A stretch of DNA of 64,000 nucleotides, from assembly GCA_033807695.1 (NCBI GenBank), contig CM066309.1, positions 2,790,001 through 2,854,000 on the forward strand, in the 5' to 3' direction. Positions 1 through 64,000 of this stretch are shown here, piece after piece. Each line of letters starts with the position of its first letter. Within the stretch, counting starts at the first letter, position 1. The notes beneath the pieces were generated by a model, which was not told where the DNA came from, made no database searches, and saw only the letters and a program-made list of their open reading frames with translations. A program made the position numbers and the translations under genes. The DNA comes from Daedaleopsis sinensis (lineage: Eukaryota > Basidiomycota > Agaricomycetes > Polyporales > Polyporaceae).

Positions 1-199
1 TAACTGGCTAGCCGCTCCGCCCCTCTACTGCTAGCCAGCAACTAAAGCTCCGTCCCCGCAACGTCTACCCACGCTACGACCTCGTCTACACTCCATGTCG
101 TGGGCGATACTGCGAGCTGCGGCCCTACTGCCATCTGGACCAGTAGCCAAGGTCACCAACAAGACACATCCTAGAACCCGACGCCGAAAAGGTATACAT

Positions 200-3100
200 T
201 CGCTGGCCTACACTATTCCACCACTGAGGGGAACCAATACTGCTGACGGTACGCAATGCCCGCCACCCCACCGCGGCCCATCCCTGGGTGAGCAACCATC
301 GTCACGCTGTACCCCAACAAGAACCCAATAGTCTCTACTGCAGTCGGCAGACGCACGCCGACACACTGCACCGACACCATACTACCAACATCGAGCTCGC
401 GAATGAGCATCGATCGCGCTTCCCCATTAGGCGCCTGCTGGTCGGTAGCATCGCGAAACCGACTCTGACTCTACGTCATAATATCAGCGACCTTCATGAA
501 TCACGCAACTGCTCGATACGTACCAACTCAGCAGGTTGCTCAACTATTAACTCGATGTACTCTGATGGATAGTTGGGACGTCCACCACTCAAATCCAACA
601 TCAGGCGGCGATACGCAGCCATCCCAGTGCTGTTATCGAGTTCGAGCTGTAGGGTCAACAGAGACTCTGACCCGCCGAGATCACGACTCTCGTAGCTGAG
701 CACCCGCGCCACGAACCATATCTGCATGGGACGCTCCTGATCGGCGACGGCCTGCAAATGACCCCAGAGTGGGATGTAGGTGTACGGCCCCGCTGGGAGT
801 TGTTGAAGAGCGACCCATGAGATCCCGTCGGTGTGATCATCTGTATATCCAGCCAGGCGTCTGCTCTGCATAAGCTCACGCCCGTATATAGTCGGTCCCT
901 TGACTCACGCGAAAACGGCTCCAGTCGTCCCACCAGCCTCCGTAGAGCGCATACCCTCGACACTATGAATGTATTGTCATCATGACGTCCTTACATTTGA
1001 CGTATGTACTCACAAAATGCAATAGTATTCATCGTCCCATTCGGTTGGAGCGTCGAATACGCCTATCTCGATGGCCGGGTAACGTACACCATTGATCTCA
1101 ACTAAGTGGACCACTGGCATCACGAGAGTTTCCCTGAAGTCGTAACCGCGACTGTGAGCCTAGCACCACATGTTGCATGACGAATATTAATCTCACCCTG
1201 GACTCGATGTGCGAGGGGATTCAAAGTCGCGTAAAGTCTCCCCATCGGTATCTCCCTCATCCTCTGATGAATACGCGCGACTGAAAAGCACTATTAGAGC
1301 ATCACGCGAAACAGCTGCGATCCACATACCTGTCCATGAATACTCGTCTGTCTCGAGGCAGTATTATGCCTCACCGATCACGAACCTATCTTATACTCGC
1401 ACCCAGATCCCTCCCCGCTCTGTGCGAACACACGCTTTCTCTACCAAAGCACCGTGTACATCGGCTGTCCGATCGACCCGCTCGTCCTCTTACGTGCGAC
1501 AAAGCAATCGCTATGATATCCACAGATGCTTGGCTGACTGATACGCCATCCAGCCCCGATCTCAGCCCTTTCATTTCCGCGCGCCGTGCGGTTACCGAGA
1601 ACACACGCGCTGCAACGTGTGGACTGCGAAAGTACACGCACGAGTCTTACACACTGAGACTTGACTCCACTACTGTAGCAACTATACCACCCATACCGCC
1701 CCATGACTAACCCTCCCAAAGTCGACGACCAATGGTAATGGTACACGCGAAACCAACGTCGCGTTGTACGCAACTATGCATGCGCGCACCCCCCCCTCCG
1801 TATCCACCACTCGTACCCCTAGACACTCCAATACCATGACATACCCTGGTTGAATATCGGCCGCCCCTCCGGCGGCCACTGTGTGCCGGCGATAATAATG
1901 CGCCGTGGCGTCATGGAGCCGTACACGTCCCTGATATATTTCAACTGAAGATCCGTTCACCATTCCGTGAATATGCTCACCTCTCCATGCGTCAACAGCA
2001 AAGTCACCCCAACTGACCCATCAACGTAACTGGCACTTGTTGAGGGCGCAAGTCGATGCAACACTTGCTGCCAAGCGGCCGTGTCACTTGGCCGCTGTAG
2101 CCTGCATCTTAAGACCACCGCCTCCCCATCACTGTACCTCTCCAGCTGCGATACAGCCTGCACGACGATTACTGCCCAGAATTGCAGAGGTCTCGCCTGT
2201 ACGGCTAGGATTTCCGCTCCCTGGAAAACGGGCAGGACCCGAATGTCCAAACTCGCGACGCTGGACAAATCGTGCCACGTCGGACTATAGTCATCGTCGC
2301 CGGCGACCTGGGTAAGCATGCTAATCTGCTCATTAGTACTCTAGCCCGTAACCACCTAAGGCACGTACCAATATGCCGTACGCCGCACCCACCGCCTGCG
2401 CTCGCTGTCATACACCCTGCTCGACCTGTTAAGGATATCAGCCCACGTTTCATGCAAACCCGCTCACATCACCAAACCGTACACGAAACAGTACTCTCCG
2501 CGCACCTCCCTTAGGTGCTCACTGGTGACAATCCTCGCCGGATCTTGCAGAAATAACCACCCGAACGACCGGGACATAATCCCTAACAAAGTGCTGCATC
2601 AGATGTGACTGTCTCTATATGTTTTAAAACATCCACTCACCGTCTTGCTGCCAAGCTCTGCTTTCGCCTGCCTGCTGCCTTAGTATCCACCTTGCTCTAC
2701 CTTCCATGATGCGTGCAAATAGGATGGCGTCTTGACCAACTGTGGTCGCAGTCACTACCTGCCGTTATCGAAAATAAAGCTCGTTTCCCGCTCCTATCTA
2801 TACTCTACCTCCGACAACTCCCAACCGCACACGGAGCGTTTCAAGCGATACCCCGCAAAAACCTGCAAACTCAGGCCTGTCACCTCCGTTCCCGCCAACC
2901 ATCTCACCATTCCCAATCTGCCCCCAACGTCGGTTCGTCCTCGCGTTCCCCGGCTCCACCGCCTGCCCCCTGGGAGAGCAGAGTCATGCTCCGAATGTGC
3001 AGAAACCGCCAATATCCCGCACCTCCAACATGGGCCTCCCCACTCCCGTGTGACCACGCAATACTCACAGTATCCGTCTCCTTCCGCTCCCGTTGTGCAA

Positions 3101-3988
3101 GATTCACCTCCATCCTGACAATACTCTCCGGCGGGAAGTCACGATAGCCTAACGTCGACATATCTTCTCGCCTCTTAACAGTCTGACGACCATCATATAA
3201 CTGGGAGTCAACCTTCGCTCATTAGAACATCACATTAATCACCATCGAGCAACTCACCGACTCGTACGGACGAACGCTGAAAGCGCGCACCGTAGTAGGC
3301 TCTAGCGATCGCCCACTGGATTCCGAATCCATCGCCAACAACCGCTGCAGACTCTTGCGATCCGCGTCGATCAGGAAATCGGCGGAAATCCGAGCGGTTG
3401 GAGCGTAAGCGTTCCGATTGGTGATCAACGTGAATGTCCGCAGACGACATATAATCCAGAAACATATCTTGCGCCCCTGGAGAGCATAGACGGAGTATCC
3501 TTTCGAGTCGTCCACCCAAGAACCGCCTAGTACGGTCTGACCGAGTGCATAGACTGGCCCTTCGGGGCATCGGAAAGACATCATGTCCACAATTCGTCTA
3601 ATGTCCCGTATAAGTGCACCACAACAAAACGCTATAACATAAAACACTTACGCCCACAGAACTGGGTCGTACCAATCCTGGTCTCGCACGTCCGAGTCAT
3701 AGATACGCCTGGGCACAAATCGTCAGATATTATTTCAATATCAACCCCATAACTCTCATGCACGTACGAGTAATATCTGGCAGGCACCTTGCATACCTGT
3801 GCTCCAACCCTGCTTGACACAAAATCGCCTCCGATAACGACTGGCATTTGATTAATGCGAGGGGCACTCCTCCCGATCCCCCCAACGGTGACCTGTCGCT
3901 GCGTATGCCGGGCCGACCCCTTACGAGGCACCTCGACACGGATATCCGGGATGGACCACTGCGACGACTTGTCGAGACTGGAGCTCAT
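200..3988 (-). CDS. Unknown multi-exon protein with two tandem copies of one domain
   Basis: I do not recognise this gene. Exons are inferred from minus-strand frames: a likely start at 3988 (begins MSSSLDKSS), a short exon near 3690-3653 (RIYDSDVRDQDWYDP), an exon about 3600-3260 (RIVDMMSFRCPEG), one about 3190-2900 (FPPESIVRMEV), then a domain that occurs twice. Copy A lies at about 2320-1770 and copy B at about 870-330. Both contain a RPxQ(F/I)W block, then a phase-0 intron (about 1981-1932 in A, about 529-474 in B), then a (H/R)DAT...G..V.V.C.GVR block. The shared intron position and phase argue that the gene is real and grew by internal duplication. The domain looks beta-rich; an OB-like fold is only a guess. 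The 3' end may lie outside the window and several exon edges are uncertain. One alternative is two adjacent genes; another is a decaying gene next to the transposon nest. Confidence 0.45.
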
Positions 3989-4261
3989 GTCGACGAACCC
4001 TCACGCAGTTTAGTACTCGAGATCATCTCCTGATGAACAGATATGAATGAGAAACCCGCGGACTTACTGAGGACGGATTCAATAGTATGTTGCCTTCCCA
4101 AGCTACGCTGACTCACACAATCTGCATGGATGATAACGGAACGGCGGAACCCCGTGGACCCGCGCCATGGTCTATGGCAACTTCTAGTGGGCAACTAACT
4201 CCCAGCGAATAGTTGCAGCGCTGTCGCCGTCATTATCCCTGGGGAATATAAACATCAACAC
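3989..4261. other. Left flank of element 1, upstream of the unknown gene
   Basis: This is the 5' side of the minus-strand unknown gene. No further exon could be joined with confidence. Before insertion of element 1 it was continuous with 9744 onward, so the element now sits about 275 bp upstream of the likely start codon. Confidence 0.4.
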
Positions 4262-4265
4262 TCGC
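4262..4265. repeat. Target-site duplication, left (element 1)
   Basis: TCGC directly before the left LTR, repeated at 9740-9743. Confidence 0.75.
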
Positions 4266-5523
4266 TGATGTGCCCCCTAGCGGTGCCAGCTCCGATTTTC
4301 GCACCATTGTCGATACCGACAATGTCTACAACATACCCACTACAGAGCTTCAGCCTTTGCCATACTACCTGGTCCGCGCGAGCGTACACCCTTCGACATG
4401 CAGAGACCATAGCAGGCGAGCAAGCACCCTTCTGACGCCTTCGAGCCCGTGATGGAGCCTGGATGTCCTCTTCCCGCCTCAGCCATAGAGGACCCTAGCT
4501 GCCCCTCCATTACAGGCTCGTGCCATGCATGAGGACAACACACCAGCCATTCCCTTCCTCCAACGCGCAGAGGCGGTAGTAGACAAGTGCACCTTTCATT
4601 GGAGACCGCCCCTTCCGCAGATGCATGCAGTAGCTTCTCCGAGCCCCATTTCCTTCGACATCTCCCACCAGTAGCCTAGAGGCTGGATGCTTCGGCCTGG
4701 ACGACTACATCAACACACGCTGGATGAGTGATCAGCCTACACCGATGTGCGATGGATTACGGTACAGCGAGGCTAGGCGCTCCTACGAGGATGACTACGT
4801 GGATGTACAAGGGACATATAGCCAGGCTCAGTGCTGCTACATCTACGTGCGTGTCATGCTGTTGTCTCTTCCTCTTTACGTGCACGATGTCTACGTACGT
4901 ACCGTGTTGTAGGCACAGCGCTTACTTAGTGTATATTTTCCATGTATTTAGGATATTTAGTTAGATAGCTCCCATACTTACCGCTCGCTCGAGCGCCATT
5001 CCTCTTCCTTAGCTTACCGTAGTACCATCACCTTCCCTGCCATCTGGCGACCCTTCCTCTTCGTGTGGAGCGGCTCGGACCCTCCCTTCTCTGGCTCTGT
5101 GACCCAGCACCCTTCTTCCTCCTTCTCTGCAATCGGGCGATCTTTCCCCCTTCTTCCCTGCGACCCCGTAGCCTTCTGACTCCCTTCGACGACGACATAC
5201 GGTAGTGACGTGTCCCCACTACGGCGAGCCGACGATGCAGGCGATCCCCCATCCCCCATATCCATACGGAGGCAGGCCTTCTACGAGACGGACAAGATGA
5301 TCCCATTGTTAGGCTGGATGTTGGTACGATCTCCTTCGTGCTCTGCTCGCTGTGTGCCCGGTGTTCGAGTTCTGTCTTCCTCCTATGCTTGACGTGCGCG
5401 TCTCGACATCGTTGTTCGTTCCAGCTGCTCGGGAACCAGAGGTCCACCTCGCACCCTTCGGAGAGTCTGCCCGGTGTTGTATCTGCTGGGTTTTCCTAGT
5501 AGATCGCCGGTGCCCTCCCATCA
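4266..5523 (+). repeat. Left (5') LTR of element 1
   Basis: 1258 bp with TG...CA ends, repeated at 8479-9739. The final ~100 bp, ending CCCATCA, resembles the matching end of the element 2 LTRs, and the first ~60 bp are also recognisably related. The short open frames inside are not genes. Confidence 0.9.
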
Positions 5524-5525
5524 CT

Positions 5526-5543
5526 TGGAGCCCACCGCGAGGG
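5526..5543 (+). other. Primer-binding site of element 1
   Basis: TGGAGCCCACCGCGAGGG starts 2 nt after the LTR and is complementary to a tRNA 3' end (...GGGCUCCA). The implied discriminator base is U, which is typical of tRNA-Cys. The same sequence is used by element 2. Confidence 0.7.
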
Positions 5544-6480
5544 GATTTTCTCTGCTACCACTGAGTTCCAGCTGCAACCTACTCGATGTCCGGTCCACGA
5601 CCCCGCACCCCCTCAAGCTGAAGCATCAAGGTTCCACCAGCAGTTCAACCTGGACCTCCACCTCTTTTTCCAAATTTCCCTCAATATGGATGTTTCTCCT
5701 CCCTCCATCCTTCACTTCCTCTCTTCTATCGACCCAGACCTCTCTCCACCCACAATCCTTCAGGCTTGCTCCCCTTCCATTCGCTTCCTTCCCGCTCAAC
5801 CCGCTGTTGGACTCCCGCACTTCGAGGCTGCATTGCGGAGGCCTCCCTACGCGGATCAGCGCACAACCCGGTACACACTCTTCACATACCTCGATCTACC
5901 CGTCGTCCAGCTCCCACGCAGATCTAGCGCGCCGATCCCGAGATACCGAGTCATCAATGCGGACATAGACGCTTCAGAGGCCCCTGGAGTTGGAGAGAGA
6001 GTGAAGCAGGCAGGAGCGGGTGGTGTGGGTTGAAAATTGGTGCGCAGGCTCCTCAGTATGCCCTCGTTCCCTCTACCCAACTGCGAGAGATTGCGCGCCG
6101 GCGTTGCCGCAATATCAAGACCTCAACTCCTCCCCCCCTACTTCGCGCTTATCCTGATGTTGGACCGGACCTCGAGGACAAACGGCCAGACAAATCTGCA
6201 CGCGATCCGGCACACACGATGTTGCACTTAGAATCCATGCGCCCCCTAGATCCCGTCCCCATACATCCACAGATGACGGAGGTACACACCTCACCCCCTT
6301 TCTCTCCAGCTATGTGCCATCCTGCGCATCCCAGCTCTACAGCACTACATGCAGCATCCATCCGAGGTCTTCGTCCGCCAGTGCAGTGCCTAGAGCAGCA
6401 ATACAGCACGGACAGCAAGTGGCCGCCTGCATCCTCCTTCCTGACCAGCGCGCAGTGCATTCTCCTTCTTGACCAGCGTG
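5544..6480. other. Leader of element 1
   Basis: About 0.9 kb with no credible gene. The first ~60 bp match the leader of element 2 read on the minus strand from 23278 downward; similarity then fades. Confidence 0.6.
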
Positions 6481-8150
6481 TGGAATAGCGATGTGGTGTG
6501 TCTGGCAAGCAGCCGTCTACGTCCTCCTTGACCAGCGCGCGGAATCCTCCTTTTCAACCACCATCTACGTCCTCCTTCTCGACCAGCGCGCGGAATCCTT
6601 CTCGACCATCACGGCAAGCGACTGTCTGCATCTTCCTTCTCGACCAGCGCGCGGCGATAACGAGGACGATAGCAAGCGGCTATCAGAATCTACGGCGATA
6701 CAGCGATACAGCGCGGACGGCAAGCGGCCGTCTGCGTTCTTCTTCTCGACCAGCGCGCGGCGATAACGAGGACGATAGCAAGCGGCTATCAGAATCTACG
6801 GCGATACAGCGATACAGCGCGGACGGCAAGCGGCCATCTGCGTTCTTCTTCTCGACCAGCACGCGGCGATAACGAGGATGATAGCAAGCGGCTGTCAGAA
6901 TCTACGGCGATACAGCGATACAGCGCGGACGGCAAGCGGCCGTCTGCGTTCTTCTTCTCGACCAGCGCGCGGCGATAACGAGGATGATAGCAAGCGGCTG
7001 TCAGAATCTACGGCGATACAGCGATACAGCGCGGACGGCAAGCGGCCATCTGCGTTCTTCTTCTCGACCAGCGTGCAGAATAGCGATGTGGCGCGGACAG
7101 CAAGCGGCCATCTACGTCCTTCTTCTCGACCGGCGTGGATGGCAAGCGGCCGTCTACGTCCTTCTTCTCAACCAGCGTGGATGGCAAGCGGCCATCCGCG
7201 TCCTTCTCCTCGACCAGCGTGCGGAACAGCGAGATACGGCGCGGACGGCAAGCGGCCGTCTACGTCCTTCTCCTCGACCGGCATGGATGGCAAGCGGCCG
7301 TCTACGTCCTTCTTCTCGACCGGCGTGGATGGCAAGCGGCCATCCGCGTCCTTCTCCTCGACCAGCGTGCGGAACAGCGAGATACGGCGCGGACGGCAAG
7401 CGGCCGTCTACGTCCTTCTCCTCGACCGGCATGGATGGCAAGCGGCCGTCTACGTCCTTCTTCTCGACCGGCGTGGATGGCAAGCGGCCATCCGCGTCCT
7501 TCTCCTCGACCGGCGTGGATGGCAAGCGGCCATCCGCGTCCTTCTCCTCGACCAGCGTGCGGAACAGCGATACGGCGCGGACGGCAAGCGGCCGTCTACG
7601 TCCTTCTTCTCGACCGGCTTGGACGACAAGTGTTCGTCTACGTCCTCCCTCTCGACCGGCGCGAACAGCAAGCAGCCGCCTGCACCCTACGTCTCGAACA
7701 GCCCATCGAACGGCAGTTTCAGCACGAATGGCAAGCGGCCGTCTGTGCCCTACATCTCGAGCGACACATTGGACTGCACGTCAAACGGAGATATCAGTGC
7801 GGATAGCAAGCGGCCCTCAGCACCCTATGTCTCCGGTGACGCGTCCATCTATGTTCTCCATCTTGACCAGCGCACAGAATCCTCCTCGACCATTGCGGCA
7901 AGTGGCTGCCTGCATTCTTCTTCTCGACCAGCACGAAGACACGGATAGCGGGTGGCCATCTGTGCCCTACATCTCGAGCGACACGTTCAACGGCGACTGG
8001 TCTGTGCCCTGCGTCTCGAGGGCAACCCGTCTACTGCCTACATCTAGAACAGCACGTCAAATGGAGACTTCGGCGTGGATGGCAAACGGCTGTCTTCTTC
8101 CTCTGTCTCGACCGGCACATCAAACAGCGATACAGCGAGCGGCCCTCGCC
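6480..8150. repeat. Minisatellite interior of element 1
   Basis: Degenerate tandem repeats built on cores such as GGCAAGCGGCC and CTCGACCRGCG. Within it, about 6640-7070 holds roughly four copies of a ~107-bp higher-order unit, and about 7100-7620 holds shorter units (GGCGTGGATGGCAAGCGGCC) grouped into longer blocks. Long open frames here, up to about 550 codons, come from stop-free GC-rich repeats and appear in several frames at once, so they are not annotated as genes. Confidence 0.8.
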
Positions 8151-8441
8151 GTTATACTTCTCAGGCAGCGCGTGGAACGTCGACACAGAGTGGACAGCAA
8201 GCAGCCATCGATGTACTTCCTCCTCGAGTCCTCCCTCCTCCAGTGCACGCGCAGTACAGCGAAGCAGCGAGTCCTACGTCTCAACCAGCGCGCGGAACAG
8301 CGGTACAGCACGGCCAGCGAGTCATCAATATCCCTATCCTTCCTCTCCAGCTACGAGCGAGCGACCATCAATCTCCCTGCTCTACTCTTCTACTACGTCG
8401 CCATGCGGAACAGTGTTGTCCCTCAAGGTGCGCCAAGCGGA

Positions 8442-8478
8442 GGGACCGGGGACGGTCCCAATCTCAGTTGGGGGGAGA
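8442..8478 (+). other. Hairpin and polypurine tract of element 1
   Basis: GGGACCG-GGGA-CGGTCCC (8442-8459) is a perfect 7-bp stem with a 4-nt loop. About 10 nt later comes the purine run GGGGGGAGA directly before the right LTR. The same module is present at the 3' end of element 2. Confidence 0.75.
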
Positions 8479-9739
8479 TGATGTGCCCCCTAGCGGTGCC
8501 AGCTCCGATTTTCGCACCATTGTCGATACCGACAATGTCTACAACATACCCACTACAGAGCTTCAGCCTTTGCCATACTACCTGGTCCGCGCGAGCGTAC
8601 ACCCTTCGACATGCAGAGACCATAGCAGGCGAGCAAGCACCCTTCTGACGCCTTCGACCCGCCCGTGATGGAGCCTGGATGTCCTCTTCCCGCCTCAGCC
8701 ATAGAGGACCCTAGCTGCCCCTCCATTACAGGTTCGTGCCATGCATGAGGACAACACACCAGCCATTCCCTTCCTCCAACGCGCAGAGGCGGTAGTAGAC
8801 AAGTGCACCTTTCATTGGAGACCGCCCCTTCCGCAGATGCATGCAGTAGCTTCTCCGAGCCCCATTTCCTTCGACATCTCCCACCAGTAGCCTAGAGGCT
8901 GGATGCTTCGGCCTGGACGACTACATCAACACACGCTGGATGAGTGATCAGCCTACACCGATGTGCGATGGATTACGGTACAGCGAGGCTAGGCGCTCCT
9001 ACGAGGATGACTACGTGGATGTACAAGGGACATATAGCCAGGCTCAGTGCTGCTACATCTACGTGCGTGTCATGCTGTTGTCTCTTCCTCTTTACGTGCA
9101 CGATGTCTACGTACGTACCGTGTTGTAGGCACAGCGCTTACTTAGTGTATATTTTCCATGTATTTAGGATATTTAGTTAGATAGCTCCCATACTTACCGC
9201 TCGCTCGAGCGCCATTCCTCTTCCTTAGCTTACCGTAGTACCATCACCTTCCCTGCCATCTGGCGACCCTTCCTCTTCGTGTGGAGCGGCTCGGACCCTC
9301 CCTTCTCTGGCTCTGTGACCCAGCACCCTTCTTCCTCCTTCTCTGCAATCGAGCGATCTTTCCCCCTTCTTCCCTGCGACCCCGTAGCCTTCTGACTCCC
9401 TTCGACGACGACATACGGTAGTGACGTGTCCCCACTACGGCGAGCCGACGATGCAGGCGATCCCCCATCCCCCATATCCATACGGAGGCAGGCCTTCTAC
9501 GAGACGGACAAGACGATCCCATTGTTAGGCTGGATGTTGGTACGATCTCCTTCGTGCTCTGCTCGCTGTGTGCCCGGTGTTCGAGTTCTGTCTTCCTCCT
9601 ATGCTTGACGTGCGCGTCTCGACATCGTTGTTCGTTCCAGCTGCTCGGGAACCAGAGGTCCACCTCGCACCCTTCGGAGAGTCTGCCCGGTGTTGTATCT
9701 GCTGGGTTTTCCTAGTAGATCGCCGGTGCCCTCCCATCA
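8479..9739 (+). repeat. Right (3') LTR of element 1
   Basis: 1261-bp direct repeat of 4266-5523 with a few substitutions and a 3-bp indel, ending CCCATCA and followed by TCGC. Confidence 0.9.
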
Positions 9740-9743
9740 TCGC
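9740..9743. repeat. Target-site duplication, right (element 1)
   Basis: TCGC, matching 4262-4265. Confidence 0.75.
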
Positions 9744-10080
9744 CTGTATCATTTTGTGGATACTGACCACATAAATATTGTCTGCACATGTTCTGTGATT
9801 GCATACACCTACGCAGTCCAAAAGCCCGCAATCAAACAGAGTAATGGTTTCAGTGAAAATCGATAAGGGCACTTCGCGGGGCTCATGAGCGGCTCACCCA
9901 AAGCGCCGAGTGGCGGTGCTGGGTTGTTCAATTTTGAACCGCACACCAGAGCGCGACTCCCTATGTATTTTCAACCTCTATCATACTACATGCCCACGCC
10001 AGAGTCACAGCAACCACCCTCAACGACCTATAAAATGGCCCAGCACTCTGCCACTTTTCACCAACCCTCCCCCCAGCAAT

Positions 10081-10431
10081 ATGGCGAGAGGCAACTCCCG
10101 TCGTGCACAACGGCAACGATCACCTCCGCTCCGCTCCTCCTCCCCGCTCATCACGACTTCACCCTCCGCGGAACACCGTAGCATTGGACAACACCTTTCA
10201 GTCCTCCGAGCCCGCTCTCTCTCGCCTCTGACCACGCAGTCGCCGACGCCCGATGCCTCTACGGTGCGATCCCCACTAGGGGACGCTGTACCCAATGCAG
10301 ACCAGTTCGTCCAACTCGGGGCGCAAGACGGGACCACACTACCTGCGGGCACTGTTACAAACATGGTCTGCACACTTTCCCCCCCTGATATTCCGTCCGC
10401 ATCGGGCTCACTCAATTTCAGTGTGCACCGT
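10081..10431 (+). pseudogene. LINE ORF1, 5' fragment
   Basis: Starts MARGNSRRAQRQ and is rich in Ser, Pro and Arg, as LINE ORF1 N-termini often are. It runs into the left LTR of element 2. When the two flanks are joined at the CCGT target site, this frame does not continue into the downstream ORF1 frame. A small indel is therefore likely, perhaps at the 7-C run near 10380. The product would be an RNA-binding ORF1 protein. Confidence 0.55.
10428..10431. repeat. Target-site duplication, left (element 2)
   Basis: CCGT directly before the left LTR, repeated at 24260-24263. Confidence 0.75.
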
Positions 10432-11392
10432 TGATGGGAGGGCACCGGCGATCTACTAGGTAAACCCAGCAGACACAACACCGGGCAGACGCTCCGAAGG
10501 GTGCGAGGTGGACCTCTGGTTCCCGAGCAACTGGAACGAACAACTACGACGAGACGCGCACGTCGAAGGCCGGAGAGCGAGGGATCGAGAAGGGGACAGG
10601 GAACTACGACGGGCGGAGCACGTGGAAGGACGGGGCTCGAAGGAGATCACACCGAGGACGGGCTCGACAGCGAGGTCGTCGAGTGCGTCGGACCGCTGGG
10701 CTCGCGCCTGTATGGATATGGGGGATGGGGGATCTGAGGCTACAAGTCCTCTACGCGGGCATCCTATCTACTGCTACCGTCCCGTGCGGTACCTCGAACC
10801 TCGTCCAATCCGGAGCCTCCAGCGTGGTCCGCCCGCTCGTAACCCTCTGCCCTACTCTCCAGTGCCTCCTGAAACTACCTCGAACCCGCCTTGTCGCAGT
10901 TCCGCGAGGAGGCGGAACCGTGGCTAAACCCTCGGCCTGGGCGCCAGTCGGGTCCTACCGCCTGGTCTCGTAGAACGGTCAGGAACGGCTACGCCTGGAC
11001 CCCTGCACCGCCGCCTCCGCCTGCGACTAGCGTGTCATCGGTCCCGCACGATGCCTGTAACCTAAACTGCGGCCCGCTCTGGTCTCGGGTGTCGGAGCGG
11101 TCCTCAGGCTGCTGCCCAGCCTCCTGCCGGGGCTGCGGGGAACACTCGCAAGCCTCCTACGGGCGCGGCCCGTTGGAGGGAAGGGCGTCGCGCCCGTTGG
11201 AGGCCGGAGGCCTCGCGCGCTGCGTGGGCCGCATGAGGCGTCCCCTCCGACCGCCTTGTCGGAGGGATGTGGTGGTCCTGGAGTGGGAGGTCGAGGGCAG
11301 GGACTCCGTCCTGGCCAGCGTGTCGTAGTAGGCATCGCCGTATATCGGCGATGGCGCGAAAAGCGGGGCTGGCGCCACTACGGGGCGCATCA
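10432..11392 (-). repeat. 3' LTR of element 2 (left copy)
   Basis: 961 bp. It matches 23299-24259 at a constant offset of 12867, with no difference noticed by eye. Open frames inside it are not genes. Confidence 0.92.
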
Positions 11393-11429
11393 TCTCCCCC
11401 CAACTGAAATCGGGACCGTCCCCGGTCCC
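11393..11429 (-). other. Distal polypurine tract and hairpin of element 2
   Basis: On the minus strand: hairpin GGGACCG-GGGA-CGGTCCC (11429-11412), a short ATTTCAGTT spacer, then GGGGGGAGA abutting the LTR. This is the expected plus-strand primer site for the 3' LTR. Confidence 0.75.
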
Positions 11430-11438
11430 TCTGCGTGG

Positions 11439-11445
11439 TATAAAG
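11439..11445 (+). promoter_or_regulatory. TATA box of antisense gene A
   Basis: TATAAAG lies 41 bp upstream of the gene A start codon and just beyond the hairpin/PPT module. It faces opposite to element transcription. Confidence 0.5.
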
Positions 11446-11485
11446 GGACGGCAGTTTGGACTGACGGGCTTCCTCCACCTTGACC

Positions 11486-12107
11486 ATGAACGGAACTCCC
11501 ACCCGTGACGCCTTCCCGAACCTCCGCGCGCAGCCCTTCCCGAGCAGCCCGTTGGACCCGGACATGCTGGCCCGTGCGCACGCGCTGGCGGCCCGACAGC
11601 TCGAGCGCGCCGTTGTCGAATTCGAGGTCCTAGCCGATGCGGGGTCCGAGGGGCAACTGCCGGGCGTGGAAACCGAGCTGGTCGCCCTGGCCGACATGGT
11701 GGTGAGACGCCCTCCGTCCGCCTCCCTCTAGCCACGCCTGACGTAGTCCGTAGGGCGCGCTTGCCCTCGTCGGCGCCTCCGCTTCCGTCCTGGCCGCCTT
11801 CATTGCTCGCGTCGAGAGAGCCACCCTGGACGGCTGGCGTGATTTCGGCCGTGATGCCTTCCTCACCTTCCAGAACCGTGTGGCCTCCGACCGCCGCCTT
11901 CTTCGCATCGACCAGGTCGTGACCCAACGTGCCATCGCCCAGCGGTCCCTGGTTGAACTCCGTACCCTCCGCCGTACCGCCGACCGCGCCGAAGGGGAGG
12001 GGATCCTTCTCGCGCTTGCGCTTGACGAACGAATCCGGGACCTGGAGGCCGAACGGGAGACCCTCAACGCCGAGCTGTCCGCCCTGCGCGGCCATAACTA
12101 CTTCTAG
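11486..12107 (+). CDS. Antisense gene A: helical protein of unknown function
   Basis: Not recognised. Exon 1 is 11486-11701 (72 codons), the intron is 11702-11753 (52 nt, GTGAGA...CTGAC...TAG, phase 0), and exon 2 is 11754-12107 with a stop at TAG, giving about 189 residues. The protein is rich in Ala, Leu, Arg and Glu, with long predicted helices; the C-terminus (DERIRDLEAERETLNAEL) has coiled-coil heptads. The ATG follows GACC. The gene is transcribed against the retrotransposon, so its intron would not be spliced from the genomic RNA. Its layout matches genes B and C. It may partner them, but nothing in the sequence shows a function. Confidence 0.6.
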
Positions 12108-12329
12108 GTGGCCGGCCACGCGACCCGCGGGAGGGGGGTGGTGGTGCTTCGTACGTAGTGATCGCCGCTGCCGTGTCCGCCTTCCTGTAGGGTCCCTGCC
12201 CGTCTTGCTAGAGTAGGGCCAGGGGGTACATCGTGCTTCTCCGCTATTGCTGCCGTCTCGTGTTCACCAGTCCGTGGGTCGCCCGCATCGACTGTCGGTC
12301 CTACGCACGCGCGCTGTCGTCTCGTGTTC

Positions 12330-12592
12330 ATCAGTCCGTGTGTCGTCCGCATCGCTCGCCAGTCCGTGTATCGTTCGCTTCGCTCGCCAGTCTGTGTATC
12401 GCCCGAATCGCTCGCCAGTCCGTGTATCGCCCGAATCGCTCGCCAGTCCGTGTATCGCCCGAATCGCTCGCCAGTCCGTGTATCGCCCGAATCGCTCGCC
12501 AGTCCGTGTATCGCTCGCTTCGCTCGCCAGTCCGTGTATCGCTCGAATCGCTCGCCAGTCCGCGTGTTGTTCGCTTCGCTCGCCAGTCCTGC
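12330..12592. repeat. 28-bp minisatellite between genes A and B
   Basis: About nine tandem copies of a 28-bp unit containing CGCTCGCCAGTCCGTGTATC, alternating CCCGAAT and CGCTT variants. It falls in the A-B intergenic interval, inside element 2. Confidence 0.85.
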
Positions 12593-12814
12593 GCGCGCGT
12601 ACCGTAGTACCTTGTGCTCCAGCCCGTTTATCGCCCTGGTCCCGCCCGTTTCATCCTCGTGCGCCGACGGAGAAAGGGGGCGCGCGGGCTCAGTTCCCCC
12701 CTAGTTCCCGTCGGGACGAGACATGGCGCCGCCAGAACGATGTGCCAGCGCCGCCTTGCTGAGTCGGGGCCGTGGTCTGGGCGCCAGGCCTCCCCCCCCC
12801 TGAATGGCGTGGCC

Positions 12815-12823
12815 CATAAAAGG
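12815..12823 (+). promoter_or_regulatory. TATA-like box of antisense gene B
   Basis: CATAAAAGG about 70 bp upstream of the gene B start, after a C-rich stretch. Confidence 0.4.
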
Positions 12824-12892
12824 CCTCCACGCGGCCGGGCGGGCGGTAGCTTCGTGCCCTGCGTCTCCTCGCCCGCCTACTCGCCGACGCAC

Positions 12893-13599
12893 ATGCCGGT
12901 TCGGTTGCGCCCTCTGTTCGAGCTCTCGAACTCCCATCGGGACTTCTACCATTCTTACACCGCCACCATACTGAGTCGCTTCCTTCGCCTCCTCGATCGG
13001 ATCGAGACGAAGGCTGCCGCTGGTGACGTCGACGGGCCCGGGCTGTCGGACCTGCTCCAAGAGATCGGGCCTGTATTAGTACGCGCTCCGAACTTGTGAT
13101 CCGTCGCCCAGAATGGGAACTGAATTCCCCGTTTTAGGTGGCCTGGTGCGCGCTTCACGACGGGGCTCCAACCGTCCTTCGTCAGGACCTGCACCGTGTA
13201 GCTGCAGCGTTCGCCCGATTGCCAGAGGGCGAGCGTCTTGAGGCCGAATTCGACAACGCGGTGATGGACGTCGTAGACCCCATCCGCGACCAATACCTCG
13301 TCGTGGCGCGCGCGTACGTCCAGTACCAGCGTCTGGTCCTGAACGCAGTGGAGTCCCAGCTCGCGGACCCTGTACACGAGATCGCGACCTCCGCGCGGCT
13401 GCGCACGTTGGAGGCGGAGACCGATCTACTTGTCGCGGAGGTGGAGCGGCGCGAGGCGTTACAGTTGAGGGTCGCGGCACAGCGCGCGAGGCAGGCGGAA
13501 TTGGGGGCTCCGGGCGTAGTGACAGCGGAGGCGGTCGCCGCGGAAGCCGAAGCCGTAGGGGGCGCACCGGATACCATAGTAGTCGACGAGGAGTTTTGA
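12893..13599 (+). CDS. Antisense gene B: helical protein of unknown function
   Basis: Not recognised. Exon 1 is 12893-13078 (62 codons), the intron is 13079-13137 (59 nt, GTACGC...TTTTAG, phase 0), and exon 2 is 13138-13599, giving about 215 residues. Helical segments flank the intron; the second half (ARLRTLEAETDLLVAEVERR) is a strong coiled-coil candidate, followed by an Ala/Glu-rich acidic tail ending DEEF. Length, intron phase and helix content parallel gene A and the N-terminal part of gene C, so the three are probably diverged duplicates. It lies about 200 bp upstream of gene C in the same direction. Confidence 0.6.
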
Positions 13600-13801
13600 G
13601 GCAGTCCGTAGGAAGAATAGAAGCGTTCCGGCAGCGCGCGCCGGGTCCGTCCCGGCGTTGTTTTGTAAACAGAGACGAGGGGAAGTTGATGGGCCCCTGG
13701 GCCGTACGTCCTTCCTTAAAATGTCGCGCCCTTCGTGGGTTCTTCTTTTGCGTGCGCGTCTTCGTTCCTCTCTCTCTCTCCTACCTCTTCTCGCCGCCGC
13801 C

Positions 13802-15812
13802 ATGTCCCCCTCGGCCACTCCTTCGTCCGTCACGCTCCCTACGGTCCCTCCTTCGTCCGTTTCCCTCGTACCCGACCCAGGCCCCGAGCCTCCGCTTACC
13901 CAACGCGTCCCGAAGTCGGCCTCCCCTACACCCTCGGTTGCCGCTGAGGAGGCTGCGGACTTCTTTGCCAACACTGGCGCGGAGGAGTTGGCGCGAATGG
14001 GGGAGGCGGAGGCCCGGAAGGCCATTGACCGCGCTCTCGAGTGCATGGTACGCCCCGTTGGTTCGTTCGCCATCCGTGCCCGACTGCTAACCTCGGCTCT
14101 ACCAGGACCAGCTGGAGTTCGACAGCTTGGGCGAGGCCGACGGCTCCTTCGCCCCGTTCCTCGAGGCCAGTAAAAGGGTCTTCGACGCGTCCGACGCGTA
14201 CGAGGTCGTGCTGGAGTACACCACGCGGTCCCGGGCCCGTGCCGTCGCCCTCTTCGCGCAGCGCGTCGCTTCTGAGACTCACGCCGGCAGGCTGCGCAAC
14301 GCGCGCCGGCTCCTGTTCCTCGCTAAGTGGGAGCAGCACGAGTGTGCGCTCCTGGGCGACTACCGCAAGCTTCCGCGCGTCCCGCCGGCGGACGTCCAAG
14401 CCCTTGCCCACCGTGCCGCGCGCGGAGAAGACGTTGCCGCCCCGTGGATTGTCCCCGCTTCACCGCCGCCCGAGGAGGAGGGGACCGCCTCTCCCGCCGT
14501 CGCTGTCGGGCCGGGCCTCACGCCGGGGGACGCCACCCCCTCCGCTGCCGTCGACCCCGTGGAGCTCGACTCCTTCCTCGAGTCCCTCACCCTCCCGCGT
14601 CAGACCCCTGTCCCTGTCGAGGCGGACGACGATGCGGCTCCGCTCGCCTCTCCCTTCACCCCCACGGCTCCAGTGAAGCGTACGCGCGCCCAGCGTGAGG
14701 CGGAGCCTGAGCCTGGGGCCGTCCCCCTCACCCTTCCGACCCCCCCCGCTGCTGCTCCTTCCGCTACGCCCGGGGACGGACGGGTTACTCGACGGTCCGC
14801 CGTTCGCCAGACCACGCTCCCCGCTGCGCCGAAGGGTCGGATCACCACCACCGGTAAGAAGACCGGCTCGACCCCCACGCCCGTCGTCAACAACATGGGG
14901 GAGGTCGCGGCGACCGTCTGGATCTCTGGGCCGTGCGACAAGTGCGCGGCTAGCGGACGTCCGTGCACCAAGGCCAACCCCAACGGTCTCCGCTGCGACC
15001 GGTGCGCGAACCCGCCCACGCACAAGGCGGCCTGCATGTACGGCGGGCTGTCCACGACGGGCGAGTTCAAGTCCGCGACCAACGCCGTGCTCGGTGTCTA
15101 TAACGGCGCCGGGTTCGCGCTGAGGTCGAACAGCCGCGAGCCCCACACCACTCTCCAGGCCATCCGGGTCGCGCGCGATTTCGAGAAGAGCGGCCGCGAG
15201 ATTCGGGTCCTCGACCAGGCCGCGCTGCAGGGGCGGCTCTTTCACCGGAGTGACCACCTGACGCTGATCGGGACCGCCAAGGGGCCTACTCCCTACCCCC
15301 CGCCCGAGCAGCTGAAGGAGCTGGCCGTCGCTTGCGCTACCTCGCAGGCCGTCAGCGCCGCCATGGCGGGGGACGGGCGCGCGCCTCCTGACGCCGAGGT
15401 GGTCGAGATCTCCGAGGACGAGGACGAGGCCCCTCCTCCCAAGAAGGCCCGCGTTTCCTCCGCAACGAAGGCCGGGTCCGGCGCGGTGGACAAGAAGAAG
15501 AGGCCCGTCGCCTCCGCGTCGTCGTCCGGGAAGGCGCGTGCCGGGACCGAGGTGCTCCCCAAGGAGGAGTTCGAGCCGTTCGACCTGGACCTCGCGCGGG
15601 AGGGTCGCGAGCGGGCGAACTTCCTCGTCGAGCAGATCTGGGCGAACGCGCGGGAGCTCGTCGGTATCCGCCGTCGCGAGCAACGCCTCTCCGGGGAGCC
15701 GTTTGGGAGCGACTTCGCGCCCGGGCTGCCCGAGGTGGTGTCGTTCGCTGACAAGTTCAGTAGCGACCCCAACGCCGCCGTCCTCCGCGCGGTCTTGAAG
15801 GAGGACGCGTGA
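13802..15812 (+). CDS. Antisense gene C: protein with Zn2Cys6-like cluster
   Basis: Exon 1 is 13802-14047 (82 codons), the intron is 14048-14105 (58 nt, GTACGC...CTAAC...CTACCAG, phase 0), and exon 2 is 14106-15812, giving about 650 residues. The start ATG sits in a good context (GCCGCCATGTCC); the frame is also open upstream to 13658. The order is: helical N-terminus, long Pro/Thr/Ala-rich linker, and a cysteine cluster at about 14936-15035 with spacing C-x2-C-x6-C-x9-C-x2-C-x9-C, close to the Gal4-type fungal zinc cluster. After that come an acidic EISEDEDEAPPPKKAR stretch with a nuclear-localisation look and a C-terminal helical region. DNA binding is inferred from cysteine spacing only; basic residues between the cysteines are fewer than in classic Gal4 domains. 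A long open frame on the opposite strand (15860-14460) lacks any domain and is judged a shadow. Confidence 0.68.
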
Positions 15813-16315
15813 TCGTCGGGCGAGTGGTCGCCTCGTAGGCCCCCTCTTGGACTTCTGCATGCTTGATTCGTACGCGTGGGCCCCCCGTTCTTCTCGTCAT
15901 GTTCTCTCCGTGGACTTCTCTCGGCGCTCGCGCCCTCATCGCCTCGCCTCCTCTTCCCTACTATACCTCCAATCCCTAATCCTGTCCCTCCTCTCGCCCT
16001 CGCGTCTCTCTCTTTTCATCGTTCCTTCTCGCTCGTCGCTGTCGTCGTCGTCGCTTTGTACGCTCCGGAGCCTACGCTCCCGTATATACCGCTGGTCCTT
16101 CTGGTCGCGCTTGCTGTAAGTCCGCTTTCTTGTACGCTTGGCCCGGAATGCATCGTCGTCTGGTCTCCGTCTCGTGTCGCGTGTAGCTCATAGTCTAGTT
16201 TCGTGGAAGGGAGAGTTGAATTGATTGTTGGTAAGGGAGTACAAGTGCGAGTCGGTGTGCTACACAGGCCTGGTGTTGAAGCGCTCCTTCCTCCTGCGCG
16301 CGTTGTCGCCGCCGT
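15813..16315. other. Non-coding stretch between gene C and pol
   Basis: Convergent 3' regions of gene C (+) and pol (-). It is pyrimidine-rich (long TCTCTC/CTTC runs). No convincing gene is seen. Confidence 0.5.
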
Positions 16316-16352
16316 TCTCCCCCCAACTGAAATTGGCTCCCTCCTGGGGGCC
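16316..16352 (-). other. Proximal (second) polypurine tract and hairpin of element 2
   Basis: Directly after the pol stop, on the minus strand: a GGCCCCC-AGGA-GGGAGCC stem (16352-16335, one G-T pair on the other strand), an AATTTCAGTT spacer, then GGGGGGAGA (16324-16316). Layout and spacing match 11393-11429, but the stem bases differ and pairing is kept. Confidence 0.65.
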
Positions 16353-16360
16353 CGGCCCAC

Positions 16361-19300
16361 TCAGTCTTCCTCGTCTTGCGTGTCCTGAGGTTCGCCGCGG
16401 TCGTCGTAGTCGTCCTCGTCCTGCTCCATCTGGGCGACGCGGTCACGTGACACGTCTAAGTCGGACAGGTCGAACGCGATCAGCTCTTCGCGCGCGAGGT
16501 AGGGGAGCAGTCGGAATGCGGCGACTGGGCGGTCGTGGACCGCTCCATCCAGCTCCGCCACGATGTAGGCCCCTCCACGGTTCCTAGAAACCACCACCAG
16601 TGGTCCCAGGTATCGCGGGCGCATCTTGCGGTTGAGGGACTTCTCGATCGCCGTGTTTCGGATGAGGACCAGCCGCCCGCGCGCGAAGTTGTAGTCGCGT
16701 ACCGTTCGCGCGTGCAGGCGTTCGAACTCTTGTGCCGCGTGGACCCTCGCGCGATAGACTCGCGAGCGTAGCTTCTCAAGTTGCTCTGGCCGTTTCTGCA
16801 GTGCCACCGCGCGCTGCGCGATGAGGTCCGCCGTCGATAGGAGCTCCGTCGGCGTTGGCATGAGGTAGGTAGCTTCAGCGATGTCGAAGGGTAAGATAGC
16901 CTGCGTCCCGGTCACTGCGAAGTAAGGGGAACACCCCATCCGGCGCCGCGTGGTTACGCGGTCCGCCCAGAGCACTGAGTAGACTCTAGACACCCACTCG
17001 CTCTGCGCGTCGTCGAAGCAAGACTTGAACAGGGCCTCCCTGACGTCGACATGCGCGCGCTCCACGATTCCATTCGCGCGCGAATTGTAGCCCGAAATCC
17101 GGATGTGCTTTACGTGATATTGTCGCTCCAGATGCTCGAGAGCCGCGACGAAGGCGGACCCGTTGTCAGACACAATCTCGGAGAGGGCGCCCCACCGGCA
17201 CAGTAGGTCCTGGTAGATCCAATCGCCCAGGGCCTTCGCGGTCTGAACAGTGGAGGCGCGACCTTCCGCATAACTCGTCGTCGCGCAGCGCGCGTGGAAG
17301 AAGTGCTTGTATCGGCCGGGCATGTCCATCGTGTCCATGTGGACGCGGACCATGGGGGGTGCGGGAAGTGCGACCGTGGGCGGGATCTGAACGCGCGAGG
17401 TCTGGCGGACCTGGCATTGGTGGCAGGACTTAACATACCAAGCGATGTCGGCCTTCATCTCGGGCCACCAGAAGCGTTCCCCCACGAATGAAATCGTCGC
17501 GGCGATCCCGCGGTGGCCGAGGTGGTCGTGTAGCGCTACCAGTACTTCCATGCGCGTGTCGGGACCCAGTACCCGTCGATGGTTCCCGTCGCGCGCGATA
17601 CGCCACAGTCGGTCGTCGCGTAGGAAGAACTGCCGCGCGTACTTCTCGAATCGCTCGCGTGCGCGTTCCGACGTCGTTGGTAGGGAACCGTTCTTCAGCC
17701 AGAGCTGGACGAGGTCTACGCGCGCGTCGAATTCTTGCGCCGCTGAGGTACGCGGGCAGGCGCTGTAGTCGGGCGGTTTGATCGCCGGCGTGGATGCGGC
17801 CGTCCCGCTGGTCTGTTGGAAGAAGGCGTCGACCTCCCGCGCCGTGCGCGGCGTGGAGTATACGATGGGTGCGTCTGGCAACCGCGGTGGTAGGTTCACG
17901 AGGTGGAGGAAGCCGTACATGTTGTCGATCCAGTCGTCGAACTCCTCGTTCTCCTCTTGGTCGCCTTCTTCGTCCCCGGGTTGTCGGACGCGTCGGCTGA
18001 GTCCGTCAGGTCCGTGCAGTACCCCAGGAACGTGACGTAGCTCGAAGTGAAACATACTGATCGCGATGATCCACCGGTTCATAACTGCGCTAGGCGCGAT
18101 GTCCGGGTTCTTCAGCATGTCGCGTATCGCCGTCGCGTCGATCTCGACTACTAAGTTCCGGACGCCCACGAGCCAGAGCTTCATCGCGCGGAGCGCGCGG
18201 AACAAGCCGTACAGCTCCAGTTTGGGCTGCGAGAAGCGCGCTTCGCGGTCGTTCAAGGTAATCGACCCGAAACGGCTGTAGTAGCGTCGGCGGGGGTCGT
18301 CCCGGTCTTCTTGGCATAGCAGGTAGCCGACTGCGATCTTCGACGTGTCGACGGCGAGGATGACTGGCGCGTCGTCCTCGTAGTCGATCGCTCGGAGCGC
18401 CGGGGAGTGGGCTAGCGCCGACTTGAGGTCCTCCATCGCGCGCACCTGGTCGGGCCCCCATTCGAACGGCGCGTCCTTCCGGAGCAGCTTGTTGAGCGGG
18501 TTCGCTATCTTCGCGAAGTCCTTGATGAAGATGCGCGCGACTCCAACCGTACCCAGGAACGCGCGCACGTCGGAGACCGTCTTACATACTGTCCAGTTGA
18601 CTACGGCCTGTACGCACTCCGGATCCGCCACGCGCCCTTCCGGGGTGCATCGGCTTCCGAGGGCGCCAAAACGCGGGGGCGCAAAGCGCGACTTCTTACC
18701 GGAGAACGTACCTCCTGCGTGCTTGATGCGCTGAATGATACGGTTGTCGTTCCGCAGCTGTTCCCAGACGAAGCGCCGGACTCCGGGGTTTTCGGGGATG
18801 CATTCGGGAGTTCCGTCCTCCAACAGGTACGCGCTCTTCGGGCCCATGACGAAGACGTCGTCGATGTAGTTTGCTGCGTGGTCCGGCATCTCCGGCTGGA
18901 GGATGAACGCGATGTCGTCGTGGAAGATAGGTACGGAGTTCGTCCATCCCATGGGCAGCGTGGTAAGCCGCATCGCGCCGAACGGGGTCTGGAATGTCGT
19001 GAGGTCACGCGAGTCGGGATGGATCTCCCGCTCGTCGTAGCCGACGTAGAGGTCGAAGGTCGAGCCACAGGGGCGCCCTCCGAACTGCTCCGCGATGTGC
19101 TCCGGTACGGGGGGAACTCCGCTGTGTTGGATCGTGATGCGGTTCAACGGCTCGAGCGAGTGGACGATGCGCAACTTCCCGTCCTTCTTGAGCACGCAGA
19201 ACCACCGCGTGCGGTACGACGCGTTGGACGGCTCGTACACGCCATTGTCGATCTTCTGCTTGATCATCTCGAGGAGCACGCGGAAGATGCCAGGGGGGAC

Positions 19301-20092
19301 GGGAGCGTTTCTTTCATTGTAAGGAACGTGGTCGACTACCGCGAGCCGTACAGGAGGAAACATATCTTGGCGGAAACGACCGCGCTCGGACTCTTCCCAT
19401 GCGAACGCGAGCTCCTGTTTGCACATGAGGTCGTGTAGGACGCGTAGCTCCTCCGGTGACAGCCACTCCCGGTGGATTTCGTCGATCAGGTCGTGTCGTT
19501 CCTGGGTGTACCTCCCGGTCGGCTTGAAGGGGGGCGGATTCGCATCGAGCTGGGGCATGTTTTCGAGGGGGTCGCCGACGCGGTTCCGCACTATCCGGAA
19601 GTGTTCCGGGAGGTGGCTCGCTACCGGACGTACTTTCTTTGCGACCGGCTTGTACTTCTTCTTCGTTTTCGCGTAGACTTCGATGGATTCTTCAGGCCAA
19701 GCGCGCGCTCGCGCCTGGCCGGTGGGGGACGCGCTTCGTGCGCCAAGGGGAGTAGGGCGACGGCCCAGCGATTTTGTCGGTCGAGAGGGGTACGCGCGCG
19801 CGCGTACGTAGTATGGGTGCGACTCCTGCGGAGCCGCTTTTGGGGGTCGAGGTTCTGGACCAGGCCCGGGGGCCTTCGCCGACGCGGTATCGAACGACGA
19901 CGGTACTTCAGACGGAGAGAGCGGAACGGAGGAAACGAAGGAAGCAGAGGCAAAAGCGTTGTTGATTTTTGTAGATGTTTCGGGGTCATCGGTCGCGAAT
20001 AGATAGGCGTGCTGAATCGTTTCGGGGCTGGTATCTTCGAGTTCGGCGTACGAGGTCAGGTCCAACTGGCCCGTCGTGTGGTCGTACTCCAC
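16361..20092 (-). CDS. pol: Ty3/gypsy Pol: reverse transcriptase, RNase H, integrase
   Basis: At least 1243 residues. RT spans about residues 260-450, with FDLYVGYD near 345 and the catalytic YIDD near 409-412. RNase H starts near 575 (VILAVDTSK). The integrase HHCC zinc domain is near 853-892 (HDHLGH...CHQCQ) and the DDE core follows, with HMDTMDMPG, SDNGSAF and the Glu of IVERAH at about 918, 974 and 1010. A C-terminal region ends in an acidic tail (DEED). The frame is offset -1 from Gag-protease and stays open upstream past 20092 to overlap the end of that frame. No classical slippery heptamer was seen in the zero frame near 20125-20150, so how it is expressed is unclear. No internal stop was found, consistent with an active element. 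Confidence 0.92.
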   Translation of the reverse strand: MEYDHTTGQLDLTSYAELEDTSPETIQHAYLFATDDPETSTKINNAFASASFVSSVPLSPSEVPSSFDTASAKAPGPGPEPRPPKAAPQESHPYYVRARAYPSRPTKSLGRRPTPLGARSASPTGQARARAWPEESIEVYAKTKKKYKPVAKKVRPVASHLPEHFRIVRNRVGDPLENMPQLDANPPPFKPTGRYTQERHDLIDEIHREWLSPEELRVLHDLMCKQELAFAWEESERGRFRQDMFPPVRLAVVDHVPYNERNAPVPPGIFRVLLEMIKQKIDNGVYEPSNASYRTRWFCVLKKDGKLRIVHSLEPLNRITIQHSGVPPVPEHIAEQFGGRPCGSTFDLYVGYDEREIHPDSRDLTTFQTPFGAMRLTTLPMGWTNSVPIFHDDIAFILQPEMPDHAANYIDDVFVMGPKSAYLLEDGTPECIPENPGVRRFVWEQLRNDNRIIQRIKHAGGTFSGKKSRFAPPRFGALGSRCTPEGRVADPECVQAVVNWTVCKTVSDVRAFLGTVGVARIFIKDFAKIANPLNKLLRKDAPFEWGPDQVRAMEDLKSALAHSPALRAIDYEDDAPVILAVDTSKIAVGYLLCQEDRDDPRRRYYSRFGSITLNDREARFSQPKLELYGLFRALRAMKLWLVGVRNLVVEIDATAIRDMLKNPDIAPSAVMNRWIIAISMFHFELRHVPGVLHGPDGLSRRVRQPGDEEGDQEENEEFDDWIDNMYGFLHLVNLPPRLPDAPIVYSTPRTAREVDAFFQQTSGTAASTPAIKPPDYSACPRTSAAQEFDARVDLVQLWLKNGSLPTTSERARERFEKYARQFFLRDDRLWRIARDGNHRRVLGPDTRMEVLVALHDHLGHRGIAATISFVGERFWWPEMKADIAWYVKSCHQCQVRQTSRVQIPPTVALPAPPMVRVHMDTMDMPGRYKHFFHARCATTSYAEGRASTVQTAKALGDWIYQDLLCRWGALSEIVSDNGSAFVAALEHLERQYHVKHIRISGYNSRANGIVERAHVDVREALFKSCFDDAQSEWVSRVYSVLWADRVTTRRRMGCSPYFAVTGTQAILPFDIAEATYLMPTPTELLSTADLIAQRAVALQKRPEQLEKLRSRVYRARVHAAQEFERLHARTVRDYNFARGRLVLIRNTAIEKSLNRKMRPRYLGPLVVVSRNRGGAYIVAELDGAVHDRPVAAFRLLPYLAREELIAFDLSDLDVSRDRVAQMEQDEDDYDDRGEPQDTQDEED

Positions 20093-20121
20093 GACGAGGG
20101 CGAGATCTCCCTGACTGTCAG

Positions 20122-22746
20122 TCAGATCCTCGAAAGAAGAAACCCCAGGGGGGACTTCTTCGGCTTGGCCTTCTCGCTGCGCGTACGCGCCGGCGGCTCG
20201 CCGCGCGCGTACGTGGGCAAGGTAATCGTACTATGCGTGTTCGGACAGGTGATCGTGATGGACTGTCGGCCGTCGAGTTCGTTGTTGACCTTCATCGCTG
20301 TGAGCAGCTCGAAGGGGCGCCCCATCAGGACATCGAAACTAGCATGCTCGACCACCTGCATCTGGAGATAGACGATGAACCCATCTGCGACCTCGAGTGG
20401 AACGTGCCGCGCCATCCCCAGGGTTGTGTCCGATGTTCCGTTTGCGCTGACCATGTTCAGCCGGGCGGTCGGGTCGTACGCGATTTTGAGGCGATGACAG
20501 TGCTCCACGCTGATCGAGATGGACTGCGACCCGGAGTCGAGGACGCACTCCGTAGTGAGGTCCGTCGCGCCTAGGAAGCCGTAGATCGACCGGAGAGGGG
20601 CTAGTGGCTCTGCAACGATGAGGTCTTCGCCCTGGATTGTCTCGACGCGCGAGTGCAAGGGCGCGCGCGCGCGCAGGTCGTCGTCTTCGTCTTCAACCTC
20701 CTCTATGGTCGTACGAAAGCAGTGGGTCTCCCCCTCCTCTTCGGGAAGCGCATCGTAGAACTCTTCTCCTTCCTCCTCGTCCGACCATTCCTCGTCCTCT
20801 TCGTCCGGGCTCCAGGGCCACGCCTGCTGTACCATCGATTGCGCGACTTGAAGTCTGGGCTCGGGTGCCGCCCTCGCCGGCTCCGCAGCTTGTGCCGTTA
20901 CCTCGCGCGGCGCAGGAGGGAGTTGCGTTCCTTCCACTGCCTGGCGCGCGGCGTAGACACGCCTTGGCGAGGTCGCCTCGTGTACGTACTTGCGAACTTC
21001 CGGGGAGATGCTGACGAGTTCTGCCGGGGACACCATGACCCGCTGCTCCTTCCCGAAGGCGCGCTCGAAGACGCGACGGCCGGCGGTTGGGTCGACAAGT
21101 ACCGGGGTTGGTCTCGGAGGGTGCGTTACCGTCTCCGTCCCCGCGCGCGGCGCAGGTTGAAGGGATGCCGGGGCGGTCACTGATGGGTTCGACTCCGTCT
21201 TCTTCGTGACGGGCGGCGCGAGGTCGCCTGCATTCGTCGCGTCTCGTGCCCTGGCGTAAGGGTGCTCCTGCGCGCGAAGCTCGGGGCCTACTAGCGGGCC
21301 TGCTGGCGACCCCGCTCTATCTCCCGCCGGCGCCAGGTGAGGAGGCAGGTCGCGGCCCCCGCGTGCTTCACGGGGTAGGTCCACCGTGGCGTCCTGAGGG
21401 GCATGGGCCTGGTTCCGGCTCTCGTCGATGCGGACCGCCTTCTTCCGCGCGGGCAGTTCCACCCCGTCGAATTGTAGCTTTCCCTGGCTGCGCGTCGCGA
21501 CGCGGTGCTCCAACATGGACGCCTGATGGCGGAGGCTATCGATCCGATCCTGGATATCCGTGACGTTCGTCGCGCCTTCTAGCATGTTGGACTCCACCGT
21601 GACCATCATCTGTGCGGCGGCGGCCTGGACCTTCTGCCCTGGGTTGTGCTCGTGCCAGTTGTGCACGCGGTCGCGCATGGTGAGCCCTGGCCAGGTACGG
21701 GGTACTTCGTTGCCGTTCGGAAGGACCATGTAGCCGCGCTCGTTGCGGATGACGAGTCCGTTCGCCGCGTCCTCCGCGAAGGCCGGGCAGCGTCGCGAGT
21801 GACAGTTCTCCTCGTTACAATAGAAGCAGGGGGGACGCATGTAGCCGTACTGGTTTTGTGGCATACGCGGAGGCATGGGCGGAGGTAGGTTTGCGGCCGC
21901 GGGCTGAGCTGCTGCCGGCGCGAGTGGAGGAGGTACAGCCTGTGGCGGGCGCGCTGCCAGGAGATTCGTCCAACCGCGCGTGAGGTCGCGGAGATCGCGG
22001 AGGTCGCGCTCGTAGTTCTGGATCTGCGATTGGAGTGTCTCGATCGTCGGCTCGGGCTTCACCGGTTGTCCTCGGCGCTCGGTGCCTGCCGCTGGTGCGG
22101 GGGCGGGGTACGTCGGCGGCACGCGGGCTTCGAGCGCGCGCGGGATCCCTTCGAGACTGTACGTGATTGCTTCGTGGACGTCCGCGAGCGGGTACGAATC
22201 GTCCCTATGCTTGTTCGGATGCTTCAGGTTGAGGTAGTTGTCGACCTTGTCGCGTACGAATACGGGAGCAACGCGAAGGAGGTCATCGACCCCTTCCGGT
22301 CCGGAGACCTCGGCCGTGGGCTGCTTCGTGGAGAGGTACTTGTAGCGCGGGAAGAATTGCCGATAGAAGGCGAGGTATTCGGGGAGGGAGCGGATTCCGG
22401 AGGCGAGGGTCGAGTCTATCAGGGAACGGTACTCACGTCGAGTGTAGACATGGTCTTTGTCGGAGCCGACGTAGAACCCTAAGACTTCCTCCTTGAGGTC
22501 CTCCCACGTCTTGCTCGCGTCGTCGAAGGTGTCCAGTAGTGCCCATGCCTTAGCAACGTCCGGAGGGACGTAGAGGGTAACCGCACCCTTCTTCTGATCA
22601 GCGAGGTCGGTCACGGAGTTCTGCGCGTAGAGTCGATCGAGATCTTTGAAGAAGAGCTCCACGTCGTCGCGGGTGGTATCAGCCTCTTTCCACACGGGCG
22701 CCTGCCGGCTGTTGCGCGCAGGGAGTGCGTCGAGCGGGGAGGCCAT
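20122..22746 (-). CDS. gag: Ty3/gypsy Gag with fused aspartic protease
   Basis: 874 residues from an ATG (MASPLDALPARNS). The N-terminal ~250 residues are a retrotransposon Gag capsid-like region (VELFFKDLDRLY, WEDLKEEVLGFY). A Pro-rich linker leads to a cysteine knuckle near residue 310 (CFYCNEENCHSRRC, a variant of the CCHC spacing). A long Pro/Ala and acidic linker follows, then a retropepsin domain with catalytic DSG (CVLDSGSQS) near 740 and the flap/partner motif VLMGRPF. The stop is at 20122, 30 nt before the first annotated pol codon. The product would form the virus-like particle and mature Gag and Pol. The frame is intact. Confidence 0.88.
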   Translation of the reverse strand: MASPLDALPARNSRQAPVWKEADTTRDDVELFFKDLDRLYAQNSVTDLADQKKGAVTLYVPPDVAKAWALLDTFDDASKTWEDLKEEVLGFYVGSDKDHVYTRREYRSLIDSTLASGIRSLPEYLAFYRQFFPRYKYLSTKQPTAEVSGPEGVDDLLRVAPVFVRDKVDNYLNLKHPNKHRDDSYPLADVHEAITYSLEGIPRALEARVPPTYPAPAPAAGTERRGQPVKPEPTIETLQSQIQNYERDLRDLRDLTRGWTNLLAARPPQAVPPPLAPAAAQPAAANLPPPMPPRMPQNQYGYMRPPCFYCNEENCHSRRCPAFAEDAANGLVIRNERGYMVLPNGNEVPRTWPGLTMRDRVHNWHEHNPGQKVQAAAAQMMVTVESNMLEGATNVTDIQDRIDSLRHQASMLEHRVATRSQGKLQFDGVELPARKKAVRIDESRNQAHAPQDATVDLPREARGGRDLPPHLAPAGDRAGSPAGPLVGPELRAQEHPYARARDATNAGDLAPPVTKKTESNPSVTAPASLQPAPRAGTETVTHPPRPTPVLVDPTAGRRVFERAFGKEQRVMVSPAELVSISPEVRKYVHEATSPRRVYAARQAVEGTQLPPAPREVTAQAAEPARAAPEPRLQVAQSMVQQAWPWSPDEEDEEWSDEEEGEEFYDALPEEEGETHCFRTTIEEVEDEDDDLRARAPLHSRVETIQGEDLIVAEPLAPLRSIYGFLGATDLTTECVLDSGSQSISISVEHCHRLKIAYDPTARLNMVSANGTSDTTLGMARHVPLEVADGFIVYLQMQVVEHASFDVLMGRPFELLTAMKVNNELDGRQSITITCPNTHSTITLPTYARGEPPARTRSEKAKPKKSPLGFLLSRI

Positions 22747-23278
22747 GGTGGGTACAGTCGCTGCAGGAGGAAGCAGGGGAATCGGGGCGGTCGATTGGGA
22801 GGGTTGCTGTGCGGGCGGCGGCGGAGGTGCAGTTGTACGGCGGGATGCGCTGGACGTAGGGGGAACCCGAGGTGCCGGGGGTGCTACGCTAGGGAAGGGA
22901 GCTCGTGGAGTCGGTTCTCTACCAGCTCGTCGTACGGCGGAGGCGGTGGGAGCGTCGAATCCGGGGGCGACCGCAGTCGCAGCAGCTCTTCGCGAGTTCT
23001 GTGTAGTCCGCGGGGCCGGGACGCGCGGCGGGACGGAGGTGGATGTGCGGCGAGCGCGAGAGGTGGCAGGAGGTACTGGCGCGGGGTGGTCCTCCGTCTC
23101 GGGAAGCTCGTCGAGATCGGTCAGAGGAGAGGCACTGCGCTGGGAGACGGGCCGGGGTTCTTCCGTGGGCGGCGGTCGAGGAGGGCGGGAGCCGGACGTG
23201 GTGCTTCGGGTGCGTGCGGGGTCAGGGACCGGTCGTAGCGTAGGTTGCAGCTTGACCTCAGAGGTAGCAGAGAATATC
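22747..23278 (-). other. 5' leader of element 2
   Basis: About 530 nt between PBS and the Gag start. It is purine/pyrimidine-skewed with no convincing gene. The PBS-proximal part matches the element 1 leader. Confidence 0.6.
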
Positions 23279-23298
23279 CCCTCGCGGTGGGCTCCAAG
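23279..23298 (-). other. Primer-binding site of element 2
   Basis: On the minus strand, TGGAGCCCACCGCGAGGGG follows the LTR by 2 nt and is identical to the element 1 PBS. The implied U discriminator of the primer tRNA suggests tRNA-Cys. Confidence 0.7.
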
Positions 23299-24259
23299 TG
23301 ATGGGAGGGCACCGGCGATCTACTAGGTAAACCCAGCAGACACAACACCGGGCAGACGCTCCGAAGGGTGCGAGGTGGACCTCTGGTTCCCGAGCAACTG
23401 GAACGAACAACTACGACGAGACGCGCACGTCGAAGGCCGGAGAGCGAGGGATCGAGAAGGGGACAGGGAACTACGACGGGCGGAGCACGTGGAAGGACGG
23501 GGCTCGAAGGAGATCACACCGAGGACGGGCTCGACAGCGAGGTCGTCGAGTGCGTCGGACCGCTGGGCTCGCGCCTGTATGGATATGGGGGATGGGGGAT
23601 CTGAGGCTACAAGTCCTCTACGCGGGCATCCTATCTACTGCTACCGTCCCGTGCGGTACCTCGAACCTCGTCCAATCCGGAGCCTCCAGCGTGGTCCGCC
23701 CGCTCGTAACCCTCTGCCCTACTCTCCAGTGCCTCCTGAAACTACCTCGAACCCGCCTTGTCGCAGTTCCGCGAGGAGGCGGAACCGTGGCTAAACCCTC
23801 GGCCTGGGCGCCAGTCGGGTCCTACCGCCTGGTCTCGTAGAACGGTCAGGAACGGCTACGCCTGGACCCCTGCACCGCCGCCTCCGCCTGCGACTAGCGT
23901 GTCATCGGTCCCGCACGATGCCTGTAACCTAAACTGCGGCCCGCTCTGGTCTCGGGTGTCGGAGCGGTCCTCAGGCTGCTGCCCAGCCTCCTGCCGGGGC
24001 TGCGGGGAACACTCGCAAGCCTCCTACGGGCGCGGCCCGTTGGAGGGAAGGGCGTCGCGCCCGTTGGAGGCCGGAGGCCTCGCGCGCTGCGTGGGCCGCA
24101 TGAGGCGTCCCCTCCGACCGCCTTGTCGGAGGGATGTGGTGGTCCTGGAGTGGGAGGTCGAGGGCAGGGACTCCGTCCTGGCCAGCGTGTCGTAGTAGGC
24201 ATCGCCGTATATCGGCGATGGCGCGAAAAGCGGGGCTGGCGCCACTACGGGGCGCATCA
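23299..24259 (-). repeat. 5' LTR of element 2 (right copy)
   Basis: 961-bp direct repeat of 10432-11392. Confidence 0.92.
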
Positions 24260-24263
24260 CCGT
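24260..24263. repeat. Target-site duplication, right (element 2)
   Basis: CCGT, matching 10428-10431. Confidence 0.75.
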
Positions 24264-26278
24264 CCCGGCAGAACACACCGGAGCACCTCACTCCTCGCAC
24301 TCATGAAATCTCTGTCGCCCCTCAAGTGCAGTCATTTTCGAGTGACGACTTATGGCGAACGCTGGAGACTCCTCCGAACGCTCTCATCACGAGCACGCCT
24401 GCCAGTACTCCCTCCTTGGCGTTTCCGGAACTGCCAATCGGCACCGAGCATGCCACCCCCCCCTCCGTCAACCTGGCACCACTCTCGCATGCAACCCATA
24501 AACGACCTGTCCCTCTCTCACCGTCGATCACCATGGACGAGCGAGTTGTCCGTCGTCGATTGACATCCCCAACGCCCCTTACGTTATCCTCTATGAATCC
24601 CTGGACGACGTCCCGCGCTGAACCTGCGAATTCAGCAGCGACCGTTTCGCCAAACCCCGCCAGTACTGTAACCGCTGTTCCTGCTACGCACGAAACCCCG
24701 AATGACTCCATTCGTCAACCGCTGTCAAACGGCGACCCCCAGAGCACCTCCCCGATGCTCATCGACGACCTGCTGCCTGGCATGGACAAAGGGAAGGGAC
24801 GCGAGACCATCCTGACTACGAATTGCGGCCCGGACTGTCACTGCTCAATCTGTCGCCGACAGCAACGGATTGAATACACGCCCTTCCCCGTCAGCCAACA
24901 CAATCAGTCTCTTCTTGCGCGTTTCGCTATGAGCTCCACGGCTCATCCTGACCGACCGGCCCCGTCCTCCTCCCGCGAACGAGCACCCTTGAGTGACTCG
25001 GTGCTTGATCCTTTCACTATGCCTCCCACAATGGCCGATGCTCCCCTCCCTCCGCAGCCCCCAGTGGCAGGATGGCAATCCACAGCGCGGCAGCTCACCA
25101 ACGAACCGCACGCGCGCCGTGCAGACACACCTTTTCCCAGCGTCCGAGCCATCGCAGAGTCGCTCCCTGATCGATACTCCTCCCAAATCTTCCCTGCTGA
25201 TACCACTTTCCTCCTCCCAACGCCCATCGAACACGACATCCCGAGCCTCGCTAGTCATGGTCTACTGGATCGCCCGACTGCTGCTCCCCTGACTGGTTGG
25301 CCGACCCTCCATCGAGAGGACCCAGAAGCTAGCCTCCATGGCCTCAGTGCAACCTGGGTGTCCAACATTTGGGCTGCGGCCTCTGACTCCGTTATCCTCG
25401 TTGAGCCGTTCAACCCTCACTACACCACCGCGATTTGGCAGAACCGCCACACTGCGGTAGCAATTAAAGGAGCCGTCGCTTCCATCATCGGTCACTCTAA
25501 CTTTAAGGTTGTTCCGCCGGAGATCACGCATGGTCTTAACCCTGCTAGTCGCGATGCGCCCACCCTGTGGGCGGTGCGCGGCCTCGCTGCCTCCGAAACG
25601 CACACCCTAACTTCTGGCCGAGTCTGGTCTTTTCGCTCCATCTCGTTCTTCGCGTACCCACGCGCGGTCTCCATCCCCACATGGCTCCTCTCCTTAGAAG
25701 GTTTCGTCGACGATAACCAGCAAGACATCGAACATACTATCGCCTCCGTTCTACGCTCGCCTACCAGCTATGCTCAAATCTTAGCTATGGTCACGGGCAA
25801 CCCGGACTTTCAGAACGAGAACGCCCACGATGCAACGCGCCGCATTCTCTCCACACTCACAGTCCGTGTCATAACCCTGCAGAACGGCAACCTGATCGCC
25901 AACGTCTTCATGACCCCCCCGACGCGCAGCATCCGCCAGTGGCGACAATGGACGGCCGCACTCCGCACTATGCGCTTTGGTATCTACCTCACGGCTACTG
26001 CAACGCCGCGCACGATCACCCATTGCCTTGGCTGTCGCGGCGTGGACCATCCCACCCACCTCTGTCCATTCCCACTCGTCCCGGGATGGAATGGACCCTC
26101 GGCTGGATCAGGATCCCATACGGCCGCCGAGACGACTTCCAACTCCTCCTTCCCCACCTCCCCTCCATACGTCGATTTCGCGCGCCCCACACGTGAGTCC
26201 ACGCGCGCCCTACCCCGACGAGGAGGGAGGGGAGGTAAACGTGGTGCCCCGAGAGGTCGAGGGCTACCTCCTTTCTAA
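24260..26278 (+). pseudogene. LINE ORF1, 3' part with CCHC knuckle
   Basis: The open frame continues from the right edge of element 2 to a stop at 26278. It has a Ser/Thr/Pro-rich first half, a short Cys/His stretch (CGPDCHCSICRRQQ) near 24826-24870, a globular segment (SATWVSNIWAAASD...), and a perfect CCHC knuckle CLGCRGVDHPTHLC near 26024-26066. It ends in an Arg/Gly-rich basic tail (RRGGRGGKRGAPRGRG). This is a nucleic-acid-binding LINE ORF1 protein, broken by the element 2 insertion. The natural start is at 10081 on the far side of element 2. Confidence 0.72.
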
Positions 26279-26562
26279 CTTTGTATCGCGCCTGCCCCAC
26301 ATGTAAACGCTGATGCAGTGTCTGCCTCTGTACATGTGGAAGAACACGAGTTAGTTAATATACTAACCCTACGGGGGATAGGACCTAACTTGTGCGATTC
26401 GGGCTCTCCTATTCAGGGGTGGACTAAGCCCAGCCGCAGCCCGGCTGAAGCGACTCACTGAACGCTGATCGGTCACTGCGCAGCCACCAGTGCCTCGCCC
26501 GTCCCCGTGGAAGTGTCGGAGACACTCCTTGAGCAGAGCTATGGTTGTTACTCTGCTGACAC
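26279..26562. other. LINE inter-ORF region
   Basis: About 280 nt between the ORF1 stop and the point where the ORF2 frame opens. No gene is seen. How ORF2 would be started is unclear: the first in-frame ATG is at 26872, inside the endonuclease domain. Confidence 0.5.
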
Positions 26563-29500
26563 ACCTCAACTGCTACACCAGACACATTCGCCTCTACATC
26601 GGCTGACTCATCGCGACAACCTGGAACGTGCACCCAGACCGCTTCAGCAAGTCTCTTCACTCGCACTGAAGACCCTTGTGTTCACAGCGTTCTGGGTTTT
26701 GACCGTGCGACTGAGAGACATGCCCTGGCATGTCCTCCGCCCCACCTTCTTCAGACTACTGCTTCCGATATCACCCGCCCCGCGACTCCTCTCCCAGTTA
26801 CCTCTTCTCCTTCAGACCGCCTACACCGAGCTAAGCTCACCAGTGCTCGCCTCCGTATTGCAACTCTGAATATGCGCGGAGGCACAATCTCGACCCCGTC
26901 CATCCGCCCGGTAACAGATAAATAGCTTTACGTCAACCAACTGCTACGAGACAACAAAATAGCATTACTTGCATTACAAGAAACCCACCTCTCTCAAGAA
27001 CATTGCGCTGAACTTAATACCCTTTTCCGTTCATCTCTCCATGTCTACTGCTCGCCCGACCCCGTAACTCCAACTGCGGCGCGTGGAGTTGCATTCGCAA
27101 TAAATTGCCGCCTCTTAGATCCCCAGAAACTACACGTTACTGAAGTCGTCCCCGGCCGAGCAATATCTGTCTCATTCTCTTGGTCCACACACAAAATACT
27201 ATCGCTACTCAACATCTACGCCCCGAATAATCCAACGGAAAACGCATCCTTCTGGACCACCATGGACGACTCCCTCCGTAGATGCAATGTCCGCTCCCCG
27301 AATATCGTCCTTGGTGACTTTAACATCACGGAGAGAGCTGCAGACCGTTTGCCCCCACGCCTGGACCCGCCCGCACCGAGACAAGCGTTATCAGAACTGT
27401 GCAGTACTCTAGGTCTTCGGGATGGGTTCATTTCAAAACATCCGTCGAACCTCACGTACACGCACCTACAAGCAAACACTGGTGGCCAATCTCGACTGGA
27501 CCGTATTTACATGGACTCCGCAACAACTTCCGTCGCCGAAGACTGGGCTGTTCGACCAGCTGGCTTCCCAACGGACCACTCCCTTGTCCAATGCTCTCTA
27601 GCCAACTATGATGCACCCTCTGTAGGAAAGGGTCGATGGTCCATTCCGGCATTACTCCTCCATGATGCCCGCTTCCTGCGAAGTATGAAAGAAATTGCCT
27701 CTACTGCCCTCCAACACCTTGACGAACTTCGAGACCGGACACCGACTCACAATCCGCAGACAATCCTGGCATCATTTAAGACGTCCTTGATCACAGCAGC
27801 CAAAGCTCGAGCAAAAGCACGTGTCCCGACCATTAAACGACAGCTTGCTACTCTTCAACAAGACCTAGCTACCACCGCTTGCCGACCCGCTCGGACAGCT
27901 CAAGATACTGAACGCCGAACTTTTGACGCCGCACTCCTGCAAGAACGCATCGCCGCCCTTGAAGCACAACGTTTCTTCCGTGTTCGTCTCAATGTTGCAG
28001 CGAACCACTGGGTCAAAGGAGAGAGTATCAACAAATATTGGGTCAAGCTTAACACAACCACACGCCAATCAGTCGTCATCAACGAGCTTCGTCTTAACAC
28101 CCCCTCAACCTCTCGCCTTTTCACGTCAAACTCTGCCACAATGGCTGAAGTTGCGCGTGACCATTACGACTCCCTACAACTGGACCCTGATCTTGAACCA
28201 AATACCCATTCTGAGAACATCTCCACTGCTGTCCGACACCTCCAATGTCGCATACCGACCCGACAAAAAGCCTCTCTTGCTCGTCGTATTACACGCTCAG
28301 AGGTTGAGATTGCACTCCGACAATCCGCTACGGGAAAAGCACCAGGACTGGACGGTATCCCAACTGAGATATGGAAGCTCTACCTTCATTGGTGGTCTAA
28401 TAAACGCACTACTGATGACTCGACTCCTGACATTATCAAGTTACTCCAACTCGCTTTTAATGACATTGAAATGCACGGTGTTGCCGACCCATCATTCTCT
28501 GCTGGATGGATCTGCCCGCTCTATAAGAAAGGAGACACCCGAGACATAGTGAACTATCGACCTATCACTATTCTCAATACTGACTATAAAGTCTTCACCC
28601 GGGCATTGTCCAACAAAGTCGTCGACATAGCAGGGACGCTCGTCCACACTGACCAAGCCGGATTCCTCCCAGGCCGCCAAATTTTCGACACTATACGTCT
28701 GGCGAGACTACTACCCTCTTTCGCTGAAGCCGAGGAACAGAATGGGGTTATTATCTCCCTAGACCAAGAGAAGGCATACAATCGCGTCAACCACGACTAC
28801 TTGTGGGCTGTACTCGAACATATGAACTTTCCCCGAACCTTCATTAATACCGTCAAATCCCTCTACGCCTCTGCTACGAGTCTCGTCATACTTAACGGTG
28901 TTCCGAGCCTCCCCTTTACAATCCTCCGAGGAGTGCGACAAGGTGACCCACTCTCTTGCCTGCTCTTTGTTCTGGCCATCGAACCGCTCGCCCAATCGCT
29001 ACGCAGTTCGTCTCTCACTGGTTTTAACGTACCTGGACTCCCGGACCGCATCATTGCATCATTATTTGCAGATGACACAATGTGCTATCTTGCTGACTCT
29101 GACGACTACACAGTCTTGCAATCCATTCTGACCGAATGGTGCAAGGCGTCACGCGGCAAGTTCAACATTGATAAAACTATGATCCTGCCAATAGGCACGC
29201 CCACGTACCGCACATCAATTTGTGATGGAACGGGAACCAGCAACTTATCACGTACTCTACCTACTAACGTACAGCGAGTGCGCGACCGAGTAGCCATACG
29301 GTGCCTTGGAGCCTATATAGGAAACAAAATCGATGAAAATGCTGTATGGGATCCAATCCTCCAGACCATTGATCGCCGCCTACGACAATGGAATATTCGT
29401 CACCCTACCTTGCGTGGTAAAGCTCTCATTGTTAACATGGAGGTCGCGAGCCGCACCCAATTTCTCGCCAAAGCGCATGGTATGCCAATCACTGTAGAGC

Positions 29501-31698
29501 AAAAACTTCTCGCTTTAGTACAGCACTTCATCTGGGACAGTAACTCTCACCCTCGCATCGGCCGTGAAACTCTATTTTCCCCTTTGAACGACGGTGGTAT
29601 TGGCTTGCTTGATACGCATACGCGAAATCTGGCGATTGAGCTCATGTGGGTTAAAACATACCTAGACTTCTCGCCCTCACGACCGAAGTGGGCCGCCTTA
29701 GCAGACAATATGTTCAGTACTGCCATTCTCGCCTCACAAGCTCACGTTCACCGACTCACCCGCATCAATTGCTTCTTACAAAGCTGGATGCCTAATGCAA
29801 CTGTCCGCCAACGCCTCCCGACAGATCTAAAGCGCCTTCTATCTGTCGCAAAGAAATTTAATGTCAGCATTGACACCCTCCGTCCGTCTAACGACCTTAA
29901 ACTATCTCTCCCCTTCTGGTATCATTTTGCGAGATCAACCTCGGTTGTCATCCACAACTCGCCTGCTGGGATATGTCTTCGTGAAAAGCACGGAGTACGT
30001 ACTATGTCCGACGCTGTCAATATCGCCCTGAGACTCCGTCCAACACACCGTGATAATGTGTGCGTACACCGCCAGTCTGCGGCCTGCCCCTGTCTGCATT
30101 GCGTAAGAGATCGGACTTTGCTGCTTTGCGATAACCCTCACCGGTGCGCCCAAAATGCGTTATCTGTAATCAACGACATCCACCCGCTATGGCGCCCCTC
30201 ACTCTCAACTATCTTCACTTTGAGAGCTCGTACAGCTCGGCTCTCCCGATCGAAGTCGCCACTACTCACAGACGACCCCATGCCCAGCAGACCGACCAGA
30301 TACACTCATCACATCAGCGACATCTTCCGAGTTTTCGGCCCGAAACAGGACCTGCGTACACACTCCACCCGCCCGCCTACCCAAGATCTACGCCCAACAC
30401 CGACGACAGTCTATACAGATGGCTCAGCGCAACCATCGTACTCCCTGACTCCGACCGCTGGGGCTGGTATCTGGTACGCACCTGATGACACCCGCAACAT
30501 GGCCCTGCGTGTCGGTCCCGATAGGCCAACGAATCAACTTGCCGAGCTGTTTGCAGTCCGTGCGCTCCTTGCAGCTACTCCACTAAATGAACCACTGCAC
30601 ATTATCACGGACTCCCAGTATGTATACCTTGGGGCGACCACTCACCTTCTACGCTGGGAGGCCATGGGCTGGTGTGACGTCCAAAACTCAGATGCATGGA
30701 AAGATCTCCTAGCACGCCTCCGGAGTCGACTCGCCCCCACAACTTTCAGTTGGACTAAGGCCCATGTTGGCACCCTTGGTAATGAAGAGGCTGATAAACT
30801 TGCAGCTCATGGAGCTACTTTACCAGCGCACACCATCCTACCGCCTTCAAATCATGCCCTCCTCCTCAAAGGCACGCAACTCTCCACCCTCACACAACGC
30901 CTGGCGTACCGCATCATTCGCTCGACCATCCTTGCAACACGCCGGATACGGCTTTCAACCTCTCACATGATCGATCGAATTATATGCACTCTTGAACACG
31001 ACCTGAAATTCACCTGCACACCTAGTCACCTCTGGACTCACCTTTATTCTAAACTAATGCGTCATGGCCTGCGCACGTTCTACTGGAAGAGCCTCCATAA
31101 TGCGCACCGTATCGGTAATTTCTGGACTAATATCCCCGGCTTTGAGAGGCGAGCGCAGTGTGCGGTCTGCCAGGAAGAAGAGACACTGGAACATATCCTT
31201 CTCGACTGCTCCGCTCCTGGACAGAAACAGCTCTGGTCATATTTTCATGTGCTTCGACGAAAAAAGGGCATCCCTTACTTACCTCTCAATCTTGGACTGT
31301 TGCTCGGTGCACCTGTCGTGACCCTCCGACACAGTCTACAACGCAGGACCCCACTAGCGGACAGGTTCTACAGAATTCTCCTGCCAGAAACCGTCCACTT
31401 GATCTGGACCCTCCGCTGCGAAAGAGTCATTCAACATGAAAATGATCCGACTCATTTCTATACCGATACTAACCTTTACTCAAGGTGGCAGGGAGTGCTG
31501 AAACGGCGTCAACTAGGTGACCTTTTCGACCTTCGCGCTGCGAACTACCGATCGCCACATCAACGTGCGCTTGTCGATGACACATGGCGTGACGTCATTG
31601 CGGCGCGCCAGACCGGACCTCCGAGTCCCTCATCCGGAACAACCGGCACTGGGTTTTTAGTGGGTAGACCGAGTAATGTGCCAGTGGGAATTGGATAA
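26563..31698 (+). pseudogene. LINE ORF2: APE endonuclease, RT, RNase H; one in-frame stop
   Basis: The frame opens near 26563. APE endonuclease runs from RIATLNMRGG (26854) through LALQETHL, VLGDFN (near 27310), SRLDRIY and TDHSLV. RT carries GVRQGDPLS and FADD near 29065. RNase H is at about 30410-30820 (YTDGSAQ, AELFAV, ITDSQYV, NEEADKLAAHG). The C-terminus has a CAVCQEEETLEHILLDC zinc motif. A single in-frame TAG at 26923-26925 stands where related endonucleases have tryptophan (pattern K-W-...-N-LLR...I.LLALQETHL), so a TGG-to-TAG change is the simplest explanation. Everything from 27262 on is open for 1478 codons. This LINE copy is probably dead, unless there is readthrough. Confidence 0.9.
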
Positions 31699-31715
31699 CT
31701 ACTTCCCACTGGCAC
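31678..31715 (+). other. Hairpin across the LINE ORF2 stop codon
   Basis: A perfect 13-bp inverted repeat, GTGCCAGTGGGAA...TTCCCACTGGCAC, with a 12-nt loop that contains the TAA stop. It lies about 130 nt before the poly(A) tail, a position suited to recognition of the RNA by the LINE reverse transcriptase (inference). Confidence 0.75.
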
Positions 31716-31843
31716 CGGGAGTCCCACACGATGTCTCGAAGGACATGTGCGTAAGGCATTTTTACCCTGATGGTGCTGATCTCTGCTATCAACCTTGCTA
31801 AATCGTTGTCTGGGCGAGAGCCTGGACGTCGATATGCACCACT

Positions 31844-31858
31844 AAAAAAAAAAAAAAA
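31844..31858 (+). other. LINE poly(A) tail
   Basis: Run of 15 A residues ending the LINE 3' UTR (31699-31843). Confidence 0.8.
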
Positions 31859-32240
31859 GAACGTAGAAGGCAGACCACCAACACGCCTCTTGTTCCTCCT
31901 CCTTGTTGGCGCCTAGTGACATGATTTTGCTATCCACCTTGAAGTCGCAACAGATGCAGCTGGGGTCCCCGGGTATACAATGTCATTGATATAGCGTATC
32001 AGGCCTGGGAACTGAAACACTACACATCTATGAGTCAAGGAGTAGGGAGGTAAGTAGAAGAAACACGCGAGTGCTGCGATACCTTAAACGTCCCATCACA
32101 ACGAGACCGCTATTAAACTATGCTATGGTGACGAATATGAAAACAACCCAAGTTCAGGTACTAAAAGTATATAACCACGCTTTTGATGCAATGCGAAGGT
32201 TAGGTAGAATGAATGCTGGTATGCCATCGGCTCTAAATCT
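31859..32240. other. Intergenic between LINE and SCS7
   Basis: No gene seen; contains the 3' UTR of the minus-strand SCS7 gene. Confidence 0.5.
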
Positions 32241-33627
32241 CTAGACAGGAAGAACGGTGTTGAAGACGTAGTCCCAGATTTTGCTAGTCACTCCAAAGCC
32301 AAGGTCGAAATTCTTGTAGTGATGGGCGAGGTGGTATTTCTTCATCTCCTTGATATACGCGGGGAGGCGTGTGTGGTGGAGGCTGTAAAGAGATGAGAAC
32401 GGTCGACTACGATGGGCTAGTATGAGCGACTTACGCGTAGTGCATGCAATCGTAAAGAACGTCTAGAAGTATGAGAGTTAACGAGGGAGCTGCAGGCGAG
32501 TATAGATGTCAACGTACAAAAGACATAAGCACCGGAGATGACTGCATGCGCCATTGCAGTAGGGAATAGCAAGTGCGCAAGCTGAGTCATCGGGTAGGAA
32601 AGGAATATGAACAGTGCGGGAGGCATGACCAGTCTCAACCTAGGAATTATCGGTGTCAGCGAGTTAGTCGCGAAGCCGACCAATTTTGACCGACCTATCC
32701 ATGGGGAGGTAGTGGTGGATGCCGTGCATCAGGAAGTGCACCGTCAAAGCAATGGGGTGGTCGGGCAAGAGAGCATCGACATGGAACAAGAACCGGTGGA
32801 AGACGTATTCGAGGATCGTCCACGTCATATTGCCGAGGAGGAACGACGGTAGTGCGTAAGTCAATGCCGCTGGCACAATGCGACCCGCAGCCATCGCTCT
32901 CAGTGGTGCGGAGGGGTCGGTAAAAAACGGCGGAAGCGAGTACGATCCCAGGCTGAATTGGACCAGCGACCGGATGAAGAGGTATGCAGCGATGGGCAAC
33001 CAGAAGCATGGCACCACATACCACGACGTGCGGGTGAAGATCTGGGCTGCATGTTAGCCCACTACGCAACATAGACCAACCATACATACAACACACCTCA
33101 AGATACGCAGGCCCAAACAGACGTGGGGACTCTGAGAGGTGGCGAGGCTGGTGTACTTGTTGCAGGTAGTACGACTTGGAGAAGTTGGCCCGCCAAATTT
33201 GCATAAACAGGGGCCTCCGGAGATCCAGGAACTGGTTCCTTTCGTAGTCTTTGGATGTATCGGTCTCCTCCGGCTGGAAGTCGTCGGTCGCCTCCCAGTC
33301 TGGCCGGCATTCAACACCACATCCGCGCGTCTAAGAAGTGAAACGCTTACCTTCCGAAACCGTGTTTTCCCCAACGCACACCCTGCCAATCACGAACTCC
33401 TCCAGCATGTCGTACGCAGAATCAGAGTGCTCATGCTCCGAAGCATCCTTCATGACCGCGCCAATGTCCTTGCCAGCGTACTCCAAGATAAGGTCGTCTC
33501 CTCCAGGGTGGTCGGCGAGGAAGGCGGTAACGTCGTACACCCTGCCGTTGCGCGTGACCCAGCAGCTCGCAGGAGACGCATGGTTTGCGACATCTTCAGC
33601 ACTGAAGATGCGGATACGTTTGGACAT
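32241..33627 (-). CDS. SCS7: Fatty acid 2-hydroxylase (sphingolipid alpha-hydroxylase)
   Basis: Hydroxylates the very-long-chain fatty acid of ceramides in the ER membrane. Six exons: 33627-33351, 33299-33097, 33041-32695, 32639-32519, 32462-32435 and 32382-32241. The N-terminal cytochrome b5 domain has the haem motif HPGGDD. Membrane helices and the eight-histidine di-iron site follow: HRFLFH, HFLMHGIHH, HHTRLP, YHLAHH, with NFDLGFG after the last. The start at 33627 (MSKRIRIFSAEDVANH) fits the family; the frame is also open upstream to 33741, but that extension is unlike the family. It ends in VFNTVLPV. It is divergently arranged with SEC5. Intact. Confidence 0.93.
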
Positions 33628-34113
33628 GACCGGTTGACCGCAGAGGAGACGGAGAGGAGGAGGGGGCGACAGTCGACGTTGGGACGACGGCGAGTTTATC
33701 ACACCATTTCTCAGCCAGGACGTCAAATTGGCAGTTCCCACGCGAGCTCATTCTATATCCGTGCCGTCGAGATTCGTATTACCGACCGCCGCGCAGCCTA
33801 GATGTGTTTCTCGCCCGACCGCGCGCCATCCAGGCTCTCTGGACGCACCTCGCGGTGATATATCCGAGTGACCAGGACACGGAGAACTTAGAACTTGAAG
33901 AGACTGACAGGAGGTCTGACCGCGGTCTGACATCCGCGACCGCGACGGAGCGCCAGCCCGTGATCATTGCCGCGGCGGTGGCTGAAGCAACGCTCTTCAT
34001 GGATTAATGTACTCTTCTATCCAACTTCTATCGCCTCCTACCACCATCTCCCAGGCATCTGTATACCCCTGCAGCTCTAGACGACCCACACGACCTCACT
34101 GAGACCCGGGGTA
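33628..34113. promoter_or_regulatory. Divergent promoter region SCS7/SEC5
   Basis: 486 bp between two opposite start codons, so it must hold both promoters. No clear TATA box or operator stands out. Confidence 0.5.
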
Positions 34114-37100
34114 ATGGGAAAGCTCAACTTCGACATTGACGACGACGAATTGCTGAAGGCCTACAAGCTTTCGTCAATATCGGCAACGTACTGGTTCCTC
34201 TGCTTTGCGCGACCCAGTGCTCAACCTGCTCTTCACATGCGTGCTCAGCCGATGGGAGGAGGTTGACCAGGAGATAGACAATGTCGTACCCGGGTTGAAG
34301 GGGCCGTCGGAGACGGAAACAGACCCTCTAGGCTTGGGCGCAACCGTTGAGTATGTATCGTATGAATAGCCGACGCTGTACGTTTAACCTGCTGCACCAG
34401 TCTGCGAGATCTGGACTCCGAAACTAGTCAGTCGATCCACGAAACTAGTCGAGAATGTCCTCGTTGATTGCGAACGTTCGCCAGAGGCCGCTGTACTCAT
34501 CACCTCCAAATCATTCGACCCGAAGACCTTTCTGTCCGTCGTCCACCCAAATGCAACCTACCAGGACCTGTCCGCTGGAATATCACATCTCCGTGCATCG
34601 CTAGACTCAAGGTCTGAGGCTATCCGTGTACTGGTCGAGGAGAACTTCGACAGATTTGTCGCGGTCAAGGCATCGACGGATGGTATGTGCCATAAGTTTG
34701 TTTGATACACTGGTGTATAATTTCGCGCAACTACAAAAGCCCTCTACGCCGAGATGAAGGAGGGAATACTCGCCGAGCAGACGGACTACGCGTCGCAACC
34801 CCTTAAAGACCATTTGAAGGGTACGTTATGCGAGAGACGTCCTGCAGCATGTTGGACTCATCGTTTCCCGCTCAGCTGGTGCGCAGAAAGCCGACCAAGT
34901 TTTCCTACCTGTCCTCGAGAATGCGATGAAGGCGCAGAAACTTCGTACTACTCTAGGAGTCTTTGCAAGGTCAAAGTTCTTCTTTAACCTTCCCAGCTCC
35001 CTCGTCGAGTGCATTGAAGCGGTACGTCTCTTGCCAAGCACAAATGTGGCTTGTCTTTGATAAATCGCGTATCCAGGGTCGTTATGAGGCAGCGATGCGC
35101 GACTACAAGAAAGGCAAACTGTTGTTGGAGACACGACCTAACCAGCTCCTGCCCGTCGGCGCGACCAAGGATGGTCAGTCTATCGAGAGCGCCCAGCAAC
35201 AACAGAAACGCATTCTCGACAAGGTCTGGGCCACCGTGGAGAAGGTGATGACACATATGCGGAACGAGCTTCTCGCCAAGCTGCAAGAATCGTCAAGAAG
35301 CGTCGAGGAGCAGGAAAAGACAATCGAGTAAGAGGAAGAACTCGACGCGCCATTCCCTTCGCTTACGCCGAGTTTTAGGATCCTGTACGAGTTTGGTAGC
35401 TCTGACGAGCCAGCATGGACATACTTCGACGCGCAGCACAAACACATCATGCAGCACATGCGTGACACCTACACGGCGGCGGCGAAGACCATCGAAGGTG
35501 TGATTGTTCGGTCGATCCATGTAGACTATGCTGACCCCCACCGGTCGCAGCTTTGAACCAGAAAGCTCTCGTATCCGGTCCTGACGGTGCCTCTCTCAAT
35601 CGTGAGCTGGCGGATCAGTTGCAGGTTTGCGTCCAAGCTATAGAAGCTAAGCAACCAGATGCCGTCATCGGTATGTCAATAACTCAAAAATGCCTGTGCT
35701 TTGCTCAAATTCAGTGTTATGTTCCACAGCGCAGTTAGGCGGGCAAGAAGTCTGGGAAGCTATACAGGTAATGGTGAAGAACGTCTCTGAGGCGATGCTG
35801 GCACCGTTACCGAATTTCTGGAGAATATCTAAAGCCTTCATGGACGGTAGATACAAGAAGGTCACTCTAACCCCCTCCGAACAAGGCTTCTATGAAAGTA
35901 GCTCACACCGTCCGCACAGAATGTGGCAAGCTCCTCGCGACGTAGTCCATCACAATGCCGCACGATGGCGCTCGATATCGTCAAGCTCTACATCGCGCTG
36001 CTCTCCGAGTTCTTCATGTTCTCCGACATGGCCGTCATGTCTCCAGGGCGGAACGCGACACCGCCACTCTTCCCAAAGAGTTCAAATTCGCTGGCGACGG
36101 CCCATCACCTCATGAAAATCATTGGAGAGATCCAGGATAGCGTGAACGATGTGAGCGGGATGGAGATCTCAAACGAGGCGACCTCGAGCTTGAAGAACCT
36201 GCTGGAAAGCGCGCGTTGGAAGTTCGAGGACCTCCTGGTGAGCGCCTGGTTAAGAGGTCCGTATTTCGATCCGCTGCTTTTAGAAAGGTATAGCGATGGT
36301 GACACTGAGGCTGTCGCCAGATGCCAATGTTTTCTACCATCTTGAGACATGGATCGGCTCTACGGTCGATGCGTACACGACCGTCTACCTGTCGCACATG
36401 CGCTCTTTCCAGAAGCAGATCACGACGGCTGCGTTCAAGATCGCCGGCGGTGTAGACCTTTCGTCCTCTGCGTCGTCATCCTCACGCGCAAAGCAACAGA
36501 ACCCGATTGCGACAGAGTTCGTCACGAAGATCACCAAGGCGTTCCTCGACTCACTGTATGCCTTCCTCGATGGCCTGGTCCACCTCGCCTCGGACGAGTT
36601 CTCGTCAGGAGAGGGGAGCAAGGTCACCGCGCGGGCGCCGTCCGTCGTGCCTGGGTCGAATCCGCTGGAACTGGTCAAGGTCGAAGAGGCGGTGAGGTCC
36701 CTGTATGGGCTCACACGGATGCAGCCATGCTGATGTATTCATGCTCAGGATACTCGTGTCTTGCTTGTTGTGTCAAACTTCGGGCACCTCATGCGCGTCC
36801 TCATACCAAGCATGACGTTGGAACTAGAGACTGCGCTAAACATCTCGATCTCTAACGAGAAGAAGGTATATGGCAGCCTTCAGAGCGCTTGCAATGCGTA
36901 GCTCAATTGTAGCACAGACTCTCATGACCGTGGTGCAAGAGCTGGACAAGACGCTGTTTGAGTCGTACTTTAAACCGAAGTCCGTCGCGCTAACAGCTAT
37001 CGTCCGCAACGGCATCCTGGATCCACAAATGGACTGGTACGAGACACCGCAGCCGAAAGGCAAGTTGCTCCCCACGCTAGCGCCTCAACGAACCTGACAA

Positions 37101-37703
37101 TTCCCAACTATCATCCAGAGATTCGACCATATGTATACGAGACACTCATGTACCTAGTCGGCGTGCACGCGCAAGTCAGCGCCGCCGCGGCGCCGCTCCT
37201 CGAACGCACTCTGAATGCGCTCGTCGAGGACGTCGCCGAGGAGGCGCTCAGGTGCTTCCGACAAGTGAAACGTTTCGGGATGGGAGGCATGCTTCGCGTA
37301 AGTGCAGATCTCCTCTTTCTGCCCTCTGCCCCCCTGTCCGCATGTCTCACCGATCGTGGATACACAGGCCACGCTCGAGATCGAGTTCATGCACCAGACC
37401 CTGTCGCGCTACGTCACGGCGTCCGCCGACAAGACGCTCTCCGAGCTGTACACGAAGATCTCGCAGGCGTACGCGAAGCGGCCGGGGGACGAGAACCTCC
37501 AAGCACACCTGGACGGCGTGAAGAAGACCCTTGCGGACGCGCGGCGCGCGACCGGAATTGAGTTCCTGTGCTTCCGCCAGACCAAGGACCGCTCAAAGGA
37601 TAAGGCGAAGGCGGCTGCTGCTGCCGCGGATCCGAACACTAGCGGAAGCGAGAGTCGGATGAGGGAGAGGCGGCGAGAGCGGCCGCGCGAGGGCAAGGTT
37701 TGA
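34114..37703 (+). CDS. SEC5: Exocyst complex component Sec5
   Basis: Subunit of the octameric exocyst that tethers secretory vesicles to the plasma membrane. The N-terminus is [20 protein letters not shown], spliced to [12 protein letters not shown] second intron must run to the CAG at about 34430 to give [14 protein letters not shown]. The next segment contains [23 protein letters not shown], typical of fungal Sec5. Later exons include [31 protein letters not shown], the family hallmark. The C-terminal helical repeats run to a low-complexity basic tail ([14 protein letters not shown]). About a dozen short introns are implied; middle exon edges (35330-36900) are approximate. No disruption seen. 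Confidence 0.88.
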
Positions 37704-38743
37704 GTTTCTCGGGAAACTTGCTTGTTATGCGGTCGACATTGTACGCTATTGATAAGCCTTATTGGTTGATTGGAACAGACAGGACATTCATGTATCTCAG
37801 CGTGCGATGAGGAAGGCAATGAACCATCTCATTGGTCACCGTGCTTGTTGACCGGTAGCGTATATTTTATTGACGATTCACGGCTGGGCTGAGCTACAGA
37901 TGGGTATGATAACTCAAACAGCACCTTCTGAACAAATCCTATTCGGGTTTCATTTCGAAACGAAGACGGCTCCCTGCAGTCCCTTATCAGTTGTCTTATT
38001 GCCGTAAGTTATATCACTCGTTTTCGCAACGCCCGTAGCTCACAATAACCTTTCACCTTCTGTTCTCGGTGAAGATGTCTTGACCGTATCTGCTCGCATT
38101 GTAGAGCGATGTCCACGGCACGTTACAAAGACGATTCTTGTAGCAATCGAGAAGCGGCGCCATCAATGGACGGCGGCGCACGTCCCAGCTGTCTTCAGCA
38201 GACTCTGTCTAGCCACCGGTGGCAGATTTAAGGATCAGAATCAGTCGGATCCTTCCCACCTCCGGGTCGCAAGCCGCCAATGTCATAAAATGATCGTGAC
38301 CACGGAGGGGGAAGGAATAGCGAAAAGAGCGCAAGAGAAACCTACACCCACTGCCATGAGTCTGGTGAGTTCAAGGACACCGTTAAGCACATTGGCGACG
38401 CTGATACAGCAGCAGAGTGTGGGTGTGGTCTGAGCGCAGAATCCGTCTGGCACCCGAAGAGTGTTACTGCACGTTCGGCCTCAGGAATGTGAGCACACGT
38501 TCCCCCTGACAGTAGCCACGGAACAGACGCGCGCTGCTCTAGTTTTGGAAGACGGGATGGCGAGGAAGGAATGGCGTAAACACCTCACCTCCATATTTTC
38601 GTCTCATGTACTAACCCTATATCCCCATCTGCCATACTGATAAGGGGTGGCTGAGCGCTGAAAACTTCCTTATAATCCTACTAGCGTTCGCCAGGCAGCG
38701 CAGACCCTACTTGTTCCCAGCTCGTCCTCAACGTGCTCTCGCT
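37704..38743. other. Intergenic SEC5 / P-type ATPase
   Basis: About 1 kb with no recognisable gene. The second half should contain the ATPase promoter. Confidence 0.5.
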
Positions 38744-42735
<3,992 letters not shown>

Positions 42736-43604
42736 TCATTGTGGATCTGTTACACGTATCTATAATCATTATCATTGTACTTACTCGCGAAGTTGGGCCC
42801 GAGCGGAACCGCAGTGACCCAGTGTTTTGTAACCATCTTCGGGAAACGCCGAGGTACTAGTCGACTTCAGACCAGCTATGTACACCCAGTCTCAACGGCA
42901 ACAGCAGCACATACGAAGCGAAGCGAACACGAAATCCATTGAGTAAACGAACGATCACCGAGTACGGGGTGATTCAAAGAAAAAAGCACGGCACTTAACC
43001 TACATAAAGTACAACGATCACCCCGGCCTGATTAGTCACGGTAGCAGAAAGGGCATTGGGCGCAGGAGAGGTCGTCAGCGGAATCGGCGTAAGTACGTAG
43101 AGCATGAAATGAGTGCCGGAGTGCGCAAATTACTAGTACGAGTATGTAGCGGCGTGCGCGCGGGTCGTGAAGGACAGCAATATGTACATGTAGCGATAGA
43201 AAGACCGAGCCAAAGATGGATGAAGGACGCGATGTCGACGATGATGGGTTGCTCGAGAAGACGCGGTGTGGCGGTGAGATGCACGGGAACGGGAGGAGCA
43301 GCATTAGGGGACGAACGGGTAACTATATGCAGAGCGAAGTAGACAATATGTTGCGGTCGTGGATAGCGTGCGGTAGATATGCAGAGTTAGTGAAACGGAG
43401 CTGGGGAGACCGATGCGCAGGAACCGCGGCGCAGACGCAGCGGCGGGGCCAGATGCAAGTAAGAATAATGATACAGAGGCCGGGATCTAGCCAGAGCCGC
43501 AATCAGCCCAAAATTCGCGCATTGCCCGGAGGACACTCACCTGGAGCGTGCGGCTGTAAACGAGATGCAGGGGGCGCAGGGCCGGGTACGGACTTCGCGC
43601 GTGG
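42736..43604. other. Intergenic, ATPase / DUF6533 gene (convergent)
   Basis: About 870 bp between two converging 3' ends. No gene is seen. Confidence 0.5.
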
Positions 43605-45964
43605 TCATGTCACCGCCGGCGCGCCCTTGTCGCCCGTATTGCTCCGCCCCCGTCGCGCATCCCGCCCCGGATGCCGCCACAGCACGCGCGGCTGCCGGTA
43701 CGACTCGCGCGCGTACGCCGCGGGTTCGTACTCGACCGAGACGGTGTGCTCGACCTGCACCTGGACGTCGAGCTCGAACTCGTCCTCGCCCTCTTCGTCG
43801 ATGCTGTCTTGCAGCCGTCGGCCCGCTCCGCGCGGCACGCCAGCCTCTTCGTCCCCCTCGCTTTGCGCCGCGCTGCGCTCCACGACGCGGCTGCGGCTGC
43901 CCTCGCCGCGCTTCGAGCGCTTGCGCTTGAGGGACTCGCCGTGCACGAGCTCCGAGTCGTGCGGCGCGGAGGTGTAGCTCCAGTCGACGTCGAACGCGGA
44001 CGTGAGGTTACGGTCCTTGGTCTCGAACTGGGAGCGCATCGCGCGCGAGATCGAGAGTGCGGACGTGAGCCGGTGCGAGACCACCCCCTGCGTCGTCTCC
44101 GGGCGGTTGTGCGCCTCGGCGGCATCTGTGCGGCGCGCAGCGCGAGAGTGACGTGGGAGAGATACGGTCAGGTGGCGGCACGGCAAGCATGGGTGGCGTT
44201 CGTGAATGTGTTTATCTGTCAGAGTGTGGCCTGGGTGCAGTGTGAGTGGGAGAGACGTACCGCGCAGGTGGATGAGGAGGCGCTGGCTCATGATCCATGT
44301 CAGTGTCGTTCCGAGGGAGACACTGAGCGGCCAGGCACACGACGTGAGTTTCAACGGACAGACTGGCACGGCGTTTCGTGGAGCTGCTGCACTTACCCCG
44401 ACGACTGCGAACAAAAAGTGTCTATTAGACAACCGGGGGAAACATCTCGACATAGTGAGGTAACGTACCTGTTTCGTTTCGTCCTTGCTCCGATAGAGAA
44501 ACAAGTTCAAGATGTTCACAGCTGTCAGTGGTGTGAGTAGTTCATCGGAGACTCGAGAGATGGGCTCGAGGACGTACCGGTTAGCGCAACGAAGTAGACG
44601 AGTCCATCGGCGAGCATGCTGTAAAACGAGAAGCGCGTCAGCATACGTCTACAGGCACTAAGGAGCGCACGTACATCTTGACTAGGCGAGCCATCCTAGC
44701 GTCGCAAAGAAGTCATAAGCGTCTATACTATGTTTCGCATGAAACAATGCTCACTTTCCGTTAGGGCCTATCCCAACGAGATAGATTGTGGATATGCCCA
44801 GAGCGAACAAATCGTAGCATATGGCAAGGACGTAGAACAGCCATACCGTGAGTGATGGAGGCGTGTTACCTACGGTACAGCTGTGGGAATGGTAAGCTGG
44901 GTTGTCGCGATCTCCTTGAGAAGCAGACTCACTTATTGCCCTGTAGGTAGCAAAAACCTGTTCAGCGTTGCCGATTCACAGCATACCATGAACAACTTAC
45001 GTGGGACTGCACGGCTGAATACGTTGTGTGATACTATTAGCTGAAAGTGGACGGTATGATATAGCCACGATACTCACGGATACGGTGATATAGATTCAAG
45101 AACCACTGGGCCTATAGCAAGATAGCGGTGAGGACAAGGAATAAATAGGAGTTTCAAGGCACTTACCGTTGTGAACAGTGCAAACGTTGCGATGGTCATA
45201 ATGGTGACTGTCTGAGAACGTCGAGCGATGTTGACGGTCCTTTGGAGGCTCAACAACAAGCCACAAAGATAAAGGTGACAGCATAACATACCTGATAGCC
45301 AGGATGAGTTGGGAGACAGTGACTTGAGTGACTATAAACCCGATAGTCAGCATGAGTGTCATGCGCGAGTTGGATGTGTGGGCGACGGAGGTGGCACCAT
45401 GAGGAACGTCTTGCCAGTGAGCGTTCGCATCACTCATCGACTCGGAGCATGTACCAGCCAGAAACGTATGCCACCAAAGGAGAGCAGAGCAGAAGACACA
45501 CACCTTTGAAGACGGCAACGACCATGAAGTAGCGCCGGCACATCTCCGATGAAAAGAAGTTGCCAAAGAAGCCGAGGTTGCTCAAAAGAAGCGTGAGGAA
45601 GCTCGTGTATCTGGAGAAGTCGAAGCCGCGAGGTCAGTGGCCGCCTCTGCGGGCTGCGAGATGTGAAGGAGCGAGAGGAGATACACACCGGATCGCTATG
45701 AAGAGAATACAGCCCGGGCTGAGCCTCCAGGACCTCTGGCTGCTGTAGAACCTCCATTCCGCGGGAAGAGTGATCAGGTAGCTGTGGGTGCGCGGTCGTT
45801 CGCGATAAGAACACGGGGGAGAGGTGAGAAGAGAAGCCTGGGACGCACTCGTAGAAGGCGATAGAGAGCGAGATGACGCGGATGAAGGTGTTCGGGGTTG
45901 TGGGTGGACCCCCAGGGAAGAGCGGGGAGCTGCCGTCCATGTCCAAGTCGTGGAACGGGCCCAC
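43605..45964 (-). CDS. DUF6533 multi-pass membrane protein, copy 1
   Basis: Start at 45964 (MGPFHDLDMDGS). The first exon (TFIRVISLSIAFY) splices to DYLITLPAEWRFYSSQRSW, the DUF6533 signature. Many short exons with hydrophobic helices follow, then VNILNLFLYRSKDETKQ, then a long cytosolic-type tail (TSALSISRAMRSQFE...) that is charged, acidic and Ser-rich (EEGEDEFELDVQVQVEHTVSVEYEP), ending at 43605. The family is large in basidiomycetes, is predicted to have about seven helices, and has no established role. A close paralogue lies head-to-head at 47515-49896. Middle exon edges (44500-45600) are approximate. Confidence 0.75.
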
Positions 45965-47514
45965 AGTTGGCGGTCGTCGTGGCGGTCGTGGACGAGGAGG
46001 ACGAGGGCGGGGCTATGGGCACATGTCGGACTAGTCACTCTCGCCCTTGTCAAACGTCTGCACCCGCACATACGATCTCCCCGGCGCTCAGGAGCCCATA
46101 CAGGCCACGTGCACGAGCGTGCACGGTGCCCACATATAAAGACGCCTATCAGATCTCTAGCGAGATCCGATCGTTATGAGATGTAACGTCGTTTGGCAAC
46201 CTTGCTCCTGACTCTGTACTTGACTATCTTAAATGGTCTCAAATTCAGGAAGGTTGTGAAGTGGGTTCGCAGTGTTGGCAATACGAAGGATACTGGTCGA
46301 AAGCTAGACGATAACCCACGTCGAGGACATTGCGCTCAGGCTGATTGGTGTACTACGGCTGTGATAGATAGCCTGGGAGAAGCCCAATGGGCTGGGAGAT
46401 CAAGTTGAAGTAGTTACGGTGGCGTTATACAGCGCAACGAGGTACTTTATCCGTAACCGGTCTGAGCAGATCACTGATCAGCAATTCGATGTATGTACCT
46501 ACCACATATGCATTGTATTGCACATCTCCGACTAAGGCCCCTTTGAAGCACACACTGTTGGCGGTGCGCACAGATTGTCTTGCCACCATGAGACTGTCAG
46601 TGGCGCGTTGTGGTTTGAGTGCTCCCAATGGCATACCACTCAGACCGTGATCATTGATACTCATCAACAGTTTGAAGGTGTTATCATACCGTTATTACAC
46701 ATTGACAGTGTCCGGGGCGGACCATCGCCCCTACGTGGAGGAGCTGTGGGCAGTGAGTCGAGACACACAATGATACGTCGCTGCGTACAGCGTCCACAAA
46801 TCGGCGGTCGATCAACATCAACAGAGGAATCCACTGAGCACGCGTAACCCATCTAGCTTCGAGTCCCCGGGACCCCATATCAAAGTCCTGAGGCCTCGAG
46901 GTTAGAGAGTCACATAACTATTACATCGGGCTGACGAGGAGAGGCTCGGTGAATGACTAGGGGGTCTGACTTATGATCGCAGTACCATCTAGTACCATGG
47001 GACTCGAGCTGAAATTTCGTGACAGATCGGGCTAGTACTAGGAGAAAGATATATAGTCCGGTTTGTCGGTGGAAAAATAGTATGATGATTTATCGGACGA
47101 GGAGCCAAATTAGTCGAGCAACGGTCGCGGTAGCCTATATCGGACTCATGCGCTGCTACAGTAGGCTATAGCAAGAGAGTACCGTGCTCAAAGCTTTGTG
47201 TATGCTCGGTCTACGTGCGAGGTGGCAGAGGAGTACTAGTTTGAACCTGTATAATCTTGGTTCAATCCGTGGGAAAGCTTTAGAAGAGTGGGAAATAGAT
47301 CGATACCGGATCGGGTACCTGCCTGTACCTGCGCCCAGTCTCAGCGGGCGAGCGCCGAGAAGGTATTGGATGAGTACTTATCGCGCTCTGTTCTCGCTCC
47401 CCAGGGCCCCGGGCCCATAGCTCAGACAGCATCGTCGACCACATCATGCGCCAATAACTACCCCAGCCTTGGTTCTCTCCTCTCCACCTTCACCACCTCC
47501 CCGCCGTCCGCGCC
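45965..47514. other. Divergent intergenic region of the DUF6533 pair
   Basis: About 1.55 kb between the two start codons. No gene is recognised. It contains repeated short CTAGTAC/TAGTAC words near 46960-47040. Both promoters must lie here. Confidence 0.5.
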
Positions 47515-49896
47515 ATGGCGGTCACTCTCATGGACGCAACTTACGCCGTCTCCGCCAGCCCACGCTCGACGGCTACGACCTTCATTCGCGTCATTTCCCT
47601 TTCTATAGCCTTTTACGAGTATGTCGCCAATCACATTCTCTCTCTCATCCTCCCCCGCCCCTTACGCACACCCATACAGTTACATCCTCACGCTCCCTGC
47701 GGAGTGGAGATTTTACTCAACCCAGCGTTCCTGGAGGATCAGCTCGGGCTGCATGCTCTTCATCGCCATCCGGTTCGTCCTCCCATCCTTCTCGTGCATT
47801 CCCACAGCCGGCTGATCGGCGACATCATCCAGCTACTCAAGCGTCGCGGTGCTCGTGCTCAGCAACCTCGGCTACTTTGGAGACTTCTTCACTCCTGAAT
47901 CATGTCAACGCTACTACCTCACTGCTCCTATTTTCAAAGGTGAGGGTTCGTTTGGTGCACATGCTAGCATACCCCGCCTCGATCGCTACTTCGGTGCGAC
48001 GCGTCGGACCAGAACACTCCGTGGGCAAATCTTTCGAAGGCAAGAAGGATTGCTTCTTTGGTACCGAAGGCCATGCTTCTATCGCTTGGTCAACGGTAGT
48101 TTGTTTGCTCTACCCCTGCTGCACAGTCAACTTCTCGCACCGAAGTGATGTGCCATGCTGACCTCATCTATCATCCTTTGCAGCGATACAAGTCACCGTG
48201 TCCCAGCTCATCCTAGGCCTCAGGTGTGTTATGTCCCAGTCATGCCATGCACTCTCTACTGATGGCAACGTCGACCCATAACACTCGCAGGACCATCAAC
48301 ATCTCTCGGCGCTCCAGACCAGTATATATCACGGTCGTTGTTTCGTTTGTACTTGCGACGGCGGTGAGCCATTTTCATAACATCAGCATTGTCCGTCCGT
48401 TCAAGTGTGCGTCGATCAGGCCCAATGGTCCCTCAACCTCTATAATCGCGTTGGTAAGCATCATTTTGGATCGAATCCAACAACTCATAGTGAGACGTCA
48501 ATTCCCAAATAGCCGTGCAAAGTCGAGTGAGTACCGAAGGCCTTCTCCCGATGTGTCGCTTGACTAATTGGTCGCGGCGTTAGCTCAATAAGTGAGTTTC
48601 ACATCTTCCCCATTCTTGGGCATACCTGACCATGTCCACTACAGTTGTACTCCCGGCAACAAGCCCCCGTTGCTCACTAGCTGGCTGTTCTACGTGTTTG
48701 TCATGGTTTATGATTTCATCGCCCTCGGCATTACGACTGCCTATCTGCTTCGATTGAATTCAAACCACGATAAGTGAGTGCGAGAACGCGCATATAGCCA
48801 CGTATCTGTACGCTGACCACGTCATCTTCGTAGCTTGGCTCGTCTCCTCAAAATGTACGATGCCACCGGACCCCTTCTCGTCCGTGCGCGATGGGCTGAT
48901 GACTGTGCGCTAGTATGTTAACGGACGGGCTCATATATTTTGTCGCATTAACCGGTACGTTCCTTCGACCACTCGCCGCCCGTACATCGATCCTAACTTT
49001 TGTTCAATCCTAGCCACAAACGTCTTGAACTTGCTCCTCTATCGGAGTACGGACGAGGCAACACAGGTATGTACTACAACATGCCATTGGTCCCCACACG
49101 TCTCACGGCTCGATCCTGACTGGTCGTAGAATGCTGGGTGAGTGCACACGTCTACATCGGAACGAACCTCTCCAACTGACATCTCCCGGCTGTCGTCGTT
49201 CTAGTGTCTCTCTTGGATACACTCTCACATGGATCATGACTCAACGTCTGCTCATCCACCTCCGCGGTACGTCCCTCCCAGCACCCCGCCCGCCCGCCCC
49301 TCACTAACCGTACCCCGCCGCCCATCATCTTCCCCCTCGCGCTTACAGACGCCGCCGCCGCGCACAACCGCCCGGCCACGACGCAGGTCGTGGTCAGCCG
49401 CCCGCTCACGTCCGCGCTCTCCGTCTCGCGCGCGATGCGCGAGTTCGACAGCAGGGACAAGCTCACGTCCGCGATCGACCTCGACCTCGACTGGAGCCTC
49501 TCGTCCCGCCGCGAGTCCGTGCCGCTGCGCACGCCCTCGCTCGGGCGCGGAGACGCGGCATTCGAGCCCGCGGCCGCAGACGCGTCCAAAGTCAACTCGC
49601 GGCCGCACTCGAGGGGGGTCGCGGGCCCCCGGACGGATGCTGTGTTGGTGTCGGTGTCGGAGGAGGGCGGCAGCGGGCGGCCTCGGCCTGCGCACGGTCG
49701 GGGCGCTGCGCGGGCAGAGGACGGGCGTGGAGCGGGCGGCCGGGAGGAGTTCGAGCTTGGCGTGCATGTGCTGGTCGAGGAGGTGGTCACGGTGGAGTAC
49801 GATCCCGAGGCGGGCGCGCGTGCACGGGGGCCGTATCGGCATCGCTCGCGGCGAAGCGGGCCGTGGCATGGTGAGGGCGGCAGGGGCGGGACGTGA
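47515..49896 (+). CDS. DUF6533 multi-pass membrane protein, copy 2
   Basis: Start MAVTLMDATYAVSAS; exon 1 ends in SIAFY and splices after GTATGTCG...CATACAG to DYILTLPAEWRFYSTQRSW. Further helices follow: VLVLSNLGYFGDFFT, TINISRRSRPVYITVVV, LLTSWLFYVFVMVYDFIALGI, DGLIYFVALTA-TNVLNLLLYRS, TLTWIMTQRLLIHLR. The tail TSALSVSRAMREFDSRDKLTSAIDLDLDW continues into a low-complexity acidic segment, ending at 49896. Exon-by-exon similarity to 43605-45964, tail included, shows an inverted duplication. Function unknown. Confidence 0.77.
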
Positions 49897-50795
49897 TGGC
49901 TGTCGCCGGTCGGTGTCCGGTGTCTCGGAGGTGAGTCGTGAATCCTGAATCCTGATTGCGTGGGTTGTGCTGTTTGGGGCTCGGCGTGCTGATCGTGTTC
50001 TTGTTCAGGACAAGTTACCTGCCGTCTTTCCGGTTGCTTGCCGTCCCTTGGGCCTTCTGAATCTCTTTTCGTTTGCGCCCACGTTCCACACTGACGTCCT
50101 CCCGGTTCGCCCCTACGCCCGTATGCCCGCCCAGGTGCCCGCTCCAAACCACGTCGACCACCATCCGTATACTATCCATATCTGCCACCGCTGTATCATC
50201 TTCTCCACACTGTCTACGCACCCTTGTTGCTCTCTGTAATATCATTGTATCATTATGTAGCTCTTACTCTACTCCCCTGGTAGCCGTCTGCCCGCCCTCT
50301 TTGCTGGCAGCCGTAGTCATAAACGTGTATTTTAAAATATTTAATACAGGTCTGCTCTCTTTCTTAGGTGGCCAGCTCAACAGCCTGCAGCGGTGTCAGC
50401 TTCTAGGGTACATAACGGAGGAGGCAGAGCGCGATGGGCATTGGGGGGCGAGGGTCGATGGTATGTTCGATCTAACGTGAGCTCTCAGTTCGCTTTCATG
50501 TATGGGTCCAACAGCGACACGCTCAATGCACCTCGGAGGCTCTCAATTCTGGCAATATTAATGGGTAGGGCATTCCGACCTTTGTGTTGAATCGTTCACC
50601 GCCGCCTTCTCGTTCATGCGTACACGTCGGAGGCTCTACAACTGTGTGCGATTTCATTACATATAATTCGTCGCGCAATTAAGAGCGCAGTGGGCAGTGT
50701 GCAAGCATTGGACGTGTGGTCTAGTACATTTTTCTTGATTCTCGATTCTCTCGAACAGATTCCGAGGCGGCAGACAGCAAACCCTCCCCGTGATT
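49897..50795. other. Intergenic between DUF6533 copy 2 and LYS2 (convergent)
   Basis: About 0.9 kb holding two 3' UTRs. No gene is seen. Confidence 0.5.
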
Positions 50796-53700
50796 TTAAT
50801 TGCCACTCCGTCCGACGGCCTTCACGATGGTCCCGGGGGCATGCACCAGCTTCGGCAGCGTCTTCTCCGCGCCCTCGACCGTCGGCCTAGCCAGGAACTC
50901 AGCGTCGACGAGCCACGCCAGGTACTTGCCCATCAGCTCCTCGTCCACCGTCCCGTTCAATCCCTCCCCTCCCCCAGCGCCCTCCCGCACGTGCGGCGCG
51001 AGCAGCGCGCGCATGTTCGCGTCGTCGAGCTCGGGCGCCTTGGTGCTCGTCGGCAGGTCGTCGAGCACGAAGTGCAGCAGCGGGAAGAGCGCGTTGTCCT
51101 GCACGTCCATCACGTGCTTCTCGAGCAGCCGCCGCCAGACGAGGTACTCGCACTGCGCGGTCGCGTACCCGTAGCGCGCGAGCGCGCCGAGGAACGCGTT
51201 GAACGTCGGGCGCGGGGCCGCGGTCACGTGCAGCACGCTCAGCGCGTCCGCGGGCGGCGCGAGGGGCGCGAGGGCGGCGAGGGCGCAGCAGCGCGCGACG
51301 TGGTCGACGGGGACCATATTCACCGTGTTGTTGATATCCGGGACGAGGCCGAGCTGGATGCAGCCCTTGACAAGCCGCCAGAGGAAGTCGTCCGTGTTCG
51401 TCACTGGGAGCGACGTTCGTCAGTAAAATGACGGCCGTGTCCGATATAACGGGGTATGCGTGAGGCCGACGTACCTGCTGAGCCCGAGTCGCCGACGACG
51501 TACCCGGGGCGCACGATGTGCCCGCGGAGACCGCGCCTGCCTGCCTCGAAGAGGAGCTTCTCGGACACCCATTTGCTCTGGCCGTAGCCAGTCTTGAGCG
51601 TCGTGCGCGCGCCCTCGAGGTCATCGCTCTCTGGGACGGCGCCGACGCTGTCGGACAGTTGGACGTAGTACTCGGTGTCGATCGCGGATGTTGAGGAGAC
51701 GAAGACGAAGAGCTTGGGCTTGCCGGTCGCCGCGAGTTCGACCGCGGTGAGCGTCCCAACGACGTTGGCTGAGCGGAGCTTCTCGTAGGGATATACCCAG
51801 TGGACCTGGCAGAGGTGTGAGCAAACCAGCTAACAACGGAAGGCTACAAGCGCGGGTGACTCACAAGAGCCCCATTGTGGATAATACTGTCGGCCTCTCC
51901 GGCGACGCGCATCCAGGCAGAACTGTCCAGCCCGAAACGCGGTCTGTCGAGATCGCCGCGCACGACTTCCAGCCGGCCGCTCTTAACCCAATCTTCGTCC
52001 CAGACCCCACGTCCGATGGCAGCATCGCGGAGGCGGTCTACCGCCTTGGAGTCGTCGGAGGCACGGACGAGACAGATGACTTTCTTGACCCGCTCGGTGC
52101 GCTGAAGCAAGTCGCGCATGATGAATGCACCAAGGAAGCCCGTCGCCCCGGTCAAAAACACGGTGAGCGTACGGCTGGCGTACTCGCTAGACACAGACGG
52201 GTAAGACGGCTGGAGCTCCGCCAAGAGCCTCTCATAATCATCGTGGTACTCGACCTTCCTGGTCGCCCGGCCGGACGACTCGGCCGAGGCAGAAACGGGC
52301 GATTGTGGCTCTATGTTAGACCCGGCGAGTCCGAGGTCGGCGTTGCGCATGCGCTCGACCGCGTCTGCCAGGGCGGCGATCGTAGGCTTGTCGAACACGA
52401 GCCCGAGGGGCGCTTCAATGAGGAACGCCTTGCGGATCTCGAAGATGAGACGCGTCGCGAGGATTGAGTGACCACCGAGGTCGAAGAAGCTTTCGTCGAG
52501 CGGCAAGGGGGTGGGCGCGTTGGGCAGGATACGCGACCAAATGGTTCGAATGGCCTCCTCGGTTGGACTAGCGGCAGGCCCGCGGGCAGGCTCGGATGGT
52601 GCGGCCTGTGCCGTGTCGGGGAAGGGGAGGGCGGGCTTGTCGATCTTGCCGTTCGGGTTCAGGGGCATACGCTTAAGAGGAACGAATACTGGGAAGGCGA
52701 TGAGCACTGTCATGAAATGGTCTGATAGGCGACTTACGAGTAGGCACACTATAGCTGGGAAGCTTCTTCTTGAGGTACTCCCGGATCTCTTTGATGAGTC
52801 GCCTATACTTACGCATGCCACTGACAAGACCTTTGTCCTCGTCCTCTACGACATCGCTAGCGTATTCGTCCAAGGCAGGGCCGCCCACCGGCACGAAGTA
52901 TGTGACGAGAATCTTCTCTTCGTCCTTGTCCCTCCGCACGAGCGTCACATTCTCGCGCACCATCGGGTGCTGGCTGAGGTGCGTGTCGATCTCCCCAAGC
53001 TCAATACGGAAACCACGAATCTTCACCTGATCGTCCGCGCGCCCTGTACACTCGACAATACCGTCGGGGAGGTAGCGACCAAGATCTCCAGAGCGATACA
53101 TCCTATCGCGCACGCCCTTCCAGAACTGAGCCTCGGGACCGGGAGGCTTGCCTTCTGGCGGATTAGCGATGGTGTCCGGGCGTGGCGGAGCATCCGCGCA
53201 GAACCAGTTCATGACGAACTTTTCCGCGGTCGCCTGCGGGTCAGAGTACCCCTCCGCCAGGCCGCCGGAGCGGACATAGATCTCTCCAACCTCGCCGACG
53301 GCACATGGGATGTTGCGGTCATTGCGGTTCACCACAAGTAGTTGGACATCGATCATGCCCTCGCCTGCGGGCATGATGTCCTTTTGGGTTGCAAGGAATG
53401 TGGCGTCCTCGGTGATAGAAGGGATGAGGAAATACGAGACCGCGCGTTGCGTCTCGGTGGTGCCGTACATGTTCACGATACGAACATTGGCGGCCAAGGA
53501 TTGCAAGCGAAGGCAGTCTCGCTTGGTGAGGACGTCTCCGACGAAGAAGGCGTTGCGGAGAGACGGGATCTGTCGCGTCGCTTGTGCGGAGAGCAGTTGA
53601 CCCATGGCTGGAGTGAGATGCGTCACCGTAACCTCGTTGTCAGCCATCCACTCCGCGAGGCGTCCAGGTGTGCCAATGTCGTCTGCAGTGGGAACGTACA

Positions 53701-55330
53701 GACTTGCACCGAAGAACAGCGGCGTGAACACTGGAAAATATGATATTAGAGAATAGTGGGATTCCTAGGATCTCGACTCACTGTCGCGCTGAATAGGGTC
53801 GTGGGCGATGCCACTCAGCATGGTGAACCTGGACTGTTCCCCGATACCAAACCTCTCTCCCATCCAAGGGAAGAAGTGCGTCAAGCTATAGTGCCGTCCC
53901 TTGACACCTTTGGGTATCCCAGTACTGCCGCTCGTGAACGAGAGTGTGGCGACGCTGTCCGGACCAAGAGGAATGTCCGGGTCAGTGTCTGCGAGGAGCA
54001 TTTGCGGCGCGAGGACATCTTCGGACCCCTCTGTCCTAGCGCCTCCTGCCACTGCGCCGCCAGCGAGCAGCTCCAAAGCCGGTACCTCTACACGGATTTG
54101 CAGCTCCGTGGAGATGAACTCCCGCACGGACGGCGAGATTTTCCCGGCACCCTTGAGGACCACAAGCGCGCGAGGTTGCGCCACCTTGAGGTAGATCGTC
54201 TGCCTTGATGGAGGGTATGCTGGGTCAATTACTGAGAAGGTCGCGCCGGCCTTGAGAACTGCCATTACAGCCACGACGAGCTCGACGCTGCGATATGCGT
54301 AGACCATCACAACCTCCTCTCGCTGCAAGCCGCCTTCGAGAAGATGATGCGCGAGGATGTTGGATGCATGGAGTATCTGGCTGTATGTGAACGTCCGCTT
54401 CTCCTGCGACTCGTCCAGATTATCGGCAGGAATGCATTGGACCACACACTCGCGCCCTGGCCACTGTCTGGCATTGCGGGAGAAGATGTGGGGAATGGCA
54501 CCCTTGAAGTCGCACCAGTTGAGATCGGCCGTAGGATTTGGGAGCTTTGCGCGTTGGGAAGGGGTGAGGAGCGGGATGGATCCAATGGGTGCAAGAGGGT
54601 TGGCTGCGACTCTGCGAAGGAGGACAGAGAGCTGCTCGATTATACACGATATTCGAGCCGAGGTGAAAAGCAGGGAGTTGTAGAGAGTACGGAGTGAGAT
54701 GTGAGGTGCGATCGAGGAGCGAGTAGACTCTTGCTGGCGCGTGACGAAGATTGTGAGGTCGGATGTGAGGCTCGTGGTTCGAAGAAACTGCTCCTGTGGC
54801 GAGTCTGTCTCGTCGAAGAAGCGGACGCGGAAGAGCGGTCGTGAACCCTCGACGGTCTCGGCCTTGTCCTTGCCCAGTGCGCGCGTGATAGACTCATACG
54901 GCACAATATCCGCCTCAGCCTCTCGTTCGACCTGCTGTACTTTGCGCACAACGGCCCAGAAAGGATCTTCCGGTCCAACAGCAAGACGAAGAACCAAAGG
55001 GTCCCGGGCAGAGGCAGATGATGAGCCGATGAGCAAATCTGTGTCGCCAGTGTACCTGTGAAGGAGAACAGAGAAGGCAGCGAGGAGCAAGTGGAATGCT
55101 GAAGGTGGGGGTGTCATTGTTTCGGCAGAGTCGTCATCAGGATCGTCGTCGTTTTCGCTGTACAAGGCAAGCTTCATGAGCCCGATGCATGTCTGCTCAG
55201 ATAGCTCGGCTGTCGCAGCAGCTTCCACCAGTCTGTGTCCTCCCGTTGGCCGGGGATAGTCGGTGGGCAGAGCTATCTCCGGCAGATTTTGAAGTCGAGC
55301 AACGACTCGGGAAAGACGATCTTCGGCCAT
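50796..55330 (-). CDS. LYS2: L-2-aminoadipate reductase
   Basis: Reduces alpha-aminoadipate to its semialdehyde in the fungal lysine pathway. It starts at 55330 ([27 protein letters not shown]), a typical Lys2 N-terminus. An adenylation domain follows, with the P-loop-like [20 protein letters not shown] near 53900 and [13 protein letters not shown] near 53090. The carrier domain has [12 protein letters not shown] near 52470; its Ser accepts phosphopantetheine. The C-terminal short-chain reductase domain has [15 protein letters not shown] near 52160 and [13 protein letters not shown] near 51570. Introns lie near 53790-53732, 52740-52690, 51850-51810 and 51470-51405. It ends KAVGRSGN at 50796. 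No disruption seen. It needs a phosphopantetheinyl transferase (Lys5) encoded elsewhere. Confidence 0.95.
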
Positions 55331-55782
55331 CTTGTAGACTCTAGTTAAGATAGTCGCAAACTAGCCCGCACCGTTGATCGTGCAAATGGTGACCTTGAGA
55401 AGTTGTTAAATGACTCGACTCGGCGCGCCTAGGCGTATATTGCAAAACACTCACAGAGATTTTTGCCTTGCCGCTTTCAGGTGATGTGCTGATGGACTCA
55501 CTACGAGGGTGAGTAGTACGGGATGTCACGGTCGAGTCAAAGTCGCAGTCAAGTTGGTCAGATTAGATTGGATCTAATGTGGTGGAAGGGCCGATTAGAT
55601 TAGATAGAGTTTCTACATCGTACATAATGCTGCACCTACCAGCGTCTCTGTGGCTGCTGCAGCAACCACCATTCCATACAGCAACCCCAAGGTCAGTGGT
55701 GGTCGAACCTTTCGAGTCTGCGAACGGTTGTATATGAATCCTCAAGTTTACTCACAAGCTCTGGATCAGTTACTTCTACGAT
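55331..55782. promoter_or_regulatory. Divergent promoter region LYS2 / RBR ligase
   Basis: 450 bp between opposite start codons. No specific binding site was identified. An unusual local cluster of GATTAGATT/GATCTAAT words occurs at 55560-55610. Confidence 0.45.
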
Positions 55783-58104
55783 ATGGCGGAGGTCGCGATC
55801 CACTCCAACAATGACATGCTTAATGAACTCCTGATAGCCAAACTCCTTGAAGACGACATGCGCGAGCTGGAGAACACTCGCGCAGCCGAGGACCTTCAGC
55901 TTAAGGAAGCTATGGCAAGCTCTGCGTTGGCTGCCGGTCGTTTTCCAAAGAAAGTCAACCGCGCGGGACAAAGTGGGGGATCCATTATTCGCGACGACCA
56001 AGATGCCGTGTTCGACATTCTCGCAGCCGAAATTAACGCTAACAAGGATGCAATTATGGCGCAAACGATACAACACGCTGAGGACAGTAACATGGCGGCG
56101 AGCAGACAGTATGCCCAGAAGCTCGCTGCTGCGGAAAAGAAGTTTCTCCTGGATGCTGAATTCGCTCGGCGTCTCCAACAGTCAATTGACAATGGGGAAG
56201 ACGAGGATAGTGACATTGACAGGCGCGATGCTGAGAGGTAACTCTTGTACTCCTGTGTATTGATCTCGAGATACTCACTAGCATACTAGCGTTCTTGGGC
56301 AGGATGCTATTGAAACAATCATGGTGATTCCCTTCCGTAGCCTAGCAGAATATATGACAATGCTGATATAATGATAGGCTTTGGATTTGAATGAAAAGGG
56401 CAAAGGAAAGCTCTCTTCATCTCAGGAGAAAGGCAAAGGACACGCGACTGCGTGTCTTCCTATTGTCAAGAAGGAGGAACTTGAAGATTCCCCGAGTCTG
56501 CAGCCCATATGCGGCATCTGCATGGAGCCCTTCCAAGCTACACACTCTCCACAAGCTGCCTCACTTTCCGCCAATTCTTCCTCCCGGTTGCAGTTCGGCA
56601 CATATCTTCCTTGCCCAAATTCGCATGGCTACTGTCACTCTTGCCTCAGCACCTACATCAACAGCAAGTTGGACCCAGACGACACGGGCATCGGTAGCCA
56701 CAGCAATGTGGTCTTCCCTATCAGATGTCCTGAATGTATCATTGCCGATTGGCCGCAAGGTATTCCAGACGTCATCGCTGAGCGTGTCCTCTCCGAAAAG
56801 GCCATGATATTGTGGGTGAGTCATAATTTGCCCAGAACATGTTACAACGTCCAACGTTTCGTACACCAGCATCACCAGAAGCTCCTCGACAGTGCTCCAC
56901 GGTACTACTGTCCCAATCCGCGGTGCTCGGCCCTCGTCCAAGTCGACGAAGATTCCGAGGATCCCCAGGCTATCTGTCCGTCTTGTGACGTCGTTATATG
57001 CGTGCCTTGTCGCGTGATTTGGCATGACGGTCCGTGCTTCGCTGAGAATTTCATGAGCTCGCGACTTATCAGGTCTATTCATAGAGTTTACTTGTGAGGA
57101 ATATCAGGTGAATAACCACACGCACTATCAGGTTGGCTCGTGTGCAAACACTTCCTTAGGCGTTGCCTCTGGACGAACGGTCGCCAGACGATCAGAAGGC
57201 TCTTCAGCTGATGAAGGCAAGTAATAATGACCTTCACCCCGATGTTATCTCACACTCTAGTTTCAGGCCCAGAATTGGCGTAGATGTCCCAGCTGCGCGG
57301 TTGGTCTCTTTCGCTATCTCTGAAAAATTCTGTTCTGAGCTCACGTATTGTAGGTCATTGTGGAGTTGACAGTAGGCTGCAATCATATCACATGCCGCTG
57401 CAAGACTGAGTTTTGCTTCAAATGTGGTTGTAAGTTACTCACCCGGTCACTATATTCCCGACACTTTGCTCATGTCCGTAATTGCTTGAATACAGCCTTG
57501 TGGGATGCCAGAAGAAGTCAGTGCTCGCGCGAGCCATCCTGCGAGTTGTGGGACGAAGAGCTGCTTCTCGAGGAGCGCGAGCGTCAACGAGAACGCGAGC
57601 AGCAACATAGACACGCTGGGTTAGGCGGACTACCACTCCGAGTTGTGCGCGACCTCCCACCTCCGCCGTACCGTCCCGCCCCTGTGCAGGTCGACTACCA
57701 CGCACAGGTCGACTACCACGCACCGGTCGACTACCACGCACAGGTCGACCACCACGTACAGGTCGACTACTACGACGATCTCTCTTGGATGGACGATCCC
57801 GGTATGTACAATTCGAATCGATACCTTGGGAGCTTAGGAGGTTGACATCCTGGCTTGAATCACAGACGTACTATGCACTCGTCATGCGTTCACCGCGAAC
57901 ATGATCGACTCTCTCACATGCCAGTACTGCCAGACCCGGCTGAACTCGGTCGCGGACTTGCGCTACCATCTGACCCACGTTCGCTGGCACCCTGTGTACG
58001 CATGCTGCGGCAAGTTCTTCAAGCGCGATGTGGACCTCGAGCGCCATCTCAATGCCCCATTCACGAGGTTTGGCGAGCACGCGTACGGCTTTCGCCGCAA
58101 CTAA
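55783..58104 (+). CDS. RBR-type E3 ubiquitin ligase with C-terminal zinc-finger extension
   Basis: Starts MAEVAIHSNNDMLNELLIAKLLEDD; the first ~150 residues are charged helices. RING1 is near 56508-56740 (CGICMEPF...CPNSHGYCHSCLSTYI...CPEC). The IBR domain is near 56900-57045 (RYYCPNPRCSALVQ...CPSCDVVICVPC). RING2 is split over introns (AQNWRRCPSC, then VELTVGCNHITCRCKTEFCFKCG), with the expected catalytic Cys in GCNHITC-RC. A coiled Glu/Arg stretch (LLLEERERQREREQQ) follows, then a tandem VDYHAQ repeat (57690-57775). After an intron at 57805 come two C2H2-like elements (CQYCQTRL...H, YACCGKFF...H) ending at 58104. RBR ligases transfer ubiquitin through a thioester on RING2. The substrate is unknown. 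Confidence 0.82.
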
Positions 58105-58793
58105 AGGCGGGGCTAGAGGAGGCGTTCACAACCTAGGGGATCATCTAGCGTTTCGAAGTCAGAGTCAGGTTACGTGACCGGTCAATGACTTGTAGATGAC
58201 CGGACCTGACCTATACCCACAACTCATTGGACCTACGAGTTAGTTGGCTACGCATGCGCGTATTTACAATCCTGTCTCTCCTCCGCTCTAAACAGCATGG
58301 CGAGTGACAAGACTAGGTACCGGTCAAGTCAAGCGCAAGCAATTGCCAACGGCTGATAGCCCACATGAATTCGAAGGATCCAAACGCACGATGTTATGGC
58401 CGAACTACCACGTATGTCATTCACACAAAGTTCTCTACTAACTTACGCAATTAGGGACTGCCTCGGACGTTGTGTACTGACTATCATCTTTCTTTACTGC
58501 CAAACATCATACTGCAAGCAAAGCATTGTTCCATATTGAGCAATGCCTTGCCTTCTATCTTCAACCACCACGCGGTTCTCGCAATAAACCGCCACTGTCC
58601 TGATCCGCCCTCTGCGGCGAGTCACACGTCCAGATATTCTTGCCACTTACTTAGTAACCTACCCTCAATATTCAAATTTCGTGGACCGGTGTAGAGGTTA
58701 ATATGAGGCTGTGCATCAACGAGACGGACGAACTCATAACTCCCCTCAGGAGTATCTTCAGAACCTCACCCCCACCGCTCTTACTTTTATCTC
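58105..58793. other. Intergenic RBR / methyltransferase
   Basis: About 690 bp with no recognisable gene. Confidence 0.5.
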
Positions 58794-59963
58794 ATGTCGA
58801 ATAGCCAGGTTGGTCCTCAGGCTCCTGTTCCCGCCGAGTTACCCGCTCCCGGGAAACAGACACAGACGGAGCAGGGCCCGGTCCTTGAACTCGACAATGA
58901 CTCCTCCGATTTCTTCAAGAAAGCGACAGGTATTGAGAGCGAGGAGGACCTTGAGGCGCACATCGTCACTGTGCAGCGTGAAGCGTTGAAGGTGAGTCCT
59001 ATTGTTGTTGTGGGGTCTCGCAACTGATTGCTCCATGAAGGTACACCCGTATCCGTGTATCGCCACCTTCGCTTTCTTAGAGTACGTGTTCCGAACCATT
59101 GCAGCTGGTACACATCTAACTCACCTGCTCAATTATGTAGGAGTAGGCTCGCACTACTTCCCGCGTATAATCAGCTCCAAGAGCTCGGGAGGACATGCAA
59201 GCATCCCATATTTGTGGACATAGGATGCTGCCGTAAGTGTCTTCTTCGACTTCATCGCACTCTCTACTCATAGTCATACGACTGCCGTTAGTTGGCACCG
59301 ACGTCAGGAAGATAGCCATGGACGGTTACCCCAAGGAATGCATCCTCGCTACGGACATCGTACCCGGTACGTGCGCCCGCGCGTCACTCCGACCTCTGCT
59401 GCTGTTCTCGACTGCTCACCGTCTCCGGACCGTAGAGTTCTGGACGTTAGGCCACAAGCTCTTCAACACCACCCCGACAACGTTCCCAGTGCCCTTCATC
59501 GCCGGGAACGTCCTCGACCCCGCATTCCTCGAACCCACCGCTGAGCCCCTCTACTCCCCGCCCTCGGAGCCCGCTCCCGAGCTGTCCTCAGTGGTGTCGC
59601 TCAACGCGCTCCGCGGACACGTCTCCGCCGTGAGCACCTGCGCGCTCTTCCACCTGCTCGACACCGAGGCCGCGCACCTGCGCCTCGCCCGTGCCAGGGT
59701 CAATGATTCTCGGCTTCCATCGCGCGTGGCACCAGAAGGGCGGGCACACGGAGACGTTCGCGGGGAAGACGCATAGCATGTTCCTGCACTCCCCGGAGAG
59801 CTGGACGGCTCTGTGGGAGGAGCAGGTCTTCCGACCCGGGACGGCCAGGGTGGACGCCAAGCTTGTGCGGCTCGAGCGGCCGGTCAGTGGCGAGCCCGAT
59901 GCTGGGGGACAGCCGCGAATGGAAGAAATTTGCTTCATGGAGTGGTCAGTGACGAGGTTATAG
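58794..59963 (+). CDS. SAM-dependent methyltransferase domain protein
   Basis: Starts MSNSQVGPQAPVPAELPAPG. Exons join at about 58990/59041, 59083/59142, 59232/59292, 59367/59434 and around 59690. Motif I is PIFVDIGCC-FGTDVRKIA, a Rossmann SAM-binding loop; ILATDIV supplies the acidic beta-2 residue; FIAGNVLDP resembles motif II. Later segments are SAVSTCALFHLLD and PGSMILGFHRAWHQKGGHTE. It ends MEWSVTRL at 59963. The layout matches fungal stand-alone methyltransferases, some of secondary metabolism, but no neighbouring biosynthetic genes support that role. The substrate cannot be inferred. Confidence 0.75.
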
Positions 59964-60588
59964 CTATGAGCTCTAGCTAGAGGACTGGATCGCGTGTACA
60001 ACTTGTGTAGAATATCTTTCAATCGCCCCGCCGGAGTCACACATGATGTGGTTAAATTGGGTTTTTATGGTTCCCTAACCTTGCGCAATGTTAATGAACT
60101 GTATCCAATGACCCCTTGTGACGAAGGGTCCCTATCGTCATATACACTAAGGTACAACAGTACTGTCCGCAATGAGACGGGACAGCCTCCAAAGGGGACG
60201 TATGCCCATGTCGTTATGGGGCCCAAGGTACATGCCTCTACTTCGTCGGGTAAACCGCAGATATCGACCAACTCAACGTTCACTTCAGGTTCCATGCATT
60301 TCAAGTTTCAACTGAGCCGCCATGTGGCTCGGGTGCTCTTGTGCGAGTGACTGTGTATTGAATGAGCGAGCGCTGTAGTGTCTAGAATTAGCAGTGGGGG
60401 AGTATATGCGATACATGCAGGCAAGCAGGTACTAGTAGCCCGTGGATAACATAGGATCATAAAGTAATACGATGGACACCGCACATCCTGTGCGATGTCG
60501 GCCGCGCAGACCAGATCGGAGAGAGGTCAATACGCAGCAGAACAAGCTGGGACCACGACTCAAGCACTCAAGCACTCATGAGCCCCCC
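59964..60588. other. Intergenic, methyltransferase / MSS116 (convergent)
   Basis: About 620 bp holding two 3' UTRs. No gene is seen. Confidence 0.5.
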
Positions 60589-63017
60589 TCACTCCCTCGA
60601 TTCACGACCGCCGTAACCTCCTCGTTCACGACTGCCTCCAAACCCTCGGTCACGGTCACCACCGTTCCCTCGGTCGCGGTTGCCGCCATACCCTCGGTCA
60701 CGGCTGCCACCAAACCCTCGGTCGCGGTCTCCACCAAACCCTCGGTCACGGCTTCCGCCAAAACTCCGGTCGCGGTCCCCGCCGAATCGGCGCTGGCCAC
60801 CGAACTTCCGCTCGCCGCCCTCGGCGTCTGCGTTACCGGCGTCAAAGCCGGAGGCGTTCTCGTCACGCCCCGTCGAGCGCCGGTCCCAGTCGCGCTCCTG
60901 CCTGACACTCGTCGACCCGCGGCCCTCCCAGCGTTGGCTCGGGCGGGCTTCGCGCTTGTACGACGTCGTGCGCGCCTGGCGGGGCCGCATCTCGAGGAAC
61001 TCGCGCGGGATGCGCAGCTGCGTCTTCTCGCCGAGGAGCGCCTCCGCCCACTGGTGCACGCCGGCGATGGTGACGTTCTTCTGGACGCGGAGCGTGCCCG
61101 CGTTGGACGAGTAGAAGGCGAGCATCGAGGTGAGCGTGTCGACGACCTCCTCGCGGTCAAGCTTCGGCTGCAGCTCCTTGAAGGCCGTGTAGATGTCGGC
61201 GAGGCGCTGTGCTACCTGCGAGGGGAAGCCGGTGCGCTCGAGCGGACCGCGCCGCCTGTTTCGTTCGTCCGGCTCGAGACGGGGGAGGAACGAGGTCGGG
61301 TCTGCGTCGTATTTCTCCGCGAGCGCCGTGACGCCTGCGGTAAGGTCGTTCATAGGAAGCTCCTTGATCGGGATGTCCGTCAACTGCCACGAGAGGAAAC
61401 CGAGCTCCCAGGGGAGGAGGACAAGGTCTGCACGGCCGGACATGTTGTGCCCACGACCGGTACGACCCACGCGGTGGACATACGCGTCGCCAGTGGCGGG
61501 GATCCCGACCTGGATGACACGCGTGACGCCGGGATAGTCGACACCTCGCGCAGAGACGTCCGAGGTAAGCATAACGGACGCGCCCGAGTTGTCCCTACGG
61601 TACCAATCCGAGGTGTTGATGCGTGAGGTCATGTTCTTCTTCGAGTGCATTTCAGCGATGCGCGTGCGCGGACCGGCGGGGAGAACAAGGGGACCGAGCT
61701 CGTTGACAAGGGTGCTGTACAGCTTGACCATACGCGTCGTCGAGAGGAAGACGAGCACCTTGGATTTGCCGGGGTTCGCGAGTTGGTCCTCAGCGATGAG
61801 ACGAAGGACGTGCGGGAGCTGCTCTTCCGGACTGGGCACGGCAGTGTAGTACTGCGGGATCTGGGAGTGCGTGGGAGGCGCATCGTTCGGCACACAGTTG
61901 ATGAACTTGTGGTCTTCGGAAAGAATTTCGCGAGCTACTTGCTGGATACCCTTAGAGATCGTCGCAGAGAAAAGGAAGGTTTGCCTCTCTGGCGCGTCCT
62001 TGAGATGCTTTGAGATAGCGCTGATGTCTTCACGGAAACCCATCTCCAAGAGCGTGTCCGCTTCGTCGAGGATGAGCTAGATATGCGCGTAAGATACCGG
62101 AAGAAAATAAAGTTTTCGGCTAGACGTACCATCTGCGTTGTCTTAAGGTCCTCCTTAAACCCAGGTTCGTTCTCGATGAAGTCCAGGAGGCGTCCGGGTG
62201 TAGCAACAACAATATCCCGGCGTCCAGTATGCCATTCACGAAGTTGCTGGCGTTTGGGAAGTCCACCGGTGAAAAGCCTGACCTCGAGGTCCTCGTGCTG
62301 TGCCGTCAGCTTGATCGCCTCGTTCGCGATCTGCGTCGCAAGCTCGCGCGTAGGGCTGAGGATGAGGGTGCCAACGTTCGTCTTCGCATACCGGTGAAGG
62401 GCCTTCTTGAGGAGCGTCTTGTTGTCCGACATGGTGTCGTCCATGACTTGCTCCACGTGTGTACGGAACTCGTTCAGTCGGGCCTCGACGGCGGGGATGA
62501 GGAATGCTAGTGTCTTGCCAGTACCGGTGCGAGCTTTGACCATCAGATCGCGGGGGGTGTCACGTCTGCTGCCATCCTCAAGAGGCGGTTTGACGAGGTC
62601 GGGAAGGAGAGGAAGAACAGCGGCCTGTACTGAACTCATGTGTACGAGGTTGAAGGGTCGGCTGGTCAGCGTTTTCAGTATGCGAGGGGCCACGACGCCT
62701 TCGAGAGTGTCGAACTTGGGCTGGTCGGAATGTGCTATCGGTCTGACGGTCTCTTTTGTTGGCGACATGGAGTCCTGTATGGACTCCTGTAAAGGCTCTT
62801 GTGTCAGTTTTTCCTGCACAGCTGAGCTGGCATAGCGAATGGAAGACAAGCGACCCGCGCGAATAGCTGTAGGGCGAAGGATGAGTGTCCAGCACAGGCA
62901 ATGCCTAGCAAGATACCACGCACCATGGAGGCCAACTGCACTGCGCGGGGACCTGCATGCGCGTGCGGCCGAGACGAGGCCTACGCCGAAGACGGAGGAC
63001 CAGAGGGAGGCCGCCAT
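60589..63017 (-). CDS. MSS116: Mitochondrial DEAD-box RNA helicase, MSS116 type
   Basis: ATP-dependent RNA chaperone for mitochondrial group I/II intron splicing and translation in yeast. Two exons: 63017-62130 and 62076-60589 (phase 0 intron). Start MAASLWSSVFGV; the N-terminus is Arg/Ser/Ala-rich like a mitochondrial targeting peptide. Motifs in order: VHMSSVQAAVLP (Q-like), ARTGTGKT, SPTRELA, VATPGRLLDF, LILDEADTLLEMGF, FSATIS, LTSDVSARGVDYPGVT, and HRVGRTGRGHNMSG. A helical MSS116-specific C-terminal extension is followed by a Gly/Arg/Asp repeat tail (about 12 units of RDRGFGG-like sequence) encoded by a near-tandem DNA repeat at 60600-60790. The frame also opens upstream to 63062. No break seen. 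Confidence 0.9.
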
Positions 63018-63244
63018 TGTGTATGGACTCGATGTCCACTGGCGGGGTTTTGGACAACGCACAACTCGTCGAGACGCGCGCCTTCAAAAACTCGAAATTG
63101 CCACAACGCAAACCTGCACAAACAGCGCTGACTTGCCGGCTCTCGTGCCATCCGGCGGCGCTGTCCCAGTCTTTCGTCGCCTGCCTGCACTTCGACTACG
63201 ACCACCACCCGCTCCTCCTATCACTCACCTCTACTCGAGCCACC
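63018..63244. promoter_or_regulatory. Compact divergent promoter MSS116 / KHDC4-like
   Basis: Only 227 bp separate the two opposite start codons, so promoters and 5' UTRs must overlap. Confidence 0.55.
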
Positions 63245-64000
63245 ATGTCGTCCAAGCGCAAATGGGACCAGCCAGACGCCGAAGCAGATGGCCCGTCTGC
63301 GAAGGCCCCCAAGGTGGAAGAAGGGAAGAGTGCTTCCGAGGCTGCTGCGTCCAAGACGGCCACCGAAGCTGCTGCAGCGGCGGCGGCCATTGCTGCTAAA
63401 ATCGCGGCCCAGTTCGCCAGCTCGGGCGGCGCTGCGATTGGGTCCAAAGACCCCCACGACGGCGACTTCACGCACGACATCGACATCAACGACGTCAGGA
63501 ATCGGTATCTCCTCACAAAAGGCCCGACCCAGCAGCAGGTGCGCGTTTCTCCTCGTCCAGTCCACGTTAGCGCTCCTTCCGACACGGTCGGTGCAGATAC
63601 ACGACGAGACGGGTGCCTCCGTCAGTACGAAAGGGGTATGGTATCCGGACAGGACAAAAGCGACGGACAGAGACCCGCCTCTCTACCTTCACATTTCTGC
63701 CACGTCGCAAGAGATGCTCGACAAGGCCACTAAGAAGATTAACGATCTGATAAACACGGACATGGGCTCGCTTGTCGAAGATAAGAGTTCGCGTACAAGA
63801 GAGAGGGTACGTGCTAAGTCATTAGGACCATCTATCTTTGGGCTTATATTTGTGCAGCGCAAATGGCCTGAGGAGAAAATACCTGTGGGACTTGAGACAG
63901 TCAGAAATTTCAACGTGCGCGCCAAGGTTGTCGGACCTTCGGTGAGGCGTCATGCTTTACTATGCACTGTTCGCGACCCTAATGCGCTGCCGCGAACAGG
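63245..64000 (+). CDS. KHDC4/BLOM7-like KH-domain RNA-binding protein (partial)
   Basis: Starts MSSKRKWDQPDAEADGP, a form common to this family, followed by an Ala-rich helix. Exon 1 ends TKGPTQQQ at 63538; exon 2 (from 63600) reads IHDETGASVSTKGVWYPD and LYLHISATSQEMLDKATKKINDLI, matching the KH-like region of KHDC4. A third exon from about 63859 (RKWPEEKIPVGLE...NVRAKVVGPS) begins the next KH module. The gene is cut by the right edge of the window. The animal relative is a splicing-linked protein; the fungal role is inferred. Confidence 0.85.

What the first reader, a model, noticed from the sequence alone, without database searches (positions are those of the whole stretch)
10432..24259. 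Giant Ty3/gypsy element carrying a three-gene antisense cassette with introns
Seen: an apparently intact LTR element (gag-protease, pol, PBS, PPT, TSD, matching LTRs) with about 4.9 kb between the end of pol and the 3' LTR, encoding three plus-strand genes opposite to the element. Each gene has a spliceosomal intron, which would be lost if copied in sense but survives in antisense through retrotransposition. Antisense extra ORFs near the 3' LTR are known in some plant Ty3 lineages (Tat/Ogre type). A fungal element with three spliced antisense genes, one encoding a zinc-cluster-like protein, is not one I know as described.
Basis: partly seen in the sequence, partly recalled or inferred. Interest (0 to 1): 0.88.

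Follow-up and report, generated by a model that had tools for sequence, protein, structure and literature searches.

The report
Mobile element carrying backwards spliced genes
A probably fungal jumping gene of the Ty3/gypsy type carries, written backwards between its normal genes and its end repeat, a set of intron-containing extra genes that natural selection has kept working in several related families of the same genome, which suggests an accessory toolkit for the element itself.

Summary
Window 10432-24259 is a 13.8 kb minus-strand Ty3/gypsy element: identical 961-bp LTRs, 4-bp TSD, PBS, PPT, gag-PR, RT-RH-IN. The genes are real: between family A (window) and family B, dN/dS is 0.12 (g1), 0.15 (g2) and 0.40 (g3), against 1.1-3.8 in shifted forward frames. 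The cassette recurs in families B and C; D has g1 and g3. Family E, about 8.3 kb, lacks it. Most likely a self-encoded accessory module: nuclear regulator g3 plus small partners. Structure, selection and spread within this genome are shown; transcription, splicing and function are inferred. Antisense extra ORFs are known in plants and, as a single gene, in Botrytis: a new variant of a known kind.

The parts
23299..24259 (-). 5' LTR (element sense), 961 bp
   Evidence: 100% identical to 10432-11392; TG..CA ends and 4-bp TSD ACGG in element sense
23279..23296 (-). Primer-binding site TGGAGCCCACCGCGAGGG, 2 nt inside the 5' LTR
   Evidence: same PBS in the A, B and C elements read; 71 exact genome hits to 16 nt of its complement, some at D and E elements
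20122..22746 (-). gag-protease ORF, 874 aa
   Evidence: open frame; aspartyl protease Pfam matches PF13650/PF13975 below cut-off; 88% identical to family B
16361..20092 (-). pol ORF, RT-RNase H-integrase, 1243 aa
   Evidence: Pfam RT_RNaseH_2, RT_RNaseH, Integrase_H2C2 above cut-off; RVT_1 and rve below it; dN/dS 0.053 against family B
16316..16333 (-). Second polypurine tract (PPT2), starting 27 nt after the pol stop codon
   Evidence: 18-nt exact copy of PPT1, 0 of 300 shuffles reach it; own-family PPT2 also in B, C and D
13802..15812 (+). g3: antisense gene, exons 13802-14047 and 14106-15812, 650 aa, Zn2Cys6-like motif, basic patches
   Evidence: splice structure; dN/dS 0.40 A vs B, 0.10-0.25 A1 vs A6 in the divergent part; six cysteines conserved in the A, B, C and D rows aligned
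12893..13599 (+). g2: antisense gene, exons 12893-13078 and 13138-13599, 215 aa, predicted helical
   Evidence: dN/dS 0.145 (0.091-0.212) A vs B; low-confidence helical model of exon 2
11486..12107 (+). g1: antisense gene, exons 11486-11701 and 11754-12107, 189 aa
   Evidence: dN/dS 0.123 (0.072-0.197) A vs B; relatives in C and D with an intron at a matching phase-0 place
11439..11444 (+). TATAAA, about 45 nt upstream of the g1 start
   Evidence: matching boxes upstream of g1 in B, C and D; by eye, no chance estimate
12815..12822 (+). TATA-like CATAAAAG upstream of g2
   Evidence: B CATAAAGC and C GTATAAAG upstream of g2; by eye
13716..13722 (+). Weak TATA-like TTAAAAT upstream of g3
   Evidence: B has CTATAAGG and C has TTAATAAA upstream of their g3; by eye
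12304..12617 (.). 28-bp tandem repeats between g1 and g2
   Evidence: 8 registered copies
11393..11410 (-). PPT1 next to the 3' LTR (ATTTCAGTTGGGGGGAGA in element sense)
10432..11392 (-). 3' LTR, 961 bp

Best explanation
This is an apparently intact, recently inserted Ty3/gypsy element from a lineage that long ago gained an accessory module downstream of its polypurine tract, in reverse orientation. The module holds protein genes (g1-g2-g3 in families A, B and C; g1 and g3 in D) with introns and TATA-like boxes of their own. Proposed working: the element's genomic RNA is made from the LTR in sense and carries the module as antisense, so its introns are not recognised and pass through reverse transcription. 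In the integrated copy, host RNA polymerase II reads the module from its own promoters on the opposite strand, the spliceosome removes the introns, and the proteins act in trans on the element's own life. g3, with a zinc-cluster-like motif, basic patches and an acidic, proline-rich linker, is most likely a nuclear DNA-binding regulator of element transcription or silencing; g1 and g2 are small acidic, probably helical partners. PPT2 most likely is a second plus-strand start, kept near the ancestral PPT place, which lets the pol side and the cassette side be copied separately and may favour the recombination seen around g3. Shown: anatomy, protein-level selection, conserved introns, spread over families of this genome, PPT2, g3 exchange, a cassette-free relative. 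Inferred: transcription, splicing, protein function, use of PPT2.
For: Selection: dN/dS A1 vs B1 gag 0.105, pol 0.053, g1 0.123, g2 0.145, g3 0.401; the two shifted forward frames of g1-g3 give 1.09-3.76; bootstrap upper bounds 0.197, 0.212, 0.491. Recurrence. The three elements whose two LTRs were compared have identical LTRs: A1 961 bp, B1 1,024 bp, C5 909 bp as reported, about 907 from TG to CA. Introns at matching phase-0 places; intron 1 of g3 is 53 vs 55 nt in two C copies, and A/B introns are 59 vs 57 (g2) and 58 vs 52 (g3), all with open spliced frames. PPT2: exact runs of 18, 15, 12 and 12 nt of each family's own PPT1, starting 27, 28, 31 and 15 nt after the pol stop codon in one copy each of A, B, C and D; 0 of 300 shuffles each. 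Cassette-free E with a PPT 153 nt after the pol stop, against the LTR. E lies outside the clade of A-D in the pol tree. g3 exchange: A1 vs A6 dS 0.52-0.68 in the first half of g3 but 0.016-0.062 in g1 exon 2, g2 exon 2 and pol; D1 vs D2 dS 0.59-0.68 in g3 but 0.02 in the first 830 codons of pol. Genome searches with A g3, C g3, C g2 and D g3 gave no clear host gene.
Against: No RNA evidence. g1, g2 and g3 have no Pfam match at cut-off, no convincing PDB relative of the g3 profile (three chance-level hits), and the g3 model is useless (mean pLDDT 35), so the DNA-binding reading rests on cysteine spacing and basic patches. The g3 rate (0.40 between A and B) is loose for an essential factor. A7's g3 frame is broken although the copy is otherwise close; the g3 of the C11 family B copy is split by about 3.7 kb; the D copies on C1 and C6 have one TAG inside the matched g3 stretch, intron or break not settled. 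Family E persists without the cassette, so it is not needed for every member. In D, g2 was not found. dS rises along the element from gag to g3 in A vs B (0.63 to 1.15), so part of the difference between genes is recombination. The reverse frame that shares third codon positions also gives dN/dS below 1 (0.27, 0.28, 0.61), though always weaker than the true frame. A few g3 or g2 hits (C6:4170133, C4:3792725, C1:1330180-1331499, C10:206901, C8:2882107) were not next to a pol on my list and were not examined.
Confidence: 0.66

Rival explanations
1. Counter-defence module: the antisense genes do not regulate the element's promoter but block host silencing (RNA interference, chromatin or meiotic silencing), and g3 is exchanged because the host adapts to it.
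For: g3 changes fastest and is the part replaced in both within-family mosaics examined, A6 and D2; independent promoters would let the genes be read when the LTR is silent.
Against: No dN/dS above 1 in any 60-codon window of g3 between A and B (0.20-0.82); no relation to a known suppressor found in Pfam; the padloc library was not searched.
Confidence: 0.2
2. Passenger host genes: a gene cluster of the host was captured once and is carried along without benefit to the element.
For: Introns and TATA-like boxes look like ordinary fungal genes; the cassette sits downstream of PPT2, as an insertion would.
Against: Selection acts within an element lineage deep enough for pol to drop to 63% identity; no clear host homologue in the genome by searches with A g3, C g3, C g2 and D g3, though a few hits without a listed pol beside them were not examined and g1 was not searched genome-wide.
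Confidence: 0.06
3. Nested mobile element: the cassette is a second transposon inserted between pol and the 3' LTR.
For: It is a discrete block flanked by direct copies of the PPT.
Against: The same block sits at the same place in families A, B, C and D with diverging sequence; no transposase or integrase domain in it; the flanking repeats change with each family's own PPT1, unlike a fossil target-site duplication.
Confidence: 0.04
4. The antisense RNA itself is the product (dsRNA or copy-number control, as proposed for other antisense LTR transcripts) and the reading frames are a by-product of GC-rich sequence.
For: Antisense RNAs that may restrain LTR elements, Ty1 among them, are discussed in the review passages seen.
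Against: dN/dS of 0.12-0.40 in the true frame and conserved frame-joining introns; changes concentrate at third codon positions (g1 30/17/80, g2 36/28/97, g3 241/198/337).
Confidence: 0.04

Closest known systems
Tat-type plant Ty3/gypsy elements with antisense ORFs (Retand, Grande gene23, RIRE2, PvRetro13)
   Same: Large region between pol and 3' LTR (2,933-6,566 bp in Retand, about 5 kb here), ORFs antisense to gag-pol, tandem repeats in that region in about half, possible nuclear or DNA-binding products (passages of PMC11963269, passages and two sections of PMC7264820). The label Tat-type is recalled.
   Different: Proteins unrelated at Pfam level (no TRP28 hit); here two or three separate genes each with an intron, plus a PPT copy on the inner side of the cassette; host probably a fungus. 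Whether plant antisense ORFs are spliced was not settled from the passages seen.
Boty-like elements of Botrytis with the antisense gene brtn (Zhao et al. 2011)
   Same: Fungal LTR element with an antisense extra gene.
   Different: One gene (brtn) named in the sources seen; Boty gag-pol is described with a chromodomain (passage), absent here. The Zhao paper itself was not read and no brtn sequence was compared.
HTLV-type retroviruses with an antisense gene (HBZ, APH-2)
   Same: Antisense accessory protein of the nucleus (passage of PMC11963269), with an antisense promoter in the 3' LTR (passage of PMC7264820).
   Different: Retroviruses of animals; gene products were not compared.
Elements with extra PPTs (Ty1, HIV-1, Athila4/Calypso, Sireviruses)
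   Same: A second PPT, in Sireviruses several identical ones (passages of PMC2829016).
   Different: Here the two copies bracket an antisense gene cassette, and the inner one sits near the apparent ancestral PPT place; Ty3 itself is reported to have no central PPT (PMC5371799 passage).
Fungal Zn2Cys6 transcription factors (Pfam PF00172)
   Same: Six cysteines, C-X2-C-X6-C-X9-C-X2-C-X9-C in A and B, X8 in the last loop of C; all six conserved in the A, B, C and D rows.
   Different: Only a sub-threshold Pfam match in the C copy (E 0.54) and none in A or D; D has X8 in the first loop; motif lies mid-protein.

Membership tests
Ty3/gypsy (Metaviridae) | pol order RT-RNase H-integrase | tested here: met
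   Pfam positions 301-418, 545-681, 845-1003; RVT_1 and rve themselves below cut-off
Ty3/gypsy (Metaviridae) | LTRs, TSD, PBS, PPT | tested here: met
Chromoviruses (incl. Boty-like) | chromodomain at the pol end | tested here: not met
   no Chromo hit in Pfam scan of pol (E up to 1)
Boty-like with brtn | homology of the antisense gene to brtn | not testable with these tools
   no brtn sequence or Zhao 2011 text at hand; only citations and passages
Tat/Retand lineage | antisense ORF with TRP28 domain (PF04195) | tested here: not met
   no such hit in g1, g2 or g3
Tat/Retand lineage | RT placed in the Tat clade | not tested
   no Tat reference sequences were put in the tree
Antisense extra ORF between pol and 3' LTR (aORF-3R) | ORFs antisense to gag-pol, conserved in most copies | tested here: met
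   31 of 34 family C-like, 7 of 7 A, 3 of 3 B, 6 of 6 D pol copies listed have g3; dN/dS
Fungal Zn2Cys6 factors | Pfam PF00172 at its cut-off | tested here: not met
   10.9 bits against cut-off 21 in family C; no hit in A or D
Fungal Zn2Cys6 factors | zinc and DNA binding | not testable with these tools
   no assay; structure model too weak
env-bearing LTR elements | transmembrane protein downstream of pol | tested here: not met
   genes are antisense; best hydrophobic 19-mers of g1 are 2.19 (A), 1.73 (B), 1.08 (C), not conserved (hydropathy only)

The most novel reading that the evidence does not exclude
A whole lineage of fungal Ty3/gypsy elements runs a divided genome: sense gag-pol for copying, and a reverse-strand set of two or three spliced, self-promoted accessory genes bounded by two co-evolving polypurine tracts. 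The inner PPT makes the accessory block a separately primed plus-strand segment, so that its regulator g3 can be exchanged between lineages as a specificity module, possibly setting which copies an element recognises or which host silencing it escapes.
Probability: 0.3. Interest if true: 0.82.

Novelty: new variant of a known kind. Interest (0 to 1): 0.66.

Why it matters
Antisense extra ORFs in LTR elements have been reported without a known role. Here they come with strong protein-level selection, conserved introns, several families with recent-looking copies in one genome, a cassette-free relative as control, and recombinants in which the g3 gene has been replaced. That makes role, origin and exchange testable by ordinary RNA and DNA-binding work. 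The paired PPTs also give a concrete hypothesis for how a large element keeps a long non-gag-pol block.

Tried and rejected
Chance ORFs in GC-rich DNA: rejected by dN/dS in true against shifted frames. Cassette swap as the sole reason for the low g3 identity between A and B: dS rises only from 0.63 to 1.15 across genes while g3 dN is about 11 times that of pol, so both faster change and recombination are at work. Envelope-like function: antisense, and no conserved hydrophobic segment. Origin of g1, g2 and g3 from one gene: profile comparison gave g1-g2 E 7.7e-4 at only 25% probability, g1-g3 and g2-g3 nothing; left open. Relatives in other organisms: profile searches with g3 found one protein, P0001, from an unnamed contig (both scored only the roughly 8,000 candidates sharing most words). 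pol has 1,128 relatives at E 1e-3 or better, one of the 120 listed carrying an organism name (Ganoderma boninense), but their DNA could not be fetched, so a cassette gene outside this genome is known only from P0001. Searches of viral and prokaryote contigs with pol gave no relative. Structure models: g2 exon 2 mean pLDDT 66 without alignment, g3 exon 2 mean pLDDT 35; no fold search was made. Rfam on the window: no match at gathering score. Papers: nine searches ran; judged by titles, abstract starts and the passages opened, none of the papers listed describes a fungal element with several antisense spliced genes, but lists were capped and most subscription papers are not held.
Full report
What was checked. 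The element at 10432-24259 has two identical 961-bp LTRs with TG..CA ends, a 4-bp target-site duplication (ACGG in element sense), a PBS 2 nt inside the 5' LTR and a PPT against the 3' LTR. gag-protease (874 aa) and pol (1243 aa) are open; Pfam places RT, RNase H and integrase in Ty3/gypsy order and shows no chromodomain. The right flank holds a long open frame that begins 14 residues before the insertion point when the flanks are joined, followed by a 1478-aa frame with a reverse transcriptase domain, so the element probably sits in or beside a non-LTR retrotransposon.

The three genes. Between pol stop (16361) and the LTR (11392) three plus-strand genes were modelled: g1 11486-11701 + 11754-12107 (189 aa), g2 12893-13078 + 13138-13599 (215 aa), g3 13802-14047 + 14106-15812 (650 aa). 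Introns of 52, 59 and 58 nt begin GT and end AG and carry branch-point-like text (my reading). TATA-like boxes lie upstream of g1 and g2 and, weaker, of g3; the B and C copies read have boxes upstream of all three, the D copy upstream of g1 (by eye).

Copies in the same genome. pol searches gave family A (7 copies at 98-100% identity to the window, itself included) and family B (3 copies, 92%), with 27 further copies at 63-64% listed (family C). A search with a family D pol fragment listed 34 family C-like copies and 6 D copies; such lists are lower bounds. g3 lies antisense downstream of pol in 7 of 7 A, 3 of 3 B and 6 of 6 D copies; in the C11 copy of B it is split by about 3.7 kb, and in the D copies on C1 and C6 the match holds one TAG. 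For C, typed coordinates (last-exon hits, three further exon hits, exon-2 hits) show g3 in 31 of 34 and g2 in 29 of 34; in 30 of the 31 the nearest g3 exon lies 2.21-2.26 kb from the RT match. The three C-like copies without g3 are two with shortened pol frames and one 3.4 kb from a contig end. g1 was seen in the sequence of A1, A6, B1, C5, C2 and D1, and part of D2; the other copies' g1 regions were not fetched. Complete reference elements are A1 13,828 bp, B1 13,765 bp with 1,024-bp identical LTRs, and C5 about 12.7 kb with 909-bp identical repeats, about 907 from TG to CA. In family A, g3 frames of A1-A5 are whole, A7's is broken, and A6's exon 2 is open over its length; g2 is whole in the six copies that the script could splice, A2's intron differing at one base.

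Selection. Between A1 and B1 (Nei-Gojobori, my script) dN/dS is gag 0.105, pol 0.053, g1 0.123, g2 0.145 and g3 0.401, bootstrap intervals 0.072-0.197, 0.091-0.212 and 0.322-0.491 for g1-g3; shifted forward frames give 1.55-3.76 (g1), 1.65-2.52 (g2) and 1.09-1.68 (g3). Of the reverse frames, the one sharing third positions gives 0.27, 0.28 and 0.61, weaker than the true frame each time; the other two give 1.07-3.27. Within g3 the slowest window is residues 370-430 (0.20), which covers the second half of the zinc motif and the stretch after it; the window 310-369 with the motif's first cysteines has 0.57; the linker 181-244 is fastest (0.82); none exceeds 1. A vs C and B vs C comparisons are close to saturation at silent sites and are not used.

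Introns over time. The first intron of each gene is at a matching phase-0 place in A, B and C, and for g1 and g3 in D (D by hand). g3 of C has two more introns, and D's g3 also needs further introns, one near the place of C's second. Which lineage gained or lost them was not tested. Intron lengths differ between families and, in C, between two copies (53 vs 55 nt) while spliced frames stay open, as expected if the introns are removed.

The paired PPTs. In one copy each of the four families, a stretch starting 27 (A), 28 (B), 31 (C) or 15 nt (D) after the pol stop codon repeats that family's own PPT1 (distances recounted; one search counted from frame or match ends). Exact runs are 18, 15, 12 and 12 nt; none of 300 Markov-shuffled sequences per family reached this. 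All seven A copies show the same inner motif. A and B share one version, C and D each have another, so the two copies change together. Family E (on C11, about 8.3 kb as estimated from LTR and PBS positions) has pol, 153 nt, a PPT and then the LTR, with no cassette. Its LTR was found again at the 5' side, and a second E copy on C8 has the same LTR spacing within 3 nt: cassette absence is read in one copy and inferred from spacing in the other. A further LTR pair on C8 is 10.9 kb apart and was not examined. In the pol tree (quick search, SH-aLRT support only) A, B, C and D fall in one clade of 8 rows with environmental sequences (support 95) and E lies outside it, near an unresolved base. The simplest history is that the cassette came in beyond the old PPT, which stayed as PPT2, with a copy made beside the LTR; the tree alone cannot prove gain.

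Exchange of g3. A1 and A6 are 97-100% identical over g1, g2 and pol but 78-85% over the first half of g3. dS there is 0.52-0.68 against 0.016-0.062 in g1 exon 2, g2 exon 2 and pol, with dN/dS 0.10-0.25. In that half A6 is closer to P0001, a protein from a public contig of unnamed source, than to A1 (94 and 89% against 87 and 76%); in the last part A6 is closer to A1. D1 and D2 show the same: pol codons 1-830 dS 0.02, pol 831-1315 0.57, g3 0.59-0.68, g1 exon 2 0.13. Both within-family mosaics examined thus involve g3; they are the only two pairs examined in this way, chosen because their g3 identity looked low.

What the proteins are. g3 has a six-cysteine motif, C-X2-C-X6-C-X9-C-X2-C-X9-C in A and B, X8 in the last loop of C, and a looser D version; the six cysteines and a following Y-X2-L-S and N-G-X-G-F text are invariant in the four rows aligned. 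The C copy matches Pfam Zn_clus below cut-off. Basic patches such as KKARV, KRKAV and, in D, KKRKV could be nuclear signals (the signal reading is recalled, as is the general Zn2Cys6 spacing). g1 and g2 are acidic and lack domains; the exon-2 model of g2 is all helix at low confidence. g1 and g2 may be distant duplicates, not established.

Comparison with what is known. Antisense ORFs between pol and the 3' LTR are an established feature of some plant Ty3/gypsy lineages and were reported in a fungus, brtn in Boty-like elements (passages of PMC7264820, PMC11963269, PMC8365987, PMC4227169, PMC5987419 and two sections of PMC7264820). Extra PPTs are known in Ty1, HIV-1, Athila4/Calypso and Sireviruses (PMC2829016 passages); [quoted passage not shown] A survey of fungal LTR elements does not use the word antisense (find in PMC3248453); a survey of fungal and plant Gypsy elements mentions an additional ORF of unknown function in a legend, strand not seen (find in PMC2864245). 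In the listings of nine searches no paper describing several antisense spliced genes in a fungal element stood out. One review cites three papers for extra ORFs in fungi that I did not identify, so priority is not certain.

Verdict. Function and transcription remain inferred.

Noticed in passing
L029/L009 = C10:2778084-2787070 (just left of the window): A second family A copy (pol 100% identical) lies in inverted orientation about 23 kb from the window's pol, which could promote inversions.
   Followed up: partly
window 5388-5523 and 9604-9739: Two 136-bp pieces 94% identical to the first 137 bp of the LTR, in inverted orientation.
   Followed up: no
window 24260-31698: Next to the insertion lie a long open frame without Pfam match and a 1478-aa frame with a reverse transcriptase domain, probably a non-LTR retrotransposon.
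   Followed up: partly
C4:1834405, 1850414, 1866423: Family D copies in a tandem array of exact period 16,009 bp; with 11.3 kb from PBS to PPT1 this implies LTRs of about 4.7 kb if units share an LTR.
   Followed up: partly
window element, C12 and C5 copies: The three target-site duplications read are 4 bp with a central CG (ACGG, ACGT, and CCGG once the LTR is taken to start at TG), a possible target preference.
   Followed up: no
L051 and L056 (C5:4314700-4330700): The C5 copy sits inside a tandem array of about 196-bp units.
   Followed up: no
G000 genome: 16 nt of the PBS complement occur 71 times exactly, at A-E family elements and elsewhere; hits away from elements may include the primer tRNA gene.
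   Followed up: no
window 12304-12617: 28-bp tandem repeats between g1 and g2, recalling tandem repeats reported in the same region of plant Retand elements.
   Followed up: no
C6:4170133, C4:3792725, C1:1330180, C10:206901, C8:2882107: Cassette gene hits with no pol beside them on my list; fragments, unlisted copies or something else.
   Followed up: no
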